DNA of 64,000 nt, from the NCBI RefSeq assembly GCF_001679925.1, contig NZ_LYUZ01000046.1, forward strand, positions 1-64,000, in the 5' to 3' direction. This document shows, in pieces, positions 1 to 64,000 of this stretch. The DNA comes from Leisingera sp. JC1 (GTDB taxonomy: Bacteria > Pseudomonadota > Alphaproteobacteria > Rhodobacterales > Rhodobacteraceae). The notes below the pieces were generated by a model. The model was not told where the DNA came from, searched no databases, and saw only the letters and a list, made by a program, of their open reading frames with translations. The position numbers and the translations under genes are program-made. How positions within the stretch are numbered: the stretch's first letter is position 1; the number at the start of each line of letters is the position of its first letter.

Positions 1-1
1 G

Positions 2-505
2 GGCATCCAGGGCGGCCCGCTGATGCATGTGATCGCAGGCAAGGCGGCAGCCTTCGGCGAGGCGCTGAAGCCGGAGTTCAAGGCCTACCAGAAGCAGGTC
101 CGCGCCAACGCGGCAGCACTGGCGGACCAGCTGATCCAGGGCGGCCTGGACATCGTGACCGGCGGCACCGACACCCATGTGATGCTCGTGGACCTGCGCC
201 CCAAGGGCGTCACCGGCAACATCGCCGACAAGGCGCTGGGCCGCGCCCATATCACCACCAACAAGAACGGCATCCCGTTTGACCCGGAAAAGCCCACCGT
301 GACCTCCGGCCTGCGCCTGGGCACCCCGGCCGGCACCACCCGCGGCTTCGGCGAGGCGGAGTTCCGCCAGATCGCCGACCTGATCATCGAGGTGATCGAC
401 GGGCTGGCGGCCAACGGCGAAGAGGGCAATGCGGATGTGGAAGCGGCGGTGCGCGCCAAGGTCGCGGACCTCTGCGCCAAGTTCCCGCTCTATCCGAACC
501 TGTAA
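2..505 (+). CDS. glyA: Serine hydroxymethyltransferase, C-terminal part (left edge cut)
   Basis: C-terminal ~167 residues of serine hydroxymethyltransferase, the cytoplasmic PLP enzyme that interconverts serine plus tetrahydrofolate with glycine plus 5,10-methylene-THF. The frame is open to the window edge and begins with [15 protein letters not shown], the conserved GlyA segment just after the PLP-lysine, so the N-terminal ~60% lies outside the window. Downstream segments typical of GlyA are visible ([17 protein letters not shown] and the [15 protein letters not shown] block). The first ATG inside the window is an internal methionine, not the start. A strong rho-independent terminator follows the stop, so this is the end of its transcript. 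Confidence 0.97.
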
Positions 506-530
506 TCCCATCCGGGACTGAACACATGAA

Positions 531-562
531 ACCGCCGCGGCCCAAAAGCCGCGGCGGTTTTG
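531..562 (+). terminator. Rho-independent terminator of glyA
   Basis: Perfect 10-bp GC-rich stem (531-540 pairing with 549-558) with an 8-nt loop, followed by a T run, 26 bp after the glyA stop codon. Confidence 0.9.
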
Positions 563-793
563 CTTTGGCAGGCAAATTTTGACTGCGCGCTGCAAAAAGC
601 GGCCAGCCGACAGGAAACAGGCGTCACCGAAAGGGGGTTTCACTGCGAAACCTCTTTTATTAACAGTATATTACATCAGCGTACGCAGCGTTAATCCGCC
701 CTCCCCGTGCTCCCCTGCGCGCGCAATGACTGCAGGCAGGAAGGGGGCGGGAGCGGCTGGCTTCGCAATGCGGTCAACGCACGGTAACTGCGG
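563..793. other. Intergenic region without a recognisable gene
   Basis: Part of the ~350 bp between the glyA stop and the next gene. Apart from the two terminators at its borders I see no conserved ORF, RNA or strong promoter here. Short open frames on both strands have no recognisable protein features. Confidence 0.6.
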
Positions 794-830
794 TAAAAAA
801 GAAGCCGCCCGCATATCCGGCGGGCGGCTT
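794..830 (-). terminator. Rho-independent terminator of the YiaAB/PspA unit
   Basis: 11-bp stem (802-812 with 820-830) with a 7-nt loop. Read on the minus strand it is followed by a T-rich tract (complement of 795-800), and it lies 26 bp after the stop of the minus-strand gene at 856-1143. Confidence 0.88.
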
Positions 831-855
831 TCGGCCAGGAGCGGCCTAGCTGAGC

Positions 856-1143
856 TCAGAAGTCCTGCTTGCTGTCCATCAGCGCATCTTCCAGCAGTTT
901 TTCGTTGCGGGCATCCTCGATCTTGCGGATGCGGTCCTCGCTGGAGCGGTGGTCGAAGCGGTATTTCACCACGTTGATGAGGCTCAGCGTCAGCAGCAGC
1001 ACGGCCATGCCCCAATAGCCCTTGGTCGCCAGCGGCACGTCGGTCGAGAGCCAAAGCGAAATCCCCAGCATGCCATAGGCAATGGCAACGCCGGCAGTGT
1101 TGAGCAGAATGATCAGCTTGTTGTCGGTGTTATCGGTATACAT
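856..1143 (-). CDS. YiaA/YiaB-like two-helix inner membrane protein
   Basis: Predicted 95-residue inner membrane protein. Two hydrophobic helices are visible (about residues 9-32 and 42-60), separated by a short polar loop containing KGYWGM, followed by a charged cytosolic tail rich in Asp, Glu, Arg and Lys. The helix-KGY-helix-RFD pattern fits the YiaA/YiaB two-helix family, whose biochemical role is not established. It is the second gene of a minus-strand pair behind a PspA/IM30 protein, 64 bp apart, and is followed by a terminator. The association with PspA suggests a role in envelope or membrane stress, which is inference. RBS-like GGAGAA lies before the start. Confidence 0.72.
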   Translation of the reverse strand: MYTDNTDNKLIILLNTAGVAIAYGMLGISLWLSTDVPLATKGYWGMAVLLLTLSLINVVKYRFDHRSSEDRIRKIEDARNEKLLEDALMDSKQDF

Positions 1144-1207
1144 GTGTTTTCTCCGGTAAATTCAGTGGGATCGGCCCGGCGGGCCGCGTGAAATGAAAAA
1201 GGTCGGG

Positions 1208-1885
1208 TCAGTCCTTGGGCTTGAGGCGGCTCAGCACGTCGGCGGCAGTGCTGCGGCTGCGGGGACCAAAGCCCGCGTCAGCCAGATCGTCGGCAATGGT
1301 GGTGCGCGACAGCTCGCCGTCGATCTCGCGCAGGATCTCGCCCTGCTCGAAGGGGTCGTCGCGCTGCAGCACGTCGCGGATCAGCGCCTCGGCCTCCTCC
1401 GCCGGGCTGTCGCCGCCGGTGTGGCGGTGCAGGCGGCGCTGGAGGTCCTGCTCGCGCCGGGTGGCGCGGGCGGCAATCGCGCCCTGCTTCAGGTCGGTGA
1501 TGCGGCGGCTGGCGGTTTCCACCGACTGGCGCAGCTGCAGAATACGGGTGTCGAGCCGGTCCAGGGTCTGGCGGCGCACCGCCAGCTCGTTCTCCATGTC
1601 GGCCACTGCCTGGGCGGCGCTGCGGGCCAGATCCTCGCGGCCGCCTTCCAGCGCCTCGCCTGCCCGGGACATCAGGTCGCGGATGCGCTCCTCCAGGGTG
1701 TCCACCTGGCGCTGCTCCGCGCGCTGGCGCTGGATCAGGCTGGCCAGCGTCAGCTTGGCAGCCTTCAGATTGGCGTCCGCCTCGCGGATCTTCTGGGAGA
1801 TCAGCTCGATCGAGTAGGTCTCGCGCAGCTGCTCTTCTGCCCGGGCATTGGCGCCGGTGATCAGGGTCTTCAGAGTGTTGAACAT
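1208..1885 (-). CDS. PspA/IM30 family membrane-associated protein
   Basis: 225-residue, almost entirely helical, highly charged protein that begins MFNTLKTLITGANARAEEQL, the typical N-terminal amphipathic helix and first coiled-coil of PspA/IM30 (ESCRT-III-like) proteins. Family members bind inner-membrane lipids and help maintain membrane integrity under stress. Long heptad-like coiled coil runs from about residue 15 to 150. The ATG at 1885 is chosen because GGAGGAAGCA directly precedes it; an in-frame ATG at 1909 has no ribosome site and sits inside a palindromic operator. Upstream lie three copies of a TTGAAC-N3-GTTCAA-type palindrome, so the adjacent TetR protein probably represses it. 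A YiaAB-like gene follows. Confidence 0.87.
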   Translation of the reverse strand: MFNTLKTLITGANARAEEQLRETYSIELISQKIREADANLKAAKLTLASLIQRQRAEQRQVDTLEERIRDLMSRAGEALEGGREDLARSAAQAVADMENELAVRRQTLDRLDTRILQLRQSVETASRRITDLKQGAIAARATRREQDLQRRLHRHTGGDSPAEEAEALIRDVLQRDDPFEQGEILREIDGELSRTTIADDLADAGFGPRSRSTAADVLSRLKPKD

Positions 1886-1902
1886 TGCTTCCTCCGCAAA
1901 CA

Positions 1903-1915
1903 TGAACATCGTTCA
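1903..1915. promoter_or_regulatory. Operator O1 (TGAAC-N3-GTTCA)
   Basis: Perfect 5-bp inverted repeat with 3-bp spacer just upstream of the PspA-like start. It matches the core of the other three palindromes at 1938, 1961 and 2593 and is the likely binding site of the neighbouring TetR protein. Confidence 0.6.
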
Positions 1916-1937
1916 CGGAGAATCATGTAGCAACGAC

Positions 1938-1975
1938 TTGAACGGTGTTCAAGTATTTTCTTGAACGATGTTCAA
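1938..1975. promoter_or_regulatory. Operators O2 and O3, tandem TTGAAC-N3-GTTCAA palindromes
   Basis: Two perfect 6-bp inverted repeats with 3-bp spacers (1938-1952 and 1961-1975), centres 23 bp apart, in the short stretch between the tetR stop and the pspA-like start. The position suits repression of the minus-strand pspA-yiaAB promoter. Confidence 0.75.
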
Positions 1976-1978
1976 AAA

Positions 1979-2575
1979 TCACTTGCCGCCGATTTGCTCC
2001 AGCACCTGGGCAATCATCTGCTCGATGCGTTCCGGCGGCACGCCTGAGATGCGCTGCTCCAGCCCCAGGAGCACGATGCCGTGGACGGCAGAGAACAATG
2101 CCCGCACCATCAGGGACGCCTCGCCTGCGTCCTTGTCCGGGAACAGTTCACCCACGGGCCTGGCGATATTGGCAAACAGGTCATCCAGCGCGGTCAGGTA
2201 CCACTCCGGCGCTTTCTCCTCAGCCGTCATCCGCAGGTCGAACATGGCCCGCCAGAGGTTGGTGTTTTCCACCGCAAACTGCAGGTAGGCGTTGCTCATC
2301 AGGATTAGGCGGCGGGTCGGCGGCTCGTCTTCTGCGCCCGCCACCGAAGCCTCAACCGCGGCGCCCAGTTTCTGAAAGGTGCGCCCGTTCACCGCCATGA
2401 TGATGGCGGTCAGATCATCGTAGGCGTTATAGATCGCCCCGACCGCGCAGCCCGCATCCTGCGCCAGATCGCGGGCGCGCAGCGCCCCTGCCCCGTCGCG
2501 CGCGATACGGATCTCCGCCGCTTCCACCAGTTTCTGCCGCAGCGCCGCTTTGCGCGCTTCCACTTTGCCTGCCAT
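1979..2575 (-). CDS. TetR/AcrR family transcriptional regulator
   Basis: 198-residue TetR-family repressor. The N-terminal helix-turn-helix domain spans about residues 8-58 (ALRQKLVEAAEIRIARDGAG through AVGAIYNAYDDLTAI); the rest is the helical ligand-binding and dimerisation domain, with a WHG-like C-terminal pattern around SAVHGIVLLGLEQ. The stop codon lies four bases from operator O3, and another copy of the same palindrome (2593-2607) precedes its own start. This indicates autoregulation plus control of the downstream PspA/YiaAB genes. Ligand unknown; many TetR proteins of this type sense hydrophobic molecules or membrane perturbants. Confidence 0.92.
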   Translation of the reverse strand: MAGKVEARKAALRQKLVEAAEIRIARDGAGALRARDLAQDAGCAVGAIYNAYDDLTAIIMAVNGRTFQKLGAAVEASVAGAEDEPPTRRLILMSNAYLQFAVENTNLWRAMFDLRMTAEEKAPEWYLTALDDLFANIARPVGELFPDKDAGEASLMVRALFSAVHGIVLLGLEQRISGVPPERIEQMIAQVLEQIGGK

Positions 2576-2592
2576 GGCGTCCTGCCTTTGTC

Positions 2593-2607
2593 TTGAACTG
2601 TGTTCAA
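2593..2607. promoter_or_regulatory. Operator O4, TTGAAC-TGT-GTTCAA, upstream of tetR
   Basis: Perfect 6-bp inverted repeat with 3-bp spacer, 17 bp upstream of the tetR start. Same half-sites as the operators before the pspA-like gene, implying autoregulation. Confidence 0.75.
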
Positions 2608-2641
2608 AATACAGTCGGCAGACACGGGGTAAAGCGGGAAA

Positions 2642-3007
2642 TCAGATCAGGCCGCGCCAGCGCAGCACCACCACCAGCAGGATCAGCACGCAGAGGATGG
2701 AAAAGGCCATGCTGCCAAGGACGCCGAGCCAGAAGCCTTTGCGGCGGTCGGCAAGGTCGATTTTCTGCAGATGCGCCTTTACCTCGCGGGCGGCGCCCTG
2801 CAGAGGCTTTTCGTCCACCGTCATCCGCAGTTTGGGGTGCGCCAGCAGCGGCAGCGCGGCTGCCAGCCGCATGCCTTGCTTGTAGACCCGCCGCGGGATG
2901 CGGCGGCGGACGTGTTTCAGCGCAGCTGTCAGGTCGCCGGAGGCGTGCTCGCGCTCCTTCAGGAGGGTGCGGATGTCTTCGATATCCTGGTCCAGGCTGG
3001 CGGCCAT
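2642..3007 (-). CDS. Hypothetical C-tail-anchored membrane protein
   Basis: 121-residue protein of unknown function. The first ~90 residues are charged, helical and basic, with RRRIPRRVYKQG near residue 34. One strong transmembrane helix occupies about residues 92-114 and ends in RWRGLI, giving a C-terminal membrane anchor with the bulk in the cytoplasm. GGGGAGAG sits at a good distance before the ATG. It lies directly upstream of tetR in the same orientation but operator O4 lies between them, so separate transcription is likely. I recognise no family. Confidence 0.65.
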   Translation of the reverse strand: MAASLDQDIEDIRTLLKEREHASGDLTAALKHVRRRIPRRVYKQGMRLAAALPLLAHPKLRMTVDEKPLQGAAREVKAHLQKIDLADRRKGFWLGVLGSMAFSILCVLILLVVVLRWRGLI

Positions 3008-3110
3008 TCTGGCACTCTCCCCTTGCTGCGCTGTAGCGCTACCCTAGCCTGCACCCGCGGCTGCCTCAATGGGGGTGGCAAGCCTCCGCCTGCGCCGCTA
3101 TCAAGTGCTT

Positions 3111-3869
3111 ATGCTGAACACGATCACTCATGGCTCTGCCACCTCGAAAACTCCGCTCCTGATTGCCCATGGCCTCTATGGCTCTGCCCGCAACTGGGGC
3201 GTCATCGCTAAGCGTCTGTCGGATGAGCGGCAGGTGGTTGCAGTAGACATGCGCAACCACGGCGACAGCCCGCGTGCGGACAGCCACACCTATCCAGAGC
3301 TAGCCGGGGATCTGGCAGAGGTGATCGCGGCCCATGGCGGGCAGATGGATGTGATCGGCCATTCGATGGGCGGCAAGGCGGCGATGATGCTGGCGCTGAA
3401 CCACCCTGAAGCGGTGCGCAAGCTGGTGGTCGCCGACATCGCACCGGTCGCCTACGGGCACACGCAGATCCAGTATATCCACGCGATGAAGTCGCTGGAT
3501 CTGGAGACCATCGAGCGCCGCCCCGAGGCCGCTGCGCAGCTGTCGGAGGCCGGGGTTGAGCCTGCATTGCAGAGCTTCTTCACCCAGTCGCTGGACCTGC
3601 CGAACAAGCGCTGGAAGCTGAACCTGGACACGCTGGCGGATCAGATGCCGAACATCATGTCCTTCCCGCAGACAGACTCCGCCTGGGACGGCCCTGCCCT
3701 GTTCCTGTCAGGATCGGAATCGGACTATGTGCTGCCGGAGCACCGCGAAGAGATCCGCGCGCGCTTCCCCAATGCCCGTTTTGCCAAGCTGCCCGGCGCG
3801 GGCCATTGGCTGCACGCCGAGAAGCCGCGGGAGTTCGAGGCCGCCGCGCGGGTGTTCCTGAACGCCTGA
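3111..3869 (+). CDS. Alpha/beta hydrolase (ABHD11/YbfF-like)
   Basis: 252-residue alpha/beta-hydrolase-fold esterase. Visible are the HGLYGSARNWG oxyanion segment (about 20-30), the nucleophile elbow GHSMGG with Ser85, and a late GAGHWLHAEKP segment holding the catalytic His. The VDMRNHGDSP block is typical of the YbfF/ABHD11 group, which cleaves short acyl esters or thioesters. The start at 3111 is chosen because family members begin MLNT just before the first strand; an upstream ATG at 3069 adds an unlikely basic extension. Neither start has a strong ribosome site. Physiological substrate not predictable. Confidence 0.88.
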   Translation: MLNTITHGSATSKTPLLIAHGLYGSARNWGVIAKRLSDERQVVAVDMRNHGDSPRADSHTYPELAGDLAEVIAAHGGQMDVIGHSMGGKAAMMLALNHPEAVRKLVVADIAPVAYGHTQIQYIHAMKSLDLETIERRPEAAAQLSEAGVEPALQSFFTQSLDLPNKRWKLNLDTLADQMPNIMSFPQTDSAWDGPALFLSGSESDYVLPEHREEIRARFPNARFAKLPGAGHWLHAEKPREFEAAARVFLNA

Positions 3870-3875
3870 CGCTCG

Positions 3876-4064
3876 TCAGGCGCCGCGGGCGTAGAGCTGT
3901 TTTGCCACCAGCCAGGCCACCGGCAGAGCCAGCACTGCACCAGCGGCTGCGGCCGCAAGAATTGCCTGTGTGGTTACAAGCCCGGCCGCCAGAACTGCAA
4001 TCACCCCGGCCCCTGCCAGGCTGCTGCCGATCAGCGAATAGAGGATGGATGCAAGGCGCAACAT
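3876..4064 (-). CDS. Small two-helix membrane protein
   Basis: 62-residue protein starting MLRLASILYSLIGSSLAGAG, with two hydrophobic segments (about 5-27 and 30-52) ending in AKQLYARGA. AGGAG precedes the ATG at 4064; a longer frame from 4097 lacks this support. From memory, similar small roseobacter proteins carry the automatic name 'CTP synthetase', but nothing here resembles PyrG (no amidotransferase or synthetase domain), so that name should not be used. Convergent with the alpha/beta hydrolase, six bases apart. Function unknown. Confidence 0.65.
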   Translation of the reverse strand: MLRLASILYSLIGSSLAGAGVIAVLAAGLVTTQAILAAAAAGAVLALPVAWLVAKQLYARGA

Positions 4065-4160
4065 GGGCTTTCTCCTATGCCTTTGACTGTCCTGCACACA
4101 GGCATAGGGATTCGCGAATATATACGCCTTGATCCTGATCAGCTTACCCGCGACGCAATT

Positions 4161-5165
4161 CTAGCGGGTGTACATCTGCTTCTTGTAGGCCCGGGTCCGC
4201 TCAGTCGCGGCGGCGGAGCCGTCGTGGTAGGTGCCGAACCACTTGTCAAAGGGGATCTCCGAGGTGCCGTAGTTGCATTCGAAATAGCGGTGGTGCAACT
4301 GGTGGAAAAAATCGCCGGCCTTGGCGGCCTCGGTTTCCTTGGCGATCACCCGCTCGAAACCGGAGTGCGACAGAACCGGGCTGATCTGCTGGAACATCGC
4401 ATGGAAGGCCAGATGCAGCGGGTGCGAAGGCACGACCAGGTGGATGAAATAGGTGGTGAAGTAGAGCAGGTTTTCATACCAGTGGTTTGAAATCCCTGAC
4501 CACGGCCCGATGTTGACGTTGCGGTGGTGCACCGCATGCACGTGTTTGTAGAGCTTCGGGTGATGCTCCAGCCTGTGCACCCAGTAGAAATGCAGGCCGG
4601 ACCACATTGGAATGAACAGCATCCAGACCACGCACCACACCGGCGCCTCCGCAAATGTCACCACTGGCACCCAGCCGTTGGCCATCAGCCAGTAGATGCC
4701 CCATTGATAGACGGTGGCCACGGTAATCGCGCTGCCCAGCGTCCACCAGATGTTGTCCAGAACCTGGTTCTTGAAGGCGAAGGTGCCGTTGCCGCGCGAC
4801 AGGTCGCGTTTGTCGAACTTCTTTTGCATCCCCTGGCCCTTGCGCATGTAGAGCCACCAGTGCAGGCAGCCTGCCACTGCGGCCTGCGGCAGCAGGTTGG
4901 CCAGCCAGACCTGCAGCATCCAGCCGGGGCGGAATTCACCCATCTCTGCCAGCGGCGGCAGCATCCAGGCATAGATCGCCAGTGCCAGCAGGAAGCAGAG
5001 CGTCAGCGATGTGATCTCCATCCAGGCGCCGCGGTACCAGCGCAGGACCGCCGCCGGGCGCGGCGGCCAGCTGAACAGCGGGTTGAGCGGCACCGGCCCC
5101 TTGGGGTGGTAGTGCCAGCGCTCGGCTTCCCGGTCGCGTTCCGCGGTGTGCACGATTCCGTCCAT
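4161..5165 (-). CDS. Sterol desaturase / fatty acid hydroxylase family membrane protein (module 1)
   Basis: 334-residue integral membrane di-iron enzyme of the fatty-acid-hydroxylase/sterol-desaturase superfamily. Four or more hydrophobic helices carry the expected histidine clusters: HFYWVHRLEHH, HAVHHRNVN and, near the C-terminus, HQLHHRYFECNYG. Such enzymes use O2 and two irons to hydroxylate or desaturate membrane-bound substrates. The start at 5165 has GGGAGG seven bases upstream; an ATG 15 bp earlier overlaps that site. It lies 23 bp after a class II aldolase gene in the same orientation, probably co-transcribed, and divergent from a LysR gene. A clear paralogue lies at 28814-29815. Substrate unknown. 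Confidence 0.88.
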   Translation of the reverse strand: MDGIVHTAERDREAERWHYHPKGPVPLNPLFSWPPRPAAVLRWYRGAWMEITSLTLCFLLALAIYAWMLPPLAEMGEFRPGWMLQVWLANLLPQAAVAGCLHWWLYMRKGQGMQKKFDKRDLSRGNGTFAFKNQVLDNIWWTLGSAITVATVYQWGIYWLMANGWVPVVTFAEAPVWCVVWMLFIPMWSGLHFYWVHRLEHHPKLYKHVHAVHHRNVNIGPWSGISNHWYENLLYFTTYFIHLVVPSHPLHLAFHAMFQQISPVLSHSGFERVIAKETEAAKAGDFFHQLHHRYFECNYGTSEIPFDKWFGTYHDGSAAATERTRAYKKQMYTR

Positions 5166-5188
5166 TGTGCCGCCTCCCATGCTGGCGC

Positions 5189-5947
5189 TCAGCTTGCGTA
5201 GTTGGAGCCTTCATCGTCGAGGATCGCCTTCAGCTCTGCCAGATGGCGCTCAGCCTGATCCGGATAATCCTCCAGTTCCTGCGCGGTTTTCTCGGCAATC
5301 TCGTCGCTCAGCACCCGCAGCGTCTGACCGGTTTGCAGGGCGCGGATATAGGTCTCGGCGGCGCGCTCGAAGTAATAGAGCCGGTTGAAGGTATCCGCGA
5401 CGCTGTCGCCGATCACCAGCACCCCGTGATTGCCCATGATCATCACCTTGACCTTAGGGTCGGTCAGCATCGAGGCACAGCGGGCGCCCTCGTCCTCAAA
5501 CGCCAGCCCTCCGAAATCGCCATCCACCACATAGCGGTTGTAGAAGGTGGCAGTATTCTGGTCGATCGGCGGCAGGGTGCTGTCGGCGAGACAGGCCAGC
5601 ACGGTGGCGTGGATCGAATGCACATGCATCACGCAACGGGCATGCGGGCAGAGCCGGTGGATTGAGCCGTGCAGGCCCCAGGCGGTCGGGTCCGGCGCAT
5701 CGGGGCGATCCATTGTCTTGGGGTCATTGGCATCCAGCAACAGCAGGTCCGAGGCCTTGATGCGCCGGAAATGCGCCTGATTGGGGTTCATCAGGAACTG
5801 GGTTCCATCCTCATTCACCGCCAGGCTGAAGTGGTTGGCGACGCCTTCGTGCATATCCAGCCGCTCGGTCCAGCGGAAGGCCGCGGCCATGTCGACGCGC
5901 TCCTGCCAATGGGTGAGGTTCGGGCTCAGTTCCGCTTGCTTGTTCAT
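5189..5947 (-). CDS. Class II aldolase/adducin family protein
   Basis: 252-residue cytoplasmic protein of the class II aldolase/adducin fold, comprising zinc-dependent aldolases and decarboxylases such as fuculose-phosphate aldolase. The metal-binding pattern is visible as HVHSIHATV (two His in an HxH-type motif) with a later His in MGNHGVLVIG and an upstream NHFSL segment. GGAGG lies before the ATG. First gene of an apparent two-gene unit with the downstream hydroxylase-like membrane protein, divergent from a LysR regulator across a 110-bp region with a perfect palindrome. Substrate not inferable. Confidence 0.87.
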   Translation of the reverse strand: MNKQAELSPNLTHWQERVDMAAAFRWTERLDMHEGVANHFSLAVNEDGTQFLMNPNQAHFRRIKASDLLLLDANDPKTMDRPDAPDPTAWGLHGSIHRLCPHARCVMHVHSIHATVLACLADSTLPPIDQNTATFYNRYVVDGDFGGLAFEDEGARCASMLTDPKVKVMIMGNHGVLVIGDSVADTFNRLYYFERAAETYIRALQTGQTLRVLSDEIAEKTAQELEDYPDQAERHLAELKAILDDEGSNYAS

Positions 5948-6019
5948 CTTGGGCCTCCAAATCCGCTTTTCTTAGTGGTGCCAGCCGAAATTCCTGCTGA
6001 CAAACGATTGATTCAGCCG

Positions 6020-6046
6020 CTATGCATTAACTAAACTAATGCATAG
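6020..6046. promoter_or_regulatory. LysR-type operator, perfect 10-bp inverted repeat
   Basis: CTATGCATTA (6020-6029), 7-bp spacer, TAATGCATAG (6037-6046), placed 11 bp before the LysR start in the intergenic region divergent to the aldolase. Contains the T-N11-A pattern expected for LysR proteins. Confidence 0.75.
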
Positions 6047-6057
6047 GTCTTGCATCC

Positions 6058-6948
6058 ATGCCGTCTCCCGGATCGCCTTCCTCCTCCCTGCCCCCGCTCA
6101 CCTGGCTGCGCGCCTTTGAGGCCAGCGCCCGGCACCTGTCCTTCACCCGCGCCGCGGCGGAGCTGAACCTGACCCAATCGGCGATCAGCCAGCATGTGCG
6201 CAGCCTGGAGAATTTTTTGGGCCGGGAGCTGTTCATCCGCAAAACCCGCGCACTGGAACTCAGCGAGGCCGGGGCGAACTACATGCCCATCGTGCGCGAG
6301 GCCTTTGAGCTGATTGCGGCCGGCACCCAGGCCTTTACCGGCGGCGACCAGGGGCGGCATCTGGTCTTGCAGTGCAACATGGCATTCTCAGTCTTCTGGC
6401 TGTCGCCGCGTCTGCCGCGATTGTACCAGAAGTTCCCCTGGCTGGTGCTGAACATCGTGACGCCGATCTGGGACCCGGAGCGCCATGCAGCCTCTGCCGG
6501 GACCGAGATCCGCTTTGGCCGCCCGAATGACATGTCGGCGGCGGCTGTACGGCTGACCTACGACCAGTTCTACCCGGTCTGCGCACCGGGCTATCAGGAT
6601 GGAAAAGTGGACTTCAGCACCGCAACGCTGCTGGATTGTGCTGGCGTGACAGGGTCTTGGGGCGCTTGGTTCAAGTCGCAAGATCTTCCGTTTGACCGCA
6701 ATCACGAGATCAACCTGGCCTCCACCTACGTGATTGCCATGACTGCGGCACTGAACGGGGCCGGCATCTCCATGTCCCATGACACGCTGGCGGGCGGGCT
6801 GCTGGAGAGCGGCCAGCTGATCCGGGTCAGCGATCACTCGGCCGAATTGCTGGAGAACTATTTTCTGATGCCGCCACCCAGCCATGCAAGCACCCCGGCA
6901 TCACGGGCGTTTCTGGAGTGGCTGGAGGGGGAACTGCCGCCGGTTTAA
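6058..6948 (+). CDS. LysR family transcriptional regulator (GcvA-like)
   Basis: 296-residue LysR-type regulator. The winged HTH occupies about residues 12-70 (LTWLRAFEASARHLSFTRAAAELNLTQSAISQHVRSLE), in the GcvA-like form with LTWLRAF and SISQ/AISQ recognition helix. The C-terminal part is the periplasmic-binding-like effector domain. Divergently transcribed from the aldolase and hydroxylase genes, with a perfect inverted repeat between them, so this pair is the most likely target. The composition around 6590-6730 is slightly less GC-rich than its surroundings. Confidence 0.93.
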   Translation: MPSPGSPSSSLPPLTWLRAFEASARHLSFTRAAAELNLTQSAISQHVRSLENFLGRELFIRKTRALELSEAGANYMPIVREAFELIAAGTQAFTGGDQGRHLVLQCNMAFSVFWLSPRLPRLYQKFPWLVLNIVTPIWDPERHAASAGTEIRFGRPNDMSAAAVRLTYDQFYPVCAPGYQDGKVDFSTATLLDCAGVTGSWGAWFKSQDLPFDRNHEINLASTYVIAMTAALNGAGISMSHDTLAGGLLESGQLIRVSDHSAELLENYFLMPPPSHASTPASRAFLEWLEGELPPV

Positions 6949-7058
6949 GACATCCGGCCCGTCAGACAGCCATTTTCAAATTTTCCCGACAAGTCCTGCG
7001 GAATGTTCTCAATGCGCCCGCCGCTTGCGCCATTCCCGCCATACTGCTACACGCGCGG

Positions 7059-7095
7059 CACCGGTCGCAGCCTACCCGGTCATCAAAACAAGGGT
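7059..7095 (+). ncRNA. preQ1-I riboswitch (translational type)
   Basis: Short element ending in the queC ribosome-binding site. P1 is ACCGG (7060-7064) pairing with CCGGT (7076-7080); the loop begins TCGCAG, followed by an A-rich tail CAAAACAAGGG. Loop, tail and spacing closely match, from memory, the preQ1 class I aptamer of Thermoanaerobacter tengcongensis. The tail AAGGG (7090-7094) is both the Shine-Dalgarno, 7 nt before the ATG, and the strand expected to form the pseudoknot with loop cytosines. PreQ1 binding would therefore close the ribosome site of queC. Confidence 0.85.
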
Positions 7096-7101
7096 TCAAA
7101 A

Positions 7102-7803
7102 ATGAAAACTATCGTTATCTGCTCGGGCGGGCTGGATTCCGTTTCGCTTGCCCATATGGTCGCTGAGGAACATCAGCTGACCCGTCTTGTCTCCTTTGAC
7201 TACGGCCAGCGCCATAAGAAGGAACTGGACTATGCCGCCGCCGCCGCCAAACGGCTGGGTGTGCCGCATGACATCATCGACATGCGCGGCATCGGCGCCG
7301 CGCTTTCCGGCTCTGCCCTGACCGATGACATCGACGTGCCGGACGGCCACTACGAGGAAGAGACCATGAAGGTCACCGTGGTGCCGAACCGGAACGCGAT
7401 CATGCTGGCCATCGCCTATGGCATTGCGGCCGCCAATGGCGATGACGCCGTGGCCACCGCGGTGCATGGCGGGGATCACTTCATCTATCCGGACTGCCGC
7501 CCGGCCTTTACAGAGGCGTTTGACGCCATGCAGCGGGCAGCGCTGGATGGCTATGCTGACGTGCGCCTCTATACGCCTTTTGTGCACCGCACCAAGGGCG
7601 ACATCGTCACCGCGGGCGCCAAACACAACACTCCCTTTGCCGACACATGGTCCTGCTACAAGGGCGGCGACAAGCACTGCGGGCGCTGCGGCACCTGTGT
7701 GGAGCGGCGCGAAGCCTTCCATCTGGCCGGTGTCGAGGATCCGACGGACTATGCCGACCCGGAGTTCTGGAAAGCGGCGATTGCCGCCAAGGACGGCGCC
7801 TGA
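7102..7803 (+). CDS. queC: 7-cyano-7-deazaguanine synthase
   Basis: 233-residue cytoplasmic ligase converting 7-carboxy-7-deazaguanine to preQ0 with ammonia and ATP, in queuosine precursor synthesis. The P-loop pyrophosphatase motif SGGLDS is at residues 8-13, FDYGQRHKKEL follows, and the C-terminal zinc-binding cysteines are in SCYKGGDKHCGRCGTC. The start at 7102 is fixed by homology to MKTIVICSGGLDS and by AAGGG 7 nt upstream; a longer frame from 7003 would translate through the riboswitch. First gene of the queCDEF operon; its stop overlaps queD (TGATG). Confidence 0.97.
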   Translation: MKTIVICSGGLDSVSLAHMVAEEHQLTRLVSFDYGQRHKKELDYAAAAAKRLGVPHDIIDMRGIGAALSGSALTDDIDVPDGHYEEETMKVTVVPNRNAIMLAIAYGIAAANGDDAVATAVHGGDHFIYPDCRPAFTEAFDAMQRAALDGYADVRLYTPFVHRTKGDIVTAGAKHNTPFADTWSCYKGGDKHCGRCGTCVERREAFHLAGVEDPTDYADPEFWKAAIAAKDGA

Positions 7804-8156
7804 TGTTCCGGATCACCAAGGAGTTTCACTTCTCCGCCTCCCATCAGCTGACGCACCTGCCGACGGACCACCAATGCGCCCGGCTGCACGGGCACAACTA
7901 TGTCGTTGTGGTGGAACTGGCGGCGAAAGAGCTGAACAGCGACGGATTTGTGCGCGACTATCACGAGCTGAAGCCGCTGAAGGACTACATCGACGGCACC
8001 TTCGACCACCGTCATCTGAACGATGTGCTGGAGGGGCATTCGACGGCGGAGAACATGGCCAGGCATTTCTATGACTGGTGCCATGCGCGCTGGCCGGAAG
8101 TCACTGCCGTTAAGGTCTCCGAAACCCCCAAAACCTGGGCAGAGTACCGGCCATGA
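7803..8156 (+). CDS. queD: 6-carboxy-5,6,7,8-tetrahydropterin synthase
   Basis: 117-residue QueD of the PTPS fold, which turns dihydroneopterin triphosphate into 6-carboxytetrahydropterin plus acetaldehyde. Zinc ligands are His14 (FSASHQL) and His29 and His31 (LHGHNY); Cys25 (HQCARLHG) is the catalytic cysteine. The start at 7803 overlaps the queC stop and its end overlaps the queE start by 4 bases, indicating translational coupling. Upstream in-frame ATGs lie inside queC and are not used. Confidence 0.96.
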
Positions 8157-8863
8157 CGACTTTGCGCATCGCGGAAATCTTTGGCCCCACCATCCAGGGC
8201 GAAGGCGCGCTGATCGGGGAACCCACGGTATTTGTGCGCGCGGGCGGCTGCGATTACCGCTGCTCCTGGTGCGACAGCATGCACGCGGTCGACAGCGCCA
8301 ACCGGCGTGACTGGGCGGTGATGACGGCTGAGGAGGTAATGGCAGAGGTGCGCCGCCTGTCCGGCGGCAAGCCGCTGACCGTCTCGATCTCCGGCGGCAA
8401 CCCGGCTATCCAGAACTTTGCCCAGGTGATCGCCATCGGCAAGGAAGAAGGCTACCGCTTTGCCTGCGAGACGCAGGGGTCGGTTTCCCAGCCCTGGTTC
8501 GGTGCGCTGGACACGCTGGTGCTGAGCCCCAAACCGCCCTCCAGCGGCGAAAAGACCGACTGGCACAAGTTCACCCGCTGCCTGCATCAGGCTCAGGGCT
8601 GCGGTCAGACGGTGATGAAAATCGTGGTATTTAACGATACCGATTATGCCTGGGCAAAAGATGCCGCAGAGCGCCACCCGGAGCTGCCGCTGTACCTGCA
8701 GCCCGGCAACCCGGAGGTCGACCCGGAGCTGCCGGTTGATCTTAACCAGGCCACCGAACGCCTCTTGTGGCTGATTGAAAAAGTGACCGGCGACAGCTGG
8801 TTCACCCCCCGCGTCCTGCCCCAGCTGCATGTGCTGGTCTGGGGCAACAAGCGCGGCGTCTGA
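8153..8863 (+). CDS. queE: 7-carboxy-7-deazaguanine synthase (radical SAM)
   Basis: 236-residue radical-SAM enzyme that rearranges 6-carboxytetrahydropterin to 7-carboxy-7-deazaguanine. The N-terminal [15 protein letters not shown] segment and the iron-sulfur motif C33-x3-C37-x2-C40 (CDYRCSWC) are diagnostic. SISGGNPA is the SAM-binding GGE-like segment. ATGA overlap with queD; queF follows after 16 bp. Confidence 0.96.
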
Positions 8864-8879
8864 AGACAAGGAAACTGAC

Positions 8880-9344
8880 ATGTCTGACAGCATCTACAGC
8901 AATCTGAAACAGCTGGGCGGCGACACCATCGTGCCGCAAAGCCCGGAACAAGCGGAACTGGAGCGGGTGCAGAACCCGCAAAGCGACGTGGCCTACAACG
9001 TGCGCTTCACCGCGCCGGAGTTCACCTCGCTCTGCCCGATGACCGGCCAGCCGGATTTTGCCCACTTGGTCATCGACTATGTGCCGGGCGACTGGCTGGT
9101 GGAGAGCAAGTCGCTGAAGCTGTTCCTCACCTCCTTCCGCAATCACGGCGCTTTCCACGAGGACTGCACCGTCTCCATCGCCCGCCGCCTTGCGGACTTC
9201 CTGGAGCCGCAGTGGCTGCGCATCGGCGGCTACTGGTACCCGCGCGGCGGCATTCCGATTGATGTGTTCTGGCAGACCGGCCCGATGCCCGAAGGCGTAT
9301 GGATCCCGGACCAGGGCGTGCCGCCCTACCGCGGTCGCGGCTGA
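8880..9344 (+). CDS. queF: NADPH-dependent 7-cyano-7-deazaguanine reductase
   Basis: 154-residue unimodular QueF that reduces preQ0 to preQ1, the last step of the free-base pathway. The nucleophile Cys52 lies in [13 protein letters not shown], and the QueF motif appears as [20 protein letters not shown]. The ATG at 8880 is preceded by AAGGAA; an upstream in-frame ATG (8829) lies inside queE. Last gene of the operon, with a terminator 28 bp after the stop. The product preQ1 is the expected ligand of the upstream riboswitch, so the operon closes a feedback loop. Confidence 0.97.
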
Positions 9345-9372
9345 CACAACCCAAAGCACCTTTTGTTTCTCA

Positions 9373-9402
9373 GCCCGGCAGCACATCTGCCGGGCTTTTC
9401 TT
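9373..9402 (+). terminator. Rho-independent terminator of queCDEF
   Basis: 8-bp GC-rich stem (9373-9380 with 9388-9395) followed by a T-rich run, shortly after the queF stop. Confidence 0.9.
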
Positions 9403-9578
9403 ATTAAAAAACAAAACCGGGCCCGCCAGCGTAACACCTCTGCGGCTGATTGCAGCGAAGCCTGAAGAAACAAACAATTTACCGCAAAAGTAGTTTTGAG
9501 TTTAGTGGTCCTGCCCCGCCTGGCGAAGCCATTCGGGGATCCGGCAAGCCCGGGCAGATAACAAAATGACGGGGGACT

Positions 9579-10268
9579 ATGATGAACTCTTTGGACTTGG
9601 GGAAAACGCTTTCGGGCTATCTACAGGCGCTTTCGCAGGCAGGTCTGCAGGTTGAAATGTTCACCGATTTCGAGAAAGTGCCGGAGGCCGCCGCCTCGTC
9701 AGGACGTCAGTTCCAGATGCCGGGGTTTGCCATCGAACGGGCCGACCACACCGAAAACTCGGCCTTCTGGCTGTTCCTGAAGGACGGCGACAGCTATATC
9801 GGCGGTGCGGCTTCGATGCTGCAGGACCTGGGCCGGGAGACGCTGGCGGAGTACCTGCTGCGCACCTCGCGCCACCAGTTTCCCAATGATGCCGGCGGTG
9901 GAGTGGAAAGCGTGGCCGAGCCGCTGGCACGCGAAGTGCGCGGGCGACTGGCCTATGTGGGTGAGCTGACCTTTCTGCCCGGTCACCGCGGGCGGCGGGC
10001 GGAGAGGCTGGCGCCCTTCATGCGGATCTTTCAGATCCTGGCAATCCAGAAATGGGATGTGGACTGGATCTATGCCTTTATCCCCGACCGCCACATGCAG
10101 GCGCGGCTGGACCTGGTCTATGGCTTCACCCGCGCCATCCCAAGGGCGCAGAAATGGCGCGCCCCGGAACCGGAGGTGCGCAGCAGCACCGAATGGTTTG
10201 TCGGCGCGCCCCGGCTGGAGATGGAGCATATGCTGCAGAGCGACCTAGCCGGTTTTGATGTCCTGTGA
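9579..10268 (+). CDS. GNAT-fold acyltransferase-like protein
   Basis: 229-residue protein without a firmly recognised family. The central part reads like a GNAT fold: a beta strand with LAYVGELTFLPGHRGRRAERLAPFMRIFQILAI resembles motif A (strand, acyl-CoA-binding turn, helix), followed by a WIYAFIPDRHMQARLDLVYGF strand-helix typical of motif B. No secretion signal. GGGGGAC precedes the first of two ATGs. Its 3' end overlaps that of the convergent XRE-type regulator by 24 bp. An acyltransferase role is inference. Confidence 0.6.
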   Translation: MMNSLDLGKTLSGYLQALSQAGLQVEMFTDFEKVPEAAASSGRQFQMPGFAIERADHTENSAFWLFLKDGDSYIGGAASMLQDLGRETLAEYLLRTSRHQFPNDAGGGVESVAEPLAREVRGRLAYVGELTFLPGHRGRRAERLAPFMRIFQILAIQKWDVDWIYAFIPDRHMQARLDLVYGFTRAIPRAQKWRAPEPEVRSSTEWFVGAPRLEMEHMLQSDLAGFDVL

Positions 10269-10976
10269 GAAATTGACCACCAGCAGCTTGCCGTCAGGCA
10301 GATAGACGGGTGCCAGCACCCGGCGGTACTGGCGGGTGAAGCGGCGTCCATTCAGCAGTTTCACGTCCAGCGAAGGATGGGTGATCACCGGCTCGCCCCG
10401 GCTGATGGCCTCACTGTGGGCCATCACCAGATCGGCGTTCACCTTGTCGCTGAATCCGTTCAGCGTGCTGCGCAGCTGGTTGCTGTCGGAGACTTCAAAG
10501 CAGATAGAGGCTAGGCTGGCCGGACCGGAGCGGATCGGCTGGATGCGGTTCTGCTCCGCATCCGGCGGGTTGAACATGTCGACCGCGTGCTGCAGCCGGT
10601 CAAAGCCTTCCAGGCGGCCGCTGTTGGCAAACCACCAGTCCAGGAAATCCTGCAATGACACGTCGCAGCCGCTGTACTGGCGGGTTCTGGCAGCGGCCTG
10701 CAGCCGGGTATTGAGAATCTCGAACGCCTTCACGGCAGCCGCGTCCGCACGGATATCCGGCAGCAGCTCCAGCCCCGCGGTCTCGGAAGAGAAGTAGTGG
10801 AACGACACCCCCAGACCGCGCGCCAGCGCGTCCAGCGTGCTCCAGCCGATCTCGCGCTCATGCTTCAGCGCGCTGTTGAAGGTGCCATAGGGGATGCCGC
10901 ACTTCAGCGCCGCCTGCCGGTTGGACAGGTTCATATCCTCCAGAAGAGCCGCGATTTTCTCGTGGATGAGCGCCAT
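10245..10976 (-). CDS. XRE-type HTH regulator with C-terminal sensor-like domain
   Basis: 243-residue protein. Residues ~1-65 form a Cro/XRE-like helix-turn-helix (IHEKIAALLEDMNLSNRQAALKCGIPYGTFNSALK). The rest is an alpha/beta domain ending in a PAS-like strand pattern (DVKLLNGRRFTRQYRRVLAPVYLPDGKLLVVNFSQDI). The start at 10976 places the HTH at the N-terminus; the longer frame to 11069 starts with TTG and adds a cysteine-rich stretch of low credibility. Neither start has a clear ribosome site. Convergent with the GNAT-like gene and adjacent to a tRNA-Leu gene. Target unknown. Confidence 0.65.
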   Translation of the reverse strand: MALIHEKIAALLEDMNLSNRQAALKCGIPYGTFNSALKHEREIGWSTLDALARGLGVSFHYFSSETAGLELLPDIRADAAAVKAFEILNTRLQAAARTRQYSGCDVSLQDFLDWWFANSGRLEGFDRLQHAVDMFNPPDAEQNRIQPIRSGPASLASICFEVSDSNQLRSTLNGFSDKVNADLVMAHSEAISRGEPVITHPSLDVKLLNGRRFTRQYRRVLAPVYLPDGKLLVVNFSQDIKTG

Positions 10977-11157
10977 ATGTGCCGGATCTTTCACATTCCG
11001 CGAAACATCTTGCACAAAATTATCGTCACAGCAACGCAATCCCAGCGCGAACAGGTGAAACGCCATCAAAAAGGCGCTGGGACCGCAACCCGGCGCGGTA
11101 CCGCAGAGAGAACAGAAGGCAGTCTTTAGGGCAGCGCCGCAATTATCTGGAGAAAGC

Positions 11158-11243
11158 TGGTGCGGACGGCGGGACTCGAACCCGCACGGCCATACGGCCA
11201 GGAGATTTTAAGTCTCCGGTGTCTACCATTCCACCACGTCCGC
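11158..11243 (-). tRNA. tRNA-Leu (anticodon UAA)
   Basis: Minus-strand cloverleaf: acceptor GCGGACG pairs with CGTCCGC, followed by discriminator A and an encoded CCA (complement of 11158-11160). The anticodon stem GGAGA/TCTCC carries the loop CTTAAAA with anticodon TAA. There is a long variable arm as in class II tRNAs, and GGTTCGAGTCC forms the T-loop. Reads UUA codons, which are rare in such a GC-rich genome. Confidence 0.97.
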
Positions 11244-11352
11244 ACACAGGCGCCGGATCGCGGCACCTTGGACGCAGGTCTAGCCTCCTGATTTCACGCG
11301 GACAATGTGTTTTCGGCCAGACCGGAAAAAATTTCGCGCAGAGCGGGCAGCG

Positions 11353-11943
11353 CTACAACTCCACATCCCCGGTGCCGGGCGGTGCCAGCGGCCCGCCGGG
11401 CTCTGCCAGATAGCGTTCCGGCAGCCAGGGGTTCAGTGCCAGCGCCGCGGTCAATGCTTCGCGCGCTTCCTCCAGCCGAGAAAGACCATAAAGCGATAGC
11501 GCCCGCCCGCTCATGGCGGCGATATGGCGTGGCGACAGGTCCAAGGCCCGGTCCAGATCCGTCAGGGCCGCGGCGAAATCCCGGCGCAAGTAGTGCACAA
11601 AGGCGCGCTGGTTGTAGCCCTCGGCGTAGTCCGGGCAATAGGCGATCAGCTGATCGAAGTCCGCCAGCGCGCCGAGGAAATCGAAGGCGGAGCGTTTGGT
11701 CATGCCACGGTCGAGCATGGCCTGCGCCTGCGCATTTGGCGCATCGGCCCAGTATTCCCACATCCGGTTGGCGATTTCCCGCGCCTGGGTTTCACTTTCG
11801 GCTTCCTGCACCTCTTCCATCAGCGCCTCCAGCGGGGTGCTGTGGTCGGGCGCATCAGGGCAGTCCGATGCGTGGGCTGGAAAAGTCGCTGCAATGAAAG
11901 CTGCAACAAGAGAAAACGGGGGGCGGAACAGTGCAAGAAACAT
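11353..11943 (-). CDS. Exported tetratricopeptide-repeat protein
   Basis: 196-residue protein with an N-terminal signal peptide (MFLALFRPPFSLVAAFIAATFPAHAS, cleavage probably after AHA) and about three TPR units, seen as AFDFLGALADFDQLIAYCPD, AEGYNQRAFVHYLRRDFAAA and AMSGRALSLYGLSRLEEAREAL. Likely periplasmic, mediating protein contacts. The start at 11943 is chosen because it gives an intact signal sequence; the frame extends upstream into a proline-rich stretch overlapping putR, which I do not believe. No good ribosome site is visible. Its partner is unknown. Confidence 0.72.
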   Translation of the reverse strand: MFLALFRPPFSLVAAFIAATFPAHASDCPDAPDHSTPLEALMEEVQEAESETQAREIANRMWEYWADAPNAQAQAMLDRGMTKRSAFDFLGALADFDQLIAYCPDYAEGYNQRAFVHYLRRDFAAALTDLDRALDLSPRHIAAMSGRALSLYGLSRLEEAREALTAALALNPWLPERYLAEPGGPLAPPGTGDVEL

Positions 11944-12007
11944 GTCCCATGCTCGCACAAATGCGGTTTCAATCAAGTCAACTGGACGTGTAACCCCGCA
12001 TGGTCCC

Positions 12008-12478
12008 CTAAAGTGGCCCCAGCACGCCGTCTTCCTTGACTGCCTGCATCGCCACATAGGTGGAGGTGGAGGCCACATGCGGCAGCGAGGAGATCTTCTC
12101 CCCCAGCACCGCCCGGTAATCCGTCATTGAACGGGTGCGCACCTTCAGCAGGTAGTCGAAATGCGAAGCCATCATATGCGCCTGCTCGATCTCAGGCAGC
12201 CGCGCCACCGCAGCGTTGAACTTGGCCAGCGCCGCCTCGCGGGTGTCGTCCAGCTTCACCTCGACAAAGGCCACGTGGTCCAGCCCCAGCCGGATCGGGT
12301 CCACCAGCGCCCGGTAACCGGTGATGATGCCCTCCGCCTCCAGCCGCTTGAGCCGGGTCTGGGTCGGGGTTTTCGACAGTCCAATCCGCCGCGCAAGATC
12401 GGCGATGGAGATGCGTCCGTCCTCGCTCAGCACGTTCAGAATCGCCCGGTCGTAACGATCAAGATCAATGGAGTTCAT
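12008..12478 (-). CDS. putR: Lrp/AsnC family proline-responsive regulator
   Basis: 156-residue Lrp/AsnC regulator: N-terminal HTH (DRAILNVLSEDGRISIADLARRIGLSKTPTQTRLKRLE) and C-terminal RAM ligand domain. It lies divergently 125 bp from putA, the arrangement of PutR, the proline-responsive activator in alphaproteobacteria. PutA here has no ribbon-helix-helix domain, consistent with regulation by a separate protein. Typical length for the family. Confidence 0.9.
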   Translation of the reverse strand: MNSIDLDRYDRAILNVLSEDGRISIADLARRIGLSKTPTQTRLKRLEAEGIITGYRALVDPIRLGLDHVAFVEVKLDDTREAALAKFNAAVARLPEIEQAHMMASHFDYLLKVRTRSMTDYRAVLGEKISSLPHVASTSTYVAMQAVKEDGVLGPL

Positions 12479-12543
12479 TTGGACTTTCCTGAGTTTATTT
12501 TTTACTCATTTGACCTGCATCTATCACATCTTTAGGCGATTGT

Positions 12544-12556
12544 CCTTTCGGAAAGG
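12544..12556. promoter_or_regulatory. Putative PutR operator in the putR-putA intergenic region
   Basis: CCTTTC-G-GAAAGG perfect inverted repeat midway between putR and putA, 48 bp before the putA start. Its location fits an Lrp-type site controlling both genes, but the protein-site match is inferred only. Confidence 0.45.
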
Positions 12557-12603
12557 GTGTATTCTCAACAAAAGCCCTGCACACCTTTTGTGGAGTTCCC
12601 CGC

Positions 12604-15600
12604 ATGACCGCTCAAACCAAGCTGCGCTACCGGATCGACGCCGGCACCTATGCCGATCAAACCGCGATGCGCGACCAGCTGGTGGCCCAGGCCGCCCTCA
12701 CCGATGCTGACCGCAAGAAGATCTGCGCCAACGCCGCCGCGCTGGTGCGTGATATCCGCGGCCATTCGGCGCCGGGTTTGATGGAGGTGTTCCTGGCCGA
12801 ATACGGCCTGTCGACCGATGAGGGCGTCGCGCTGATGTGCCTGGCCGAAGCGCTGCTGCGGGTGCCGGATGCCGATACCATCGACGCGCTGATCGAAGAC
12901 AAGATCGCTCCCTCCGACTGGGGCAAGCATCTGGGCAAATCGACCTCCTCTCTGGTCAATGCCTCCACCTGGGCACTGATGCTGACCGGCAAGGTGCTGG
13001 ACGAGGAACGCAGCCCGATCGGCGCCCTGCGCGGTGCCATCAAACGCCTGGGCGAACCGGTGATCCGCACCGCTGTCAGCCGTGCGATGAAGGAGATGGG
13101 CCGCCAGTTCGTGCTGGGCGAGACCATCGAGAGCGCGATGAACCGCGCCGCCGGGATGGAGGCCAAGGGCTACACCTATTCCTACGATATGCTGGGCGAG
13201 GCCGCCCGGACCGAGGCCGACGCCTCGCGCTATCACCTGGCCTATTCCAAGGCGATCTCCGCCATTGCAGCCGCCTGCAACAGCGATGACATCCGCAGGA
13301 ACCCCGGCATCTCGGTCAAGCTGTCGGCACTGCACCCGCGCTATGAGCTGGCGCATGAGCACAGCGTGATGGAAGCGCTGGTGCCGCGCCTGAAGGCACT
13401 GGCGCTGCTGGCGAAGGCGGCCAAGATGGGCCTCAACGTCGATGCCGAGGAAGCCGACCGCCTATCGCTGTCGCTGGAGGTGATCGAGGCCGTGGTCTCT
13501 GACCCCGCGCTGGCGGGCTGGGATGGCTTTGGCGTGGTGGTGCAGGCCTATGGCCCTCGCACCGGGCTTGCTATCGACGCGCTGCATGAAATGGCTGAAA
13601 AATACGACCGCCGCTTCATGGTGCGGCTAGTCAAGGGCGCCTATTGGGACACCGAGATCAAGCGCGCCCAGGTGGAGGGCGTGGACGGCTTCCCTGTCTT
13701 CACTTCCAAGCCGCTGACCGATGTGTCCTATATCTCCAACGCCCGCAAGCTGCTGGGCATGACGGACCGGATCTATCCGCAGTTCGCCACCCACAACGCC
13801 CACACCGTCGCCGCCATCCTGCATATGGCCGAAGGGGTCGGCAACGAACGGTATGAGTTCCAGCGCCTGCATGGCATGGGCGAGACCCTGCACCAGATGG
13901 TGCTGGAGCAGAACAAGACCAACTGCCGGATCTACGCACCCGTTGGCGCCCACCGCGACCTGCTGGCCTATCTGGTGCGCCGCCTGCTGGAAAACGGTGC
14001 CAACTCCTCCTTTGTGAACCAGATCGTGGACGACAACGTGCCGCCAGAGGTGGTGGCGGCCGATCCGTTTGCGGCAATCGCAGATGTGACCCGCAAGATC
14101 CCGACGGGGCCGGAGCTGTACGCGCCGGAACGCCCGAACTCCAAAGGGTTCGATTTGGGCCACGCCCCGACGCTGGTAAAGATCGAAAAGGCCCGCGCGC
14201 CCTGGCGCAGCCACCAGTGGGAAGCCGCGCCGCTGCTGGCGGGTGACGCCCAGCCGGAAGAAGCCAAGGATGTAACCAGCCCCACCGACCAGAGCGTCGT
14301 GGGCACTGTCGCCCAGTGCAGTTCCGAGGATATCGAGCTGGCGCTGGCGCTGGCCGACCCGTGGGACGCCCTGGCATCCGAGCGCGCCGCGATCCTGAAC
14401 AAAGCCGCTGACCTCTATGAGGAAAACTTCGGCGAGCTGTTCGCAATCCTCGCCCGCGAGGCCGGCAAGACCATCCCTGATGCGGTTGCCGAACTGCGCG
14501 AAGCGGTGGATTTCCTGCGCTACTATGCGGCCCGCATCCCTGATGCGCCGCCCGCCGGCATCTTCTCCTGCATCTCGCCCTGGAACTTCCCGCTGGCGAT
14601 CTTCACCGGCCAGGTCTCGGCCGCTCTGGCCGCAGGCAACGCGGTGCTGGCAAAACCCGCCGACCAGACGCCGCTGATCGCCCACCGTGCCGTGCAGCTG
14701 ATGCATGAGGCCGGGGTGCCGCGCAGCGCCCTGCAGCTGGTGCCGGGCCGCGGCAGCGTGGTCGGGGCGGCCATCACCTCCGACCCGCGCGTGAACGGCG
14801 TCGCCTTCACCGGCTCCACCGCCACCGCCCTGCGCATCCGCAAGGCGATGGCTGACAATCTGCAGCCGGGCGCGCCGCTGATTGCGGAAACCGGCGGGCT
14901 GAACGCGATGATCGTCGACTCCACCGCGCTGCCGGAACAGGCGGTGCAGGCGGTGATCGAAAGCGCCTTCCAGTCGGCCGGCCAGCGTTGCTCAGCGCTG
15001 CGCTGCCTGTATCTGCAGGTCGACATTGCCGACAACGTGCTGAAGATGCTGAAAGGCGCGATGGACTGCCTGCAGCTGGATGATCCCTGGCACCTGTCCA
15101 CCGACAGCGGCCCGGTGATTGACGAGGGCGCCCGCGCGGGCATCCTGGCCCACATTGACAAGGCCCGCGCCGAGGGCCGGGTGCTGAAGGAAATGCGCGC
15201 GCCGCAGGGCGGCACCTTTGTCGCGCCCACTATGATCGAGGTACCCGGCATCAGTGCGCTGGAAGAGGAAATCTTCGGCCCGGTTCTGCATGTCGCACGG
15301 TTCAAGTCGCAGCAGCTGGATCAGGTGATTTCCGACATCAACGCCACCGGTTACGGGCTGACCTTCGGGCTGCACACCCGCATTGATGACCGGGTGCAGC
15401 ATGTCTGCGACCGGGTGCATGCGGGCAACATCTATGTGAACCGCAACCAGATCGGCGCCATCGTCGGCAGCCAGCCGTTTGGCGGCGAGGGGTTGTCAGG
15501 CACCGGCCCCAAGGCTGGCGGCCCGCTTTACCTCAGCCGCTTCTGCGCGCCGGACCGCCAGTCCAGCGCAAACAGCTGGGACAGCAACATCACCGACCTG

Positions 15601-16017
15601 AAGGCGCCAAGCGGCGTGCCCTCGCAGCCGGTCACAACCTCCCTGCCCGGCCCGACCGGTGAATCGAACCGCCTGACAGTCTCTGCCCGCCCGCCGCTCT
15701 TGTGCATGGGGCCGGGGGCGGAGGCCGCGGCGGCCCAGGCCAAAGAAGTGATCAGCCTCGGTGGCACCGCGATTGAGGCGCACGGTTTGCTTGATATGCG
15801 CCAGCTGGAAAGCATCCAGGGCATCGCCGGGGTGCTGTGGTGGGGCGACGAAGCTACAGGCCGCGAGATCGAACAAAGCCTTGCCAAGCGCGACGGTGCA
15901 ATCGTGCCGCTGATCCCGGGCAAGCCCGACCGCGCCCGCGTGCTGGCCGAGCGCCACGTCTGCGTCGACACCACCGCCTCCGGCGGCAACGCCCAATTGC
16001 TGGGCGGCATGGCCTGA
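12604..16017 (+). CDS. putA: Bifunctional proline dehydrogenase / delta-1-pyrroline-5-carboxylate dehydrogenase
   Basis: 1137-residue PutA oxidising proline to glutamate in two steps with substrate channelling. Residues ~1-130 form the helical arm region. The FAD proline-dehydrogenase barrel spans about 160-480, with RLVKGAYWD (Lys344) and the YAPVGAHRDLLAYLVRRLLENGANSSFVNQI block. The aldehyde-dehydrogenase domain follows (about 530-990), with ETGG and catalytic Cys796 in SAGQRCSALR. A ~150-residue C-terminal domain closes the trap. No N-terminal DNA-binding domain, so regulation falls to PutR next door. The start follows GTGGAGTTCCCCGC. Confidence 0.97.
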   Translation: MTAQTKLRYRIDAGTYADQTAMRDQLVAQAALTDADRKKICANAAALVRDIRGHSAPGLMEVFLAEYGLSTDEGVALMCLAEALLRVPDADTIDALIEDKIAPSDWGKHLGKSTSSLVNASTWALMLTGKVLDEERSPIGALRGAIKRLGEPVIRTAVSRAMKEMGRQFVLGETIESAMNRAAGMEAKGYTYSYDMLGEAARTEADASRYHLAYSKAISAIAAACNSDDIRRNPGISVKLSALHPRYELAHEHSVMEALVPRLKALALLAKAAKMGLNVDAEEADRLSLSLEVIEAVVSDPALAGWDGFGVVVQAYGPRTGLAIDALHEMAEKYDRRFMVRLVKGAYWDTEIKRAQVEGVDGFPVFTSKPLTDVSYISNARKLLGMTDRIYPQFATHNAHTVAAILHMAEGVGNERYEFQRLHGMGETLHQMVLEQNKTNCRIYAPVGAHRDLLAYLVRRLLENGANSSFVNQIVDDNVPPEVVAADPFAAIADVTRKIPTGPELYAPERPNSKGFDLGHAPTLVKIEKARAPWRSHQWEAAPLLAGDAQPEEAKDVTSPTDQSVVGTVAQCSSEDIELALALADPWDALASERAAILNKAADLYEENFGELFAILAREAGKTIPDAVAELREAVDFLRYYAARIPDAPPAGIFSCISPWNFPLAIFTGQVSAALAAGNAVLAKPADQTPLIAHRAVQLMHEAGVPRSALQLVPGRGSVVGAAITSDPRVNGVAFTGSTATALRIRKAMADNLQPGAPLIAETGGLNAMIVDSTALPEQAVQAVIESAFQSAGQRCSALRCLYLQVDIADNVLKMLKGAMDCLQLDDPWHLSTDSGPVIDEGARAGILAHIDKARAEGRVLKEMRAPQGGTFVAPTMIEVPGISALEEEIFGPVLHVARFKSQQLDQVISDINATGYGLTFGLHTRIDDRVQHVCDRVHAGNIYVNRNQIGAIVGSQPFGGEGLSGTGPKAGGPLYLSRFCAPDRQSSANSWDSNITDLKAPSGVPSQPVTTSLPGPTGESNRLTVSARPPLLCMGPGAEAAAAQAKEVISLGGTAIEAHGLLDMRQLESIQGIAGVLWWGDEATGREIEQSLAKRDGAIVPLIPGKPDRARVLAERHVCVDTTASGGNAQLLGGMA

Positions 16018-16039
16018 GCTGTTCGCGCTAAGCACTTGA

Positions 16040-16063
16040 CGCTGGGCCGTTTCCGGCCCAGCG
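16040..16063 (+). terminator. Hairpin between putA and the rhomboid gene
   Basis: Perfect 10-bp stem (16040-16049 with 16054-16063) with a TTTC loop, 22 bp after the putA stop. The T tract is weak and it ends only 7 bp before the next ATG, so it may be a terminator or a structure around that start. Confidence 0.6.
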
Positions 16064-16070
16064 TTCCCCC

Positions 16071-16841
16071 ATGTTTCCGATCCGCGACCACAACCCGTCC
16101 GGCCGCCGGCCCTATGTCGTATACGCGCTGATTGCCGCGAATGTACTGGCCTATATCTACTATTCCGCCAGCTACGTTTCGCCCCGTGCGCTGCAGTATT
16201 TCTATGACGCCTATGCGGTGGTGCCTGCCGAGATCAGCAGCGGCTACGGGTATGAAACGCTTTTCACTTCCCTGTTCATCCACGGCGGGCTGATGCACCT
16301 GGGCGGCAACATGCTGTTCCTGTGGATCTTTGGCGACAACCTGGAAGAGGAGATGGGCCACCTGCCCTTTCTGCTGTTCTACCTTCTCAGCGGGTTTGGC
16401 GCGGGGCTGATCCATGTGATGTCCGCACCAGGGTCGATGGTGCCCACAATCGGGGCCTCCGGTGCGATTGCAGGCGTGATGGGCGGCTACCTCCTGATGT
16501 ACCCCAAGGCCCGCGTCGATATTCTGCTGATCCTGATCGTCTATTTCCGCATCTTCACAATCCCCGCCTTCGTCATGCTGGGTGTCTGGCTGATGATGCA
16601 GTTCTTTGGCGGCCTCGGCTCTGATCCTGACCAGGGCGGCGTCGCCTACTGGGCCCATGCCGGCGGCTTTGCGGTCGGTCTGATCCTGTGCCTGCCCCTG
16701 TGGCTGCGCCGCGGCGGCCCGGCATTCTGGAACCGGACGCATGGCACTCCGCCACACCCTGAGAATGAGTACGACTACTCCGCCAGCCGCATCCCGAAAC
16801 TGCCGCGAAAGAAGCGTGATCCGGGGCCATGGGGGAAATGA
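16071..16841 (+). CDS. Rhomboid family intramembrane serine protease
   Basis: 256-residue integral membrane protease with six predicted helices. The catalytic dyad is Ser130 in GASGAIAG and His196 in AHAGGF; the HLGGN segment (Asn80) provides the oxyanion site and the FIHGGLMHL loop is typical. A short basic cytoplasmic tail ends the protein. It would cleave transmembrane helices of membrane proteins; the substrate is unknown. No Shine-Dalgarno precedes the ATG, and a stable hairpin ends 7 bp upstream, so translation may be leaderless or weakly coupled to putA. Confidence 0.9.
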   Translation: MFPIRDHNPSGRRPYVVYALIAANVLAYIYYSASYVSPRALQYFYDAYAVVPAEISSGYGYETLFTSLFIHGGLMHLGGNMLFLWIFGDNLEEEMGHLPFLLFYLLSGFGAGLIHVMSAPGSMVPTIGASGAIAGVMGGYLLMYPKARVDILLILIVYFRIFTIPAFVMLGVWLMMQFFGGLGSDPDQGGVAYWAHAGGFAVGLILCLPLWLRRGGPAFWNRTHGTPPHPENEYDYSASRIPKLPRKKRDPGPWGK

Positions 16842-16887
16842 AGCGCCCCGCAGTCCGGTGTTCGCTTTCAGGAAGGAAGTATCAAGA

Positions 16888-16934
16888 CGGCCTGCGGAAC
16901 CATGGGAACAGGCTACTGATTAAAACGCAGGCCG
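16888..16934. repeat. Intergenic 9-bp inverted repeat
   Basis: CGGCCTGCG (16888-16896) and CGCAGGCCG (16926-16934) form a perfect inverted repeat around a 29-nt loop in the 200-bp gap after the rhomboid gene. No T tract; meaning unclear. Confidence 0.4.
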
Positions 16935-17041
16935 CCACCCCGACGGGCATCGGGGTCAGGTAATGGTAGATCTGGTCCGGAGAAGTTTACGGGGAATTAT
17001 CGAAGTATTTACTCAAAACTTGCCAATCAAGGGGAATGGCT

Positions 17042-17419
17042 GTGACACGATTGAGAGCCACCTGCCACTGCGGCGCCGTTGAGATAGAGGCTGAATTTCC
17101 TGAGGGCCTCGCCTCTGCCGCGCGCTGCGATTGTTCCTTCTGCCTGCGTCGCGGGGCGGCGGCCGTGACGGCCCTGACCTCCAGCCTGCAGGTGCTGAAA
17201 GGGGCGGAGAACCTCAGCCTCTACACCTGGGGCACTCATACGGCGAAACACTATTTCTGCAAGACCTGCGGCATCTACACTCACCACCAGCGCCGGTCCG
17301 ACCCGAAGGAGTGCGGCGTCAACCTGGGCTGTATCGAGGGCGCCAATCCGCGGACCCATCCGGAAACCTATGGCGAGATCCAGTGGAACGACGGGGTGAA
17401 TCATCCGTCGGATCAGTGA
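17042..17419 (+). CDS. GFA/CENP-V family zinc-binding protein
   Basis: 125-residue protein of the glutathione-dependent formaldehyde-activating (GFA/CENP-V) fold. The zinc cysteines are arranged as CHCGAVEIE, then CDCSFCLRRG, and later FCKTCGIY. Family members bind zinc and some add glutathione to formaldehyde, but most are uncharacterised. GTG at 17042 is preferred because AAGGGG lies 7 nt upstream; the ATG at 17036 lies only one base from that site and would add two residues. Stand-alone gene, convergent with the inositol monophosphatase. Confidence 0.82.
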   Translation: MTRLRATCHCGAVEIEAEFPEGLASAARCDCSFCLRRGAAAVTALTSSLQVLKGAENLSLYTWGTHTAKHYFCKTCGIYTHHQRRSDPKECGVNLGCIEGANPRTHPETYGEIQWNDGVNHPSDQ

Positions 17420-17453
17420 TCCTGCCGGCAGGCCCGGCAGCGCCGCCCGTAAA

Positions 17454-17480
17454 TCAAAAAACGCGGCTCAATGGCCGCGT
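17454..17480 (-). terminator. Rho-independent terminator of the inositol monophosphatase gene
   Basis: ACGCGGC (17461-17467) pairs with GCCGCGT (17474-17480); read on the minus strand it is followed by a run of T (complement of 17456-17460). Confidence 0.82.
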
Positions 17481-17507
17481 TTCCAGTGCGTACAGCTCCA
17501 GGCGTAA

Positions 17508-18293
17508 TCAGCCGCGGATCACCTTGGCGAAGTTCTCGAAGATCGGCTCGTTCGAACAAACCACCGAACCGCTGTCGATGATGCCTGCTTCCGGGTCGAT
17601 CGCCTCGGCGAGGCCGCCGGCCTCTTTCACGATGATGATGCCTGCGGCCAGGTCCCAAGCGTTCAGGCGGCGTTCCCAGAAACCCTCGTAGCGGCCGGCA
17701 GCCACATAGGCCATGTCCAGTGCGGCAGAGCCCCAGCGGCGCACGCCGGCGCAGGCGGGCATCAGGCGCGCCAGGTCCTGCAACGTCAGCGGCAGGTCGG
17801 CGCGGCCGCCGAATGGCACCCCGGTAGCAAAGATCGACTCGATCATCCGGTGACGGCCCGACACGCGGATGCGGGTGTCATTCATCCAGGCGCCCGCGCC
17901 CTTTTCGGCAAAGAACATCTCGTCCTTGGCAGCGTCATAGACAACGCCCGCGACGATCTTGCCCTTGTGCTCCAGCGCGATGGAGATTGCCCAGTGCGGC
18001 AGCCCGTGCAGGAAGTTGGTGGTGCCGTCCAGCGGGTCGACAATCCAGCGGCGGGTGGGGTCTTCGCCCTCGATCTCGCCGCCCTCTTCCGCGATCCAGC
18101 CATAGGTCGGGCGGGCGTTGCGCAGTTCTTCCTTGATGATCTTCTCGGCGGCGATGTCGGCCTTGGAGACAAAATCGCCCGCGCCTTTCATCGAGACCTG
18201 CAGGTTTTCCACCTCGCGGAAGTCCTTCACCAGGGAGCGGCCTGCCTTGCGGGCGGCCTTGATCATCACATTGAGGTTTGCGCTGCCAATCAT
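17508..18293 (-). CDS. suhB: Inositol monophosphatase family protein
   Basis: 261-residue Mg-dependent phosphatase of the IMPase family, typical length. Metal ligands are seen in EEGG (69-72), DPLDGTTN (86-93) and WDLAAG (213-218). SuhB-type proteins hydrolyse inositol-1-phosphate and in some bacteria also assist rRNA maturation. Stands alone between convergent and divergent neighbours, with its own terminator. Substrate preference cannot be read from sequence. Confidence 0.92.
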   Translation of the reverse strand: MIGSANLNVMIKAARKAGRSLVKDFREVENLQVSMKGAGDFVSKADIAAEKIIKEELRNARPTYGWIAEEGGEIEGEDPTRRWIVDPLDGTTNFLHGLPHWAISIALEHKGKIVAGVVYDAAKDEMFFAEKGAGAWMNDTRIRVSGRHRMIESIFATGVPFGGRADLPLTLQDLARLMPACAGVRRWGSAALDMAYVAAGRYEGFWERRLNAWDLAAGIIIVKEAGGLAEAIDPEAGIIDSGSVVCSNEPIFENFAKVIRG

Positions 18294-18485
18294 GTCTGCA
18301 GAATCCTGTCACGTCGGGGAGATGCCGGGTCAATGCGTGCCTATACGCGCCCTGCCCCGGAATGCCAAGGGGTTAAGCCGGAAACTGCTGATCCGGCCTG
18401 ACGCCGCGGCGCTGCCGGTTCAAGCGGTTGAAATCCGCCGCCGCCACGGCCAGTGTTTGCTGCAAACAGAACAAGGAATGCCCCC

Positions 18486-19505
18486 ATGCCCGACCAGATG
18501 CAGCGTATCGTGCTGGCCAGCCGCCCCGAAGGCCAGGCCAGTGAGGAAAACTTCCGCCTCGAGACCGTGGACCTGCCCCAGCCCGGCGAAGGAGAAGTGA
18601 TTGTAAAGGTTCACTATATGTCACTGGACCCCTACATGCGCGGGCGCATGAATGCGGGAAAATCCTATGCGTCGCCGGTGGAGATCGGAGAGACCATGAC
18701 TGCGGGCGGCGTGGGGGAAGTGGTTGCCTCGGGCAGCCCGGACTACCAGCCCGGCGACTTTGCCCTGGGCATGTTCGGCTGGGCCAGCCATGCCAGCGCC
18801 AAAGCCTCGGAATTGCGCAAGCTGGACCCGGACATGGCACCGCTCACCACAGCGCTTGGCGTTCTCGGCATGCCGGGGTTTACCGCATGGCATGGCTTGG
18901 ACGCCTATGGCCGCCCGCAGCCAGGCGAAACCCTTGTGGTTGCCGCCGCCACCGGCCCGGTCGGCTCCATGGTCGGCCAGTTGGCCAAGCAGAAAGGCCT
19001 GCGCGTGGTTGGCATCGCGGGCGGCGAGGACAAGTGCAAGCTGGCGGTGGAGACATTCGGCTTTGACGCCTGCCTCGACCACCGCGCCCTGGGATCGGCA
19101 GAGGCGTTGAGCGCAGCGCTGGCAGCCGCCTGCCCGGACGGCATCGACATCTACTATGAAAACGTCGGAGGCAAGGTGCTGGAAGCGGTGCTGCCGCTGA
19201 TGAACAACTTTGGCCGTATCCCGGTCTGCGGCATGATCGCCTGGTATAATAGTCCCGAGACAGATCTGACGGCCCCAGCCATCTGGCGGACGGTGCTGAC
19301 CAAGTTCCTGTCCGTGAATGGCTTCATCATCTTCAACCACTACGACCGCTACCCGGCCTTCCTGCAGGAAGCAGCCCCAAAGATCGCAAGCGGGGAAATC
19401 AAGTACCTGGAGGACATCGCAGAGGGCCTTGAAAATGCGCCCAAGACCTTCCTGTCGATGATGCAGGGCGGCAATACCGGCAAGCAGATCGTCAAACTGG
19501 TCTGA
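18486..19505 (+). CDS. NADP-dependent oxidoreductase, zinc-independent MDR (CurA/YncB-like)
   Basis: 339-residue medium-chain reductase of the prostaglandin-reductase/CurA group, which reduces alkenal or enone double bonds with NADPH. Visible are the N-terminal SLDPYMRGRMN substrate segment, the GFTAWHGL block, the Rossmann motif AAATGPVGSMVGQLAK, and YYENVGGKVLEAVLP. No zinc ligands. The ATG at 18486 has AAGGAA upstream; the frame extends to 18453 but that start lies over the ribosome site region. Single-gene unit. Confidence 0.9.
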   Translation: MPDQMQRIVLASRPEGQASEENFRLETVDLPQPGEGEVIVKVHYMSLDPYMRGRMNAGKSYASPVEIGETMTAGGVGEVVASGSPDYQPGDFALGMFGWASHASAKASELRKLDPDMAPLTTALGVLGMPGFTAWHGLDAYGRPQPGETLVVAAATGPVGSMVGQLAKQKGLRVVGIAGGEDKCKLAVETFGFDACLDHRALGSAEALSAALAAACPDGIDIYYENVGGKVLEAVLPLMNNFGRIPVCGMIAWYNSPETDLTAPAIWRTVLTKFLSVNGFIIFNHYDRYPAFLQEAAPKIASGEIKYLEDIAEGLENAPKTFLSMMQGGNTGKQIVKLV

Positions 19506-19602
19506 GCCGGGCGGCTGCGTCTGCCGGATCACGCAACCGCGTGGAGCGGGCACCGGCGCCGGAAGGGCGCAGGCCGCTTCGCGCCACCGCAGGCGGCAGG
19601 TT

Positions 19603-20508
19603 CTATTGATGCTGCAGCTTGCGCGCCTCGACCTTGGCCAGCCGGATCAGCTCCTGCATGAAGGGTTTCTCGCGGTCCTCTGTCCGGATTGCCGCGTAAA
19701 GGCTGCGGGTGATGCCGGATTTGGTCAGCGGCCGGGTCACATAGTCGGAGGAATATTTCACCTCCCGCACCACCCAGTCCGGCAGCACGGACACCCCGCG
19801 GTTGGAGGCAACCAGCAGCAGGATCACCGCCGTCAGCTCGACTTGCCGGATTGCGGCAGGCTCCACACCGGCGGGGATCAGCAGCTGGCTGAACACATCC
19901 AGCCGGACCTTGTCCACCGGGTAGGTAATCAGGTTCTGGCCGATGAAATCCTCCGCCTCCACATAGGGTTTCGCAGCCAGCGGATGCTGCGCCGAAGCGA
20001 CAAAGACAGGGTTGTAGTCAAACAGCTCGATGAAATCGACGCCGTTGATGTCCTCCGGATCGGAGGACACCACCAGGTCCACCTCTTCCTTCAGCAGCGC
20101 GGGCAGCGCGTCGAAAGCGAGGCCCGGGCGGATGTCCACATCCACATCGCCCCAATTCTTGCGGAACCCCTCCAGCACCGGGAACAGCCATTCGAAACAG
20201 GCATGGCATTCGATGGCGATGTGCATCCGGCCTGTGTTTCCGTCCCTCAGAGAGGAAAATTCCGCTTGCGCGGCCTCGACTTGCGGCAGGACCTGCTCTG
20301 CCAGTCGCAGCAACCGCAGGCCTGCCGGTGACAGTTTCATCGGCTTGGAGCGGCGGATGAACAGCTCGACGCCGGCCTGTTCCTCCAGCCCCTTTACCTG
20401 GTGGCTCAGCGCACTTTGGGTGATGTTCAGCTGCTCGGCAGCGCGGGCCAGACCGCCGGCCTCATGGATGGCCTTGATGGTGCGGAGATGGCGGAATTCG
20501 ATATGCAT
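19603..20508 (-). CDS. metR: LysR family regulator MetR
   Basis: 301-residue LysR protein: HTH at residues ~1-60 (RHLRTIKAIHEAGGLARAAEQLNITQSALSHQVKGLEEQAG) and effector domain with the MetR-type segment IAIECHACFEWLFPVLEGFRKNWGDVDVDI. It is divergent from metF across 98 bp. In characterised bacteria MetR activates methionine-synthesis genes with homocysteine as effector. Both sequence pattern and context support this assignment. Confidence 0.92.
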   Translation of the reverse strand: MHIEFRHLRTIKAIHEAGGLARAAEQLNITQSALSHQVKGLEEQAGVELFIRRSKPMKLSPAGLRLLRLAEQVLPQVEAAQAEFSSLRDGNTGRMHIAIECHACFEWLFPVLEGFRKNWGDVDVDIRPGLAFDALPALLKEEVDLVVSSDPEDINGVDFIELFDYNPVFVASAQHPLAAKPYVEAEDFIGQNLITYPVDKVRLDVFSQLLIPAGVEPAAIRQVELTAVILLLVASNRGVSVLPDWVVREVKYSSDYVTRPLTKSGITRSLYAAIRTEDREKPFMQELIRLAKVEARKLQHQ

Positions 20509-20542
20509 CCTATCAGATCGCTCATGTTAATCTTGAGTATTA

Positions 20543-20555
20543 TGAAATTGTCTCA
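20543..20555. promoter_or_regulatory. Putative MetR box between metR and metF
   Basis: TGAA-N5-CTCA matches the enteric MetR consensus TGAA-N5-TTCA at all but one position and lies in the divergent promoter region, 52 bp before metF. Confidence 0.55.
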
Positions 20556-20606
20556 CATTGCTGCGCGTGCAACAAGAGGTGACATCAACCTAGTGAGAGA
20601 CCTGAG

Positions 20607-21476
20607 ATGACGACGCCCAAGATTTCCTTTGAATTCTTCCCGCCGCAAAATCTCGAAGCCTCCTTCCGGCTTTGGGACACCGTGCAGGTCCTCTCTCCGA
20701 TGGATCCGCGTTTTGTTTCCGTCACCTACGGCGCTGGCGGCACCACCCGCACCCTGACCCGCGATGCGGTGGCGACGCTGCACAAATCCTCCGGCTTGAA
20801 TGTGGCAGCGCATCTGACCTGCGTGAATGCCTCCAAAGCGGAAACGCTGGAGATCGCAGACCAGTTTGCCGAGGCCGGCGTGACCGAGATTGTCGCCCTG
20901 CGCGGCGACCCGCCCAAAGGCGAAGGCAAATTCACCCCGCACCCTGAAGGCTTTGCCAATTCGGTTGAGCTGATTGAAGGCCTGAAGGCACGCGGCGATT
21001 TCAGCATCAAGGTCGGCGCGTATCCGGACCGCCACCCGGAAGCCGCTGATCAGGCCGCTGACGTGGAATGGCTGAAGCGCAAACTGGATGCCGGCGCGGA
21101 TGAGGCACTGACCCAGTTCTTCTTCGAGGCAGAGACCTTCTTCCGCTTCCGCGACGCTTGCGAAAAGGCCGGGATTGACGGCACCAAGCTGACCCCAGGC
21201 ATCCTGCCGATCGAGAACTGGAAAGGCGCCCGCAACTTCGCCAAGCGCTGCGGCACCGTCATTCCCGAATGGGTCGAGAATGCCTTTGAAAAGGCGCTGC
21301 GGGACGGGCGCGAGGAACTGCTGGCGACGGTGATTTGCACCGAGCTGTGCTCTGACCTCCTGGAGGGCGGTGTGGACAAGCTGCATTTCTATACGCTTAA
21401 CCGGCCGGAACTGACCCGCGACGTTTGCTTCGCCCTGGGTGTCACCCCAAAAGTGTCGCTTCAGAACGTGGCGTAA
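20607..21476 (+). CDS. metF: Methylenetetrahydrofolate reductase
   Basis: 289-residue flavoenzyme that reduces 5,10-methylene-THF to 5-methyl-THF for methionine synthesis. Family blocks visible: SFEFFPP at the N-terminus, FVSVTYGAGGTTR, HLTCVN, LRGDPP and FSIKVGAYPDRHPE, and FFFEAETFFRF. Full length for a bacterial MetF. Under probable MetR control; supplied with methylene-THF by GlyA, whose gene ends at the left edge of the window. Confidence 0.97.
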   Translation: MTTPKISFEFFPPQNLEASFRLWDTVQVLSPMDPRFVSVTYGAGGTTRTLTRDAVATLHKSSGLNVAAHLTCVNASKAETLEIADQFAEAGVTEIVALRGDPPKGEGKFTPHPEGFANSVELIEGLKARGDFSIKVGAYPDRHPEAADQAADVEWLKRKLDAGADEALTQFFFEAETFFRFRDACEKAGIDGTKLTPGILPIENWKGARNFAKRCGTVIPEWVENAFEKALRDGREELLATVICTELCSDLLEGGVDKLHFYTLNRPELTRDVCFALGVTPKVSLQNVA

Positions 21477-21539
21477 GCGTTGCGCCGGAAGGCGCGCGGT
21501 TTCTAATGGCGGCACCTGCCCGCCAAGGACCCGCGCGCC

Positions 21540-22025
21540 ATGTTCTACGCCAAACAGCCCTCTGACCTGCTGACCATCGATCAGATCTCCCGGATTTCCG
21601 GGCTCGACTTCATGCGCGGCATCCTGGAAGGCCGCCTGCCGGGCCCGCCAATTGCCGAAACGCTCGGCTATCATCTGCGCAGTGTCGAGGACGGCCAGGT
21701 GGTATTCCGCGGCACGCCGGAGTTTCACGTCTGCAATCCGATGGGTACGGTGCATGGCGGCTGGTATGGAACACTGCTGGACAGCGCAATGGCCTGCGCG
21801 GTGATGACCAAAGTGCCACTGGGCGCGGTCTACACAACGCTGGAATACAAGATCAACATCCTGCGGCCGATCCCGCTGGGCACCACGATTGATTGCACCG
21901 GCAGCATCGACCATGTTGGCCGCTCCACCGGTGTGGCGCATGGTGAGCTGCGCGGGATTGAGGACGGGCGGCTCTATGCCACCGGCTCCACCACCTGCAT
22001 CGTGATGCAAATCGCACCGCACTGA
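21540..22025 (+). CDS. PaaI-type hotdog-fold thioesterase
   Basis: 161-residue single-domain hotdog thioesterase. The NPMGTVHGGWYGTLLDSAMACAV helix carries the family signature (HGG and the following Asp), with TTLEYKINILRP as the second strand pair. Such proteins hydrolyse acyl- or aryl-CoA thioesters. It follows metF by 63 bp in the same direction and might be read through from it. Substrate unknown. Confidence 0.87.
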   Translation: MFYAKQPSDLLTIDQISRISGLDFMRGILEGRLPGPPIAETLGYHLRSVEDGQVVFRGTPEFHVCNPMGTVHGGWYGTLLDSAMACAVMTKVPLGAVYTTLEYKINILRPIPLGTTIDCTGSIDHVGRSTGVAHGELRGIEDGRLYATGSTTCIVMQIAPH

Positions 22026-22075
22026 GCACCCGGGCGCCTACTGCGCTCTTGTTTGCTTCGGCTTTCCGCCTAAGT

Positions 22076-22089
22076 ATCTGCTAGCAGAT
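22076..22089. promoter_or_regulatory. 14-bp perfect palindrome upstream of the DUF2867 gene
   Basis: ATCTGCT-AGCAGAT, 23 bp before the start codon of the following gene. Probable operator for an unknown regulator. Confidence 0.4.
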
Positions 22090-22112
22090 CAAAAACCGCA
22101 GAAAGGCCGGTC

Positions 22113-22631
22113 ATGCCGCCAAACAGCCTTGCCCGCGCCGCGACCGCCCGCATCCAGGTTCTGGCCCCGGCAAAGGAACTTGATTTCCTTGATACGCAGT
22201 CACTGGTTCTGCCGGTTCCGGTCACACCGCTTGAGGCCTGGAACATCATGCACCAGCACCCGCTGCCCGGGATGAAACTGGCCTTCCGGCTGCGCGACGC
22301 CATCTCCGCCCTGTTCGGGGTCAGGCGGATCGGCGGGTTTTCCGGGCGGCAGCGTCAGGAAGTTTCGACCGGCGACAAGCTGGATTTCTTTCTGGTGGAA
22401 GCAGTCTCGGATCAGATTCTGACCCTCACCGTGCGGGACCGGCATCTGGACGTCATGACCTGCGTGACCAGCAGCAGCGGCGTGCTGAGCATCACGTCAT
22501 CCGTGAAGACCCATAACCTGTTCGGCCGCATCTACATGCTCCCCGTCCGCCCGGCGCACAAGCTGATTGTTTCACTCTCCTTGAAACGGCTGAGACAAGA
22601 GCTGGAACAACGCAAGACTGCCTCCCGGTAG
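22113..22631 (+). CDS. DUF2867 family protein
   Basis: 172-residue protein resembling the DUF2867 family (PGMKLAFRLRDAISALFG, GDKLDFFLVEAVSDQILTLTVRDRHLDVMT and RIYMLPVRPAHKLIV patterns). The fold is probably a START/SRPBCC-like alpha/beta barrel; no activity is known. AAAGG precedes the ATG. A 14-bp palindrome lies just upstream. Convergent with the DUF2235 gene. Confidence 0.72.
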   Translation: MPPNSLARAATARIQVLAPAKELDFLDTQSLVLPVPVTPLEAWNIMHQHPLPGMKLAFRLRDAISALFGVRRIGGFSGRQRQEVSTGDKLDFFLVEAVSDQILTLTVRDRHLDVMTCVTSSSGVLSITSSVKTHNLFGRIYMLPVRPAHKLIVSLSLKRLRQELEQRKTASR

Positions 22632-22696
22632 CGCCACGGCCTAACGCCGCCGCGGACCGGTCGTGCCATGCAGGTCCGGCCGCTGTCAGGCCGCCT

Positions 22697-23773
22697 TCAA
22701 GTTTTGGAAAACATTGCCAGCCAGCCGCCCGCTGCGGACGCCTTCCGGCTGCCTGCACCGACGCTGCTGTGCAAGCGTTCGCTGGCGTCCAGACCAACCC
22801 GGCGGCGGCTGCGCAGCAGAAATATCTTGGCCCAGCCCTGCCAGGTACCGACAGAGGGCGCCTGAGGATCAACAGGGAACCGCATCCGCCAGTCCAGCGG
22901 CAGCGGAAGACCGCGTTCCTCTGCCTTCTCCAGCATCCAGATCAGTGACACATTGGCCAGCGGCCGCGCGTCTTCGTAGCCGCCCAGCTGACCACCGACA
23001 TCGCCATGGGCACCACGGAACCAGACTTGTTCCACATGGCCGCTCCAGCCCTTTGGGCAGTCCCAAAGCACCGGCCTGAACACGTCACGTGTCTCATCCA
23101 GCGCCAAGGCGTGGTAACCGCTCTTGATATGCGGTCCCAGGGTATGGTTGTGGAAATTGTGCTGCCGTTCGGCCCAGCGCCACAGCAGCGGCAACCGCAG
23201 GCCCAGCGCTTTGACGGTATCCCAGACGCCGACCATCTCGATCTCGACCGCGTCGTGGCAATGGGCCGCGGTAAAGGCGGCGCCAGAATTGGAGCGCCCG
23301 TTCAGCCGGTAGTGACGGTAGGCCGTGCGGATATGGCGGACGGTGGCATGTTCAGGTTTCAACAGGCCAATCCGGTCAATCACACCGGCCAGAGAGCGCA
23401 CGGCATAGGCACCGCGGGAATAGCCGAACAGATAGATCCGGTCGCCGGGACGGTAACGGGAGGCAAGGTAGCCGTAGGCGCGGCGGATCTGCCGGTTGAT
23501 GCCTCGCCCCATCATCACGTCGGGAGCGCTGCCCCACCCCTTCCACTGGACACCGGATTCATAGAATACCGAGACTTGGCCGCCCATTTCCTGGCACAGG
23601 CGGTACAGCTGGCCCGCGTGGGTTTCGTGTCCTGCCTCCAGCGTCGACATGGTGCCATCCAGAATGATCACATGGGCATGCGGCCCGCGCAGCTTGGTTT
23701 CGCCGGAATGTTCCGAGCGCAGCGGCCGTCCAAGCCACCCTAGAACCCTTTTACTCAGCAGCTTCAGAAACAT
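22697..23773 (-). CDS. DUF2235 family alpha/beta hydrolase (Tle1-like)
   Basis: 358-residue protein with the DUF2235 catalytic domain: HVIILDGTMSTLE at the first strand, the nucleophile elbow GYSRGAY (GxSxG), the VGVWDTVKALG aspartate region, and VWFRGAHGDVGGQLGGYED holding the catalytic His. The family includes T6SS phospholipase effectors, but no T6SS genes are near and no export signal is evident, so a housekeeping lipase role is equally possible. The start lies inside the CoxL-like gene (23-bp overlap), suggesting translational coupling. C-terminal 50 residues are basic and low-complexity. Confidence 0.82.
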   Translation of the reverse strand: MFLKLLSKRVLGWLGRPLRSEHSGETKLRGPHAHVIILDGTMSTLEAGHETHAGQLYRLCQEMGGQVSVFYESGVQWKGWGSAPDVMMGRGINRQIRRAYGYLASRYRPGDRIYLFGYSRGAYAVRSLAGVIDRIGLLKPEHATVRHIRTAYRHYRLNGRSNSGAAFTAAHCHDAVEIEMVGVWDTVKALGLRLPLLWRWAERQHNFHNHTLGPHIKSGYHALALDETRDVFRPVLWDCPKGWSGHVEQVWFRGAHGDVGGQLGGYEDARPLANVSLIWMLEKAEERGLPLPLDWRMRFPVDPQAPSVGTWQGWAKIFLLRSRRRVGLDASERLHSSVGAGSRKASAAGGWLAMFSKT

Positions 23774-26048
23774 CCCTAAGCACTTCCCAAATCCTCAGCG
23801 TGGTGAACGGCATGTCCACCTGCCGCACGCCGCGGTCCCAGACCGCGTCCTGCACCGCGTTTGCAACCGCTGCCAGCGCACCGACGGTGCCCGCCTCACC
23901 GCAGCCCTTCATCCCCATCGGGTTCTGTGTCGAAGGCACCGGCTCGGAGGTGAATCCAATCATGGGGACGCCGCTGGCCCGCGGCAAGGCATAGTCCATG
24001 AACGAAGCCGTGAGCAGCTGCCCGTCCTCATCGTAGACAACCCGCTCCAGCATGGCCTGTCCCAGCCCCTGCGCCACCCCGCCATGCACTTGGCCTTCGG
24101 CCAGCATCGGGTTGATCAGATTACCGAAATCGTCCACTACAGTGTAGCGCTCCACGCCGGCTTCTCCAGTCTCCGGATCGATAACAATTTCGGCAATGTG
24201 GGCGCCGTTCGGAAACGAGCGTCCCGGCAACCGGGCCCGCGCCGCGTGACGCAGCAAATCAGTGCGGCCTTGCGCGCGGGCCATCTCCGCCGCTTCCAGC
24301 ATAGTGGGGGTCAGGTTGGACCCCGGCGCCCGGAAGGTATCGCCATCGAACTCCACAGCGTCCGCGTCCACCCCCATCTCTTCCGCCAGGAACGGGGTAA
24401 AGGCGGCAATCATGGTTTCCACCGCCGCCAGCGTCGCGTTGGCCTGAGTGGTGACAGAGCGCGAGCCGCCGGTGCCGCCGCCCTGGGCGATGCGGTCGCT
24501 GTCGCCCTGGATCACCTGGATGCTGTCCGCCGGAATACCGCTCTGGTCGGCCAGGAACTGGGCATAGACGGTCTCATGCCCCTGTCCGTTGCTTTGCGTG
24601 CCGACATAGATGTTCACCCGGCCATCCTCCAGAAACTCCACTTCCGCGCCTTCTGAAGGATCGCCCAAAATGCTTTCGATATAGTAACAGACCCCAACGC
24701 CCCGGTACTTGCCGCGTTTACCATTTTCTGCGCGCCGGGCAGCGAATCCCTTCAGATCCGCCTCCTTGGCCGCCCGGCTCAGCACTTTGTCGAAATCGCC
24801 CACGTCATAGGTCTCCCCGGTCACGGTGCCGTAGGGAAACGCTGAAGGCTTGATGAAGTTCCGCCGCCGCAGTTCCAGGGGATCAACGCCCAGCTCGCGC
24901 GCGGCACGGTCCATCGCCCGTTCCAGCACATAGATCGCCTCGGGCCGCCCGGCGCCGCGGTAGGCGTCCACCTGGGTGGTGTTGGTATAGATCCCCTCCA
25001 CCTGCAGCCAGGCGGTTTGGATGTCATAGACCCCGGCCAGCACCCGGCTGAACAGCTGGGTCTGGATCGGCTGCCCGAAATGGGAGTTGTAGGCGCCAAG
25101 ATTGCAGCGAGTGCTGACCCGGTAGGCGGTGATCTTCAGATCTTTGTCAAAGGCCAGCTCCGCAAGCGAGGTCAGATCGCGGCCGCCATTGTCGCTCAGC
25201 ATCGCCTCGGTGCGGTCAGCAATCCAGAACACCGGGCGGCTCAGCACGGTGGCGGCATGGGCCACGGCGAAATACTCCGGATAGGCAAAGGCCTTCATGC
25301 CAAAGCCACCGCCGACGTCGGGCGTGGTGACTTTGATGTCATCCTCGTTCAACCCCAGCTTGGCTGCCAACTGGGATTTCATGCCCCAAACACCCTGACC
25401 GCCAAAGGTGAAATGCAGCCGACCCTGCTGCCATTCGGCAAAACAGCCGCGCGGCTCCATGGTGCTGACCATGATCCGGTTGTCCTCGACCTGCAGCGCG
25501 ACGGTATGGGCGGCGGTGCGGAAGGCTTCTTCGGTGGCCGCCTCATCCCCCATGCCCCAGTCAAAGGCCTTGTTGTCCGGCACACTGCCGTGCAAGGGCT
25601 CACCGCCGGGCATCAGGTCCAGCTTGACCGGCAGGTCGTCGATTTCCAACTCGATCAGCTCGCCTGCGTCACGGGCCTGATCCAAAGTCTCCGCGACCAC
25701 CACCGCAACCGGCTCGCCGACATAGCGCACCTTGTTGCGGGCCAGCATCGGGCGTTCCGGCGAGGCCCCGTCAGAGCCATCCCGGTTCTTGACCGTTGTG
25801 CCATCCATCGAAACGTTGATGCCAGCGGCCTCAAGATCCGCCAGGGTGATTACCGCATGGACGCCGTCTGCTTCCAGCGCGTCTTCGGTGTGCAGCGCTG
25901 TGATCACCCCATGCGCCACCGGGCTGCGCAGCACCCAGGCGCGCAGGGCATCCGCGGGGGCTGCGTCTTCGATATAGTTGCCCTGGCCGGTCAGGAACCT
26001 TACATCCTCGACCCGTTTTACCGGCTGGCTTTTCCCGAATTTGTCCAT
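23751..26048 (-). CDS. Xanthine dehydrogenase/CO dehydrogenase large-subunit-like molybdoprotein (CoxL form II type)
   Basis: 765-residue molybdenum-hydroxylase large subunit. It begins with the CoxL-type KRVEDVRFLTGQGNYIED, has DVGGGFGMK, the active-site loop AYRGAGRPEA (form II; form I CO dehydrogenase has AYxCSFR), and MGMKGCGEAGT with the catalytic Glu near the end. Complete N- and C-terminal Mo-pterin domains, typical length. Genes for the FAD (CoxM) and 2Fe-2S (CoxS) subunits are absent nearby, so electron partners must be encoded elsewhere. Sits between the PLP decarboxylase and DUF2235 genes, same strand, short gaps. Substrate unknown; CO oxidation is unlikely. Confidence 0.9.
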   Translation of the reverse strand: MDKFGKSQPVKRVEDVRFLTGQGNYIEDAAPADALRAWVLRSPVAHGVITALHTEDALEADGVHAVITLADLEAAGINVSMDGTTVKNRDGSDGASPERPMLARNKVRYVGEPVAVVVAETLDQARDAGELIELEIDDLPVKLDLMPGGEPLHGSVPDNKAFDWGMGDEAATEEAFRTAAHTVALQVEDNRIMVSTMEPRGCFAEWQQGRLHFTFGGQGVWGMKSQLAAKLGLNEDDIKVTTPDVGGGFGMKAFAYPEYFAVAHAATVLSRPVFWIADRTEAMLSDNGGRDLTSLAELAFDKDLKITAYRVSTRCNLGAYNSHFGQPIQTQLFSRVLAGVYDIQTAWLQVEGIYTNTTQVDAYRGAGRPEAIYVLERAMDRAARELGVDPLELRRRNFIKPSAFPYGTVTGETYDVGDFDKVLSRAAKEADLKGFAARRAENGKRGKYRGVGVCYYIESILGDPSEGAEVEFLEDGRVNIYVGTQSNGQGHETVYAQFLADQSGIPADSIQVIQGDSDRIAQGGGTGGSRSVTTQANATLAAVETMIAAFTPFLAEEMGVDADAVEFDGDTFRAPGSNLTPTMLEAAEMARAQGRTDLLRHAARARLPGRSFPNGAHIAEIVIDPETGEAGVERYTVVDDFGNLINPMLAEGQVHGGVAQGLGQAMLERVVYDEDGQLLTASFMDYALPRASGVPMIGFTSEPVPSTQNPMGMKGCGEAGTVGALAAVANAVQDAVWDRGVRQVDMPFTTLRIWEVLRDVSEAAE

Positions 26049-26096
26049 ACTCGCCCCCTGTCCGCGCTGACTGGCTGTCCGGGGGCGAGAGTACCC

Positions 26097-27248
26097 TTAG
26101 CTGGCCGGTTGTCCAGCCAGCTCAATCACCGTCGCCACGTCACTGAGGCCGTAGCCGTTGAACTGCGTGCTCATGGCGGAGGAATAGGCGCCTAGCCCCG
26201 GAAACAGGACATAGTCGCCGGTGGCTGCATCGCAGGGTAGAGGCAGACCGTCCGGCAGCCTGTCCAGGCTGTCGCAGGTGGGGCCGAAAACCACCCGCGG
26301 CTTGCGCTCGCCCGTGCGATGCTTGCCATCGGAACCAACGACCTCAACCCGCCCCGGCAGGCCCATGTCCCGGATATCGACCAAGCCCCCATAGATCCCA
26401 TCGTTGAGGAAGACCACCTCGCCTGCCTTGCGCATCCCCTTGATCCGCGCCGCCAGGGTAAAGCTTTCCGAGACCATGGCGCGCCCTGGCTCGCAGATCA
26501 GCTCCGGCTTCTCTGTGCCAAAGGCCGCATCTGCCGCTGCGCCGATGGCGGCAAAGACCTTCTCCAGGTCCGGCGCCACGCCGTCGCGGTTGGCGGCAAA
26601 GCCGCCGCCGACATTCAGGCGGGCGATCTGCACGCCGGCCTGATCAATGATCCGCTTGGCAGCGTGGACATATTCGACCCAGGCGCTCTCGTCCTCGCAC
26701 TGGGTGCCGGGGTGGAAGCACAGCGCCGGGGTCCAGCCGCGGGCGGCCACCTGTTTCAGGAGTTCCACTGCCTCTTCCGGTTCAGCGCCGAACTTGCTGC
26801 CGAAATCATAGGCAGCGCCAGCAACCGGCAAGGCAAAACGCACAGCGATTTCACGAGAGCGCGGCACCGCATCCAGCTTCTCCAGTTCGCTCAGCTCATC
26901 CACCGACCAGCTGGCCACACCGTGTTCGATACCGGCAACGATCTCCGCCTCAGACCGCATCGGGTTGTTGTAGTGCATCACCGCGTCGGGGCTGGCGGCG
27001 CGCACCGCCTCCATTTCCGCGGGCGAAGCCACGTCGAAGGCGGTGATCCCCGCCGCCACCAGATTGGACAGGACCGCGGGATGCGGGTTTGCTTTGACCG
27101 CGTAGGTTACCAAACCCGGAAAGCCTGCCCGGAACCTCAGCGCCACCTCATGCAAGACCCGCGGCGAGAAATACAGGATCGGATGATCCGGCGCGCTGCG
27201 GGCAAGGTGGGATTCAGGCGAAAGCCATAGCGGAGGAATCTGCTGCAT
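26097..27248 (-). CDS. Group IV PLP-dependent decarboxylase (ornithine/lysine decarboxylase-like)
   Basis: 383-residue alanine-racemase-fold decarboxylase. PLP Lys52 lies in YAVKANP; NVGGGFAANRDG and CEPGRAMVSES bind phosphate and substrate; catalytic Cys325 lies in GPTCDSLD. The length suits an ornithine or broad ornithine/lysine decarboxylase rather than the longer diaminopimelate or arginine enzymes; it would make putrescine or cadaverine. Start at 27248 has GAGGGTT upstream. Divergent from an Lrp-type regulator, followed by the CoxL-like gene. Polyamine production here may relate to the glutamine-synthetase-like cluster downstream. Confidence 0.88.
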   Translation of the reverse strand: MQQIPPLWLSPESHLARSAPDHPILYFSPRVLHEVALRFRAGFPGLVTYAVKANPHPAVLSNLVAAGITAFDVASPAEMEAVRAASPDAVMHYNNPMRSEAEIVAGIEHGVASWSVDELSELEKLDAVPRSREIAVRFALPVAGAAYDFGSKFGAEPEEAVELLKQVAARGWTPALCFHPGTQCEDESAWVEYVHAAKRIIDQAGVQIARLNVGGGFAANRDGVAPDLEKVFAAIGAAADAAFGTEKPELICEPGRAMVSESFTLAARIKGMRKAGEVVFLNDGIYGGLVDIRDMGLPGRVEVVGSDGKHRTGERKPRVVFGPTCDSLDRLPDGLPLPCDAATGDYVLFPGLGAYSSAMSTQFNGYGLSDVATVIELAGQPAS

Positions 27249-27319
27249 CGGGTAACCCTCATTCGTTTTACATATTTTGCGTGAAATGATCGTCGATTCC
27301 GGTCGGCACATTTACTATA

Positions 27320-27339
27320 GTGACGAAATCATCCGTCAC
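27320..27339. promoter_or_regulatory. Inverted repeat in the decarboxylase-lrp divergent promoter
   Basis: GTGACG-N8-CGTCAC, perfect 6-bp half-sites, 14 bp before the Lrp-type gene start. Candidate autoregulatory site. Confidence 0.5.
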
Positions 27340-27353
27340 ATCGCAGGTATTTT

Positions 27354-27791
27354 ATGCAATCCGACGAAACAGATCAGCGCCTTGTCACCCTGCTAAGGGA
27401 GAACGCCCGCCGCCCGGTGGCTGAGCTTGCCCGCCATCTGGGCCTGGCCCGAACCACAGTGCAGGCACGGATCGAGCGGCTGGAAACCACAGGTGTGGTC
27501 ACCGGCTACACCCTGAAATCCTCCGCAGCTGCCCGCCCGCCGCTGCAGGCGACTGTCCTGATGTCAATCGAACCGCGATCCGGACCGGAGGTTCTGGCCC
27601 GCCTGCGCAGCCTGCCCGGCGTCGAGGTGGTACACACGACCTCCGGCCGGTTCGACCTGCTGGCACAGGTGGTGGCCCAAAGCACGGCTGAACTCGATGA
27701 AACCATCGACAGTATCGCAGAGGCGCGCGGCGTGCGCTCATCTGAGAGCCTGATTCATCTGGCCACCAAACTGGACCGGACCGGGCAGTAA
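27354..27791 (+). CDS. Lrp/AsnC family transcriptional regulator
   Basis: 145-residue Lrp-type protein: HTH at residues ~5-55 (QRLVTLLRENARRPVAELARHLGLARTTVQARIERLE) and RAM effector domain. Divergent from the group IV decarboxylase gene with an inverted repeat between, so amino-acid-dependent control of that gene is the simplest reading. Confidence 0.92.
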   Translation: MQSDETDQRLVTLLRENARRPVAELARHLGLARTTVQARIERLETTGVVTGYTLKSSAAARPPLQATVLMSIEPRSGPEVLARLRSLPGVEVVHTTSGRFDLLAQVVAQSTAELDETIDSIAEARGVRSSESLIHLATKLDRTGQ

Positions 27792-27794
27792 GGC

Positions 27795-28676
27795 TCAGAC
27801 AGTTCTCACATAGTCCAGCAGCCAGTCCCGGAACAGCTTTGCTGCGGGACGCATGGAGCCCCGGTCCGGATAGATCAGATGGTATGCCTCCTGCCCCGGC
27901 ACTTCGACCTCCGGCAGGCAACGGACCAGCCCGGCGGCCCTAACCACTGCATCCGACGCTGGCGTCCGCGCCAGAGCAATCCCTAATCCCTGCGCCGACA
28001 GCTCTGCCGCCATCAAAGAATTGTCGGCAAAGAAATAGCGGGCTTGGCCGTGGGACAGGCGCAGGTTTTCAAACAGCTGCACCCAGCTGGCCCGATGAGT
28101 GGAGACCTCGATGAGGGTAAAACGGAACAGATCCTGGGGAGTTTGGATTTGCGTGGCAATCTCCGGCGGTGCCACCGGATAGAGCACCTCCCGCAGCAGC
28201 TCGTCGCCTTCGGTGCCGAACAGCGACGGGTTGCCAAAGACGATCTGCAAGTCGGTGAACTGGTTGGCAAAATCCGCCGCCATATTGCCTGTGCTGAGTG
28301 CCAAATTGACTTGGCTGTGCGCGGCTTGGAAGTCCGGCAGCCCGCGCGCCAGCACCCCATGGGCAAACAGCAGCACCGACTGCACAAACAGCCGCTGCTC
28401 GCGGCTTTCCCCGAACAGGCCAGTGGTGGCGGTTTCCAGCATCAAGAGCGACTGTTGCACTGAGGGCAAATAGGCCCGCCCGGCCTCCGTCAGCGTCACC
28501 GCATGGGCATGGCGCTGAAACAGCGGCGTGCCCAGTTGGGTTTCCAGCGCCTTTACCTGCTGGCTGACGGCAGCCGCCGACATGTTCAGCTGCGCCGCCG
28601 CGCGGGCAAAGCTTTCGGTGCGCGCCGCAGCCTCAAACACACGCAGCCAGTTCAGGGAGGGGATCCGGGTCGCCAT
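27795..28676 (-). CDS. LysR family transcriptional regulator (GcvA-like)
   Basis: 293-residue LysR regulator starting MATRIPSLNWLRVFEAAARTESFARAAAQLNMSAAAVSQQVKALE, the GcvA-like HTH. It resembles the LysR at 6058-6948 in its N-terminus and context: both are divergent from genes of a fatty-acid-hydroxylase-like membrane protein. A perfect inverted repeat lies 8 bp upstream of the start. Convergent with the Lrp gene, three bases apart. Confidence 0.92.
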   Translation of the reverse strand: MATRIPSLNWLRVFEAAARTESFARAAAQLNMSAAAVSQQVKALETQLGTPLFQRHAHAVTLTEAGRAYLPSVQQSLLMLETATTGLFGESREQRLFVQSVLLFAHGVLARGLPDFQAAHSQVNLALSTGNMAADFANQFTDLQIVFGNPSLFGTEGDELLREVLYPVAPPEIATQIQTPQDLFRFTLIEVSTHRASWVQLFENLRLSHGQARYFFADNSLMAAELSAQGLGIALARTPASDAVVRAAGLVRCLPEVEVPGQEAYHLIYPDRGSMRPAAKLFRDWLLDYVRTV

Positions 28677-28683
28677 GCGAGCA

Positions 28684-28702
28684 GGCTAAGCAAAACTTAG
28701 CC
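28684..28702. promoter_or_regulatory. LysR-type operator GGCTAAG-N5-CTTAGCC
   Basis: Perfect 7-bp inverted repeat with 5-bp spacer directly upstream of the LysR gene and 112 bp before the divergent hydroxylase gene. Good candidate binding site for this LysR. Confidence 0.72.
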
Positions 28703-28813
28703 TTACCGGCAAGACATACCGTGCTGGGATTACCCGCCCCTCCCCTAGGGTTCATGGCAGCGAACACCCCGCTGCAACAGCGGCAACCCAACCAGCCAGA
28801 TGAGAGACGAGAC

Positions 28814-29815
28814 ATGACAGGTCCCGCCAACGCGCCGCGCCCCAAGCGCAAGATTTGGAACTTCACACCGCAGCTGCCGATCCAGACGTCCCCCTATTGG
28901 GACTGGCCGATGAAGCCCTTGGCTTCGATCAAGTACCTGCTGCAAAGCTGGAACCCGCTGGCGCTGCGGGCGCTGTTGCTGGTATTTGCCATCATAACCT
29001 GGACTTTCTTCACCCCTTCGCTTGACAGGATTGCTACGCTCAGCTGGGATTGGGTGGCCGAGATCTGGTTCCGCAACTTCTGCATCCTGATGGTGGTGGC
29101 CGGCGGGTTGCATCTGGTGCTGTGGAAGTTCCGTACGCAGGCAGACGAATACCGCTATGACTTGCGCCCGATGATGAAAGGCGCCAAGGTCTTCACCTTC
29201 AAGAACCAGGTCTGGGACAACATGTTCTGGACCCTTGGCCCGGCACTCACCTTCTGGACCTTCTGGGAGAGCCTGATCTTATACGCCTATGCCAATGGCT
29301 GGGTCAAAATGATCACGCTGGAAGACAACCCCGTCACCTTCATTCTGATGACCATTTTCATTCCGATCTGGGCTGGCTTCCACTTCTACTGGCTGCACCG
29401 GCTGCTGCATGTGGGTGTGCTTTATACCAGGGTGCACGCCTGGCATCACCGCAACATCAACACCGGCCCCTGGTCCGGCCTGGCGATGCACCCGGTGGAG
29501 AGCTTCTTCCTGATGTTCGACACGATGATCTTCTTCCTCCTGCCCGGTCACCCGGTCCTGGCGATCTTCCTGCTTTTCCATCACGGCATCGGCGCTCCAA
29601 CGTCACACGCCGGGTTTGAGCACCTGAAGCTGGGCAACAAGGCCAAATTCCTGGTTGGCGATTTCTTCCACCAGCTGCACCACCGGTTCTTCGACTGCAA
29701 TTACGGCACCTGGGAAACGCCCTGGGACGAGTGGTTCAACACCTTCCATGACGGCACCGAAGAGGGCAACGAAATGGTCAAGGAACGCCGCCGCAAGATC
29801 TGGGCTGCCGAGTAA
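28814..29815 (+). CDS. Sterol desaturase / fatty acid hydroxylase family membrane protein (module 2)
   Basis: 333-residue paralogue of the gene at 4161-5165. Shared landmarks: FTFKNQVWDNMFWTLG (the other has FAFKNQVLDNIWWTLG), HFYWLHRLLH, HAWHHRNINTGPWSG, SHAGFE and HQLHHRFFDCNYGT. The histidine clusters give the di-iron site of this membrane oxygenase superfamily; several hydrophobic helices. Start at 28814 has GAGA upstream; the in-frame ATG at 28721 lies before it without support. Followed 69 bp later by a PanB-like gene and divergent from a LysR gene. Substrate unknown. Confidence 0.88.
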   Translation: MTGPANAPRPKRKIWNFTPQLPIQTSPYWDWPMKPLASIKYLLQSWNPLALRALLLVFAIITWTFFTPSLDRIATLSWDWVAEIWFRNFCILMVVAGGLHLVLWKFRTQADEYRYDLRPMMKGAKVFTFKNQVWDNMFWTLGPALTFWTFWESLILYAYANGWVKMITLEDNPVTFILMTIFIPIWAGFHFYWLHRLLHVGVLYTRVHAWHHRNINTGPWSGLAMHPVESFFLMFDTMIFFLLPGHPVLAIFLLFHHGIGAPTSHAGFEHLKLGNKAKFLVGDFFHQLHHRFFDCNYGTWETPWDEWFNTFHDGTEEGNEMVKERRRKIWAAE

Positions 29816-29884
29816 CAGGCGTCACGGAACACCCTGCCGGGCCGCTTTGGCCCGGTCTTCCCATCTGAGAGACAGGCAGAACCC

Positions 29885-30709
29885 ATGAAAAACATCTACA
29901 CCTTCGGCCGCCGCCCGGCGCAGCGCAACTACACAGTCAAGGATCTGATCGGCCTCAAGAAAACCGGCGAGCGTCTGACCATGTGCAACCCGGCCAATGA
30001 GGCGGAGATCCAGGCCTGCGTCGATGCGGGTATTGACCTGCTGACCCTGTGGGACGTGCATCTGGACATGGCGCGTGAAATCGCTCCCACCCATTTTGCA
30101 GGCACCGCGATGAACTGGGGCCAATTCGCCACCAATGACGAGATCATGCGCCATGCCATCCAATGCATGGAAAACGGTGCGGATATGTATTTCACCAACC
30201 ACTCCTATGACGTTGTGGAAATGCTGGCCAGGGAAAGCATCCCGGTGCAGGTGCACATGGGGCTGGTGCCTTCGCTCAGCCACTGGTGCGGGGGCTTGCG
30301 CGCCTTCGGCCGCACCGCGGAAGAAGCGATGCAGATCCATGAAACCTTCAAGCGTTACGAGAATGCCGGCGCCTTTGCCTGCGAGATCGAATGTGTGGCG
30401 GAGGACACCCTGCGGCTGCTCAATCACCGCACTTCCATCGTCACCATTTCCCTCGGCTCCGGCAATGCTGGCGATGTGATCTTTCTGTTCATGGCCGACA
30501 TCTGCGGTGAAGCGGATAACCCGCCTCGCCACGCCCATGCCTTCCGGGACCTGGGCCGGCTTCACAGGCAAATGTATCAGGAGCGGGTGGAGGCATTGCA
30601 GGAGTTTCAGTCAGAGGTACGCGCCCGGAACTTCCCCTACAGGGCGCAAGCGATCTCTATGCACGAGGGTGAGTTGGACAAACTGCACGAGGCGCTGGAC
30701 AAGATTTAA
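29885..30709 (+). CDS. Ketopantoate hydroxymethyltransferase-like (PanB-like) protein
   Basis: 274-residue TIM-barrel protein resembling PanB: KTGERLTMCNPANEAEIQACVDAGIDLLTLWD corresponds to the PanB N-terminal strand and cofactor region, and VQVHMGLVPSLSHWCGG to the GHxGLxP block. It is divergent at several PanB positions and there is no panC nearby, so canonical pantothenate synthesis is not assured. It follows the hydroxylase gene by 69 bp and is probably co-transcribed. Reading it as a C1-transfer or aldol-type enzyme on another 2-oxoacid is inference. GAGAGACAGGC lies upstream of the ATG. Confidence 0.68.
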   Translation: MKNIYTFGRRPAQRNYTVKDLIGLKKTGERLTMCNPANEAEIQACVDAGIDLLTLWDVHLDMAREIAPTHFAGTAMNWGQFATNDEIMRHAIQCMENGADMYFTNHSYDVVEMLARESIPVQVHMGLVPSLSHWCGGLRAFGRTAEEAMQIHETFKRYENAGAFACEIECVAEDTLRLLNHRTSIVTISLGSGNAGDVIFLFMADICGEADNPPRHAHAFRDLGRLHRQMYQERVEALQEFQSEVRARNFPYRAQAISMHEGELDKLHEALDKI

Positions 30710-31060
30710 CCTCCGCTGCACGAACAGCACCGGGCGACCCTTTGCACAGCAGAAAATCGTGCGCCCGGCCCGTACCGCGGAATGCGCGTCAGCAAGGGCC
30801 GGGCGTCTTTGGGTGCGGCGCCGGCCTCCGGCGCCTGAAACTCAGTGCACCCGGCGGAACCGCGAGGTGCATCGTGCAGATAAAACGCCACCGCCTGCTG
30901 ATAGTTCCCGAAAACCTGCCGTTAACACCCGAAAATATGTGCCTCCCAGAGCGCGGGCGCTCCGCCTGCCAGCAGCCGCGCCTTAGGGTACTTTCCCTTT
31001 CCCGCCCCTTTCGGTAAGGGATAGCCCGACCCGAAATGACACCCACGCAGGATCGAGCGC
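30710..31060. other. Intergenic region upstream of valS
   Basis: About 350 bp without a credible gene. A GC-rich dyad lies around 30818-30837 (GGCGCCGGCCTCCGGCGCC). The half nearest valS is AT-richer and probably holds its promoter, but I cannot place -35 and -10 elements with confidence. Confidence 0.5.
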
Positions 31061-34000
31061 ATGGCGATGGAAAAGACATTCAACGCGGCGGAAGCCGAAA
31101 GCCGCCTTTACAAGGCCTGGGAAGAGGCCGGTTGTTTCAAGGCAGGCGCCAACGCCAAGCCGGAAGCCTCCACCTATTGCATCATGATCCCGCCGCCGAA
31201 CGTCACCGGCGTACTGCACATGGGCCATGCCTTCAACAACACGCTGCAGGACATCCTGATCCGCTGGAAGCGGATGCAGGGCTTTGACACCCTTTGGCAG
31301 CCCGGCACCGACCACGCGGGTATCGCAACGCAAATGGTGGTGGAGCGCGAGCTGGCCAAGACCCAGCAGCCGTCGCGCCGCGAGCTGGGCCGCGAGAAAT
31401 TCCTGGAAAAGGTCTGGGAGTGGAAGGAAAAATCCGGCGGCACCATCGTTGAGCAGCTGAAACGCCTCGGCGCCTCCTGCGATTTCTCCCGCACCGCCTT
31501 CACCATGGCAGGCGCCCAGGGCGACACCCGCACCGGCCACGAGAACTCCCCCAATTTCCACGACGCCGTGATCAAGGTGTTTGTGGAGATGTACAACAAG
31601 GGGCTGATCTACCGCGGCAAGCGGCTGGTCAACTGGGACCCCCATTTCGAAACCGCGATTTCCGACCTTGAGGTCGAGAACATCGAGGTCGCAGGCCACA
31701 TGTGGCACTTCAAATACCCGCTGGCGGGCGGTGCCACCTACACTTACGTGGAGAAGGACGAGGACGGCAACGTCATCCTCGAAGAGGAGCGCGACTATAT
31801 CTCCATCGCCACCACACGGCCTGAAACCATGCTGGGCGACGGCGCGGTGGCTGTGCACCCCTCGGATGAGCGTTATGCCCCTATCGTCGGCAAGCTGTGT
31901 GAAATCCCGGTCGGCCCCAAGGAGCACCGCCGCCTGATCCCGATCATCACCGATGAATACCCGGACAAGGATTTCGGCTCCGGTGCGGTCAAGATCACCG
32001 GCGCGCATGATTTCAACGACTATCAGGTCGCCAAGCGCGGCGGCATCCCGATGTACCGCCTGATGGACATGCGCGGCCAGATGCGGGCCGACGGCGCGCC
32101 TTATGCAGAGGCCGCAGGCATTGCCATGGCCGTGGCCAAGGGCGAGCAGACCCTGACTGAGAACGAGGCTGATGCCGTCAACCTGGTGCCGGATGACCTG
32201 CGCGGGCTGGACCGGTTCGAGGCGCGCAAACTGGTGGTCGAGCAGATCACCAGCGAGGGCCTGGCGGTGATGCACAGAGTGACCAAGACCGATCCTGAGA
32301 CCGGCGAGGAGGTCCAGTTACAGGAGCCCTACGTCGAGAACAAGCCGATCATGCAGCCCTTCGGCGACCGCTCCAAGGTGGTGATCGAGCCGATGCTGAC
32401 CGACCAGTGGTTCGTGGACGCGGAAAAGGTTGTCGGCCCGGCGCTGGATGCAGTGAAGAACGGCGATGTGAAGATCCTGCCGGAAAGCGGCGAGAAGACC
32501 TATTATCACTGGCTGGAAAACATCGAGCCCTGGTGCATCTCGCGCCAGCTGTGGTGGGGCCATCAGATCCCGGTTTGGTACGGGCCGAGCATCCGCATGC
32601 TTGAAGAGCCTCTGACAATTACTAGGAACCCTGACCCCGATGACATCATCGTAAGGCCTGTGGAAAGTTACGAGACGATCTGGACCTACGACTATCAGGA
32701 GCCAATTGCGTTCTGCGCCGCGTCTGAAAATGAAGCCATTGCGCTGATGCATGAGTACTATGCAGCAGAAAACGCAAAGCTAAAGGAACGTGGCACCAGC
32801 CTCGGTGTGCTTGGCATGAAAATCATGCCCACCCCTTTGAAAGAGGAAGATCAAACACAGCCTCGTGGGGCCACTCTCAATCTCTGGCGCGACCCCGACG
32901 TGCTGGACACCTGGTTCTCTTCCGGTCTCTGGCCGATCGGCACGCTGGGCTGGCCGGAATGGACCGAGGACACCAAGAAATACTTCCCGACCTCGACCCT
33001 AGTCACCGGTCAGGACATTCTGTTCTTCTGGGTTGCCCGGATGATGATGATGCAGCTGGCGGTGCTGGACGAAAGCCTGCCAGTCAAGGAGCGCATCCCC
33101 TTCGACACCGTCTACCTGCACGGGCTGGTGCGCGATGCCAAAGGCAAGAAGATGTCGAAATCCACCGGCAACGTTGTGGACCCGCTGGAGATCATCGAGG
33201 AATTCGGCGCCGACGCGCTGCGCTTCTCCTCCGCTGCCATGGCCGCACTGGGCGGCGTGCTGAAGCTGGATATGGAGCGGCTCAAGGGCTACCGGAACTT
33301 TGGCACCAAACTGTGGAATGCGGTGAACTTTGCCCATTTCAACAACGTCTATGACGAAACCGTCCCGGCCTACGCCTGCCCGGACGCCAAGGCGGCCGTG
33401 AACCAGTGGATCATCGGCGAAACCGCCAAGGTGCGGGTGGAAGTGGACGCCGCGCTCGAAGCCTACCGCTTCAACGACGCGGCCAATGCGCTTTATGCCT
33501 TTGTCTGGGGCAAGGTCTGCGACTGGTATATCGAGCTGTCGAAACCCCTGTTCGGCTCCGAGGATGAGGCGGTGATCGCAGAGACCCGCCAGACGCTGGG
33601 CTGGGTGCTGGATCAGTGCATGATCCTGCTGCACCCGATCATGCCCTTCATCACCGAAGAGCTGTGGGGCAACACCGCCAAGCGCGAAAACATGCTGGTG
33701 CATGCTGAGTGGCCCACCTACGGCACTGAGCTGGTGAACGCCGAGGCCGATGCCGAGATGAACTGGGTGATCACCGCGATTGAGAACATCCGCTCCACCC
33801 GCGCGCAGATGCATGTGCCGGCCGGTGCCAAGATCCCGATGGTCGTCACCGAATTCTCCGATCAGGCGCGCGCCGCCTGGGAGAAGAACGAGGCGATGAT
33901 CCAGAAACTGGCCCGCATCACTTCGCTGGAACAGGTGGACAGCTTCCCCAAGGGCTGCGCATCGGTGGCCGCACCCGGTGCCTCCTTTGGCCTGCCGCTG

Positions 34001-34222
34001 GCGGATGTGATCGACGTGGATGCGGAAAAGGCGCGTCTGGAGAAAACCCTGGGCAAGCTGGCCAAGGAACTGGGCGGTCTGCGCGGACGGTTGAACAACC
34101 CGAAATTCGCGGCCTCCGCGCCGGAAGAGGTTGTGGCGGAAGCCCGCGAGAACCTGGCGGCACGCGAGGAAGAGGAAGCCAAGGTCAAGGAAGCGCTGGC
34201 ACGTCTTGCCGAGATCGGCTGA
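31061..34222 (+). CDS. valS: Valyl-tRNA synthetase, with an unusual insert
   Basis: 1053-residue class Ia synthetase charging tRNA-Val. HMGH is at residues 53-56 (HIGH motif), KMSKS at 697-701, the editing domain lies between ([10 protein letters not shown]), and a C-terminal coiled coil ([32 protein letters not shown]) is complete. Between [12 protein letters not shown] and [10 protein letters not shown] there are about 100 residues, where I expect roughly 40, and the corresponding DNA (32641-32880) is AT-richer than its flanks. AGGA lies 8 nt before the ATG. Terminator follows. Confidence 0.97.
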
Positions 34223-34243
34223 TCCCGCTGAAAAACACCTTCG

Positions 34244-34273
34244 AAACGCCCGCCCCTTCGGCGGGCGTTTTGC
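34244..34273 (+). terminator. Rho-independent terminator of valS
   Basis: 9-bp stem (34246-34254 with 34260-34268) and a T run, 24 bp after the valS stop. Confidence 0.9.
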
Positions 34274-34405
34274 TGTTCGCTGCAGCGTGTTGAAACCATT
34301 CTGATTTTCATCAGTACGGGGAAATTCCTGGTAACCGCCCCATTGTCTTTGCGGCGGTTTTGTATCAGCCTGCCGTCAACCATAAGAACAAGGGAGGCTG
34401 CAGCC

Positions 34406-34714
34406 ATGCCCAATGAAACCACCCCCAAGGGATACTGGGTGGCCCATGTGGATGTGAACGACATGGAGCGCTATCAAGCCTATATCAAGGCAGCGCGGCC
34501 GGTGCTGGAGGAGTACGAAGCCAAGTTCCTGATCCGCGGCGGCGAGCGGGAAGTGCGTGAAGGCGCGTTCAAGGCCCGCACCGTTGTCCTTGAATTCAAG
34601 GATTTCGAAACCGCTAAAGCCTGCTATGATTCCGTGGCTTATCAGAACGCCAAGGCCTTTCGCGATCTGGTCTCGACGGGTGATATGCACATCATCGAAG
34701 GGTACGGCGGCTGA
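34406..34714 (+). CDS. DUF1330 family protein
   Basis: 102-residue single-domain protein of the DUF1330 (dimeric alpha-beta barrel) family: PKGYWVAHVDVNDMERYQAYIKAARPVLEEYEAKFLIRGGERE and a late SVAYQNAKAFRDLVSTGDMHIIEGY are the typical blocks. Function not established. GGGAGG precedes the ATG at 34406. Precedes two TerB-like genes by 36 bp and may be their first cistron. Confidence 0.88.
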   Translation: MPNETTPKGYWVAHVDVNDMERYQAYIKAARPVLEEYEAKFLIRGGEREVREGAFKARTVVLEFKDFETAKACYDSVAYQNAKAFRDLVSTGDMHIIEGYGG

Positions 34715-34750
34715 AGCCGTCTGCCCTGCTGCTCTGCCAGAGGTCTGCCG

Positions 34751-35218
34751 ATGCCCTTGCTCAAGAAATTCTTTCAAGCGTTCCGCCCGTCTGAGCCGCC
34801 CGCCCTTCCCGACCCGGATGCCGAACTGGCGCTGGGGGCGCTTTTGGTGCGGGTGGCGCAATCAGACCGTGACTACAAGCTGGAGGAGATCAGCCTGATC
34901 GACCGGATCCTGGCGCGGCTTTACCAGCACAACGCGATTGAGGCCGCCAAGGTGCGCGCCACCTGCGAAAAACTGCACGCCGCGGCCCCCGAGACCGACA
35001 CTTTTGGCAGGCTGATCCGCGAAACCACGGGGCTGGAGGAACGGCTGGCAGCGCTGGATGCGCTGTGGGAAGTCGTGCTGGCGGACGGCAATGAGCATGA
35101 AGGCGAAATCACCATCATCGAAGACGCCCGCAAGGCGATGGGCCTTTCCTATTCCGACAGCCAGAAGGCGCGCGCCCGCGCGGTGGCGAAATCCCCCCCC
35201 ACAGCGGAGGACAGCTGA
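34751..35218 (+). CDS. TerB-like family protein 1
   Basis: 155-residue all-helical protein of the TerB-like fold (tellurite-resistance TerB superfamily). LALGALLVRVAQSDRDYKLEEISLIDRIL and LDALWEVVLADGNEHEGEITIIEDARKAMGLS form two acidic helical repeats with possible metal-binding Asp and Glu. AGAGGT precedes the ATG. Overlaps TerB-like 2 in a TGATG junction. Such genes are common in Rhodobacterales and are not evidence of tellurite resistance by themselves. Confidence 0.85.
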   Translation: MPLLKKFFQAFRPSEPPALPDPDAELALGALLVRVAQSDRDYKLEEISLIDRILARLYQHNAIEAAKVRATCEKLHAAAPETDTFGRLIRETTGLEERLAALDALWEVVLADGNEHEGEITIIEDARKAMGLSYSDSQKARARAVAKSPPTAEDS

Positions 35219-35658
35219 TGTTCAAGGAACTGCTGAACCGGCTGCTGGAGCCAGCGCCCGCGCAGCTGGACGACGAAGGTGCAAAACTGGCACTGACGGC
35301 GCTGCTGGTGCGGATTGCCCGCTCAGACCACAATTATTCCGAGGTGGAGAAGGACCGCATCGACCGCATCCTGACCACCCGGTACGGGCTGGACACCGGC
35401 GGTGCGCTGATCCTGCGCGAACAGGCTGAGGCGATGGAGGCCGAGGCGCCGGATACCGTCCGCTTCACCCGCGCCATCAAGGATGCGGTGGCTTATGAGG
35501 ACCGCACTGGCGTGATTGAGGCGCTTTGGCAGGTCGCGCTGGCCGACGGGCACCGGGACGCAAACGAAGACGCGCTGCTGCGGCTGTCTGCCAGCCTGCT
35601 GGGGGTTTCGGACGTGGACAGCGCCATGGCGCGCAAACGGGCGGAGGCGGCGAAATGA
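35218..35658 (+). CDS. TerB-like family protein 2
   Basis: 146-residue tandem paralogue of the preceding gene: KLALTALLVRIARSDHNYSEVEKDRIDRILTTRYGL and VIEALWQVALADGHRDANEDALLRLSASLLGVS align with TerB-like 1 end to end, indicating duplication. Start overlaps the previous stop and its own stop overlaps the next start (ATGA), so the three genes are translationally coupled. Likely cytoplasmic; function unknown. Confidence 0.85.
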   Translation: MFKELLNRLLEPAPAQLDDEGAKLALTALLVRIARSDHNYSEVEKDRIDRILTTRYGLDTGGALILREQAEAMEAEAPDTVRFTRAIKDAVAYEDRTGVIEALWQVALADGHRDANEDALLRLSASLLGVSDVDSAMARKRAEAAK

Positions 35659-36428
35659 TTGCCCATCTAGGCATGTATGACCGCCCGGAAACCGCAGCGG
35701 CCAACGATAAACTCTGGGCGGAGATCCGCAAACACCTGAGCGGCGGTCCGGATGAGCTGACCCGCGGCGCCGATTTCTGGCAGGTCTGGAAATCCCCGGA
35801 TCTGCTGCTGTCGCAAACCTGCGGCTGCCCCTACCGCACCCGGCTTTATGGCGAGGTGGAACTTGTGGGCACACCCGACTACGGCCTGCCCGGCTGTGAG
35901 CCGGGCTATTACAACAGCGTCTTTGTCGCCCGGCAGGAAGACGCAGGCCAGCCGATCTCTGCCTTTGGCGGGCGCCGGTTTGCCTACAACGAATCCCTGT
36001 CGCAATCAGGCTGGGCCGCGCCGATGGTGCATCTGCACGACCGCAGCATTCTGCCCGGTGCACTGGTCGAAACCGGCGGTCACCGGCTGTCTGCCGAAGC
36101 AGTTGCCGAAGGCCGTGCCGATTTCGCCTCGCTCGATGCGCTGACATGGGAACTCATCCGCGAGCACGACGCATTTGCTGCCGGCCTGTGCGAGATCGAG
36201 CGCACAGAACCGACACCCACCCTGCCCTATATCACCGCCCTTGGCCGGGATACGGGTGAACTGTTCACTGCCATTGAAACCGCCATCCGGGAATTGGATG
36301 CGGAGACCAAGGCGTGTTTGCATCTGAAAGGCCTCGTGCAGTTTACCCCCAGCGACTATCTGGCGGTGCCGACCCCGCCCGGCCCGGTGCTGACCGAACA
36401 GCGCATCCGCGCGGCGGAGCTGACGTAG
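35655..36428 (+). CDS. PhnD-like phosphate/phosphonate-binding-type protein without signal peptide
   Basis: 257-residue protein with the periplasmic-binding fold of the PhnD/SsuA-type family: IAHLGMYDRPETAAANDKLW at the start, SQTCGCPYRT, PGYYNSVFVARQ, GRRFAYNESLSQSG and RADFASLDALTWELIREHD resemble phosphonate-binding proteins. It begins directly with the first strand and shows no signal peptide, so as written it stays in the cytoplasm. ATGA overlap with TerB-like 2. No ABC transporter for phosphonates is adjacent. Confidence 0.75.
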   Translation: MIAHLGMYDRPETAAANDKLWAEIRKHLSGGPDELTRGADFWQVWKSPDLLLSQTCGCPYRTRLYGEVELVGTPDYGLPGCEPGYYNSVFVARQEDAGQPISAFGGRRFAYNESLSQSGWAAPMVHLHDRSILPGALVETGGHRLSAEAVAEGRADFASLDALTWELIREHDAFAAGLCEIERTEPTPTLPYITALGRDTGELFTAIETAIRELDAETKACLHLKGLVQFTPSDYLAVPTPPGPVLTEQRIRAAELT

Positions 36429-36562
36429 CGCCCCTTCCGAAATGTGCCGCCGGACCCGCCATTTTGACACCTCAGGTGCCAGCTTGTGCGGTTTGAACGT
36501 TGCATTCGGTCTTTTTTTCGGTCCAATAAGAACGAATTTCCACTCACAGGGACAAAGACACC

Positions 36563-37342
36563 TTGACCGATACAACGCCCGTTCTGCAAATCCGCGGCCT
36601 GCATAAATCCTATGGCGAGCTGGAAGTGATCAAAGGCGTCGACATCACCGCCAGGAAGGGCGACGTGGTGTCGCTGATCGGGTCCTCGGGGTCTGGAAAG
36701 TCCACTTTGCTGCGCTGCTGCAACCTTCTGGAAGACAGCCAGCAGGGTGAAATCCTGTTCAAGGGCGAGCCGATTACCTGGACCGGCCAGGGTCTGGCGC
36801 GCCGTCCGGCCGACGCCAAGCAGGTTCTGCGCATCCGTACCAACCTTTCGATGGTGTTCCAGCAGTTCAATCTTTGGGCCCATATGACCATCCTGCAAAA
36901 CGTGATGGAGGCGCCGGTCACCGTGCTGGGCCGCGACAAGGCCGAGGTCGAGGAGAAGGCCCGCTATTACCTGGCCAAGGTCGGCATCGGCGACAAATGC
37001 GACGTCTACCCGGCGCAGCTGTCCGGCGGCCAGCAACAGCGCGCGGCGATTGCCCGGGGCCTGTGCATGGAGCCCGAGGCGCTGCTGTTCGACGAACCCA
37101 CGTCTGCGCTGGACCCTGAGCTGGAGCAGGAAGTCGTGAAGGTGATCAAGGATCTGGCCGCCGAAGGCCGCACCATGCTGATCGTGACCCACGACATGAA
37201 GATGGCGGCTGATGTGTCCAGCCACGTGGTGTTCCTGCACCAGGGCCTGATCGAGGAAGAAGGCACGCCGGATGACGTCTTTGGCGGCACCCGCTCCGAA
37301 CGGTTGCGCGCGTTCTTGTCATCTACCCGCCACGAGCAATAA
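36563..37342 (+). CDS. Amino-acid-type ABC transporter ATP-binding protein
   Basis: 259-residue ATPase of the polar amino acid (HisP/ArtP-like) transporter class. Walker A GSSGSGKST at residues 40-48, signature LSGGQQQRAAIARG, Walker B ALLFDEPTSALDPE and the H-loop VTHDMK are all present. The only sensible start is TTG at 36563, with AGGGAC somewhat far upstream; no ATG or GTG exists before the first strand. First gene of a four-gene transporter operon. Confidence 0.93.
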   Translation: MTDTTPVLQIRGLHKSYGELEVIKGVDITARKGDVVSLIGSSGSGKSTLLRCCNLLEDSQQGEILFKGEPITWTGQGLARRPADAKQVLRIRTNLSMVFQQFNLWAHMTILQNVMEAPVTVLGRDKAEVEEKARYYLAKVGIGDKCDVYPAQLSGGQQQRAAIARGLCMEPEALLFDEPTSALDPELEQEVVKVIKDLAAEGRTMLIVTHDMKMAADVSSHVVFLHQGLIEEEGTPDDVFGGTRSERLRAFLSSTRHEQ

Positions 37343-37381
37343 TAACGAAGTCAATAACCAACCAAAAATGGGAGTAACTTG

Positions 37382-38089
37382 ATGAAATCTCTGATCCTTG
37401 GCACCGCCGCCCTGGCGCTGACCGCGGGCATGGGCCTGGCGGACACCGTGCGCCTGGGCACCGAAGGCGCCTATGCGCCGTGGAACTTCGTCAACGACGC
37501 CGGCGAGATCGACGGCTTCGAGCGCGAACTGGGCGATGAGCTGTGCAAGCGCGCCGAACTGACCTGCGAGTGGGTCAAGAACGACTGGGATTCGATCATT
37601 CCGAACCTGGTTTCCGGCAACTACGACACCATCATCGCCGGCATGTCGATCACCGACGAGCGCGACGAAGTCATTGACTTCACCCAGCCCTACACGCCGC
37701 CGGATCCGTCCGCCTATGTGGCGCAGTCGGCTGACGTCGACCTGGCAGGCGGCGTGATCGCGGCCCAGGCCACCACCATCCAGGCGGCCTTCATCGCCGA
37801 GCAGGGCTGGACCCTGGTCGAATTCGCAACCCCGGAAGAAACCGTCGCAGCCGTGCGCAACGGCGAAGCTGACGCGGTTCTGGCCGATAAGAGCTTCCTC
37901 GACACCGTGGTTGGCGACGACCTGGTGATGCTGGAGAAATCCGAATCGCTGGGCGGCGGCGTTGGCATGGGCTTCCGCGAGTCGGATGCAGAACTGCGCG
38001 GCAAGTTCGACGCGGCAATCCAGTCGATGAAAGACGACGGCTCGCTGAACGAACTGATCGCCAAGTGGGAAGTGTCCTCCCAGTGGTAA
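37382..38089 (+). CDS. Amino-acid-type ABC transporter substrate-binding protein
   Basis: 235-residue periplasmic binding protein of solute-binding family 3. N-terminal signal peptide (MKSLILGTAALALTAGMGLA, cleavage about residue 20), then TVRLGTEGAYAPWNFVNDAGEIDGFERELGDELCKRAELTCEWV, the classic family-3 start. NYDTIIAGMSITDERDEVIDFTQPY is the ligand region. The acidic pocket pattern suggests a basic amino acid or amine (arginine, ornithine, histidine or opine type), which is inference. ATG at 37382 with GGGAG upstream. A hairpin follows before the permeases. Confidence 0.93.
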   Translation: MKSLILGTAALALTAGMGLADTVRLGTEGAYAPWNFVNDAGEIDGFERELGDELCKRAELTCEWVKNDWDSIIPNLVSGNYDTIIAGMSITDERDEVIDFTQPYTPPDPSAYVAQSADVDLAGGVIAAQATTIQAAFIAEQGWTLVEFATPEETVAAVRNGEADAVLADKSFLDTVVGDDLVMLEKSESLGGGVGMGFRESDAELRGKFDAAIQSMKDDGSLNELIAKWEVSSQW

Positions 38090-38115
38090 TCTGATCCTGT
38101 TTCAGGATCTTGCAG

Positions 38116-38139
38116 GCCCGCGTGTCGCGGCACGCGGGC
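38116..38139 (+). terminator. Intra-operon hairpin after the binding-protein gene
   Basis: 9-bp perfect stem (38116-38124 with 38131-38139) between the abundant binding protein and the permease genes, with a weak T tract. Probably reduces or processes permease mRNA, as in many binding-protein operons. Confidence 0.65.
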
Positions 38140-38200
38140 CTCATTCATTCGCTTCCGGCGCCCAAGGCCCCGGGCGTGAGCTCAGAAAGACAGGGTACAT

Positions 38201-39085
38201 ATGTTTTCCTATTGCACGGACCCATCCACGCTTGAGGGGCTGAGCTGGCTCAGCTGCTACCTGACCACCGGCAAGCATGTGAACCTTTACATCTCGGTCT
38301 TTGTGGTGCTGACCCTGCTGGCGATCACCGCGCCGGTTGCACTGCTGTTCGGTTTCGGCGCTGCCAGTGCTGCCCGCTCGAAGTTCCTGCCACTGCGCTG
38401 GTTCGGCAAGGGCTACACCAGCATCGTGCGCGGCGTGCCGGACATTGCCTTCTTCCTGTTCTTCGTCATCGCGCTTGATCAAGCGTTTGAATGGATGCGC
38501 CACAAGGTGAAATGCCCCGACTGGGATCAGCCGATCCGCCAGGGTATCGACTTTGTGGTCTGCGACGCGGCCAAGCTGCCGCTCTCCACCTCGCCGCAAT
38601 GGGTGCATGAGACCTACGGCTTCTTCCTGGCGGTGCTGACCTTCTCCATCGTCTTTGGCGCTTTTGCCGCCAACGTCCTTTACGGTGCCATGCGCGCCGT
38701 GCCGCGCGCCCAGATCGAAACCGCCGAGGCCTATGGCATGACCCACCGCCAGGCGTTCTGGCGCATTCTGGTGCCGCAGATGTGGGTCTATGCCCTGCCC
38801 GGCCTGTCCAACCTGTGGATGGTGCTGATCAAATCCACGCCGCTCTTGTTCCTGCTGGGGGTTGAGGACATCGTCTATTGGGCGCGCGAACTGGGCGGCA
38901 CCAAGACTGCACGCTTCACCGATTACCCGCACCCGAACTGGCATGTCTGGTATTTCGCGGCGCTGCTGGTGTTCTACCTCTGCTTCACCAAAGTCTCCGA
39001 GATTGTTTTGGACCGCATCATGACCCGCCTGACCAAGGGCCAGGCCACCGCAGCAGGTGAAGCACAAAGAAAGGCAGCGGCATGA
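38201..39085 (+). CDS. Amino-acid-type ABC transporter permease 1
   Basis: 294-residue inner membrane permease with about five helices and the EAA loop ETAEAYGMTHRQAFWRILVPQMW, which contacts the ATPase. The segment GYTSIVRGVPDIAFFLFF is typical of the HisQ/ArtQ family. A 40-residue hydrophilic region (KVKCPDWDQPIRQGIDFVVCD) after helix 3 is longer than in enteric homologues. Overlaps permease 2 by 4 bases. Confidence 0.92.
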   Translation: MFSYCTDPSTLEGLSWLSCYLTTGKHVNLYISVFVVLTLLAITAPVALLFGFGAASAARSKFLPLRWFGKGYTSIVRGVPDIAFFLFFVIALDQAFEWMRHKVKCPDWDQPIRQGIDFVVCDAAKLPLSTSPQWVHETYGFFLAVLTFSIVFGAFAANVLYGAMRAVPRAQIETAEAYGMTHRQAFWRILVPQMWVYALPGLSNLWMVLIKSTPLLFLLGVEDIVYWARELGGTKTARFTDYPHPNWHVWYFAALLVFYLCFTKVSEIVLDRIMTRLTKGQATAAGEAQRKAAA

Positions 39086-39888
39086 GTTGCGTTGAAACCA
39101 TCCAGGCCTATGCCTTCCGCTCCCTGGGCTTTGGCGAACGGCTGCTGCCGCGCGGCGAATATACCCTGTGCGAGCATTTCACCCTGATCGGCTCCGGCCT
39201 GATCTGGAACGTCTATTTCGGCGCGCTGGCGCTGCTGACCGGCTTCTTCCTTGCAATGGCATTGGCAGTCGGCAAGTCCAGCCCCAACCCGCTGTGGCGC
39301 AAGCCCGCGGAGTGGTTCATCTTCGTGTTCCGCGGCAGCCCGCTGTTCATCCAGTTCTTCTTCGCCTACGCCTGTTTCCTCAGCCTTAAGGGCGTCTCCA
39401 GCTTCTTTGACCCGTTCACCTCCGCCTGGCTGGGGGCGCTGGTCGTGCTGTTCTGCAATACCGCGGCCTACTCGGGCGAGATCTTTTACGGCGCGCTCCT
39501 GTCGATCCCCAAGGGCGATATCGAGGCCGCCGACGCCTATGGCATGACCGGCTGGAACCGCTTCCGCCGCATCACCTTCCCGACCATGCTGCGGCTTGCC
39601 TGGCCTGCCTACACCAACGAGGCGATCTTCCTGTTCCACGCAACCACGCTGGTGTTCTTTTCCGGCTTCCCGGCCTGGCGGCAGCAGGGCGACGCGCTTT
39701 ATTACGCCAGCTATTTCGCGGACAAGACCTTCAACCCGTTTGTCCCCTACCCGATCCTGGCCTTCTACTTCATACTGCTGACGCTGGTGATCATTTCCCT
39801 GTTCGGCTTTGTGAACCGGCGGCTGAACCGCCACCTGCCGCAAGAACGGCGCGCCAAGCCGAGGCTGAGGATCAGCCTGATCCGTTAA
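39082..39888 (+). CDS. Amino-acid-type ABC transporter permease 2
   Basis: 268-residue partner permease with the EAA loop EAADAYGMTGWNRFRRITFPTMLR and FVFRGSPLFIQFFFAY, typical of HisM/ArtM. Together with permease 1 it forms the heterodimeric channel. ATGA overlap with the preceding gene; a strong terminator follows the stop. Confidence 0.92.
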   Translation: MSCVETIQAYAFRSLGFGERLLPRGEYTLCEHFTLIGSGLIWNVYFGALALLTGFFLAMALAVGKSSPNPLWRKPAEWFIFVFRGSPLFIQFFFAYACFLSLKGVSSFFDPFTSAWLGALVVLFCNTAAYSGEIFYGALLSIPKGDIEAADAYGMTGWNRFRRITFPTMLRLAWPAYTNEAIFLFHATTLVFFSGFPAWRQQGDALYYASYFADKTFNPFVPYPILAFYFILLTLVIISLFGFVNRRLNRHLPQERRAKPRLRISLIR

Positions 39889-39892
39889 TCAC

Positions 39893-39926
39893 AAAATGGC
39901 TCCTTCGGGAGCCATTTTTGTTTTGA
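39893..39926 (+). terminator. Rho-independent terminator of the ABC transporter operon
   Basis: 11-bp stem (39893-39903 with 39908-39918), TTCG tetraloop and T-rich tail directly after the last permease gene. Confidence 0.93.
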
Positions 39927-40012
39927 ACAAAGCTGCGGCCAGCTGCTCCGCTTGGCCTGATGCGCCCGCCAGCACTGGCAATCCACCAGCGGTGCGGCCA
40001 CCGCACCAAACT

Positions 40013-40022
40013 TTTGATCAAA
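40013..40022. promoter_or_regulatory. TTTGATCAAA palindrome upstream of the first glutamine-synthetase-like gene
   Basis: Same 10-bp palindrome as at 41468-41477 before the amidotransferase gene. It lies 62 bp before the start at 40084. Candidate operator of a shared regulator. Confidence 0.5.
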
Positions 40023-40083
40023 TTATCTTGGCGAATGGATTTCCATAGGCTAGGGTTGGCGCAACGCACTTATGGAGCCCCAA

Positions 40084-41403
40084 ATGGACTTGCCCGGACT
40101 CAAGACAATCCGCATTGCCGCCTGTGACATGAACGGCCAGATGCGCGGCAAGCGGCTGCCCGCAAGCCAGGCAGGCAAGCTGGAAAGCGGCGGTGCACGG
40201 ATGCCGGTTTCCGCCCTCAACGTCGACCTTTGGGGCCGCGATGTCGAAGACAGCCCGCTGGTCTTTGAGACCGGCGATGCCGATGGCGTCATGCTGCCCA
40301 CCGAGCGCGGCCCGGTGCCGATGCCCTGGCTCAAGACCGCCTCGGCACTGGTGCCGATGGCAATGTACTGGGAAGATGGCTCCCCCTTCCTCGGCGATCC
40401 CCGCCATGTGCTGGGTGAGGTGCTGTCGCGCTACACCGCGCGCGGCTGGACTGTTGTCGCTGCGACCGAGATGGAATTCAGCCTGCTGGACGACAGCGGC
40501 GCCCGCCCGGCCCCGCCGATCGATCCGCTCACAGGGCGCGAGCTGGATCAGCAATCGGTGCTGTCGATTGCCGAACTCGATGCCTTTGACGAGTTTTTCT
40601 CCGACCTCTACGAGGGCGCTGAGGCGATGGGCATTCCCGCCCAGGACGCCATCTCCGAGGCCGGCCTCGGGCAGTTCGAAATCAACCTCCTCCACCAGGA
40701 GGCGATGCGCGCCGCAGATGATGCGTGGCTGTTTAAGGCCTTGGTCAAAGGGCTTGCCCGCAAACACGGATTTGCCGCGACCTTCATGGCCAAACCCTAT
40801 GCCGAGGAAGCCGGCAACGGCATGCATGTGCATTTCTCGGTCGAGGATCAGGACGGCAACAACATCTTTGACGACGGCAGTGACAAAGGGTCTGATCTGC
40901 TGATGCACGCGGTTGCCGGCTGTCTGGCAGCGATGCCCGCCAGCTCGCTGATCTTTGCCCCGCACGGCAACTCCTATGACCGGCTGGTGCCCGGCGCCCA
41001 CGCCCCGGTCAGCGCCGCTTGGGCGTATGAAAACCGCACTGCCGCCATCCGTATTCCCGGCGGCAGCCCCAAGGCGCGCCGGATCGAACACCGGGTCGCA
41101 GGCGGCGACATCAACCCCTACCTGATGCTTGCCACAGTTCTCGGCGCGGCCTTGGCCGGGATTGAGGACAAGATGCAGCCGCCAGCGCCTTCCGAGGGCA
41201 ACATTTATGAGATTGAGGGCCTGCCGCAGTTGGCCGCCGACTGGGAGACCGCGATCAACTGGTTTGACACCGACCCGCTGATTGCACGCATCCTGCCGGA
41301 CCTCGCCATCCGCAACCTTGTGATGACCAAGCGGCAGGAACTCATGGGCTTTGCGGAACGCCCTAAGGAGAGCCATTGGCTGTCCTGGCTAGAGGCGGTA
41401 TAA
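40084..41403 (+). CDS. Glutamine synthetase family protein 1 (PuuA-like)
   Basis: 439-residue enzyme of the glutamine synthetase superfamily, shorter at the N-terminus than GlnA. Metal and ATP-site blocks are visible: ATEMEFSLL, SEAGLGQFEINLL, GNGMHVHFS, YENRTAAIRIPGG and RIEHRVAGGDINPYL. Members beside amidotransferases and amine oxidoreductases act as gamma-glutamyl-amine ligases such as PuuA. Start at 40084 is favoured over 40072 because GGAG lies 7 nt upstream. Probably the first gene of the catabolic cluster reaching to 46283. Confidence 0.88.
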   Translation: MDLPGLKTIRIAACDMNGQMRGKRLPASQAGKLESGGARMPVSALNVDLWGRDVEDSPLVFETGDADGVMLPTERGPVPMPWLKTASALVPMAMYWEDGSPFLGDPRHVLGEVLSRYTARGWTVVAATEMEFSLLDDSGARPAPPIDPLTGRELDQQSVLSIAELDAFDEFFSDLYEGAEAMGIPAQDAISEAGLGQFEINLLHQEAMRAADDAWLFKALVKGLARKHGFAATFMAKPYAEEAGNGMHVHFSVEDQDGNNIFDDGSDKGSDLLMHAVAGCLAAMPASSLIFAPHGNSYDRLVPGAHAPVSAAWAYENRTAAIRIPGGSPKARRIEHRVAGGDINPYLMLATVLGAALAGIEDKMQPPAPSEGNIYEIEGLPQLAADWETAINWFDTDPLIARILPDLAIRNLVMTKRQELMGFAERPKESHWLSWLEAV

Positions 41404-41465
41404 ACCCGCTTTGCCTGCGGCGCCCGGCAAGCCCCTTGCCCGCCCCGGCATCCTCGGCTAGGCTC

Positions 41466-41479
41466 AATTTGATCAAATT
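41466..41479. promoter_or_regulatory. AATTTGATCAAATT palindrome upstream of the amidotransferase gene
   Basis: 14-bp perfect palindrome 9 bp before the ATG at 41489, sharing the core TTTGATCAAA with the site at 40013-40022. It suggests an internal promoter and a common regulator. Confidence 0.55.
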
Positions 41480-41488
41480 TGGTGACAC

Positions 41489-42169
41489 ATGAAAATCGGC
41501 ATCCTGCAAACCGGCCACTCTCCCGAAGATCTGTTCGGAAACTTCGGCGACTACGACGCCATGTTCCGCGACATGCTGGACGGCAACGGGTTTGAGTTTC
41601 AGACTTGGGCGGTTGTGGACGGTATCCTGCCTGACGGGCCTCAGGACGCCGACGCCTGGCTGATCACCGGCTCCAAGCACGGCGCCTATGAAGACCACGC
41701 CTGGATCCCGCCGCTGGAGGATCTGATCCGCGCCATCCATGCACGCAAACAGCCGCTGGCCGGCATCTGCTTCGGCCATCAGATCATCGCACAGGCGCTT
41801 GGCGGCAAGGTCGAAAAGTTCGAGGGCGGCTGGGCCGTCGGCCCGGTCACCTATCAGGTGGACGGCAAGAATCTGACCCTGAACGCCTGGCACCAGGACC
41901 AGGTGGTGAAACTGCCCGAAGACGCCCGCGTGCTGGGCGGCAATGATTTTTGCCGGAACGGCATCCTCGCCTATGGCGACCACATCATCTCCTGGCAGCC
42001 CCACCCCGAATTCCCCAATGCCTTCGTCGGCGGCCTGATCGAAAAGCGCGGCCGCGGCGTGGTGCCCGACGACCTGCTGGACCGTGCAGCCGCTGAGCTG
42101 GACACCCCCGTGGACAACCAAGATATCGCAACCCTCCTCGCAGAATTTTACAGGAAAGAGAGGACCTAA
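41489..42169 (+). CDS. Class I glutamine amidotransferase-like hydrolase
   Basis: 226-residue stand-alone class I amidotransferase domain. Catalytic Cys is in AGICFGHQ and the His/Glu pair in WQPHPEF. Not fused to a synthetase, as expected for a gamma-glutamyl hydrolase; in the Puu pathway a similar fold (PuuD) releases glutamate from gamma-glutamyl-GABA, though this protein looks closer to the GMP-synthase-like amidotransferases. Lies between two glutamine-synthetase-like genes; its stop overlaps the next start (TAATG). Confidence 0.86.
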   Translation: MKIGILQTGHSPEDLFGNFGDYDAMFRDMLDGNGFEFQTWAVVDGILPDGPQDADAWLITGSKHGAYEDHAWIPPLEDLIRAIHARKQPLAGICFGHQIIAQALGGKVEKFEGGWAVGPVTYQVDGKNLTLNAWHQDQVVKLPEDARVLGGNDFCRNGILAYGDHIISWQPHPEFPNAFVGGLIEKRGRGVVPDDLLDRAAAELDTPVDNQDIATLLAEFYRKERT

Positions 42170-43527
42170 TGTCAGCCTGGCTCGACACCCTTCCCGAAGC
42201 AGCAAAAGCCTATCTGGAGGGGCGTCGTCTCGACGAAGTCGAATGCGTTATCTCGGACCTTCCCGGTATCGCCCGTGGCAAGGCGGTACCGGCATCGAAA
42301 TTCGCAAAGACCGATTACTTTCATCTGCCCGACAGCATCTTCTACCAGACCATCACCGGGGACTGGGCCGATGCCGCGGATGAAGACGGCTGGATCGAAA
42401 AGGACATGACGCTGAAACCGGACATGTCGACGGCCACCGCTGCGCCCTGGACCGGTGACTGGACCCTGCAGGTGATTCACGACGCTTATGACCGGCATGA
42501 TCAGCCGATCCCCTACAGCCCGCGCAACGTGCTGAAGCGGGTGGTGCAACTGTACCGCGACAAGGGCTGGAAACCGGTTGTGGCGCCGGAGATGGAGTTC
42601 TTCCTGGTTGCCCGCAACATCGACCCGGCCAAGGAGATCGAGCCGATGATGGGCCGCTCCGGCCGCCCGGCAGCGGCGCGGCAGGCCTATTCGATGACCG
42701 CGGTGGACGAGTTCGGACCCGTCATCGACGACATCTACGACTTTGCCGAGGCGCAGGGCTTCGAGATTGACGGCATCACCCAGGAGGGCGGCGCCGGCCA
42801 GCTGGAGATCAACCTGCGCCACGGCGATCCGGTCAAGCTGGCCGATGAGGTGTTCTACTTCAAGCGCCTGATCCGCGAGGCGGCACTGCGCCACGACTGC
42901 TTTGCCACCTTCATGGCCAAGCCAATCGAGGATGAGCCGGGCTCGGCCATGCATATCCACCATTCGATCCTGGATGTGGAATCCGGCCAGAACATCTTCT
43001 CCGGCCCGCAGGGCGGCGAGACGGATGCGTTCTACAACTTCATCGCCGGTTTGCAGAACCACCTGCCTGCCGGTCTGGCTGTGATGGCGCCCTATGTGAA
43101 CTCCTACCGCCGCTACGTGAAGGACCACGCCGCGCCGATCAACCTGGAATGGGCGCGCGACAACCGCACCACCGGCATCCGCGTGCCGCTGTCTGGACCC
43201 GAGGCCAGGCGGGTGGAGAACCGCATCGCCGGCATGGACTGCAACCCCTACCTGGGCATCGCCCTGTCGCTGGCCTGCGGCTATCTCGGCCTGATCAACG
43301 AGGAACGCCCGCGCAAGCAGTTCAAGGGCGACGCCTATGAGGGCGAAGGCGATATCCCGCAGGTGATGGGCCAGGCGCTGGACCTGTTCGACGAGGCCAA
43401 GGAGCTGCACGAGGTTCTGGGTCCGGACTTTGCCCGCGTCTACTCAATCGTGAAGCGCGCGGAGTATGAGGAGTTCCTGCAGGTCATCTCCCCCTGGGAG
43501 CGCGAGCATCTGCTGATGAACGTCTGA
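42169..43527 (+). CDS. Glutamine synthetase family protein 2 (PuuA-like)
   Basis: 452-residue second member of the family, only moderately similar to protein 1: APEMEFFLVARNID, TQEGGAGQLEINLRHGD, GSAMHIHHS, RDNRTTGIRVPLSGPEARRVENRIAGMDCNPYL. Together the two proteins suggest either two different substrates or a hetero-oligomer. Overlaps the amidotransferase stop; followed by a 28-bp perfect palindrome and the FAD oxidoreductase gene. Confidence 0.9.
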   Translation: MSAWLDTLPEAAKAYLEGRRLDEVECVISDLPGIARGKAVPASKFAKTDYFHLPDSIFYQTITGDWADAADEDGWIEKDMTLKPDMSTATAAPWTGDWTLQVIHDAYDRHDQPIPYSPRNVLKRVVQLYRDKGWKPVVAPEMEFFLVARNIDPAKEIEPMMGRSGRPAAARQAYSMTAVDEFGPVIDDIYDFAEAQGFEIDGITQEGGAGQLEINLRHGDPVKLADEVFYFKRLIREAALRHDCFATFMAKPIEDEPGSAMHIHHSILDVESGQNIFSGPQGGETDAFYNFIAGLQNHLPAGLAVMAPYVNSYRRYVKDHAAPINLEWARDNRTTGIRVPLSGPEARRVENRIAGMDCNPYLGIALSLACGYLGLINEERPRKQFKGDAYEGEGDIPQVMGQALDLFDEAKELHEVLGPDFARVYSIVKRAEYEEFLQVISPWEREHLLMNV

Positions 43528-43532
43528 AGCCT

Positions 43533-43560
43533 CTGGCGCTGCACCGCGGTGCAGCGCCAG
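43533..43560. repeat. 28-bp perfect palindrome between genes
   Basis: CTGGCGCTGCACCG followed directly by its reverse complement, 6 bp after the stop of the second glutamine-synthetase-like gene. It can form a long hairpin in RNA with almost no loop, but no T tract follows. Confidence 0.7.
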
Positions 43561-43634
43561 TGCAATTGATTATCCGGACAAAGAAGAACAGCGGGATCCC
43601 TTCCGGGAACTCCCGCCAACAGGTGAGGTGCGGG

Positions 43635-44945
43635 ATGGCGATGAACCTGCTCTATTCCAATGACCGCAAAGGCGAATATCCAAACAGCTGGTATGCGGCG
43701 ACCGCTGCGCCGCTGGAGCGGTTTCCGGCGCTGAAAAACGATGTAAGGGCGGACGTCTGCATCGTTGGAGGCGGCTACACGGGCCTGTCCGCCGCATTGC
43801 ATCTGGCGGAGGCCGGCCTGTCCGTTGTGCTGCTGGAGGCGCAGCGGGTGGGCTTTGGCGCCTCTGGCCGTAACGGCGGCCAGCTGGGCAGCGGTCAGCG
43901 GATGGAGCAGGACGGGCTGGAAAAGCTGGTCGGTTTGGACGATGCCCGCAAGCTCTGGGATCTGGCCGAGGGCGCCAAGGACCTTGTGAAGGATCTGGTG
44001 GCCCGCCACGGCATCGAATGCCACCTGAAGCCCGGCGTCTCGCACGCCTGTTTCTCCAAGGGGGAGACCTCGCATGAGCACGCCTATGCGGAACATCTGC
44101 AAACCCGCTACGGCTATGATCAGATCGAACTGCTGGACCGGGACGCGATGCAGGCGCTCTGCCCGTCACCTGCCTACGTTGGCGGCTCCCTCGACATGGG
44201 CGCGGGCCATCTGCACCCGCTGGCTTATGTGCTGGGCCTGGCCCGCGCAGCTGCCGCTGCCGGAACTGTGATCCACGAAGACAGCGAAGTTCTGGACATT
44301 CAGGAAGGCAGCCAGTTGCGTGTCCGCACCGCGGGCGGCACCGTAACAGCAGACCACCTGGTCCTGGCTTGCAACGGCTACCTCGGCGGGCTGAACGGCC
44401 AGGTTGCGGCACGGGTGATGCCGATCAACAACTTCGTGGTGGCAACGGAACCGCTGGGGGATGACGCCGCCCGGGTGCTGACCCGTGACGTCGCCGTCGC
44501 GGACACCAAATTCGTGGTCAACTACTTCCGCCTCAGCCACGACAAGCGGCTGCTGTTCGGCGGCGGTGAAAGCTATGGCTACCGCTTCCCCTCCGACATC
44601 CAGGCCACCGTGCGAAAGCCGATGGCTGAGATATTCCCGCATCTGAAGGATGTGAAGATCGACTATGCCTGGGGCGGCACTCTGGGCATCACTATGAAAC
44701 GGATGCCCTACCTGGCACGGCTGGCGCCCAATGTTCTGACCGCCTCAGGCTACTCCGGCCACGGTGTCGGCACTGCGACCCATGCGGGCCAGCTGATGGC
44801 GCAGGCGATCCAGGGACAGGCTGAGGGGTTTGATACCCTGGCCCGCGTCCCTGCCCCGCGCTTCCCCGGCGGGCCGCGGATGCGCTCGCCGCTGCTGGTG
44901 CTGGCGATGACCTGGTTTGCCATGCGCGACCGGCTGGGCGTCTGA
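43635..44945 (+). CDS. FAD-dependent oxidoreductase (DadA/PuuB-like)
   Basis: 436-residue flavoprotein of the DAO family. The dinucleotide-binding motif VCIVGGGYTGLSAALHLAEAG and the SGRNGGQLGSGQRMEQDGLEKL block are typical of PuuB, gamma-glutamylputrescine oxidase; GHLHPLAYVLGLARAA and GYSGHGVGTATHAGQLMAQAI complete the FAD and active-site regions. It would oxidise an amine or gamma-glutamyl-amine to an aldehyde. ATG at 43635 has GAGG upstream; the frame also runs back to a GTG at 43560. Confidence 0.9.
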   Translation: MAMNLLYSNDRKGEYPNSWYAATAAPLERFPALKNDVRADVCIVGGGYTGLSAALHLAEAGLSVVLLEAQRVGFGASGRNGGQLGSGQRMEQDGLEKLVGLDDARKLWDLAEGAKDLVKDLVARHGIECHLKPGVSHACFSKGETSHEHAYAEHLQTRYGYDQIELLDRDAMQALCPSPAYVGGSLDMGAGHLHPLAYVLGLARAAAAAGTVIHEDSEVLDIQEGSQLRVRTAGGTVTADHLVLACNGYLGGLNGQVAARVMPINNFVVATEPLGDDAARVLTRDVAVADTKFVVNYFRLSHDKRLLFGGGESYGYRFPSDIQATVRKPMAEIFPHLKDVKIDYAWGGTLGITMKRMPYLARLAPNVLTASGYSGHGVGTATHAGQLMAQAIQGQAEGFDTLARVPAPRFPGGPRMRSPLLVLAMTWFAMRDRLGV

Positions 44946-45077
44946 GCCGGTTTCCGCGCAACTCCGCAACAATTCTGTGAAATTTTGCCGGGCGCAGCAG
45001 ATTCCGCCGCGTCCGGTCTTGGCATCCTGAAATCTTAGTTTTACATTTCCCAAAGCAACAATTCAGGATTTTGAAAT

Positions 45078-46283
45078 ATGGCTCTGCCGCCCAACGTTCA
45101 TGACGCTGAACCCATTCCCGCAGCCGCCCGCGACGCAATCGACGCTCTGATGCAATCGGGTGACCTGTTCCGCTACACCGCGCCCCAGGATGCGCCGGTC
45201 ACGCTGCTGGAACAGGAATACGCGGAGCTTCTGGGCAGCAAATATGCGCTGGCGGTTTCCTCCTGCTCAGCAGCACTGTTCCTGTCGCTCAAGGCGCTTG
45301 GCCTGCCCCGCGATGCCCGCGTGCTGATCCCGGCCTTCACCTTTGCTGCCGTGCCCTCCTCTGTCGTGCATGCCGACTGTGTGCCGGTGCTGTGCGAGGT
45401 GGCTGACAACTACCGTATCGACATGGCTGATTTCGAGGCCAAGCTGGACAATGTACAGGCAGTGATCATCAGCCATATGCGCGGCCATACTTCTGACATG
45501 GACGCGATCATGGCGCTGTGCGATGCCCGCGGCATCCCGGTGGTCGAGGATGCAGCCCATTCGCTTGGCACCACCTGGAACGGCCGGAACATCGGCACCC
45601 TCGGCAAGGTGGGCTGTTTCTCCTTCCAGTCCTACAAGATGGTCAACGCCGGCGAAGGCGGCATCCTGATCACCGACGACGCCGACCTGATCGCCCGCGC
45701 CGTGATCATGTCCGGTGCCTATGAGCACAACTGGAAAAAGCACAAAGGCCCGCATGGAGAAAACACCCCGGACCTGGAGCAAGCCTTTGCCAAGTGGCAG
45801 AACCAGCTGCCGCTCTATAACCTGCGGATGAGCAACCTGTCCGCCGCGGTGATCCGCCCGCAGCTGCCGGAACTGGCGCGCCGTGTGCGTGACGGTCTCG
45901 CCAACCACGACTATGTGGCGGAGCGGCTGAACGCCTCCCCCTTCTTTGACGTGCCTGCACCGCTGGGGCCGGAGCGCCGGGCACCGGATTCGATCCAGTT
46001 CAACCTAGTGGAACTGAGCGAAGCCCAGACCCGCGCCTTTGCCGCCGCAGCAGAGGCCAAGGGCGTCAAGGTACAAGTCTTCGGGCTGTCCACCGACAAC
46101 GCCCGCGCCTTCTGGAACTGGCAGTTCCTGGGCAACGTCCCTGAGCTGCCCCGGACCCGTGACATGCTGATGAAGGCCTGCGACGTGCGCCTGCCGGTGC
46201 GGCTGACCCGGGCGGAACTGGACGTGATTGCGGACATCCTGCTGGCTGCCGCTCAGGAAACAATGGGCAAGGCTGCCGCCTGA
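45078..46283 (+). CDS. DegT/DnrJ/EryC1/StrS family PLP aminotransferase
   Basis: 401-residue fold-type I aminotransferase of the DegT/AHBA-synthase family. YALAVSSCSAALFLSLKALG is the N-terminal PLP-phosphate region, VVEDAAHSLGTTWNGRNIGTLG holds the Asp, and FSFQSYKMVNAGEGG holds the PLP lysine. The family normally acts on nucleotide sugars or cyclitols, so its presence at the end of an amine-catabolic cluster is unexpected. 132 bp after the oxidoreductase with possible own promoter; a terminator follows. Confidence 0.9.
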   Translation: MALPPNVHDAEPIPAAARDAIDALMQSGDLFRYTAPQDAPVTLLEQEYAELLGSKYALAVSSCSAALFLSLKALGLPRDARVLIPAFTFAAVPSSVVHADCVPVLCEVADNYRIDMADFEAKLDNVQAVIISHMRGHTSDMDAIMALCDARGIPVVEDAAHSLGTTWNGRNIGTLGKVGCFSFQSYKMVNAGEGGILITDDADLIARAVIMSGAYEHNWKKHKGPHGENTPDLEQAFAKWQNQLPLYNLRMSNLSAAVIRPQLPELARRVRDGLANHDYVAERLNASPFFDVPAPLGPERRAPDSIQFNLVELSEAQTRAFAAAAEAKGVKVQVFGLSTDNARAFWNWQFLGNVPELPRTRDMLMKACDVRLPVRLTRAELDVIADILLAAAQETMGKAAA

Positions 46284-46309
46284 GAACGACAGTGCTTTAG
46301 CGAGTTCCT

Positions 46310-46336
46310 GCCCCGGCCTCCGCGCCGGGGCTTTTC
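46310..46336 (+). terminator. Rho-independent terminator after the DegT-family gene
   Basis: 8-bp GCCCCGGC/GCCGGGGC stem (46310-46317 with 46324-46331) and a TTTT tail, 27 bp after the stop. Confidence 0.88.
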
Positions 46337-46376
46337 GCGATTGCAATCCAGGCTTGTGCCGTCCACGGTGCCGCTC

Positions 46377-46898
46377 ATGAAAGGCCCATTGAAATTCAAA
46401 CGGCGCCCGGCCACCGCGCTGGTGGCTATGGCAAACTCCCTGAGCATGGGCGATGCCGTCCCCGGTGATGAGCTGCGCCAGATAATTGGCGCGGTTGTGC
46501 CTGACCGCGCGGAACGGGCGGCGCTGCTCGCCGCGCTCCGCGCGTCGAACGACCCGGACTGCGGCCTGGCCGTGGCCGACCTGCTGACTGCCTATGCCAC
46601 CGAGGCGGCAAAGGCGGAAGCCCAGGCCCGCGACGCGGATCAGGTTATCGGCCAATGGGCGCAGCGTCTGGCCGCCGGCGCGCTGCTGGCAAGCTTTGGC
46701 GCGGCAATTGCCGGCACGGTGGCTGGCGGGCTGGCCTTTGGCCTCACGTTGCTGTCGTTTTCGGGTTTCATTTTCGCAACCGCCTCTCGCATCGGCGGGC
46801 GGGGAAAGATGCGCCGCCGCGCACAAGACCGGGACAGCGCCGACTCGCTGGCCCGCCATGTGCTGGAAGCAGGCAAACTGAAGCAGGAGGGGAAGTGA
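46377..46898 (+). CDS. Hypothetical membrane-hairpin protein
   Basis: 173-residue protein of unknown function. An N-terminal soluble helical part (about 30-95) is followed by a glycine-rich double membrane helix (RLAAGALLASFGAAIAGTVAGGLAFGLTLLSFSGFIFATA) and a basic tail. ATG at 46377 is the first plausible start; the frame extends to a TTG at 46341 and another ATG lies at 46428. No strong ribosome site. Followed 53 bp later by a second small membrane protein gene in the same orientation. Confidence 0.55.
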   Translation: MKGPLKFKRRPATALVAMANSLSMGDAVPGDELRQIIGAVVPDRAERAALLAALRASNDPDCGLAVADLLTAYATEAAKAEAQARDADQVIGQWAQRLAAGALLASFGAAIAGTVAGGLAFGLTLLSFSGFIFATASRIGGRGKMRRRAQDRDSADSLARHVLEAGKLKQEGK

Positions 46899-46951
46899 TA
46901 TGGAATTTTCAGCTTTCTTCCCCTATATTGGCAGTGCAACCGGAGAAACGC

Positions 46952-47146
46952 ATGTTTGAAGCCATGGGACTTGAGACTGTCATCGTCAGCACGATCATCG
47001 GCGCCTGCGCCCTGTCTTTCGGCGCCAGCGCCTATCTTTTCATGCGCGCGCGTCCGCAACCGGCGGCAAAAGATCTGGACAAGATCGTGAAGAACGCCCC
47101 CTATCACCGCCTGCATAACGTGCTGAAGGTCGAGGCCGGGTCCTGA
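46952..47146 (+). CDS. Small single-helix membrane protein
   Basis: 64-residue protein with one transmembrane helix (VIVSTIIGACALSFGASAYLF) and a basic cytoplasmic tail (MRARPQPAAKDLDKIVKNAPYHRLHNVLKVE). CGGAG lies 7 nt before the ATG at 46952, giving good support for this start; a far longer frame upstream overlaps the previous gene and is not real. Function unknown; paired with the preceding membrane-hairpin gene. Confidence 0.65.
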   Translation: MFEAMGLETVIVSTIIGACALSFGASAYLFMRARPQPAAKDLDKIVKNAPYHRLHNVLKVEAGS

Positions 47147-47170
47147 ACCGCTCCCTTCAGTGACCGCGCA

Positions 47171-47203
47171 ACAAAAAGCCCCCGCCGAACCGGACAGGGG
47201 GCT
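47171..47203 (-). terminator. Rho-independent terminator of phaR
   Basis: 8-bp stem AAGCCCCC (47176-47183) with GGGGGCTT (47196-47203); read on the minus strand it is followed by a T run (complement of 47171-47177). Confidence 0.82.
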
Positions 47204-47241
47204 TATCTGTGACTGTTGCTGTCAGCGCCGGGCGCTTCGCG

Positions 47242-47796
47242 TCATTTCATCTTCGACAGTTTTTCCTGCAGCGCTGCCAGCTGTTTCTTGATGTCGTCCA
47301 GATCCTCGCCGCTGCCCTCGGATTTCTCTTCCTCAGCACCGCCGGTCCAGCCCGCAGCACCGAAACCGCCGGTCATCGCCTTCAGGAACGCCTCCTGCTG
47401 CGCTTTCATCGCCTCGAACCCCGGCATCTTGGACATCGGGTTCATGGCGTTCATGTTCTCCATCATCTTCGACTGGCTTTCGCGGAGCATGTCAAAGGAC
47501 GTCTGCAGGAACTGCGGCATCACCCCGCCGCCCGGCACCATATAGCTGCGCACCAGGTCGTTCAGCACATTGACCGGCAATACGTTTTCGCCCCGGCTCT
47601 CATGCTCGGCAATGATCTGGAGAAGATACTGGCGGGTCAGGTCGTCACCGGTTTTCAGGTCGACGATCTGCACCTCGCGGCCTTCCCGGATGAACCCCGC
47701 GATATCCTCCAGCGTGACATAATCGCTGGTCTCGGTGTTATAGAGCCGCCGGCTCGCATACCGTTTGATCAGCAAGGGTTTGTCCTGATCTGCCAT
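47242..47796 (-). CDS. phaR: Polyhydroxyalkanoate synthesis repressor PhaR
   Basis: 184-residue PhaR. The N-terminal DNA-binding domain LLIKRYASRRLYNTETSDYVTLEDIAGFIREG is near invariant in the family, followed by the PHB-accumulation regulatory domain and a Met-rich, then acidic coiled-coil C-terminus. PhaR binds PHB granules and represses phasin genes when granule surface is scarce. In this genome it is separated from phaP and phaC by two opposite-strand genes. Its own upstream region lacks the composite operator found before phaP and phaC. Confidence 0.95.
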   Translation of the reverse strand: MADQDKPLLIKRYASRRLYNTETSDYVTLEDIAGFIREGREVQIVDLKTGDDLTRQYLLQIIAEHESRGENVLPVNVLNDLVRSYMVPGGGVMPQFLQTSFDMLRESQSKMMENMNAMNPMSKMPGFEAMKAQQEAFLKAMTGGFGAAGWTGGAEEEKSEGSGEDLDDIKKQLAALQEKLSKMK

Positions 47797-47992
47797 GTGT
47801 TCCCTCCCCGGTCATGACGCATTGCAGCGAAGCCTATGCCAGTGCAGAACAAAAGGGAAGCCTTGGCGTGTTTTCCGCAACAATTGTTCTGTACACCCCT
47901 GCAGCATCTGCATCAAAAGCCGCTTGACCTGAACCCGGCTTGAGCTTTTATCAGTACCCCCGCACCAGAATTTTGAGCGGGAGCACACAGCA

Positions 47993-48862
47993 ATGAACAT
48001 CCTGATCCTGGGCGGCACCGGCTCCATCGGCACCGCCGTCACCCGGGAACTGGTCCGCCATGGCCACAATGTCACCGGACTCAGCCGGTCTAAAGCCTCG
48101 GACCGCAAGCTGGAAGCCCTGGGCGCCTGCCCCCTGCGCGGCGATCTGCGCGCACCCGGCCCCTGGGTGCGCGAAGCGGCCCGCACGGATGGCTTGATCC
48201 AGCTGGCCGCAACGTTTGAGGACGACATGGCTGAGGCCGATACTTCAGCCATCACCGCGATCCTGCAGCAAGCCGCCCTGCGCCCGCAGCCGCTGCGGAT
48301 GATTTACACCGGCGGATGCTGGCTCTATGGCGCCACTGGCAGCCGCGTTGCCGATGAGACCAGCCCGATGCGGCCGATCAAGCCGTTTGCCTGGATGCAG
48401 AGGAACGCCCGCAGGGTGCTGGACGCCCCTGAGGTCTCCGCGGCGGTGATCCACCCGGCATTGGTCTACCACGAAGACGGCGGCGCCTTCTCACGCTACC
48501 TGGCGGCTGCCAGCGAAGCCAAACCATTCGAGATCTGGGGCAGCATCTCCACCCGCTGGCCGCTGATCCAGCGTGAAGATCTGGCCCGCGCCTACCGGCT
48601 GCTGCTGGAAAATCCGAGCCTCACAGGCCATTTCAACGCCAGTGCCCAGGACGGCGTGCCGGTGGCTGAGATAACCCGCGAGATTGCCCGCCGCCGCGGC
48701 CATGACGGCGGCTATGTGGTGCGCAGCCTGAAACATGTGCTGATCAAATACGGCGACTGGGCCGAAGGTCCGACACTGGACCAGCAGATGGGCTCGGGCA
48801 AGCTGCGCGATCTGACCGGCTGGCAGCCGCAGTTCGTCAGCTTCCGTGATGCGCAGTTTTAA
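47993..48862 (+). CDS. NAD-dependent epimerase/dehydratase family protein
   Basis: 289-residue atypical short-chain dehydrogenase. MNILILGGTGSIGTAVTRELVRHGHNVTGLSRS gives the NAD(P) motif GGTGSIG. The usual YxxxK dyad is not clear (the segment reads GCWLYGATG and later AWMQRNARR), so catalysis may differ or the protein may be a binding variant. Lies inside the pha locus on the opposite strand to phaR and phaC. Substrate unknown. Confidence 0.8.
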   Translation: MNILILGGTGSIGTAVTRELVRHGHNVTGLSRSKASDRKLEALGACPLRGDLRAPGPWVREAARTDGLIQLAATFEDDMAEADTSAITAILQQAALRPQPLRMIYTGGCWLYGATGSRVADETSPMRPIKPFAWMQRNARRVLDAPEVSAAVIHPALVYHEDGGAFSRYLAAASEAKPFEIWGSISTRWPLIQREDLARAYRLLLENPSLTGHFNASAQDGVPVAEITREIARRRGHDGGYVVRSLKHVLIKYGDWAEGPTLDQQMGSGKLRDLTGWQPQFVSFRDAQF

Positions 48863-48912
48863 AACCCGGGCAGAACCCCTTGAAGAAAATATCATATTTT
48901 TTGCATCTAAAT

Positions 48913-48941
48913 TTTCGAAAAGACTCTCAATATGATATAAT
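48913..48941 (+). promoter_or_regulatory. Sigma-70-like promoter before the adenylate cyclase gene
   Basis: TTTCGA, 17-bp spacer, TATAAT (48936-48941) in a strongly AT-rich stretch (about 48885-48950) that contrasts with the GC-rich surroundings. Confidence 0.5.
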
Positions 48942-48977
48942 GAACATCAAGTCTTTGAGTCTGTGGTGGCAGGGAAT

Positions 48978-50726
48978 ATGGCTGACCAAGGGGACAGACA
49001 GAGACAAGCTGCCATTCTGATCGCTGACGTGGCCGGGTTTTCCGCGATGGTGGAAACCGGGGAACCCGAGGCTGTTGCGGCCGTGCGGAAACTAGCGGAC
49101 CAGATCATCGTGCCCGCTGCGCGTCAGTATTCAGGCCAGCTTGTCAAAACACTGGGGGACGGTTTCCTGCTGGAATTTCCCTCCTCCCTGCAGGCTGTCA
49201 AAGCAGCCCTGCTGATATCCAGGAAATCAACGGGCCAGGCAGCCAGCCCGGGGCCCAAGCGTCTGGCCTTGCGCATGGGCATCCACACCGGAAATGTGAT
49301 CTCATCCGGAGACGACCTGTTCGGCAACTGCGTCAACATCGCCGCGCGGCTCGAAAGCCTTGCCGGACCTGGTGAAATCTGTGTCTCCGGCACCGTGCAG
49401 GAACAGGTCCGCGGGCGGATCAATGCCGCCTTCGATGACCTGGGCCTGCAGGTCATCCGCAACATCTCCGATCCGGTGCGGATTTTCCGCATTGCCGAAA
49501 ACACCATGCCGCAGCTGGATCCCGAAGGCCCGGCCTATGAAATTTCTGTTGCGGTTCTGCCGTTTGCCGGAAAACCTGATGTGTCGGACACTGCAAGCGG
49601 CCTGGCAGAATCCCTGACCGAAGACATCACAATCGGCCTCTCCCGCTTTCGCGAACTACGGGTGATATCCCGCACAACCGCACTGCGCTATGCCCGCCGC
49701 GCTTCTGAGACTTCCATGGCCGCGGTTGAGCTGGGGGTGCGCTACCTGGCCGAGGGCACAGTGCGGCAGCTGCCGGACAAACTGCGGATTGCCGTCTCTC
49801 TGGCAGATGGGATCAGCGGCTCTACGCTGCTCAGCGAGCAATACCATCTGGCGGCCGGCGCTGATATCAGCCAGCAGGATGCCCTGACCCGGCAGATCAC
49901 ACAAACCCTGACCGGGCAGCTGCAAGCCACCGCAAAGCGGAAATCGGCCGCTCTGCCTGCAAGCGGCGCCCCTATGACTGCCCGGGATCTTGTGCTGAAG
50001 GCAAAGGCGCTGATCCTGGATACCCGTGACGCACTGCTGCAATGCCGCAGCCTGTACCAGCAGGCCAGCGACGCCGACCCCGGTAATGCCACGGCCTGTT
50101 CCGGTCTCGCGCTCACTTACCTGGTGGAATGGATGAGCGGCTGGGGCAAATCGCCTGGTGATACCCTGGACCGGGCCTTCCCGCTGCTGCGCCGTGCCGC
50201 CCGCATCGACCCTTTGGACAGCGTCGTGCAGCGCCGCCTGGCCGTCATGCATCTGTTCAAGGGGGAGTTTTCCCTGGCAGAGGACCATTTCCAGCGCGCC
50301 CTGGCGCTCAACCCGAATGACACGGACGCCATAGCCTTCCGCGGCTTGGCAATGGTCTATCAGGGCAAACCGGAACAAGCGCTCGCCGAGCTTGAAGAGG
50401 CCACAGCGCGCAACCCGTTCCATCCAACCTATTTCCATTGGTTCAAGGGACTGGCGCTGTACATGTGCCAGGAATACCAGCCGGGCATCTCTGAGGTGAA
50501 CAAGGCGGTCGGGCTATTCCCCGGCTTCCCCGCGCCCCGCCGCCATCTGGCGGCCTGCTACGGCCAGTTAGGTGACCAGGCTGCCGCAGCCCAGGAATGT
50601 GGGCGCATCCTGCAGCTGGAACCCGGTTTCTCCGTCACCCGCATCCGCAGCACGCTGCCCTTCGCCAGGCCAGAAGACCTGGAGCATTACTGCGACGGGC
50701 TGCGCCGCGCCGGGCTGCCCGAGTGA
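48978..50726 (+). CDS. Class III adenylate/guanylate cyclase with TolB-like and TPR domains
   Basis: 582-residue signalling-type protein. Residues ~10-165 form the class III cyclase domain with ILIADVAGFSAMVE and KTLGDGFLLEF (metal Asp residues) and LRMGIHTGNVISSGDDLFGNCVNIAARLE. A TolB/FlgO-like domain follows (ISVAVLPFAGKPDVSD through ALTRQITQTLTGQL), then TPR repeats to the C-terminus. Such fusions are common in alphaproteobacteria; many make cAMP, some may be degenerate. ATG at 48978 has AGGGA close upstream; a GTG at 48963 is an alternative. Probably a later insertion in the pha locus. Confidence 0.88.
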   Translation: MADQGDRQRQAAILIADVAGFSAMVETGEPEAVAAVRKLADQIIVPAARQYSGQLVKTLGDGFLLEFPSSLQAVKAALLISRKSTGQAASPGPKRLALRMGIHTGNVISSGDDLFGNCVNIAARLESLAGPGEICVSGTVQEQVRGRINAAFDDLGLQVIRNISDPVRIFRIAENTMPQLDPEGPAYEISVAVLPFAGKPDVSDTASGLAESLTEDITIGLSRFRELRVISRTTALRYARRASETSMAAVELGVRYLAEGTVRQLPDKLRIAVSLADGISGSTLLSEQYHLAAGADISQQDALTRQITQTLTGQLQATAKRKSAALPASGAPMTARDLVLKAKALILDTRDALLQCRSLYQQASDADPGNATACSGLALTYLVEWMSGWGKSPGDTLDRAFPLLRRAARIDPLDSVVQRRLAVMHLFKGEFSLAEDHFQRALALNPNDTDAIAFRGLAMVYQGKPEQALAELEEATARNPFHPTYFHWFKGLALYMCQEYQPGISEVNKAVGLFPGFPAPRRHLAACYGQLGDQAAAAQECGRILQLEPGFSVTRIRSTLPFARPEDLEHYCDGLRRAGLPE

Positions 50727-50755
50727 GAGGTGAAATCCGGGTGATCCCTGAAATG

Positions 50756-50783
50756 CAAAAGGACAGGCCTTGCGGCCTGCCCT
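50756..50783 (-). terminator. Rho-independent terminator of phaP
   Basis: 10-bp stem with one A-C mismatch (50760-50769 with 50774-50783); read on the minus strand it is followed by TTTT (complement of 50757-50760). Confidence 0.8.
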
Positions 50784-50838
50784 TCTTCACGGTCCGGCTC
50801 CGTCAGGGAGGAGAGCGAGGGCCGGATCGTGGTCGTTC

Positions 50839-51288
50839 TTACTTGGCTGCTGCCGAAGCTTTCTTCGCTGCGGAGGTCACCTCTTCGGTGGCCTTTTTCA
50901 CGGCAGCGGTTGCTTCTTCGGTTGCGTCTTTGCCAGCAGCCATCAGCAGCTCAACGGTGTCCATCTGAACCTTCTTTGCCACTTCGGCGAAGGCAGCCAT
51001 GTTCTCGGCAGCCACTTCAGCGGAAGCGGAAGCAAAGTCGGTTGCGGCTTTTGCGTAGTCGGCCGGCTCTGCTTTGACTTTGGAAACGTCGCCCAGCTTG
51101 GCGATGGTTTCTTTGGTCCACTTGTTGGAGATCTCGGCGGATTTGCCGGCTGCGTCCAGGGCAACAGCGGACAGCTTCTCGTTCAGAGCTGCGGTGTTCT
51201 TGAATGCGTCTTCCATCGCTTTGGTGTCGACCGGGAAGGCGCCCATGAAGTCTTTCATCATCGCGGTGAAGTCTTGGGTCTTTGCCAT
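50839..51288 (-). CDS. phaP: Phasin
   Basis: 149-residue amphipathic helical protein coating PHB granules. MAKTQDFTAMMKDFMGAFPVDTKAMEDAFKNTAALNEKLS is the phasin_2-type start, and the C-terminus is an Ala/Lys-rich helix (ATAAVKKATEEVTSAAKKASAAAK). Preceded by a composite CTGC-N3-GCAG operator about 100 bp upstream, so PhaR control is expected; a terminator follows. Downstream of phaC on the same strand but with its own promoter region. Confidence 0.93.
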   Translation of the reverse strand: MAKTQDFTAMMKDFMGAFPVDTKAMEDAFKNTAALNEKLSAVALDAAGKSAEISNKWTKETIAKLGDVSKVKAEPADYAKAATDFASASAEVAAENMAAFAEVAKKVQMDTVELLMAAGKDATEEATAAVKKATEEVTSAAKKASAAAK

Positions 51289-51384
51289 AGTTCTAATTCC
51301 TCAGAAAGCTGCAGCAGGACCATCCTGCGCTCTTAGCATGAGAGGAATATGCGTGCCGCACCGCAGCATTTCAAGGATTTTTTG

Positions 51385-51411
51385 CTGCGGTGCAGAAAAA
51401 ATATTTCTGCA
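51385..51411. promoter_or_regulatory. PhaR-type composite operator upstream of phaP
   Basis: CTGC-GGT-GCAG (51385-51395) overlapping TGCAGAAA-N5-TTTCTGCA (51391-51411). CTGC-N3/4-GCAG is the reported target of PhaR in Paracoccus denitrificans. Confidence 0.75.
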
Positions 51412-51420
51412 CCTGCAAAA

Positions 51421-53223
51421 TCAACGGTTTGCCTTCACCTTCACATAAGATCCGGGTGCCGGCATCAAAGAGGGATACCCCGAATCCCCTACCTCGCGGG
51501 CAGGAACCTGCTTGCCGGAGCGTTTCTTGAGCCAATCATTCCAGCGCGGCCACCAGGACCCCTCGTGGAACTCTGCACCCGCCATCCAGGCTTCCTGGTC
51601 GCCCTTCAGATCGTCGTTTGTGTAATGGCCGTACTTCTTCTTGCTGGGCGGATTGACGATGCCCGCGATATGGCCGGACTCCGACACGATGAAGCTTTTG
51701 CTGCGCGACCCCATCTGCTGCACACCGGCATAACAGTCCTTCCAGCGGGCGATATGGTCGGTCTCGCAGGTGATCGCCATCAGCGGCACGTCCACGTCCT
51801 TGATATGCAGCTTGTGGCCCATCAGTTCAAAGCCCTCGCCGACAAACTCGTTGTTCTGGCACAGACCGCGCAGATACTGCACCGCCATCCGGCCCGGCAG
51901 ATTGGCGCCATCACCGTTCCAGTAAAGCAGATCAAAGGCGGGCGGCGTCTCACCCATCATGTAGCTTTTGACCGCCGGGCCATAGATCAGGTCCTTGGAG
52001 CGCAGGAACGACATGGTCCGCGCAATCACCCAGGACCGCAGCAGCCCTTCTTCCTCCACCTGCGCCTCGATCCCGTCGACGAAATCGTTCTGCAGGAACG
52101 GCGTGAACTCGCCCTGATCGCCGAAATCGGTGAGTGTGGTAAAGAAGGTTGCAGATTTCACCGACTTGTCGCCGCGCTGTTTCAGCAGCGACAGCGTCAG
52201 GCTCAGCGTGGTACCCGCGATGCAATAGCCCACCGCGTTGACCTGCTTGACCTTACAAATCTCTTTGGCCTTGTCAAAAGCGGTCAGGAAACCCTCTTGG
52301 ATGTAATCCTCCATGCCGACCTCGGCATGGCTGGTATCCGCATTGACCCAGGACACAACAAACAGCGTGTAACCCTGTTCGGTTATCCATTTGATCAGGC
52401 TGTTCTGCGCCTTGAGGTCGAGGATGTAGAACTTGTTGATCCAGGGCGGGAACAGCACGATCGGCGTCTCATGCACGGTCTCGGTTACCGGCTTGTACTG
52501 GATCAGTTCCATCATCCGGTTGCGGTAGACCACGTCTCCCGGCGTGGTGGCGATATTGCCGCCCAGCTCAAAGGCGCTCTCATCCGCCAGCCGCACCACC
52601 AGCTCGCCGTTGTTGGCTTCCAGATCGGTGACCAGGTTCTCGAGACCGTCGATCAGCGACTGGCCTTCGGTCTCCACGGCCTTTTCCAGCGCGTCCGGAT
52701 TGGTCGGCAGGAAATTGGTCGGCGCCATCATCTCGATGATCTGATCGGCGAAGTATGTAAGCCGCTGCTTGTCCTTGCGGTCCAGGTCCACTGCTTCCTG
52801 CACCGCTTTGCGGATCGCATCCGCGTTGGTCATGTACTGCTGCTTCACGAAATTGAAGTACGGGCTGGTCTCCCAAAGCGGATTCGAAAAACGGCGGTCC
52901 TTGGGGCCGCCGTCATCCGTATTCTCCAGTTTTCCAGCCAGGGCTTTCTGCGCTTCGGCGAAATTCAGCACAGACTTGCTCCAGTACTCGACCTGCTGTT
53001 CCAGGATCTTGGCCGGGTTCTGCATCGCTTCGGCCCAATAGGCAGTTGCTGCGCGCGCATAAAGCTCTTGATTCGGACCGTCCAAAGCCGGGTTATGCGG
53101 CACCTTCCGGGACATGACATCAGCCAGACGTTTGCTCAGCTCCTCCACACGGGTCATGTTTTCCTTAAGCTTTTCAATGCTCTCAGAATTCGGGGCTGCG
53201 GATAATTCGTCACTAGTTGTCAT
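51421..53223 (-). CDS. phaC: Class I polyhydroxyalkanoate synthase
   Basis: 600-residue class I PHA synthase polymerising 3-hydroxyacyl-CoA, mainly to PHB. The lipase-like box GYCIAG carries the nucleophile Cys334; the PPWINKFYILDL and SWVNADTSHAEVGMEDY blocks are typical, as is VPLMAITCETDHIARWKDCYAG near the catalytic Asp, and GHIAGIVNPPSKKKYGHY with the His. Full length. Divergent from phaZ with a composite PhaR-type operator between, and upstream of phaP. Confidence 0.97.
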   Translation of the reverse strand: MTTSDELSAAPNSESIEKLKENMTRVEELSKRLADVMSRKVPHNPALDGPNQELYARAATAYWAEAMQNPAKILEQQVEYWSKSVLNFAEAQKALAGKLENTDDGGPKDRRFSNPLWETSPYFNFVKQQYMTNADAIRKAVQEAVDLDRKDKQRLTYFADQIIEMMAPTNFLPTNPDALEKAVETEGQSLIDGLENLVTDLEANNGELVVRLADESAFELGGNIATTPGDVVYRNRMMELIQYKPVTETVHETPIVLFPPWINKFYILDLKAQNSLIKWITEQGYTLFVVSWVNADTSHAEVGMEDYIQEGFLTAFDKAKEICKVKQVNAVGYCIAGTTLSLTLSLLKQRGDKSVKSATFFTTLTDFGDQGEFTPFLQNDFVDGIEAQVEEEGLLRSWVIARTMSFLRSKDLIYGPAVKSYMMGETPPAFDLLYWNGDGANLPGRMAVQYLRGLCQNNEFVGEGFELMGHKLHIKDVDVPLMAITCETDHIARWKDCYAGVQQMGSRSKSFIVSESGHIAGIVNPPSKKKYGHYTNDDLKGDQEAWMAGAEFHEGSWWPRWNDWLKKRSGKQVPAREVGDSGYPSLMPAPGSYVKVKANR

Positions 53224-53247
53224 ATAAAAGAATCCCTCATAGGCTTT

Positions 53248-53272
53248 CTGCTATGCAGAATACTCTTCTGCA
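53248..53272. promoter_or_regulatory. PhaR-type composite operator between phaC and phaZ
   Basis: CTGC-TAT-GCAG (53248-53258) overlapping TGCAGAA-N5-TTCTGCA (53254-53272), the same two-dyad architecture as the site upstream of phaP. Positioned to control phaC and possibly phaZ. Confidence 0.78.
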
Positions 53273-53356
53273 ATTTTCAGGGCAAAGCGGCGATTGGTCC
53301 GATAGTCCGGATTTGTTGGTCCGATGACGCTGGGGCAAAGCCCGAAGGAGACGCGC

Positions 53357-54631
53357 ATGCGATACATGATGACCTACGACCTGATGGAGACCGTCCGGAA
53401 CACCAACCAATGGTTGGGAGCCACCGCCCTCTCCATGGCATCTTACCCGGTCTTTTCCGCCTTGCCAAACCCTGCTCTCAGCTGGATGGCCGCCTGGGGC
53501 GAAGTGACGGAACGTACTTACCAGCGCATGGTGGTGAAACCCGACTGGGGCATCCCCTCCTTCACCTGCGAAGACGGCAAGGACCACGTCGTTGAAATCA
53601 CCAATGTGGTGGAGCGCCCCTTTGGCGACCTCATCCATTTCAAGGTCAGCGGACGCGAAGAACAGCCGCGCAAAGTACTGCTGGTTGCCCCGATGTCCGG
53701 CCATTACGCCACGCTCCTCCGCTCTACCGTGCAAAGTCTGATCAGGAACTGTGAAGTCTATGTGACGGACTGGCACAACGCCCGCGACATCCCTGTTTCT
53801 GCAGGTAAATTCGACGTTGAGGATTACACCCTTTACCTCGTCGACTTCATGCGCGAACTGGGTCCTGACATCCATGTTGTTGCGGTCTGCCAGCCGGTGC
53901 CGCTGACGCTCGCCGCCACCGCCTATCTGGCGGAGCAGGATCCCAAGGCGCAGCCGTCGTCGCTGACGCTGATCGGCGGCCCGGTGGACCCGGATGCCAC
54001 CCCGACCGAAGTCACCGATTTCGGCCGCCGCGTCACCATGGGCCAGCTGGAGGAAACCATGATCCAGCGTGTCGGCTACAAGTACAAGGGCGTCGGCCGC
54101 AAGGTCTACCCGGGCCTCCTGCAGCTGGCATCCTTCATGTCGATGAACGGCGAACGGCATTCCAAGGCCTTCATGGACCAGATCCAGCGCGTGTCCCGCG
54201 GGGAGGCTTCCGACCACGATGCCCACAACCGCTTCTACGACGAATATCTCGCAGTGATGGACATGACGGCGGAATTCTACCTGTCCACCGTCGAGCGCAT
54301 CTTCAAGAACCGCGAAATCGCCCGCAACGAATTCGTCGTGAACGGCCACAAGGTGGATTTCTCCAAGATCACCGATGTGGCGGTGAAAACCGTCGAAGGC
54401 GCCAAGGACGACATCTCCGCCCCCGGCCAATGCATCGCCGCGCTGGACCTCTGCACCGGCCTGCCGGAGGAGAAGAAGGCCAGCCATGTGGAACCGGGCG
54501 CCGGCCATTACGGCATCTTCGCGGGCCGCAGCTGGCGCAACAATATCCGGCCGCTGGTGATCGACTTCATGAACGCCAACAGCCGCAAGAAACCGGCGCA
54601 CAAACCGGCCAACAAGAACACGGCGGCCTGA
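53357..54631 (+). CDS. phaZ: Intracellular polyhydroxyalkanoate depolymerase
   Basis: 424-residue PhaZ of the intracellular type. The nucleophile is Cys178 in AVCQPVPL in place of a GxSxG serine, typical of intracellular PHB depolymerases; YVTDWHNARDIPVSAGKFDVEDY and the GAGHYGIFAGRSWRNNIRPLVIDFM end (catalytic His) are also family features. ATG at 53357 has AAGGAG 7 nt upstream; the ATG at 53324 lacks it. Divergent from phaC and four bases from the next gene. Confidence 0.95.
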   Translation: MRYMMTYDLMETVRNTNQWLGATALSMASYPVFSALPNPALSWMAAWGEVTERTYQRMVVKPDWGIPSFTCEDGKDHVVEITNVVERPFGDLIHFKVSGREEQPRKVLLVAPMSGHYATLLRSTVQSLIRNCEVYVTDWHNARDIPVSAGKFDVEDYTLYLVDFMRELGPDIHVVAVCQPVPLTLAATAYLAEQDPKAQPSSLTLIGGPVDPDATPTEVTDFGRRVTMGQLEETMIQRVGYKYKGVGRKVYPGLLQLASFMSMNGERHSKAFMDQIQRVSRGEASDHDAHNRFYDEYLAVMDMTAEFYLSTVERIFKNREIARNEFVVNGHKVDFSKITDVAVKTVEGAKDDISAPGQCIAALDLCTGLPEEKKASHVEPGAGHYGIFAGRSWRNNIRPLVIDFMNANSRKKPAHKPANKNTAA

Positions 54632-54635
54632 CCGC

Positions 54636-55208
54636 ATGGCGAACGGGCTGGTGTTTTCCTGCAATTGCGGGGCCTTGCGCGGTGAAATTGCGGCGCAAGG
54701 CATCAAGACCGGCACCCGCGTTGTCTGCTATTGCGCCGACTGCCGCGCCAATGAGCTGTACCACGGCCAGCCCGACCCGGCCCCCGATCCGGTCGATCTG
54801 TTCCAGCTCGCCCCCGATACCATCACCATCACCCAAGGGGCCGAACATCTGAAGGCGCTCCGCCTCGGCCCCCGCGGGCCTTTGCGCTGGTATGCATCCT
54901 GCTGCGGCACCCCCTTTGCCAATACCCTGGCCAAGCCGGGGCTGCCCTTTGCCGGCATGCGTTCAGACCTGTTTCAGGACAAATCCGCCTTGGGCAAGAT
55001 CCGCGCCAAGGCCTTCGTCCCCGCTGCAGGCAAGCAAGCCCGCACCAAGGGCGGCGGAGCAATGGCCTGGGGCATTCTCAGCCGGATGATTACAGCGCGG
55101 CTGTCTGGGCGGTGGAAAGACACGCCGTTCTTTGATGCGGTAACCAGCAAGCCAGTGTCAGAACCGCAGCTTGTCAGTAAGGCAGAGCGCGCAAAACTTT
55201 ACCCCTGA
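54636..55208 (+). CDS. DUF6151 family zinc-ribbon-like protein
   Basis: 190-residue protein with GFA-like cysteine clusters: FSCNCGALRGEI, VVCYCADCRANELYH and WYASCCGTPFANT suggest a zinc-binding fold resembling the GFA/CENP-V group. The DUF6151 assignment is by general resemblance. Begins four bases after the phaZ stop, so co-transcription is likely, but no functional link to PHB is known. Its 3' end overlaps the convergent hydrolase gene by 10 bp. Confidence 0.72.
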   Translation: MANGLVFSCNCGALRGEIAAQGIKTGTRVVCYCADCRANELYHGQPDPAPDPVDLFQLAPDTITITQGAEHLKALRLGPRGPLRWYASCCGTPFANTLAKPGLPFAGMRSDLFQDKSALGKIRAKAFVPAAGKQARTKGGGAMAWGILSRMITARLSGRWKDTPFFDAVTSKPVSEPQLVSKAERAKLYP

Positions 55209-55966
55209 CCACACAGCGCCGGCTGACCAGCAGGCGCGGGTTCAGAAACCGGCTCTGCCAGCCAGTGCAGCAACGCCCTGTTCACAGCATCCGGCTGCTC
55301 CAGCACCGGGAAATGCCCGGCATCCGGCAGGATTTCCAGCCGCGCCTCCGGGATCAGTTGTGCCAGCAGATCGAGCTTTGCCGGCGGCACCAGTGTGTCA
55401 TGCTCACCGCCCAGAACCAGCGTGGGAACATGCACACGCCGCATCGCGGCCTGCTGATCCGGCCGCCGCTGCAGCGCACGCGCCTGTGCCACATACATTT
55501 CCGGCCCCAACTCCATTCCCATCCGGCAAAACAGCTTGTGGACTTCCAGGCGCAGGGGCCCCGGGGCAAGCGCTTCTGTCGGCATCGTCTCGCGCAGCAC
55601 ATCCTCCAGCCGTCCGGCACGGGCCGCGACGATTTGCGGCTCCCGGCTGGCAGCCTGATCCGGCGTTTCGGCCAGCGGGCTGGCCCCGATGATACACAGG
55701 CGGCTGATCCGTTCCGGCGCCCGTCGCACCAGCTCCATTGCCAGAATGCCACCCATCGAAAACCCCGCCAGGGCAAAGCGCGGCGGCAGATGCGTCAGCA
55801 TCCGGGCAGCGATCTTCTCAACCGTGTCGCCGCCTGCAAGCGGCAGCACCATCACCGGCATGCTTCCGGAAAATGTCCTGACCTGAGCGTAGAAAATACG
55901 GCCGTCGCACATCATGCCCGGCAGCAGAACCAGGGGTTCGCGGCACGGTTGCTGATCATAAGGCAT
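55199..55966 (-). CDS. Alpha/beta hydrolase
   Basis: 255-residue alpha/beta hydrolase. EPLVLLPGMMCDGRIF is the oxyanion strand, FALAGFSMGGILAMELVRRAPER carries the nucleophile Ser (GFSMGG), LVLGGEHDTLVPP the Asp and LPDAGHFPVLEQP the His. Start at 55966 has GGGCAGGAC upstream; the longer frame from 56032 is basic and unsupported. Stand-alone. Substrate unknown. Confidence 0.87.
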   Translation of the reverse strand: MPYDQQPCREPLVLLPGMMCDGRIFYAQVRTFSGSMPVMVLPLAGGDTVEKIAARMLTHLPPRFALAGFSMGGILAMELVRRAPERISRLCIIGASPLAETPDQAASREPQIVAARAGRLEDVLRETMPTEALAPGPLRLEVHKLFCRMGMELGPEMYVAQARALQRRPDQQAAMRRVHVPTLVLGGEHDTLVPPAKLDLLAQLIPEARLEILPDAGHFPVLEQPDAVNRALLHWLAEPVSEPAPAGQPALCGQG

Positions 55967-56087
55967 GTCCTGCCCTCGCGGTTTGCCTCCCACCCGTGCC
56001 CCAACTCTGCGGGCGGCAATCCAATGGATCAAGAAAAACCTTGGAGCGGCGGCAATTTACACAAAAACTGCCGCCGCGATGCCACGC

Positions 56088-56516
56088 TCAGTAGCCGTTC
56101 CAGCGGAACGCGCCGTCCTCAGCCAGGGGCGAAAACGGGTTAAAGGCGATCTCCCAAACATGCCCGTCCGGGCTGCGGAAATAGCCGTGGTGACCGCCCC
56201 AGAACACATCCTGCGCAGGCTTCAGGATCTCCGCGCCGGCGGCCTCAGCTGCTGCCAGCAGCTCTGCCACATTTTCCTTGCTGCGGGTGTTATGGCTCAG
56301 CGTCATCGCGCCGGTTCCCAGTTCTGCCACCGGCAGTCCGATATCCTCCGCCAGAGCTGCCAGCGGATAAAGACCAAGCGTCTGCGAAATCAGATCAAAT
56401 GCAATGACGCCATCCGGGCTTTCGGCCCGTTTCCAGCCCAGAGCCTCGTAAAAGGCGGCGGCCTTCTCCATGTCCGGCACGCCCAGTGTAATCAGGCTTA
56501 CCCTTTGTTCCATCAT
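56088..56516 (-). CDS. VOC (glyoxalase/bleomycin resistance) family protein
   Basis: 142-residue vicinal-oxygen-chelate protein. RVSLITLGVPDMEKAAAFYEALGWKRAE is the first beta-alpha-beta unit and GGHHGYFRSPDGHVWEIAFNP the second, with His and Glu positions typical of metal binding. Start overlaps the stop of the upstream hydrolase (ATGA), making a three-gene minus-strand unit with it. Function could be lyase, dioxygenase or binding; not inferable. Confidence 0.88.
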   Translation of the reverse strand: MMEQRVSLITLGVPDMEKAAAFYEALGWKRAESPDGVIAFDLISQTLGLYPLAALAEDIGLPVAELGTGAMTLSHNTRSKENVAELLAAAEAAGAEILKPAQDVFWGGHHGYFRSPDGHVWEIAFNPFSPLAEDGAFRWNGY

Positions 56517-57502
56517 TCAATTCCTTGTGTTTTCAACCAATTCAATATGCCGTCCACCGTTGCCTGAGTCTGGCTGGGCGACACGATGTCTCCAGCCAGA
56601 ATGTGGCCATGCACATCGTCTGCAGCGCCTGGCGGCACCAGGTTCACAGATACCGGGCCGCCCCATGCCGCGGCGACCTCACCAGTGATGTCCGGCCGCA
56701 CCACCTTATCGCCATCCGAATACCAGAACAATGCAGGAACATCCGTTTTTCTAAAATCCATCTCCCGAACGGATTTTAGCATGGCCGCCATCGGCAGCAC
56801 GGCCTGCGACGGGTAGCGAGTGGTCCAGAACCGCCCAAAGGCCTCGCTGCGCACCGGCAGCTCAATCTCCTGCCCGGCCAGCGGCGGCAGCCAGTAACGC
56901 GCGGCAGGCCAGGTCAAGAGCGGTGCAAAAGCCGTGTTCAGCCCGTAATTCGGCGACATCAGCACCAGCGCATCAATGTTTTGCGCCAGATCCGCATCCC
57001 GCGCCGCCACCGAAGCCAGGGTTGCACCGGTGGAATTGGCGATCACAACGACCCGCTCCCCCACCTGCGCCGCCGCCGCCAGTGCCTCGGCGGTGTCCCG
57101 CATCCAGGCCTTGGGCGTGGCCTCCAGCATTGCTGCACCGGAGCGCCCGTGGCCGGTCAGCCGGGTAAAGACCAGATTGGCGCCCAGGGCCTCAGCCACG
57201 CGGTCCGGCACCGGGCGGATTTCCTCGGAGGTGGCGGAAAACCCGTGAATGTACAGGACCGAGACTGGCGTCCGCACCTCTGCCTGCCCGGCCCAGACCA
57301 CGCGCTTTTCCGCACCCGGGGTAATGTCATCAAACCGGCTCTCGACGCTTTCGAAGTAAACCTGAACACCTTCGCCAAACTTGCGCGCATCAAAACCGGC
57401 ACTCAGATCCACATCTTCATAAGGACCAAAGGTCCACAACGCCGCCCCGGCGACAGCCAGTGCCAGCAACCCCCGCCCCAAGGCGCGCCCGAACCGGCGC
57501 AT
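56513..57502 (-). CDS. Membrane-anchored or exported alpha/beta hydrolase
   Basis: 329-residue alpha/beta hydrolase with an N-terminal hydrophobic helix after basic residues (MRRFGRALGRGLLALAVAGAALWTFG), so anchored in or exported across the inner membrane. VSVLYIHGFSATSEEIRPVPD is the oxyanion region, VVVIANSTGATLAS the nucleophile elbow in the unusual form N-S-T-G, and DVHGHILAGD the likely His. Start at 57502 overlaps the previous stop (ATGA); the open frame extends to 57847 but inside that gene. Substrate unknown. Confidence 0.82.
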   Translation of the reverse strand: MRRFGRALGRGLLALAVAGAALWTFGPYEDVDLSAGFDARKFGEGVQVYFESVESRFDDITPGAEKRVVWAGQAEVRTPVSVLYIHGFSATSEEIRPVPDRVAEALGANLVFTRLTGHGRSGAAMLEATPKAWMRDTAEALAAAAQVGERVVVIANSTGATLASVAARDADLAQNIDALVLMSPNYGLNTAFAPLLTWPAARYWLPPLAGQEIELPVRSEAFGRFWTTRYPSQAVLPMAAMLKSVREMDFRKTDVPALFWYSDGDKVVRPDITGEVAAAWGGPVSVNLVPPGAADDVHGHILAGDIVSPSQTQATVDGILNWLKTQGIE

Positions 57503-58251
57503 CAGGAGGTGCCCAGAACGTCCAGTACCGCATCCTCGATCATCGTCAGGCAAGCGCCGTCCGAGAACCGGTGATCCGCATCCTTCACCAGGTTCAGCCG
57601 CATATCCGGGCAGGTCGCATGATCCATCAGCCGCAGCGCAGTCTCCGTGGATACAGCCGTATCCGCCGTTCCCTGCAGACAGCGCACTTTGAAGGGCAGG
57701 AACAGCGGCGTGCGCAGAACCAGCCGCCTGCGCCCGTCCTCGATCATCCGTTTCGAGATATGATAGGGCTCCATGTAGTCGCTCGGCAGCTCCACATAAC
57801 CGCGGCTCGCCAGTTCCGCTTTTTGCGCTTCGGAGAAATTGGCCCAATAGCCGTCCTCGGTGAAATCCGGCGCCGCTGCGATGGTCACCATGCCCTTGAT
57901 CCGCTCCGGCATCTCCCGCGCCAGCAGCAGCGCCTGCCAGCCCCCCATTGATGATCCAACCGGCACGATCTCTCCCTCGGTCAGATGCGCTACCGCCTCC
58001 AGCGTGTCCTCGTGCCAGTCGCCGATGCAGCCCTCCTCAAAGGTGCCGGAGCTTTCACCATGACCAGAATAGTCGAACCGCAGAAACGCCTGGCCGCGCG
58101 CCTTGGCCCAGGCCTCCAGATGCACTGCTTTGGTGCCTTCCATGTCCGACTTCAGCCCGCCCAGGAACACCACGCACGGCCCCTGCCCCTCGCTCTTGTG
58201 ATAGGCAATCCGGCGGCCCTGGGCGGTCTCGAGGTACGATGCGGCTGGCAT
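57502..58251 (-). CDS. Alpha/beta hydrolase (ABHD10-like)
   Basis: 249-residue cytoplasmic hydrolase. FLGGLKSDMEGTKAVHLEAWAKARGQAFLRFDYSGHGES and IVPVGSSMGGWQALLLAREMP (nucleophile Ser in GSSMGG) resemble mammalian ABHD10, a depalmitoylase and glucuronidase; LVKDADHRFSD holds the His. Start at 58251 has AGGAGA upstream. First of three overlapping minus-strand genes with the membrane-anchored hydrolase and the VOC protein. Confidence 0.87.
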   Translation of the reverse strand: MPAASYLETAQGRRIAYHKSEGQGPCVVFLGGLKSDMEGTKAVHLEAWAKARGQAFLRFDYSGHGESSGTFEEGCIGDWHEDTLEAVAHLTEGEIVPVGSSMGGWQALLLAREMPERIKGMVTIAAAPDFTEDGYWANFSEAQKAELASRGYVELPSDYMEPYHISKRMIEDGRRRLVLRTPLFLPFKVRCLQGTADTAVSTETALRLMDHATCPDMRLNLVKDADHRFSDGACLTMIEDAVLDVLGTS

Positions 58252-58384
58252 GTCTTTGCTCTCCTGTGCTTTTCCCAAGATGTGGCACGGCTCCGCCCGC
58301 CCCGCAAGCAGGTGCACAGCCTGCTTGCAACTCCCCCTCCGCCTTCCTTATGGTCCGCCAGAATTTTTTAGGGACCGTGCGGGC

Positions 58385-59389
58385 ATGTTCAGACTCATCA
58401 AGGGCATTTTCACTAGCGCCGCCATCATTGCGGTGGCCCTGGCGACAGTTTGGGCGGTGATGGCCCTGTGGTACCGGCTGCCGTTTGAAACGCTGGGGCG
58501 CGGGGCACTGGCGGGCGGCTTTGCCCTCCTGGGTTTTGTTGTGATCGCCGGGCTGTTCCGCCGCCGCGCCCTGCGCGCTCTGAGCACTTTCGCGCTGGCG
58601 CTGGCCGCAGTGATCCTGTGGTGGTCGACACTCACTCCGCCCGCGGACCGCAACTGGTCGCCCGATGTGGCCCGCCAGGTGACCGGCACGGTCGCAGGCG
58701 ATATCCTCACCCTTGAAAACGTGCGCAACTTTGCATGGAATACCCCGGAAGACTTCACTGAGGCCTGGGAAACCCGCAGCTACGACCTGACCAAGCTGCA
58801 ATCCACCGACCTTTTCATGTCTTATTGGGCCGGCCCGCAGATGGCGCATATGATCGTCAGCTTCGGCTTTGAAGGCGGCGAGCAAATTGCCTGGTCTGTC
58901 GAAGTGCGGCGCCAGATCGGCGGCGGCTTCTCCCCCATTGCCGACCTGTTCAAGTCCAACACGCTGGTTCTGATCGCCGCGGATGAGCGCGATTTGGTCG
59001 GCACCCGCACCAATGCCCGCGGTGAGGATGTGCAGCTATTCCGCATCGGCGTCAGCCCCGACACCGGCCGGGAACTGCTGATGAAATACGTCGAGACCGC
59101 CAACAGCCTGGCGGCACAGCCCCAGTGGTACAATTCACTGACCACCAACTGCACCACCGTTGTGATGACCTTGATCCGCAGTTTTGCGGATGACGTGCCG
59201 CTGGACTGGCGGGTGCTGGCGAACGGCTACTTGCCGGAATTTGCTTGGGAACAAGGCGTTCTGGACCAGAGCCGCAGCGTCGAAGACCTGCGCGCACTTG
59301 GCAGCATCACCCCGATCGCACAGGCGCACGGGGTCGATCCCGGCTATTCCGCAATGATCCGCGAAGGTGTGCCGTCGCCTGGCCAATAA
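58385..59389 (+). CDS. DUF4105 family membrane protein
   Basis: 334-residue protein with three N-terminal hydrophobic helices (about 5-27, 38-58 and 66-84) followed by a large domain. The latter has DUF4105 features: STDLFMSYWAGPQMAHMIVSFGFEGGEQIAWSVEVR and WYNSLTTNCTTVVMTLIRSF, with a conserved Cys in the second segment suggesting a papain-like or NlpC-like fold facing the periplasm. Activity unproven. The ATG at 58385 is chosen; the frame extends upstream over the promoter region of the divergent hydrolase operon. Confidence 0.78.
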   Translation: MFRLIKGIFTSAAIIAVALATVWAVMALWYRLPFETLGRGALAGGFALLGFVVIAGLFRRRALRALSTFALALAAVILWWSTLTPPADRNWSPDVARQVTGTVAGDILTLENVRNFAWNTPEDFTEAWETRSYDLTKLQSTDLFMSYWAGPQMAHMIVSFGFEGGEQIAWSVEVRRQIGGGFSPIADLFKSNTLVLIAADERDLVGTRTNARGEDVQLFRIGVSPDTGRELLMKYVETANSLAAQPQWYNSLTTNCTTVVMTLIRSFADDVPLDWRVLANGYLPEFAWEQGVLDQSRSVEDLRALGSITPIAQAHGVDPGYSAMIREGVPSPGQ

Positions 59390-59467
59390 TCCGGGATCTT
59401 CATCAAACTGGCTGAATAGATCCCAAGGCGCGCGAGGGGCTGACCCCTCGCATCCCGGGCGGCTGCG

Positions 59468-59716
59468 TCAGGACAGGCCGGCAGCCGGTGTCCCGCTCAC
59501 CTTCTGCATCTGCAAGCGGCCCAGCAGGTTCTGGATCCGGCTCAGGACCTCCCCGGTCTGCATCGCCTTCTCCACGTTCGCCCCGCCTTCAATCTGCGCG
59601 CCATGCTCATAAGACAGATGGCGGTGCGACAGGATCTTTTGCGACTGGCACAGTGCGGTTTCAATCAGATCCACATCTTCAACCGTCAGGTCAAAGCTCG
59701 GGTTCGGGCGGGTCAT
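59468..59716 (-). CDS. Hypothetical small protein
   Basis: 82-residue soluble helical protein ([46 protein letters not shown] then [10 protein letters not shown]). No recognised domain. It has its own upstream region, AT-rich, shared with the divergent thrS leader. The AGGAGT-like sequence before its ATG gives moderate support. Confidence 0.6.
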
Positions 59717-59995
59717 CGGAACACTCCTGGTATGTCCTTGGGTCTCAGATTTCGGTCACCCTGCCCCGTATTCTCATCAATGGCAATAATTTTTTTGTTA
59801 TTTTTCAAATGCTTACCAGTATACACATATGTGCAATCGCATGCACAGGCACACAAAGGGATTTTCCGGCGCAATTACAATCACATGCAAAGCCGCCTTG
59901 ACTTGCCTCTGTATTGGCAGCAAAACGCGCAGACCAAACATATACCCGCAACCGGGCGTTCTGTGGGCGCCAAACCGACGAGGAGCAGCCAGACA
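59717..59995. other. AT-rich leader and promoter region of thrS
   Basis: About 280 bp divergent region. A T-rich, AT-rich stretch (about 59785-59835) probably holds promoters. The frame of thrS is open throughout but its translation here is not protein-like. No gene or conserved RNA recognised. Confidence 0.5.
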
Positions 59996-61942
59996 ATGGC
60001 CCAAATCTCTCTCACTTTCCCCGATGGCAATGCACGATCCTACGACGCAGGCATTACTCCTGCGCAGGTGGCTGCCGGCATCTCGACCTCGCTGGCCAAG
60101 AAGGCCATCTCCGCCACCGTCAACGATCAGCACTGGGACCTGCAGTGGCCGATTGACAGCGACGCCACCATCGCCATCCACACCATGAAGGATGAGGTCC
60201 AGGCCAACGAGCTGATCCGCCACGACCTGGCGCACGTCATGGCGCGTGCGGTGCAGGAAATCTGGCCCGACACCAAGGTCACCATCGGCCCGGTCATTGA
60301 AAACGGCTGGTACTACGACTTCGACCGCGCCGAACCCTTCACCCCCGAAGACCTCGGTGCCATCGAGAAAAAGATGCAGGAAATCATCAACAAGCGTGAT
60401 GAGGTCCGCACCGAGGTGTGGGAACGCGACCGCGCGATCCAGCATTACACCGACAACAACGAGCCCTATAAGGTCGAGCTGATCGAGAGCATCCCGGGCG
60501 ATGAACCGCTGCGGATGTACTGGCACGGCGACTGGCAGGACCTCTGCCGCGGCCCGCACCTGCAGCACACCGGCCAGCTTCCGGGTGATGCCTTCAAACT
60601 GATGTCGATTGCCGGTGCCTACTGGCGCGGCGACAGCTCCCGCGCCATGCTGCAGCGGATCTACGGCGTTGCCTTCACCGGCAAGGAGAAGCTGAAAGCG
60701 CACCTCCACATGCTGGAAGAGGCCGCCAAACGCGACCACCGCAAGCTGGGCCGCGAGATGGACCTGTTCCACATGCAGGAAGAGGCGCCGGGCCAGATCT
60801 TCTGGCACCCGAACGGCTGGACCGTCTACACCCAGCTGCAGGACTACATGCGCCGCCAGCAGCGCAAGGGCGGTTATGTCGAGGTGAACACCCCTCAGGT
60901 CGTGGACCGCAAACTGTGGGAGGCCTCAGGCCACTGGGACAAATACCAGGAGAACATGTTCATCGTCGAAGTGGACGAAGAGCACGCCCGCGAAAAGGCT
61001 GTGAACGCGCTCAAGCCGATGAACTGCCCCTGCCACGTGCAGATCTTCAACCAGGGCCTCAAATCCTACCGCGACCTGCCGCTGCGCATGGCCGAATTCG
61101 GCTCCTGCAACCGGTATGAGCCCTCGGGCGCACTGCACGGCATCATGCGGGTGCGCGGCTTTACCCAGGACGACGGCCACATCTTCTGCGCCGAGGATCA
61201 GATCGAATCCGAAACCGCGGAATTCATCGACTTCCTTTCCAAGATCTACAAAGATCTGGGTTTTGAGAAGTTCTCGGTCAAATTCTCCGACCGCCCGGAC
61301 ACCCGCGCCGGTTCCGATGAGGTCTGGGACAAGGCAGAGGCCGCGCTTCTGTCCGCCACCCGCGCCGCCGGGATCGAACCGGAATTGAACCCTGGCGAAG
61401 GTGCCTTTTACGGGCCGAAACTGGAGTTCGTCCTGACCGACGCCATCGGCCGCGACTGGCAGTGCGGCACCCACCAGGTGGACTTCGTGCTGCCTGAACG
61501 CCTGGATGCCACCTATATCGGCGCCGACGGTGCCAAGCACCGCCCGGTCATGCTGCACCGCGCCACCCTCGGCTCCTTTGAGCGTTTCATCGGCATCCTG
61601 ATCGAGGAACACGCAGGCAAGCTGCCGTTCTGGCTGGCGCCGCGCCAGGTGGTGGTCGCCTCGATCACCTCCGACGCAGATGACTATGTGCAGGAGGTTG
61701 TCGCCGAGCTGAAGAAAGCCGGCGTGCGGGCCGAGGCCGATATCCGCAACGAGAAGATCAACTACAAGGTCCGCGAGCATTCGGTGGGCAAGGTTCCGGT
61801 CATTCTCGCCGTCGGCCACCGCGAGGTGGAGGAGCGCACCGTCTCCGTCCGCCGTCTTGGCGAAAAACAGACCAAAGTGGAAAGCCTCGAAAATGTTACA
61901 AAGGCACTGGCGGTGGAAGCCACCCCGCCGGACCTGCTGTAA
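59996..61942 (+). CDS. thrS: Threonyl-tRNA synthetase
   Basis: 648-residue class II synthetase, the expected length. N-terminal TGS domain ([19 protein letters not shown]), editing domain with [11 protein letters not shown] (HxxxH), then the catalytic core: [10 protein letters not shown] with the zinc Cys, [54 protein letters not shown] and [21 protein letters not shown]; the C-terminal anticodon-binding domain is complete. The true start is 59996 with GAGGAG upstream; the frame open to 59603 is non-coding. Confidence 0.97.
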
Positions 61943-61967
61943 CATTCCGCCCCGAAAACAGCATCAG

Positions 61968-61996
61968 CGGCCCCCACACGGGGGCCGTTTTGTTTC
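61968..61996 (+). terminator. Rho-independent terminator of thrS
   Basis: 8-bp CGGCCCCC/GGGGGCCG stem (61968-61975 with 61980-61987) and a T-rich tail, 25 bp after the stop. Confidence 0.92.
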
Positions 61997-62042
61997 AAGC
62001 CCGGGTAAAATTCCGCGATTTCAGCCCTTTGCTCTGCAATCC

Positions 62043-62074
62043 TGTCTCACATACGCTGACGCAGACGTGAGACA
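62043..62074. promoter_or_regulatory. 8-bp inverted repeat upstream of bufA1
   Basis: TGTCTCAC (62043-62050), 16-bp spacer, GTGAGACA (62067-62074), in the promoter region of the bufferin operon. Possible operator for a metal- or stress-responsive regulator. Confidence 0.45.
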
Positions 62075-62163
62075 CAGCCTCGTGACTTAAATTCCTGAAA
62101 ACCTCGGGTTAGTGTTTTCCTGTCAACACGACACCGCATGTTAAACCGAAAGGAATTCACGAG

Positions 62164-62469
62164 ATGTCGACCACCGCAAAATCCCTGGCCGTTGCCAGCG
62201 CCGTTGCCGCCGCTCTGACCGCAGCTTCGACCATCCCCGCTGCTGCTGCCACCAAGGAAAAATGCTACGGCGTTTCGCTGGCAGGCCAGAACGACTGCGC
62301 TGCCGGCCCCGGCACCACCTGCGCAGGCACCTCGACCACCGATTACCAGGGCAACGCCTGGACCCTGGTGGATGCCGGCACCTGCGAAGGCATGGAACTG
62401 CCGGCGATGGCAGACGGCACTGAGCGCAAGGGCTCGCTGGAGCCGCTGGAGCGCGACCTGCCGGCATAA
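62164..62469 (+). CDS. bufA1: Bufferin-type RiPP precursor (DUF2282)
   Basis: 101-residue precursor with a Sec-type signal peptide ([29 protein letters not shown]), unusual for a RiPP. The mature part has four cysteines, Cys34 ([11 protein letters not shown]), Cys45 (QNDCAAG), Cys53 (GTTCAGTS) and Cys74 (AGTCEG), with the DYQGNAW segment typical of DUF2282 bufferins. In characterised systems an MNIO enzyme converts cysteines into thiooxazole-type rings and the exported peptide sequesters copper. First gene of bufA1-bufB-bufC. A terminator-like hairpin follows before bufB, favouring excess precursor. AAAGGAA precedes the ATG. Confidence 0.92.
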
Positions 62470-62485
62470 GATCGGCCTGATTTCC

Positions 62486-62515
62486 GGGGCGGGAGTGAAA
62501 GTTCCCGCCCCTTTT
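62486..62515 (+). terminator. Terminator-like hairpin between bufA1 and bufB
   Basis: 9-bp stem GGGGCGGGA (62486-62494) with TCCCGCCCC (62503-62511) and TTTT, only 17 bp after bufA1 and 24 bp before bufB. Likely partial termination that sets precursor above enzyme level. Confidence 0.8.
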
Positions 62516-62538
62516 GCACCCGGACCACAGGACCCGCC

Positions 62539-63393
62539 ATGCTCGACTCCGCTGCACATAACAGGCTGCCCGCCGCCCCCGGCGTCGGATATAAGCCGCA
62601 GCATTTCGCCCAGATCACAACCGATCCGGGCAGCGTCAAATGGCTGGAAATCCACGCCGAGAACTACATGGGCGACGGCGGCCGCCCGATTGCCCAGCTG
62701 CGCCACCTGTCCGAGCGCTTTGCCATGTCGGTGCACGGCGTCGGCCTGTCGATCGGCGGCGAGGGCCCGCTGGATGCAGACCACCTCACCCGCCTCAAGC
62801 ATCTGGTTGGCTGGCTGAACCCTGCCAGCTTCTCCGAGCACCTGGCTTGGTCCACCCACGACAGCCATTTCTACAACGACCTGCTGCCGCTGCCCTACAC
62901 GGACACCAGCCTGCAGCGGATCTGCGATCACATCGACGAACTGCAAGACACCATCGGCCGCCGGATGCTGCTGGAAAACCCCTCCAGCTACCTCGCCTTT
63001 GCCGAGAGCACCTGGTCCGAGCCGGAGTTCCTGGCCGAAATCTCCCGCCGCACCGGCTGCGGGCTGCTTCTGGACGTGAACAACGTCTTTGTCTCTGCCA
63101 CCAACCTCGACTTCTCGCCCCAGGGCTATATCGACGCCTTTCCGCTGGACGAGGTCGGCGAAGTACACCTTGGCGGCCATGACGAGGATGAGGACGACCA
63201 CGGCCATCCGCTGCTGATTGACAGCCACGGGCGCGAAGTGGTGGACCCGGTCTGGGCGCTGCTGGACTATACGCTTGCAAAATCCGGCCCCAAGCCGGTG
63301 CTGATTGAATGGGACAACGACGTGCCGGACTGGCCGGTGCTTGAAGCCGAGGCCGCCCGCGCCGCAACCGCGCTGGAGCGCGTCCCGGCATGA
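62539..63393 (+). CDS. bufB: Multinuclear iron oxidase (MNIO, DUF692) maturing the bufferin
   Basis: 284-residue TIM-barrel enzyme of the DUF692/MNIO family. Metal-binding and conserved blocks are visible: GVGYKPQHFAQI, WLEIHAENYMGDGG, SVHGVGLSIGG, FSEHLAWSTHDSHFYNDLLPLPYT, LLENPSSYLAF, LLLDVNNVFVSATN and EVHLGGHDEDEDDHGHPLLIDSHG; the His, Asp and Glu residues suit two or three iron ions. It would modify cysteines of BufA1. Ends in an ATGA overlap with bufC. Confidence 0.95.
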   Translation: MLDSAAHNRLPAAPGVGYKPQHFAQITTDPGSVKWLEIHAENYMGDGGRPIAQLRHLSERFAMSVHGVGLSIGGEGPLDADHLTRLKHLVGWLNPASFSEHLAWSTHDSHFYNDLLPLPYTDTSLQRICDHIDELQDTIGRRMLLENPSSYLAFAESTWSEPEFLAEISRRTGCGLLLDVNNVFVSATNLDFSPQGYIDAFPLDEVGEVHLGGHDEDEDDHGHPLLIDSHGREVVDPVWALLDYTLAKSGPKPVLIEWDNDVPDWPVLEAEAARAATALERVPA

Positions 63394-64000
63394 GCGTCTC
63401 CCAGACAGAATTCACCCGCGCCATGATGGATGCGGGGCAGCCGGTGCCGGACGGGCTGATCGACCATCACGCCAAGCCCGCCGGGCGCCGCTTCAGCGTC
63501 TACCGCAACAATGTGGCCGTCTCCCTGACAGAGGCCATGCACAGCGCCTTTCCGGTGACAGCCAAGCTTCTGGGAAAGCAGAACATGGACGGGCTGGCAG
63601 GCATCTATCTGCGCCAGCATCCGCCGTCGTCACCCCTGATGATGTTCTACGGCGAACACTTCCCCGCCTTCCTGGAAGGCATGGAACAGCTCAAGCATCT
63701 GGGCTACCTCGGGGATGTGGCCCGGCTGGAGCTGGCCCTGCGCCGCGCTTACCACGCCGCCGATGCCGCGCCCATTGCGCCTGAGCCGCTTGGCGCCCTG
63801 ACGCCGGATCAGCTGATGAACACCCGCCTGACGCTGGCGCCCGCCGTGCAGGTTATCTGTTCGCCTTGGCCCATTCACGCCATCTGGCGCTACAACACCG
63901 AAGACGGCGCGCCCAAGCCAGAGCCGAAGGCCCAGGACGTTCTGGTCACCCGCCCCGAATTCGACTCCATTCCCCAGGTTCTGCCGTCTGGCGGGGCCAT
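63390..64000 (+). CDS. bufC: Bufferin partner protein (DUF2063 N-terminal domain), 3' end cut
   Basis: First ~203 residues of a DUF2063-type protein; the frame is open to the window edge. It begins MSVSQTEFTRAMMDAGQPVP, then RRFSVYRNNVAVSLTEAMHSAFPVTAKLLG, the typical HvfC/BufC N-terminal domain, followed by the start of a second domain. The partner is thought to bring precursor to the MNIO enzyme. ATGA overlap with bufB. Because the window stops here, downstream genes (often a DoxX-like membrane protein or a sigma/anti-sigma pair in related operons) are not visible. Confidence 0.92.
   Translation, partial: MSVSQTEFTRAMMDAGQPVPDGLIDHHAKPAGRRFSVYRNNVAVSLTEAMHSAFPVTAKLLGKQNMDGLAGIYLRQHPPSSPLMMFYGEHFPAFLEGMEQLKHLGYLGDVARLELALRRAYHAADAAPIAPEPLGALTPDQLMNTRLTLAPAVQVICSPWPIHAIWRYNTEDGAPKPEPKAQDVLVTRPEFDSIPQVLPSGGA

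Follow-up and report, generated by a model that had tools for sequence, protein, structure and literature searches.

The gene row between positions 36563 and 46283 of the window, a stretch of 64,000 nucleotides from Leisingera sp. JC1 (contig NZ_LYUZ01000046.1), represents a real unit whose genes are linked far beyond chance. We interpret it, with a probability of roughly 45%, as a Rhodobacteraceae gamma-glutamylation operon through which the cell would draw on an imported cationic amino acid, with L-lysine as the best single guess, or on the diamine derived from it as a source of nitrogen and carbon; the substrate and the step catalyzed by the DegT-type aminotransferase are those parts of the interpretation which we infer. 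No description of an operon of this type was found in the literature searched, which consisted mostly of titles and abstract openings and covered subscription journals thinly.

The ORF list of the window places nine open reading frames in this region, all on the plus strand, and the Pfam assignments agree with the row of genes described in an earlier note, including two glutamine synthetase (GS)-like enzymes and a DegT protein. The first four genes encode an ABC transporter: a HisP/EhuA-like ATP-binding protein (36563..37342; PF00005; 328 bits with the HisP model, below its cut-off of 466; the TTG start is given as listed and is not proven), a periplasmic substrate-binding protein of the lysine/arginine/ornithine/opine type (37379..38089; SBP_bac_3), an ArtQ/HisQ-like permease (38201..39085), and a HisM-like permease (39082..39888), the latter two assigned by NCBIfam and the Pfam BPD permease family. 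A terminator-like hairpin of 11 pairs on the same strand (39893..39918) lies directly 3' of the second permease gene. Hairpin-like sites are no more frequent here than expected by chance (eight, compared to 8.5 in shuffled sequences), and this hairpin, placed at a gene end, has the most pairs of the eight. Given its position, the transporter genes and the enzyme genes may be two separate transcription units. The enzyme genes encode GS-like protein 1 (GS1, 40072..41403; Gln-synt_C, PF00120, 327.6 bits), a class I glutamine amidotransferase-like hydrolase (GAT, 41489..42169), GS-like protein 2 (GS2, 42169..43527; PF00120, 330.9 bits), a DAO-type FAD oxidoreductase (43560..44945 from the listed GTG start, or from an ATG at 43635), and the DegT/DnrJ/EryC1/StrS aminotransferase (45078..46283). 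The GAT and GS2 genes overlap by one base. As the earlier note had stated, the row lacks an aldehyde dehydrogenase; Pfam assigned none of the nine products to this enzyme type.

The gene order was surveyed, as the earlier note had suggested, in 138 loci, 98 of which were picked by similarity to DegT and 40 around GS2 genes located away from DegT or in genomes without it; the set contains some species twice and is biased towards DegT. The main counts are derived from tblastn or genome searches, and the script-made gene calls contain antisense and fused frames. The survey revealed a conserved enzyme block: 119 of the 121 loci holding GS2 are colinear in the order ABC transporter, GS1, GAT, GS2, FAD oxidase, and DegT. 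GAT was found in 118/121 loci, and GAT and GS2 form the most constant pair (118/121). The two genes usually overlap by one base, and the median distance between the final GAT codon and the beginning of GS2 is three bases (n = 118). GS1 was found in 105 and the FAD oxidoreductase in 104 of the 121 loci, and GS1, the oxidase, the transporter, and DegT are each absent from some loci. One locus without the usual FAD gene (L055) carries another flavin amine oxidase in the operon (PF01593, 227 bits). GS1 was not found in 16/121 loci, some of which may hold a diverged or cut copy, and the assumption that both GS genes are always required was rejected. The two ligases pointed out in the earlier note are therefore both present in the window, but the pair is not a constant feature of the operon.

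Both GS-like proteins display the GS fold. Nine residues are invariant in GS1, GS2, and the presumed GlnA (E141, E143, E206, E213, H262, R315, R333, E350, and R352 in GS2 numbering), and the residues for metal, ATP, and glutamate are kept. According to the alignment, the glutamate in the IPGFEAP motif of GlnA is replaced by alanine in GS2 and by histidine in GS1. This flap glutamate (E327 in Salmonella numbering) marks the use of ammonia. With this residue lost and the others retained, GS1 and GS2 look like gamma-glutamyl-amine ligases and not like glutamine synthetases, GS2 being the predicted main ligase. The scores with the PuuA model NF045547 (172.6 bits for GS1 and 166.5 bits for GS2, cut-off 650) and with the GmaS type III model TIGR03105 (209.1 and 218.8 bits, cut-off 469.6) were low. 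None of the five GS genes of the genome besides the presumed GlnA reached the PuuA cut-off, and a GmaS-type gene located elsewhere (contig C114) scored 650 bits with the GmaS model. The closest solved match of GAT is gamma-glutamyl peptidase 1 (1.8e-21); its scores were 45.9 bits with PF00117 and 22.2 bits with Peptidase_C26 (PF07722, cut-off 20.5). A strong PF07722 protein is encoded at position 9967 of contig C80, which carries no GS gene. The FAD oxidoreductase belongs to the DAO superfamily (237.3 bits), and no PuuB model was among the 25 of 52 NCBIfam matches listed.

The Puu pathway of Escherichia coli comprises a ligase (PuuA), an oxidase (PuuB), a dehydrogenase (PuuC), and a hydrolase (PuuD), and in Pseudomonas the PauA–PauD system includes GS-like paralogues that glutamylate amines; a GS-like enzyme and an FAD oxidase form the core of both. 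A ligase, an FAD oxidase, and a hydrolase of the glutamine amidotransferase type also adjoin in the window, and the logic of protection, oxidation, and release is probably common. In contrast to Puu, the ligases here fall far below the PuuA cut-off, which is in accordance with the misfit already noticed earlier, the hydrolase fits PF00117 better than Peptidase_C26, PuuC is lacking, and a second ligase, an amino-acid ABC importer, and DegT are added. The counter-case named in the earlier note, a complete puu pathway elsewhere in the genome combined with a lack of linkage, was not encountered, since the linkage is conserved and no GS gene other than the presumed glnA reaches the PuuA cut-off. 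GS-like paralogues for amine glutamylation, as predicted here, are also described for Streptomyces (GlnA2, GlnA3, and GlnA4); unlike the operon in the window, neither these nor the Pau proteins are accompanied by a DegT protein or a lysine-type importer in the excerpts of the literature consulted. The methylamine pathway likewise uses a GS-like gamma-glutamylamide ligase, GmaS, but GS1 and GS2 stay far below the model cut-off that the C114 protein exceeds.

The common core is also what would be expected of a polyamine route proper, in which putrescine, cadaverine, or spermidine, made inside the cell or imported via PotFGHI, is glutamylated, oxidized, and released, and for which the adjoining transporter supplies only a precursor. 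We regard this Pau/Puu-like route as possible but doubtful. Relatives of GS2 outside the family (38–52% identity) are accompanied by an FAD gene of the same type within a stretch of 6–20 kb in 7 of 20 loci; two of these seven (L179 and L184) also carry a GS1-like gene, and blocks resembling Pot transporters, as judged by gene length and clustering only, flank L173 and L186. Moreover, TetR, Fer2, and molybdopterin genes occupy the usual place of the transporter in 11 Ruegeria loci, where the enzyme genes stand without it. A separate potFGHI of Ruegeria pomeroyi (SPO3466–3469) has been connected with cadaverine, putrescine, and spermidine through a mutant (PMC10130141). The polyamine route is, however, at odds with the type of the binding protein, which is that of amino acids and not of PotF/PotD, as well as with the PuuA scores and the lack of an aldehyde dehydrogenase. 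A decarboxylase presumed to produce a diamine had been pointed out upstream of the row. The gene at 26097–27311 encodes a PLP-dependent decarboxylase (PF02784) that scores 121 bits compared to the lysA cut-off of 298, and a linkage was rejected: in only 5 of 77 genomes, counting the one studied here, is this gene or one of its relatives no more than 30 kb away from GS2. For most of the 87 matches, identity amounts to just 50–60%, which renders their orthology unsure.

The binding protein shares 75% identity with 3i6v of Silicibacter pomeroyi; between 3i6v and its counterpart in a further operon surveyed (L054), identity reaches 93%. The title of this structure, cut off after the first letters of the ligand, is "periplasmic His/Glu/Gln/Arg/opine family-binding protein from Silicibacter pomeroyi in complex with ly"; we take the ligand to be lysine, which may stem from the expression host. 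The lysine/arginine/ornithine-binding model TIGR01096 scored best, yet remained below its cut-off (166.6 of 256.35 bits). Residues E29, Y32, W70, R95, and D170 are invariant in 40 aligned sequences, and the predicted fold reached a pLDDT of 84.3 with the 40-row alignment compared to 37.6 from the single sequence. Next after 3i6v among the solved matches are LAO and NocT structures, and both NocT (nopaline) and OccJ (octopine) rank near the top, with 29–35% identity. This resemblance might point to the catabolism of an opine or another N-substituted basic amino acid, with the FAD enzyme as opine oxidase, but 3i6v is much closer, and to our knowledge nothing in opine breakdown calls for GS-like ligases. 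Of the imported compounds considered in the earlier note (an amine, an amino sugar, or an opine-like compound), the amino sugar is disfavored by the type of the binding protein, and the opine appears very improbable.

The aminotransferase is a member of PF01041 (204.1 bits, cut-off 19.8), and the seven NCBIfam models it matched all remained far under their cut-offs (e.g., PseC, 139 of 423.5). K187, located in the motif SFQSYK, and D158 are invariant in 23/23 sequences, and from its place in the motif we infer that K187 is the PLP lysine. The DegT subclade is present in 126 of 198 Rhodobacteraceae genomes (five matches are partial) and is nearly confined to this family. A wide distribution beyond it was rejected, as only 5 of 385 genomes of the class matched at an E value of 1e-120, four of the same family and one of another. 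Both genes are among the matches listed for 110 genomes; in 87 of these, DegT and GS2 are no more than 15 kb apart, and in the other 23, some of which reflect split contigs, they are not; 40 genomes carry GS2 without DegT among these matches. The list holds 150 GS2 matches out of 181 matching genomes, so counts of absent GS2 are upper bounds; one genome (G169) has a GS2 (66%) near DegT, yet was counted as lacking it.

A class III aminotransferase takes or shares the place of DegT in some operons. It follows the FAD gene in the absence of DegT in 8/121 loci (tblastn), and three of these eight proteins were scanned, all exceeding the NF004767 cut-off of 517 (529–551 bits). Strict mutual replacement was rejected, since 14 genomes carry both near GS2 among the matches listed. 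At the genome level, 24 genomes have both, 102 only DegT, and 21 only the class III enzyme (Fisher p 0.11); without clear mutual exclusion, the replacement argument is weak. Neither aminotransferase was detected within 12 kb of 51 of the 150 GS2 genes listed, a number inflated by split draft contigs.

DegT might be a mere positional neighbor with a task of its own, for example, amino-acid or sulfonate transamination, leaving GS1, GAT, GS2, and the FAD enzyme as the pathway. Genomes with distant DegT, those with GS2 and no DegT among the matches listed, and the work of a sister clade elsewhere, in cysteate operons, are in line with this assumption. The FAD–DegT gap, with a median of 137 bases (n = 74), also exceeds the spacing of the other enzyme genes, and in the window it contains a promoter-like site (45019–45047), albeit at chance level. 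On the other hand, DegT follows GS2 or the FAD gene in the same direction in 82/121 loci of the DegT-biased set, it lies near GS2 in most genomes with both, and another aminotransferase can take or share its place. On balance, we consider mere neighborhood unlikely. No role for the DegT of this operon was found in the literature searched, mostly titles and abstract openings.

DegT enzymes are mostly biosynthetic, and the closest solved structures are mostly sugar or cyclitol enzymes. Accordingly, a biosynthetic module could be envisaged, in which an amine is shielded by the gamma-glutamyl group during amination by DegT, and GAT then deprotects the product. This appears most improbable in view of the importer and the FAD amine oxidase included in the unit, the loss of single members in many loci, and the catabolic operons in which the sister clade resides. 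Relatives of DegT matched 915 plasmid records, of which H1 and H2–H11 were examined and H12, H13, and the rest left out; regions H21 and H30 are without annotation. In the ten records H2–H11, the sister clade (36–41% identity over residues 24–377) is located in cysteate operons beside sulfonate transporters and CuyA/CuyB, and no GS, GAT, or oxidase of this kind is annotated there, unlike in the operon studied here. This placement outside sugar clusters does not support the earlier expectation that the family normally acts on sugars or cyclitols. The sister clade may represent the missing sulfopyruvate aminotransferase, and is a candidate for this step, which a 2024 paper describes as unknown in R. 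pomeroyi (PMC11382572). No report linking DegT to cysteate was found in the literature searched, again mostly titles and abstract openings.

In the favored gamma-glutamylation pathway, the ABC system would import the amino acid, as suggested by the ligand "ly..." in the structure of the close relative. GS2, helped or varied by GS1, would then link glutamate via its gamma-carboxyl group to one of the substrate's amino groups at the expense of ATP; this step is proposed because the ATP, metal, and glutamate residues are retained and the ammonia-site glutamate is lost. In the Puu pathway, the glutamyl tag keeps the following aldehyde from cyclizing. The FAD enzyme would oxidatively deaminate the free amine to the aldehyde, and the hydrolase would remove the tag. 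In the weakest step, DegT, with or without the class III aminotransferase, would transaminate either the product, an amine or amino acid, or the substrate amine itself. An aldehyde dehydrogenase would come from elsewhere in the genome. Phaeobacter inhibens, a member of the same family, uses lysine via parallel cadaverine/5-aminopentanoate and pipecolate routes (PMC5653290); six strongly labeled compounds were left without an identity in that 13C study. However, lysine import need not serve the adjoining enzymes, because a hairpin follows it and the 11 Ruegeria loci have other genes in its place; DegT located away from the operon and operons without DegT, both found in many genomes, also speak against the pathway as a whole. 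A more specific version, which we put forward as an unlikely case, assumes a lysine or ornithine route with gamma-glutamylation of the side-chain or alpha amino group prior to oxidation and the family-specific DegT as an omega- or alpha-aminotransferase whose substrate is a small amino acid. In that case, the wider DegT subclade would form a branch for small-molecule catabolism within a family known for sugar chemistry, with one arm in this operon and the other as the sulfopyruvate aminotransferase of cysteate metabolism.

A direct test is possible, as the close relative of the binding protein has already been crystallized, and an arrayed mutant library of R. pomeroyi exists (PMC10130141). If the favored pathway holds true, a large share of the Rhodobacteraceae would use a common dissolved organic nitrogen compound by a glutamylation route that has not been described, and an aminotransferase of the DegT family would act on small catabolic substrates instead of nucleotide sugars.

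Nine genes on the + strand of the window (36563-46283), assigned from open frames and Pfam matches, encode an ABC ATPase, a binding protein, two permeases, the GS-like protein GS1, a class I amidotransferase (GAT), a second GS-like protein (GS2), a DAO-type FAD oxidoreductase (FAD) and a DegT aminotransferase, in this order. The closest named match of the latter is found in Leisingera aquaemixtae (94% identity). GAT and GS2 overlap by one base. The widest enzyme-gene gap by median is that between FAD and DegT (137 bases in 74 loci, counted from the last FAD codon; 132 bases in the window itself), with medians of 63 bases for GS1-GAT and 46 bases for GS2-FAD. Because of a terminator-like hairpin of 11 pairs 3' of the second permease gene (39893-39918), a type of site no more frequent than in shuffled sequences, transporter and enzymes may form separate transcription units. 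Elsewhere in the window (23751-28676), a molybdopterin protein of the aldehyde-oxidase/CODH kind adjoins a PLP decarboxylase and a LysR-type regulator; it reached 558.9 bits with the glyceraldehyde dehydrogenase alpha model (cut-off 790).

Conservation of the gene order was surveyed in 138 loci centred on DegT or GS2. This set is biased: the top DegT hits in a named genome collection account for 80 loci, 18 more were taken around DegT and the remaining 40 around GS2 genes distant from DegT or without it, with some species included twice. GS2, counted as present at ≥60% identity, was found in 121 loci, of which 119 were colinear with the window. GAT was the most frequent companion of GS2 (118 of the 121 loci), ahead of GS1 (105) and FAD (104). 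The binding protein was found in 84 of these loci and DegT in 82, compared with 11 for a class-III aminotransferase. The nine-gene arrangement, described in the earlier note as a candidate gamma-glutamylation catabolic system, is confirmed as an arrangement of genes, and its linkage is strong.

Several variants were detected. The operon of locus L040 is reduced to the transporter, GS2 and DegT. In L054 and L055, where the usual FAD gene is absent, a different flavin enzyme is encoded between permease and GS1, of the DAO type in L054 and of the monoamine-oxidase type in L055. In 11 Ruegeria loci (L061, L064-L071, L073 and L075; one scanned), the ABC transporter is replaced by genes for a TetR regulator and a 2Fe-2S/molybdopterin-binding pair upstream of GS1; this pair could be an aldehyde oxidoreductase filling a missing pathway step. 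An unusual arrangement (L103:2742-9274) combines DegT with a PF00282 decarboxylase, a P450-like frame, a reversed GAT-like frame and a divergent GS. In eight DegT-less loci, a class-III aminotransferase gene is located 3' of FAD, and the three proteins scanned scored 529-551 bits with the PRK06105 subfamily model (cut-off 517). Within 12 kb of the 150 GS2 genes listed, DegT alone was present in 73 cases, the class-III enzyme alone in 12 and neither in 51. A strict replacement of DegT by the class-III enzyme was rejected, as 14 listed GS2 genes are near both and, at the genome level, both occur together in 24 genomes and one alone in 102 and 21 (Fisher p 0.11). From these counts, the two aminotransferases are read as partly redundant members.

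The GS-like proteins were compared with the presumed GlnA of the genome (contig C79), which has the best Pfam score among its six GS genes. E141, E143, E206, E213, H262, R315, R333, E350 and R352 (GS2 numbering) are common to all three proteins. In place of the flap glutamate of the presumed GlnA (IPGFEAP), a residue that marks ammonia use, GS2 has alanine and GS1 histidine. Since the other residues are kept and this one is lost, the pattern is as expected for predicted ligases of amines other than ammonia. GS1 and GS2 scored below the cut-offs of the PuuA, GlnA and type III models, and the PuuA cut-off was reached by none of the five GS genes besides that on C79. The other three belong to separate contexts: a GmaS-type gene on C114 (650 bits, cut-off 469.6), a GS-like gene on C1 (L232:6689-14128) beside TRAP-permease-like, iron-alcohol-dehydrogenase-like and aldehyde-dehydrogenase-like genes, apparently an independent route for an amine or amino alcohol, and a GS-like domain on C86 (L234:7051-10110) ending a 1020-residue open frame after approximately 560 preceding residues. 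The closest solved relatives of GAT are gamma-glutamyl peptidase 1 chains, fitting a predicted removal of the gamma-glutamyl tag.

The binding protein of the window shares 75% identity over 215 residues with the solved Silicibacter pomeroyi protein 3i6v. The latter in turn shares 93% identity with its counterpart in the L054 operon and 87-90% with the counterparts in four operons from Ruegeria (L062, L063, L072 and L080). The displayed title of 3i6v ends at "in complex with ly", and we take the ligand to be lysine. The next solved matches are lysine/arginine/ornithine (LAO) and opine binding proteins. R95, D170 and E29, invariant in 40 aligned sequences, presumably occupy the places of the LAO amino-acid binding residues. 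This evidence points to a cationic amino acid as the predicted substrate of the importer. A gamma-glutamylation route for such an imported amino acid or its diamine is ranked first, at a probability of roughly 45%. A polyamine route, ranked second, is possible but less likely. A separate system, SPO3466-3469, is described for polyamine uptake in R. pomeroyi (PMC10130141). For Phaeobacter inhibens, of the same family, the lysine study describes parallel breakdown via cadaverine/5-aminopentanoate and pipecolate, as well as six strongly labelled compounds without identity (PMC5653290).

What DegT does is the most uncertain element of the gamma-glutamylation reading. K187 and D158 are kept in 23 of 23 orthologues. 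Setting aside two nearer relatives, at 65% identity in G335, a genome from another family, and at 61% on a Roseovarius plasmid, the next relatives seen are plasmid-borne (36-41%). In eight of the ten plasmid records read (H2-H11; L240-L246 and L259-L261), namely H4-H11, an annotated D-cysteine desulfhydrase gene lies directly 5' and an amino acid racemase gene directly 3' of the DegT gene. H2 has all three genes in a different order; H3 has the racemase and an exporter, with no desulfhydrase among its annotated genes. The desulfhydrases scanned, those of H5 and H9, exceeded the CuyA cut-off (549 and 527 bits, cut-off 450), as did the H5 racemase that of CuyB (290 bits, cut-off 190). The sulfopyruvate-to-cysteate aminotransferase of R. 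pomeroyi is stated to be unknown in PMC11382572, and the plasmid sister clade is a candidate for it. The second DegT of the genome (C80:42245-43378, L235) groups with this cysteate-operon clade in a tree whose root is unsure because the outgroup, two other DegT proteins, has long branches. Its four scanned neighbours, glmS, glmU, a phosphoglycolate-phosphatase-like and an acyl-CoA-dehydrogenase-like gene, include no sulfonate gene.

In an even draw of 198 Rhodobacteraceae genomes, DegT was present at ≥61% identity in 126 (5 partial) and GS2 had a match in 181. Among the 150 GS2 matches listed, at least 110 genomes had both, 87 of these 110 with the genes at most 15 kb apart, and the co-occurrence was significant with genomes counted without kinship correction (Fisher p 1.6e-6). 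Since GS2 relatives (E 1e-100) were found in 51 of 240 genomes drawn from the class, 3 of them from the family, and DegT of the window type in just 5 of 385, 4 of which belong to the same family, the GS2 type is widespread in Alphaproteobacteria and DegT looks like an addition specific to Rhodobacteraceae.
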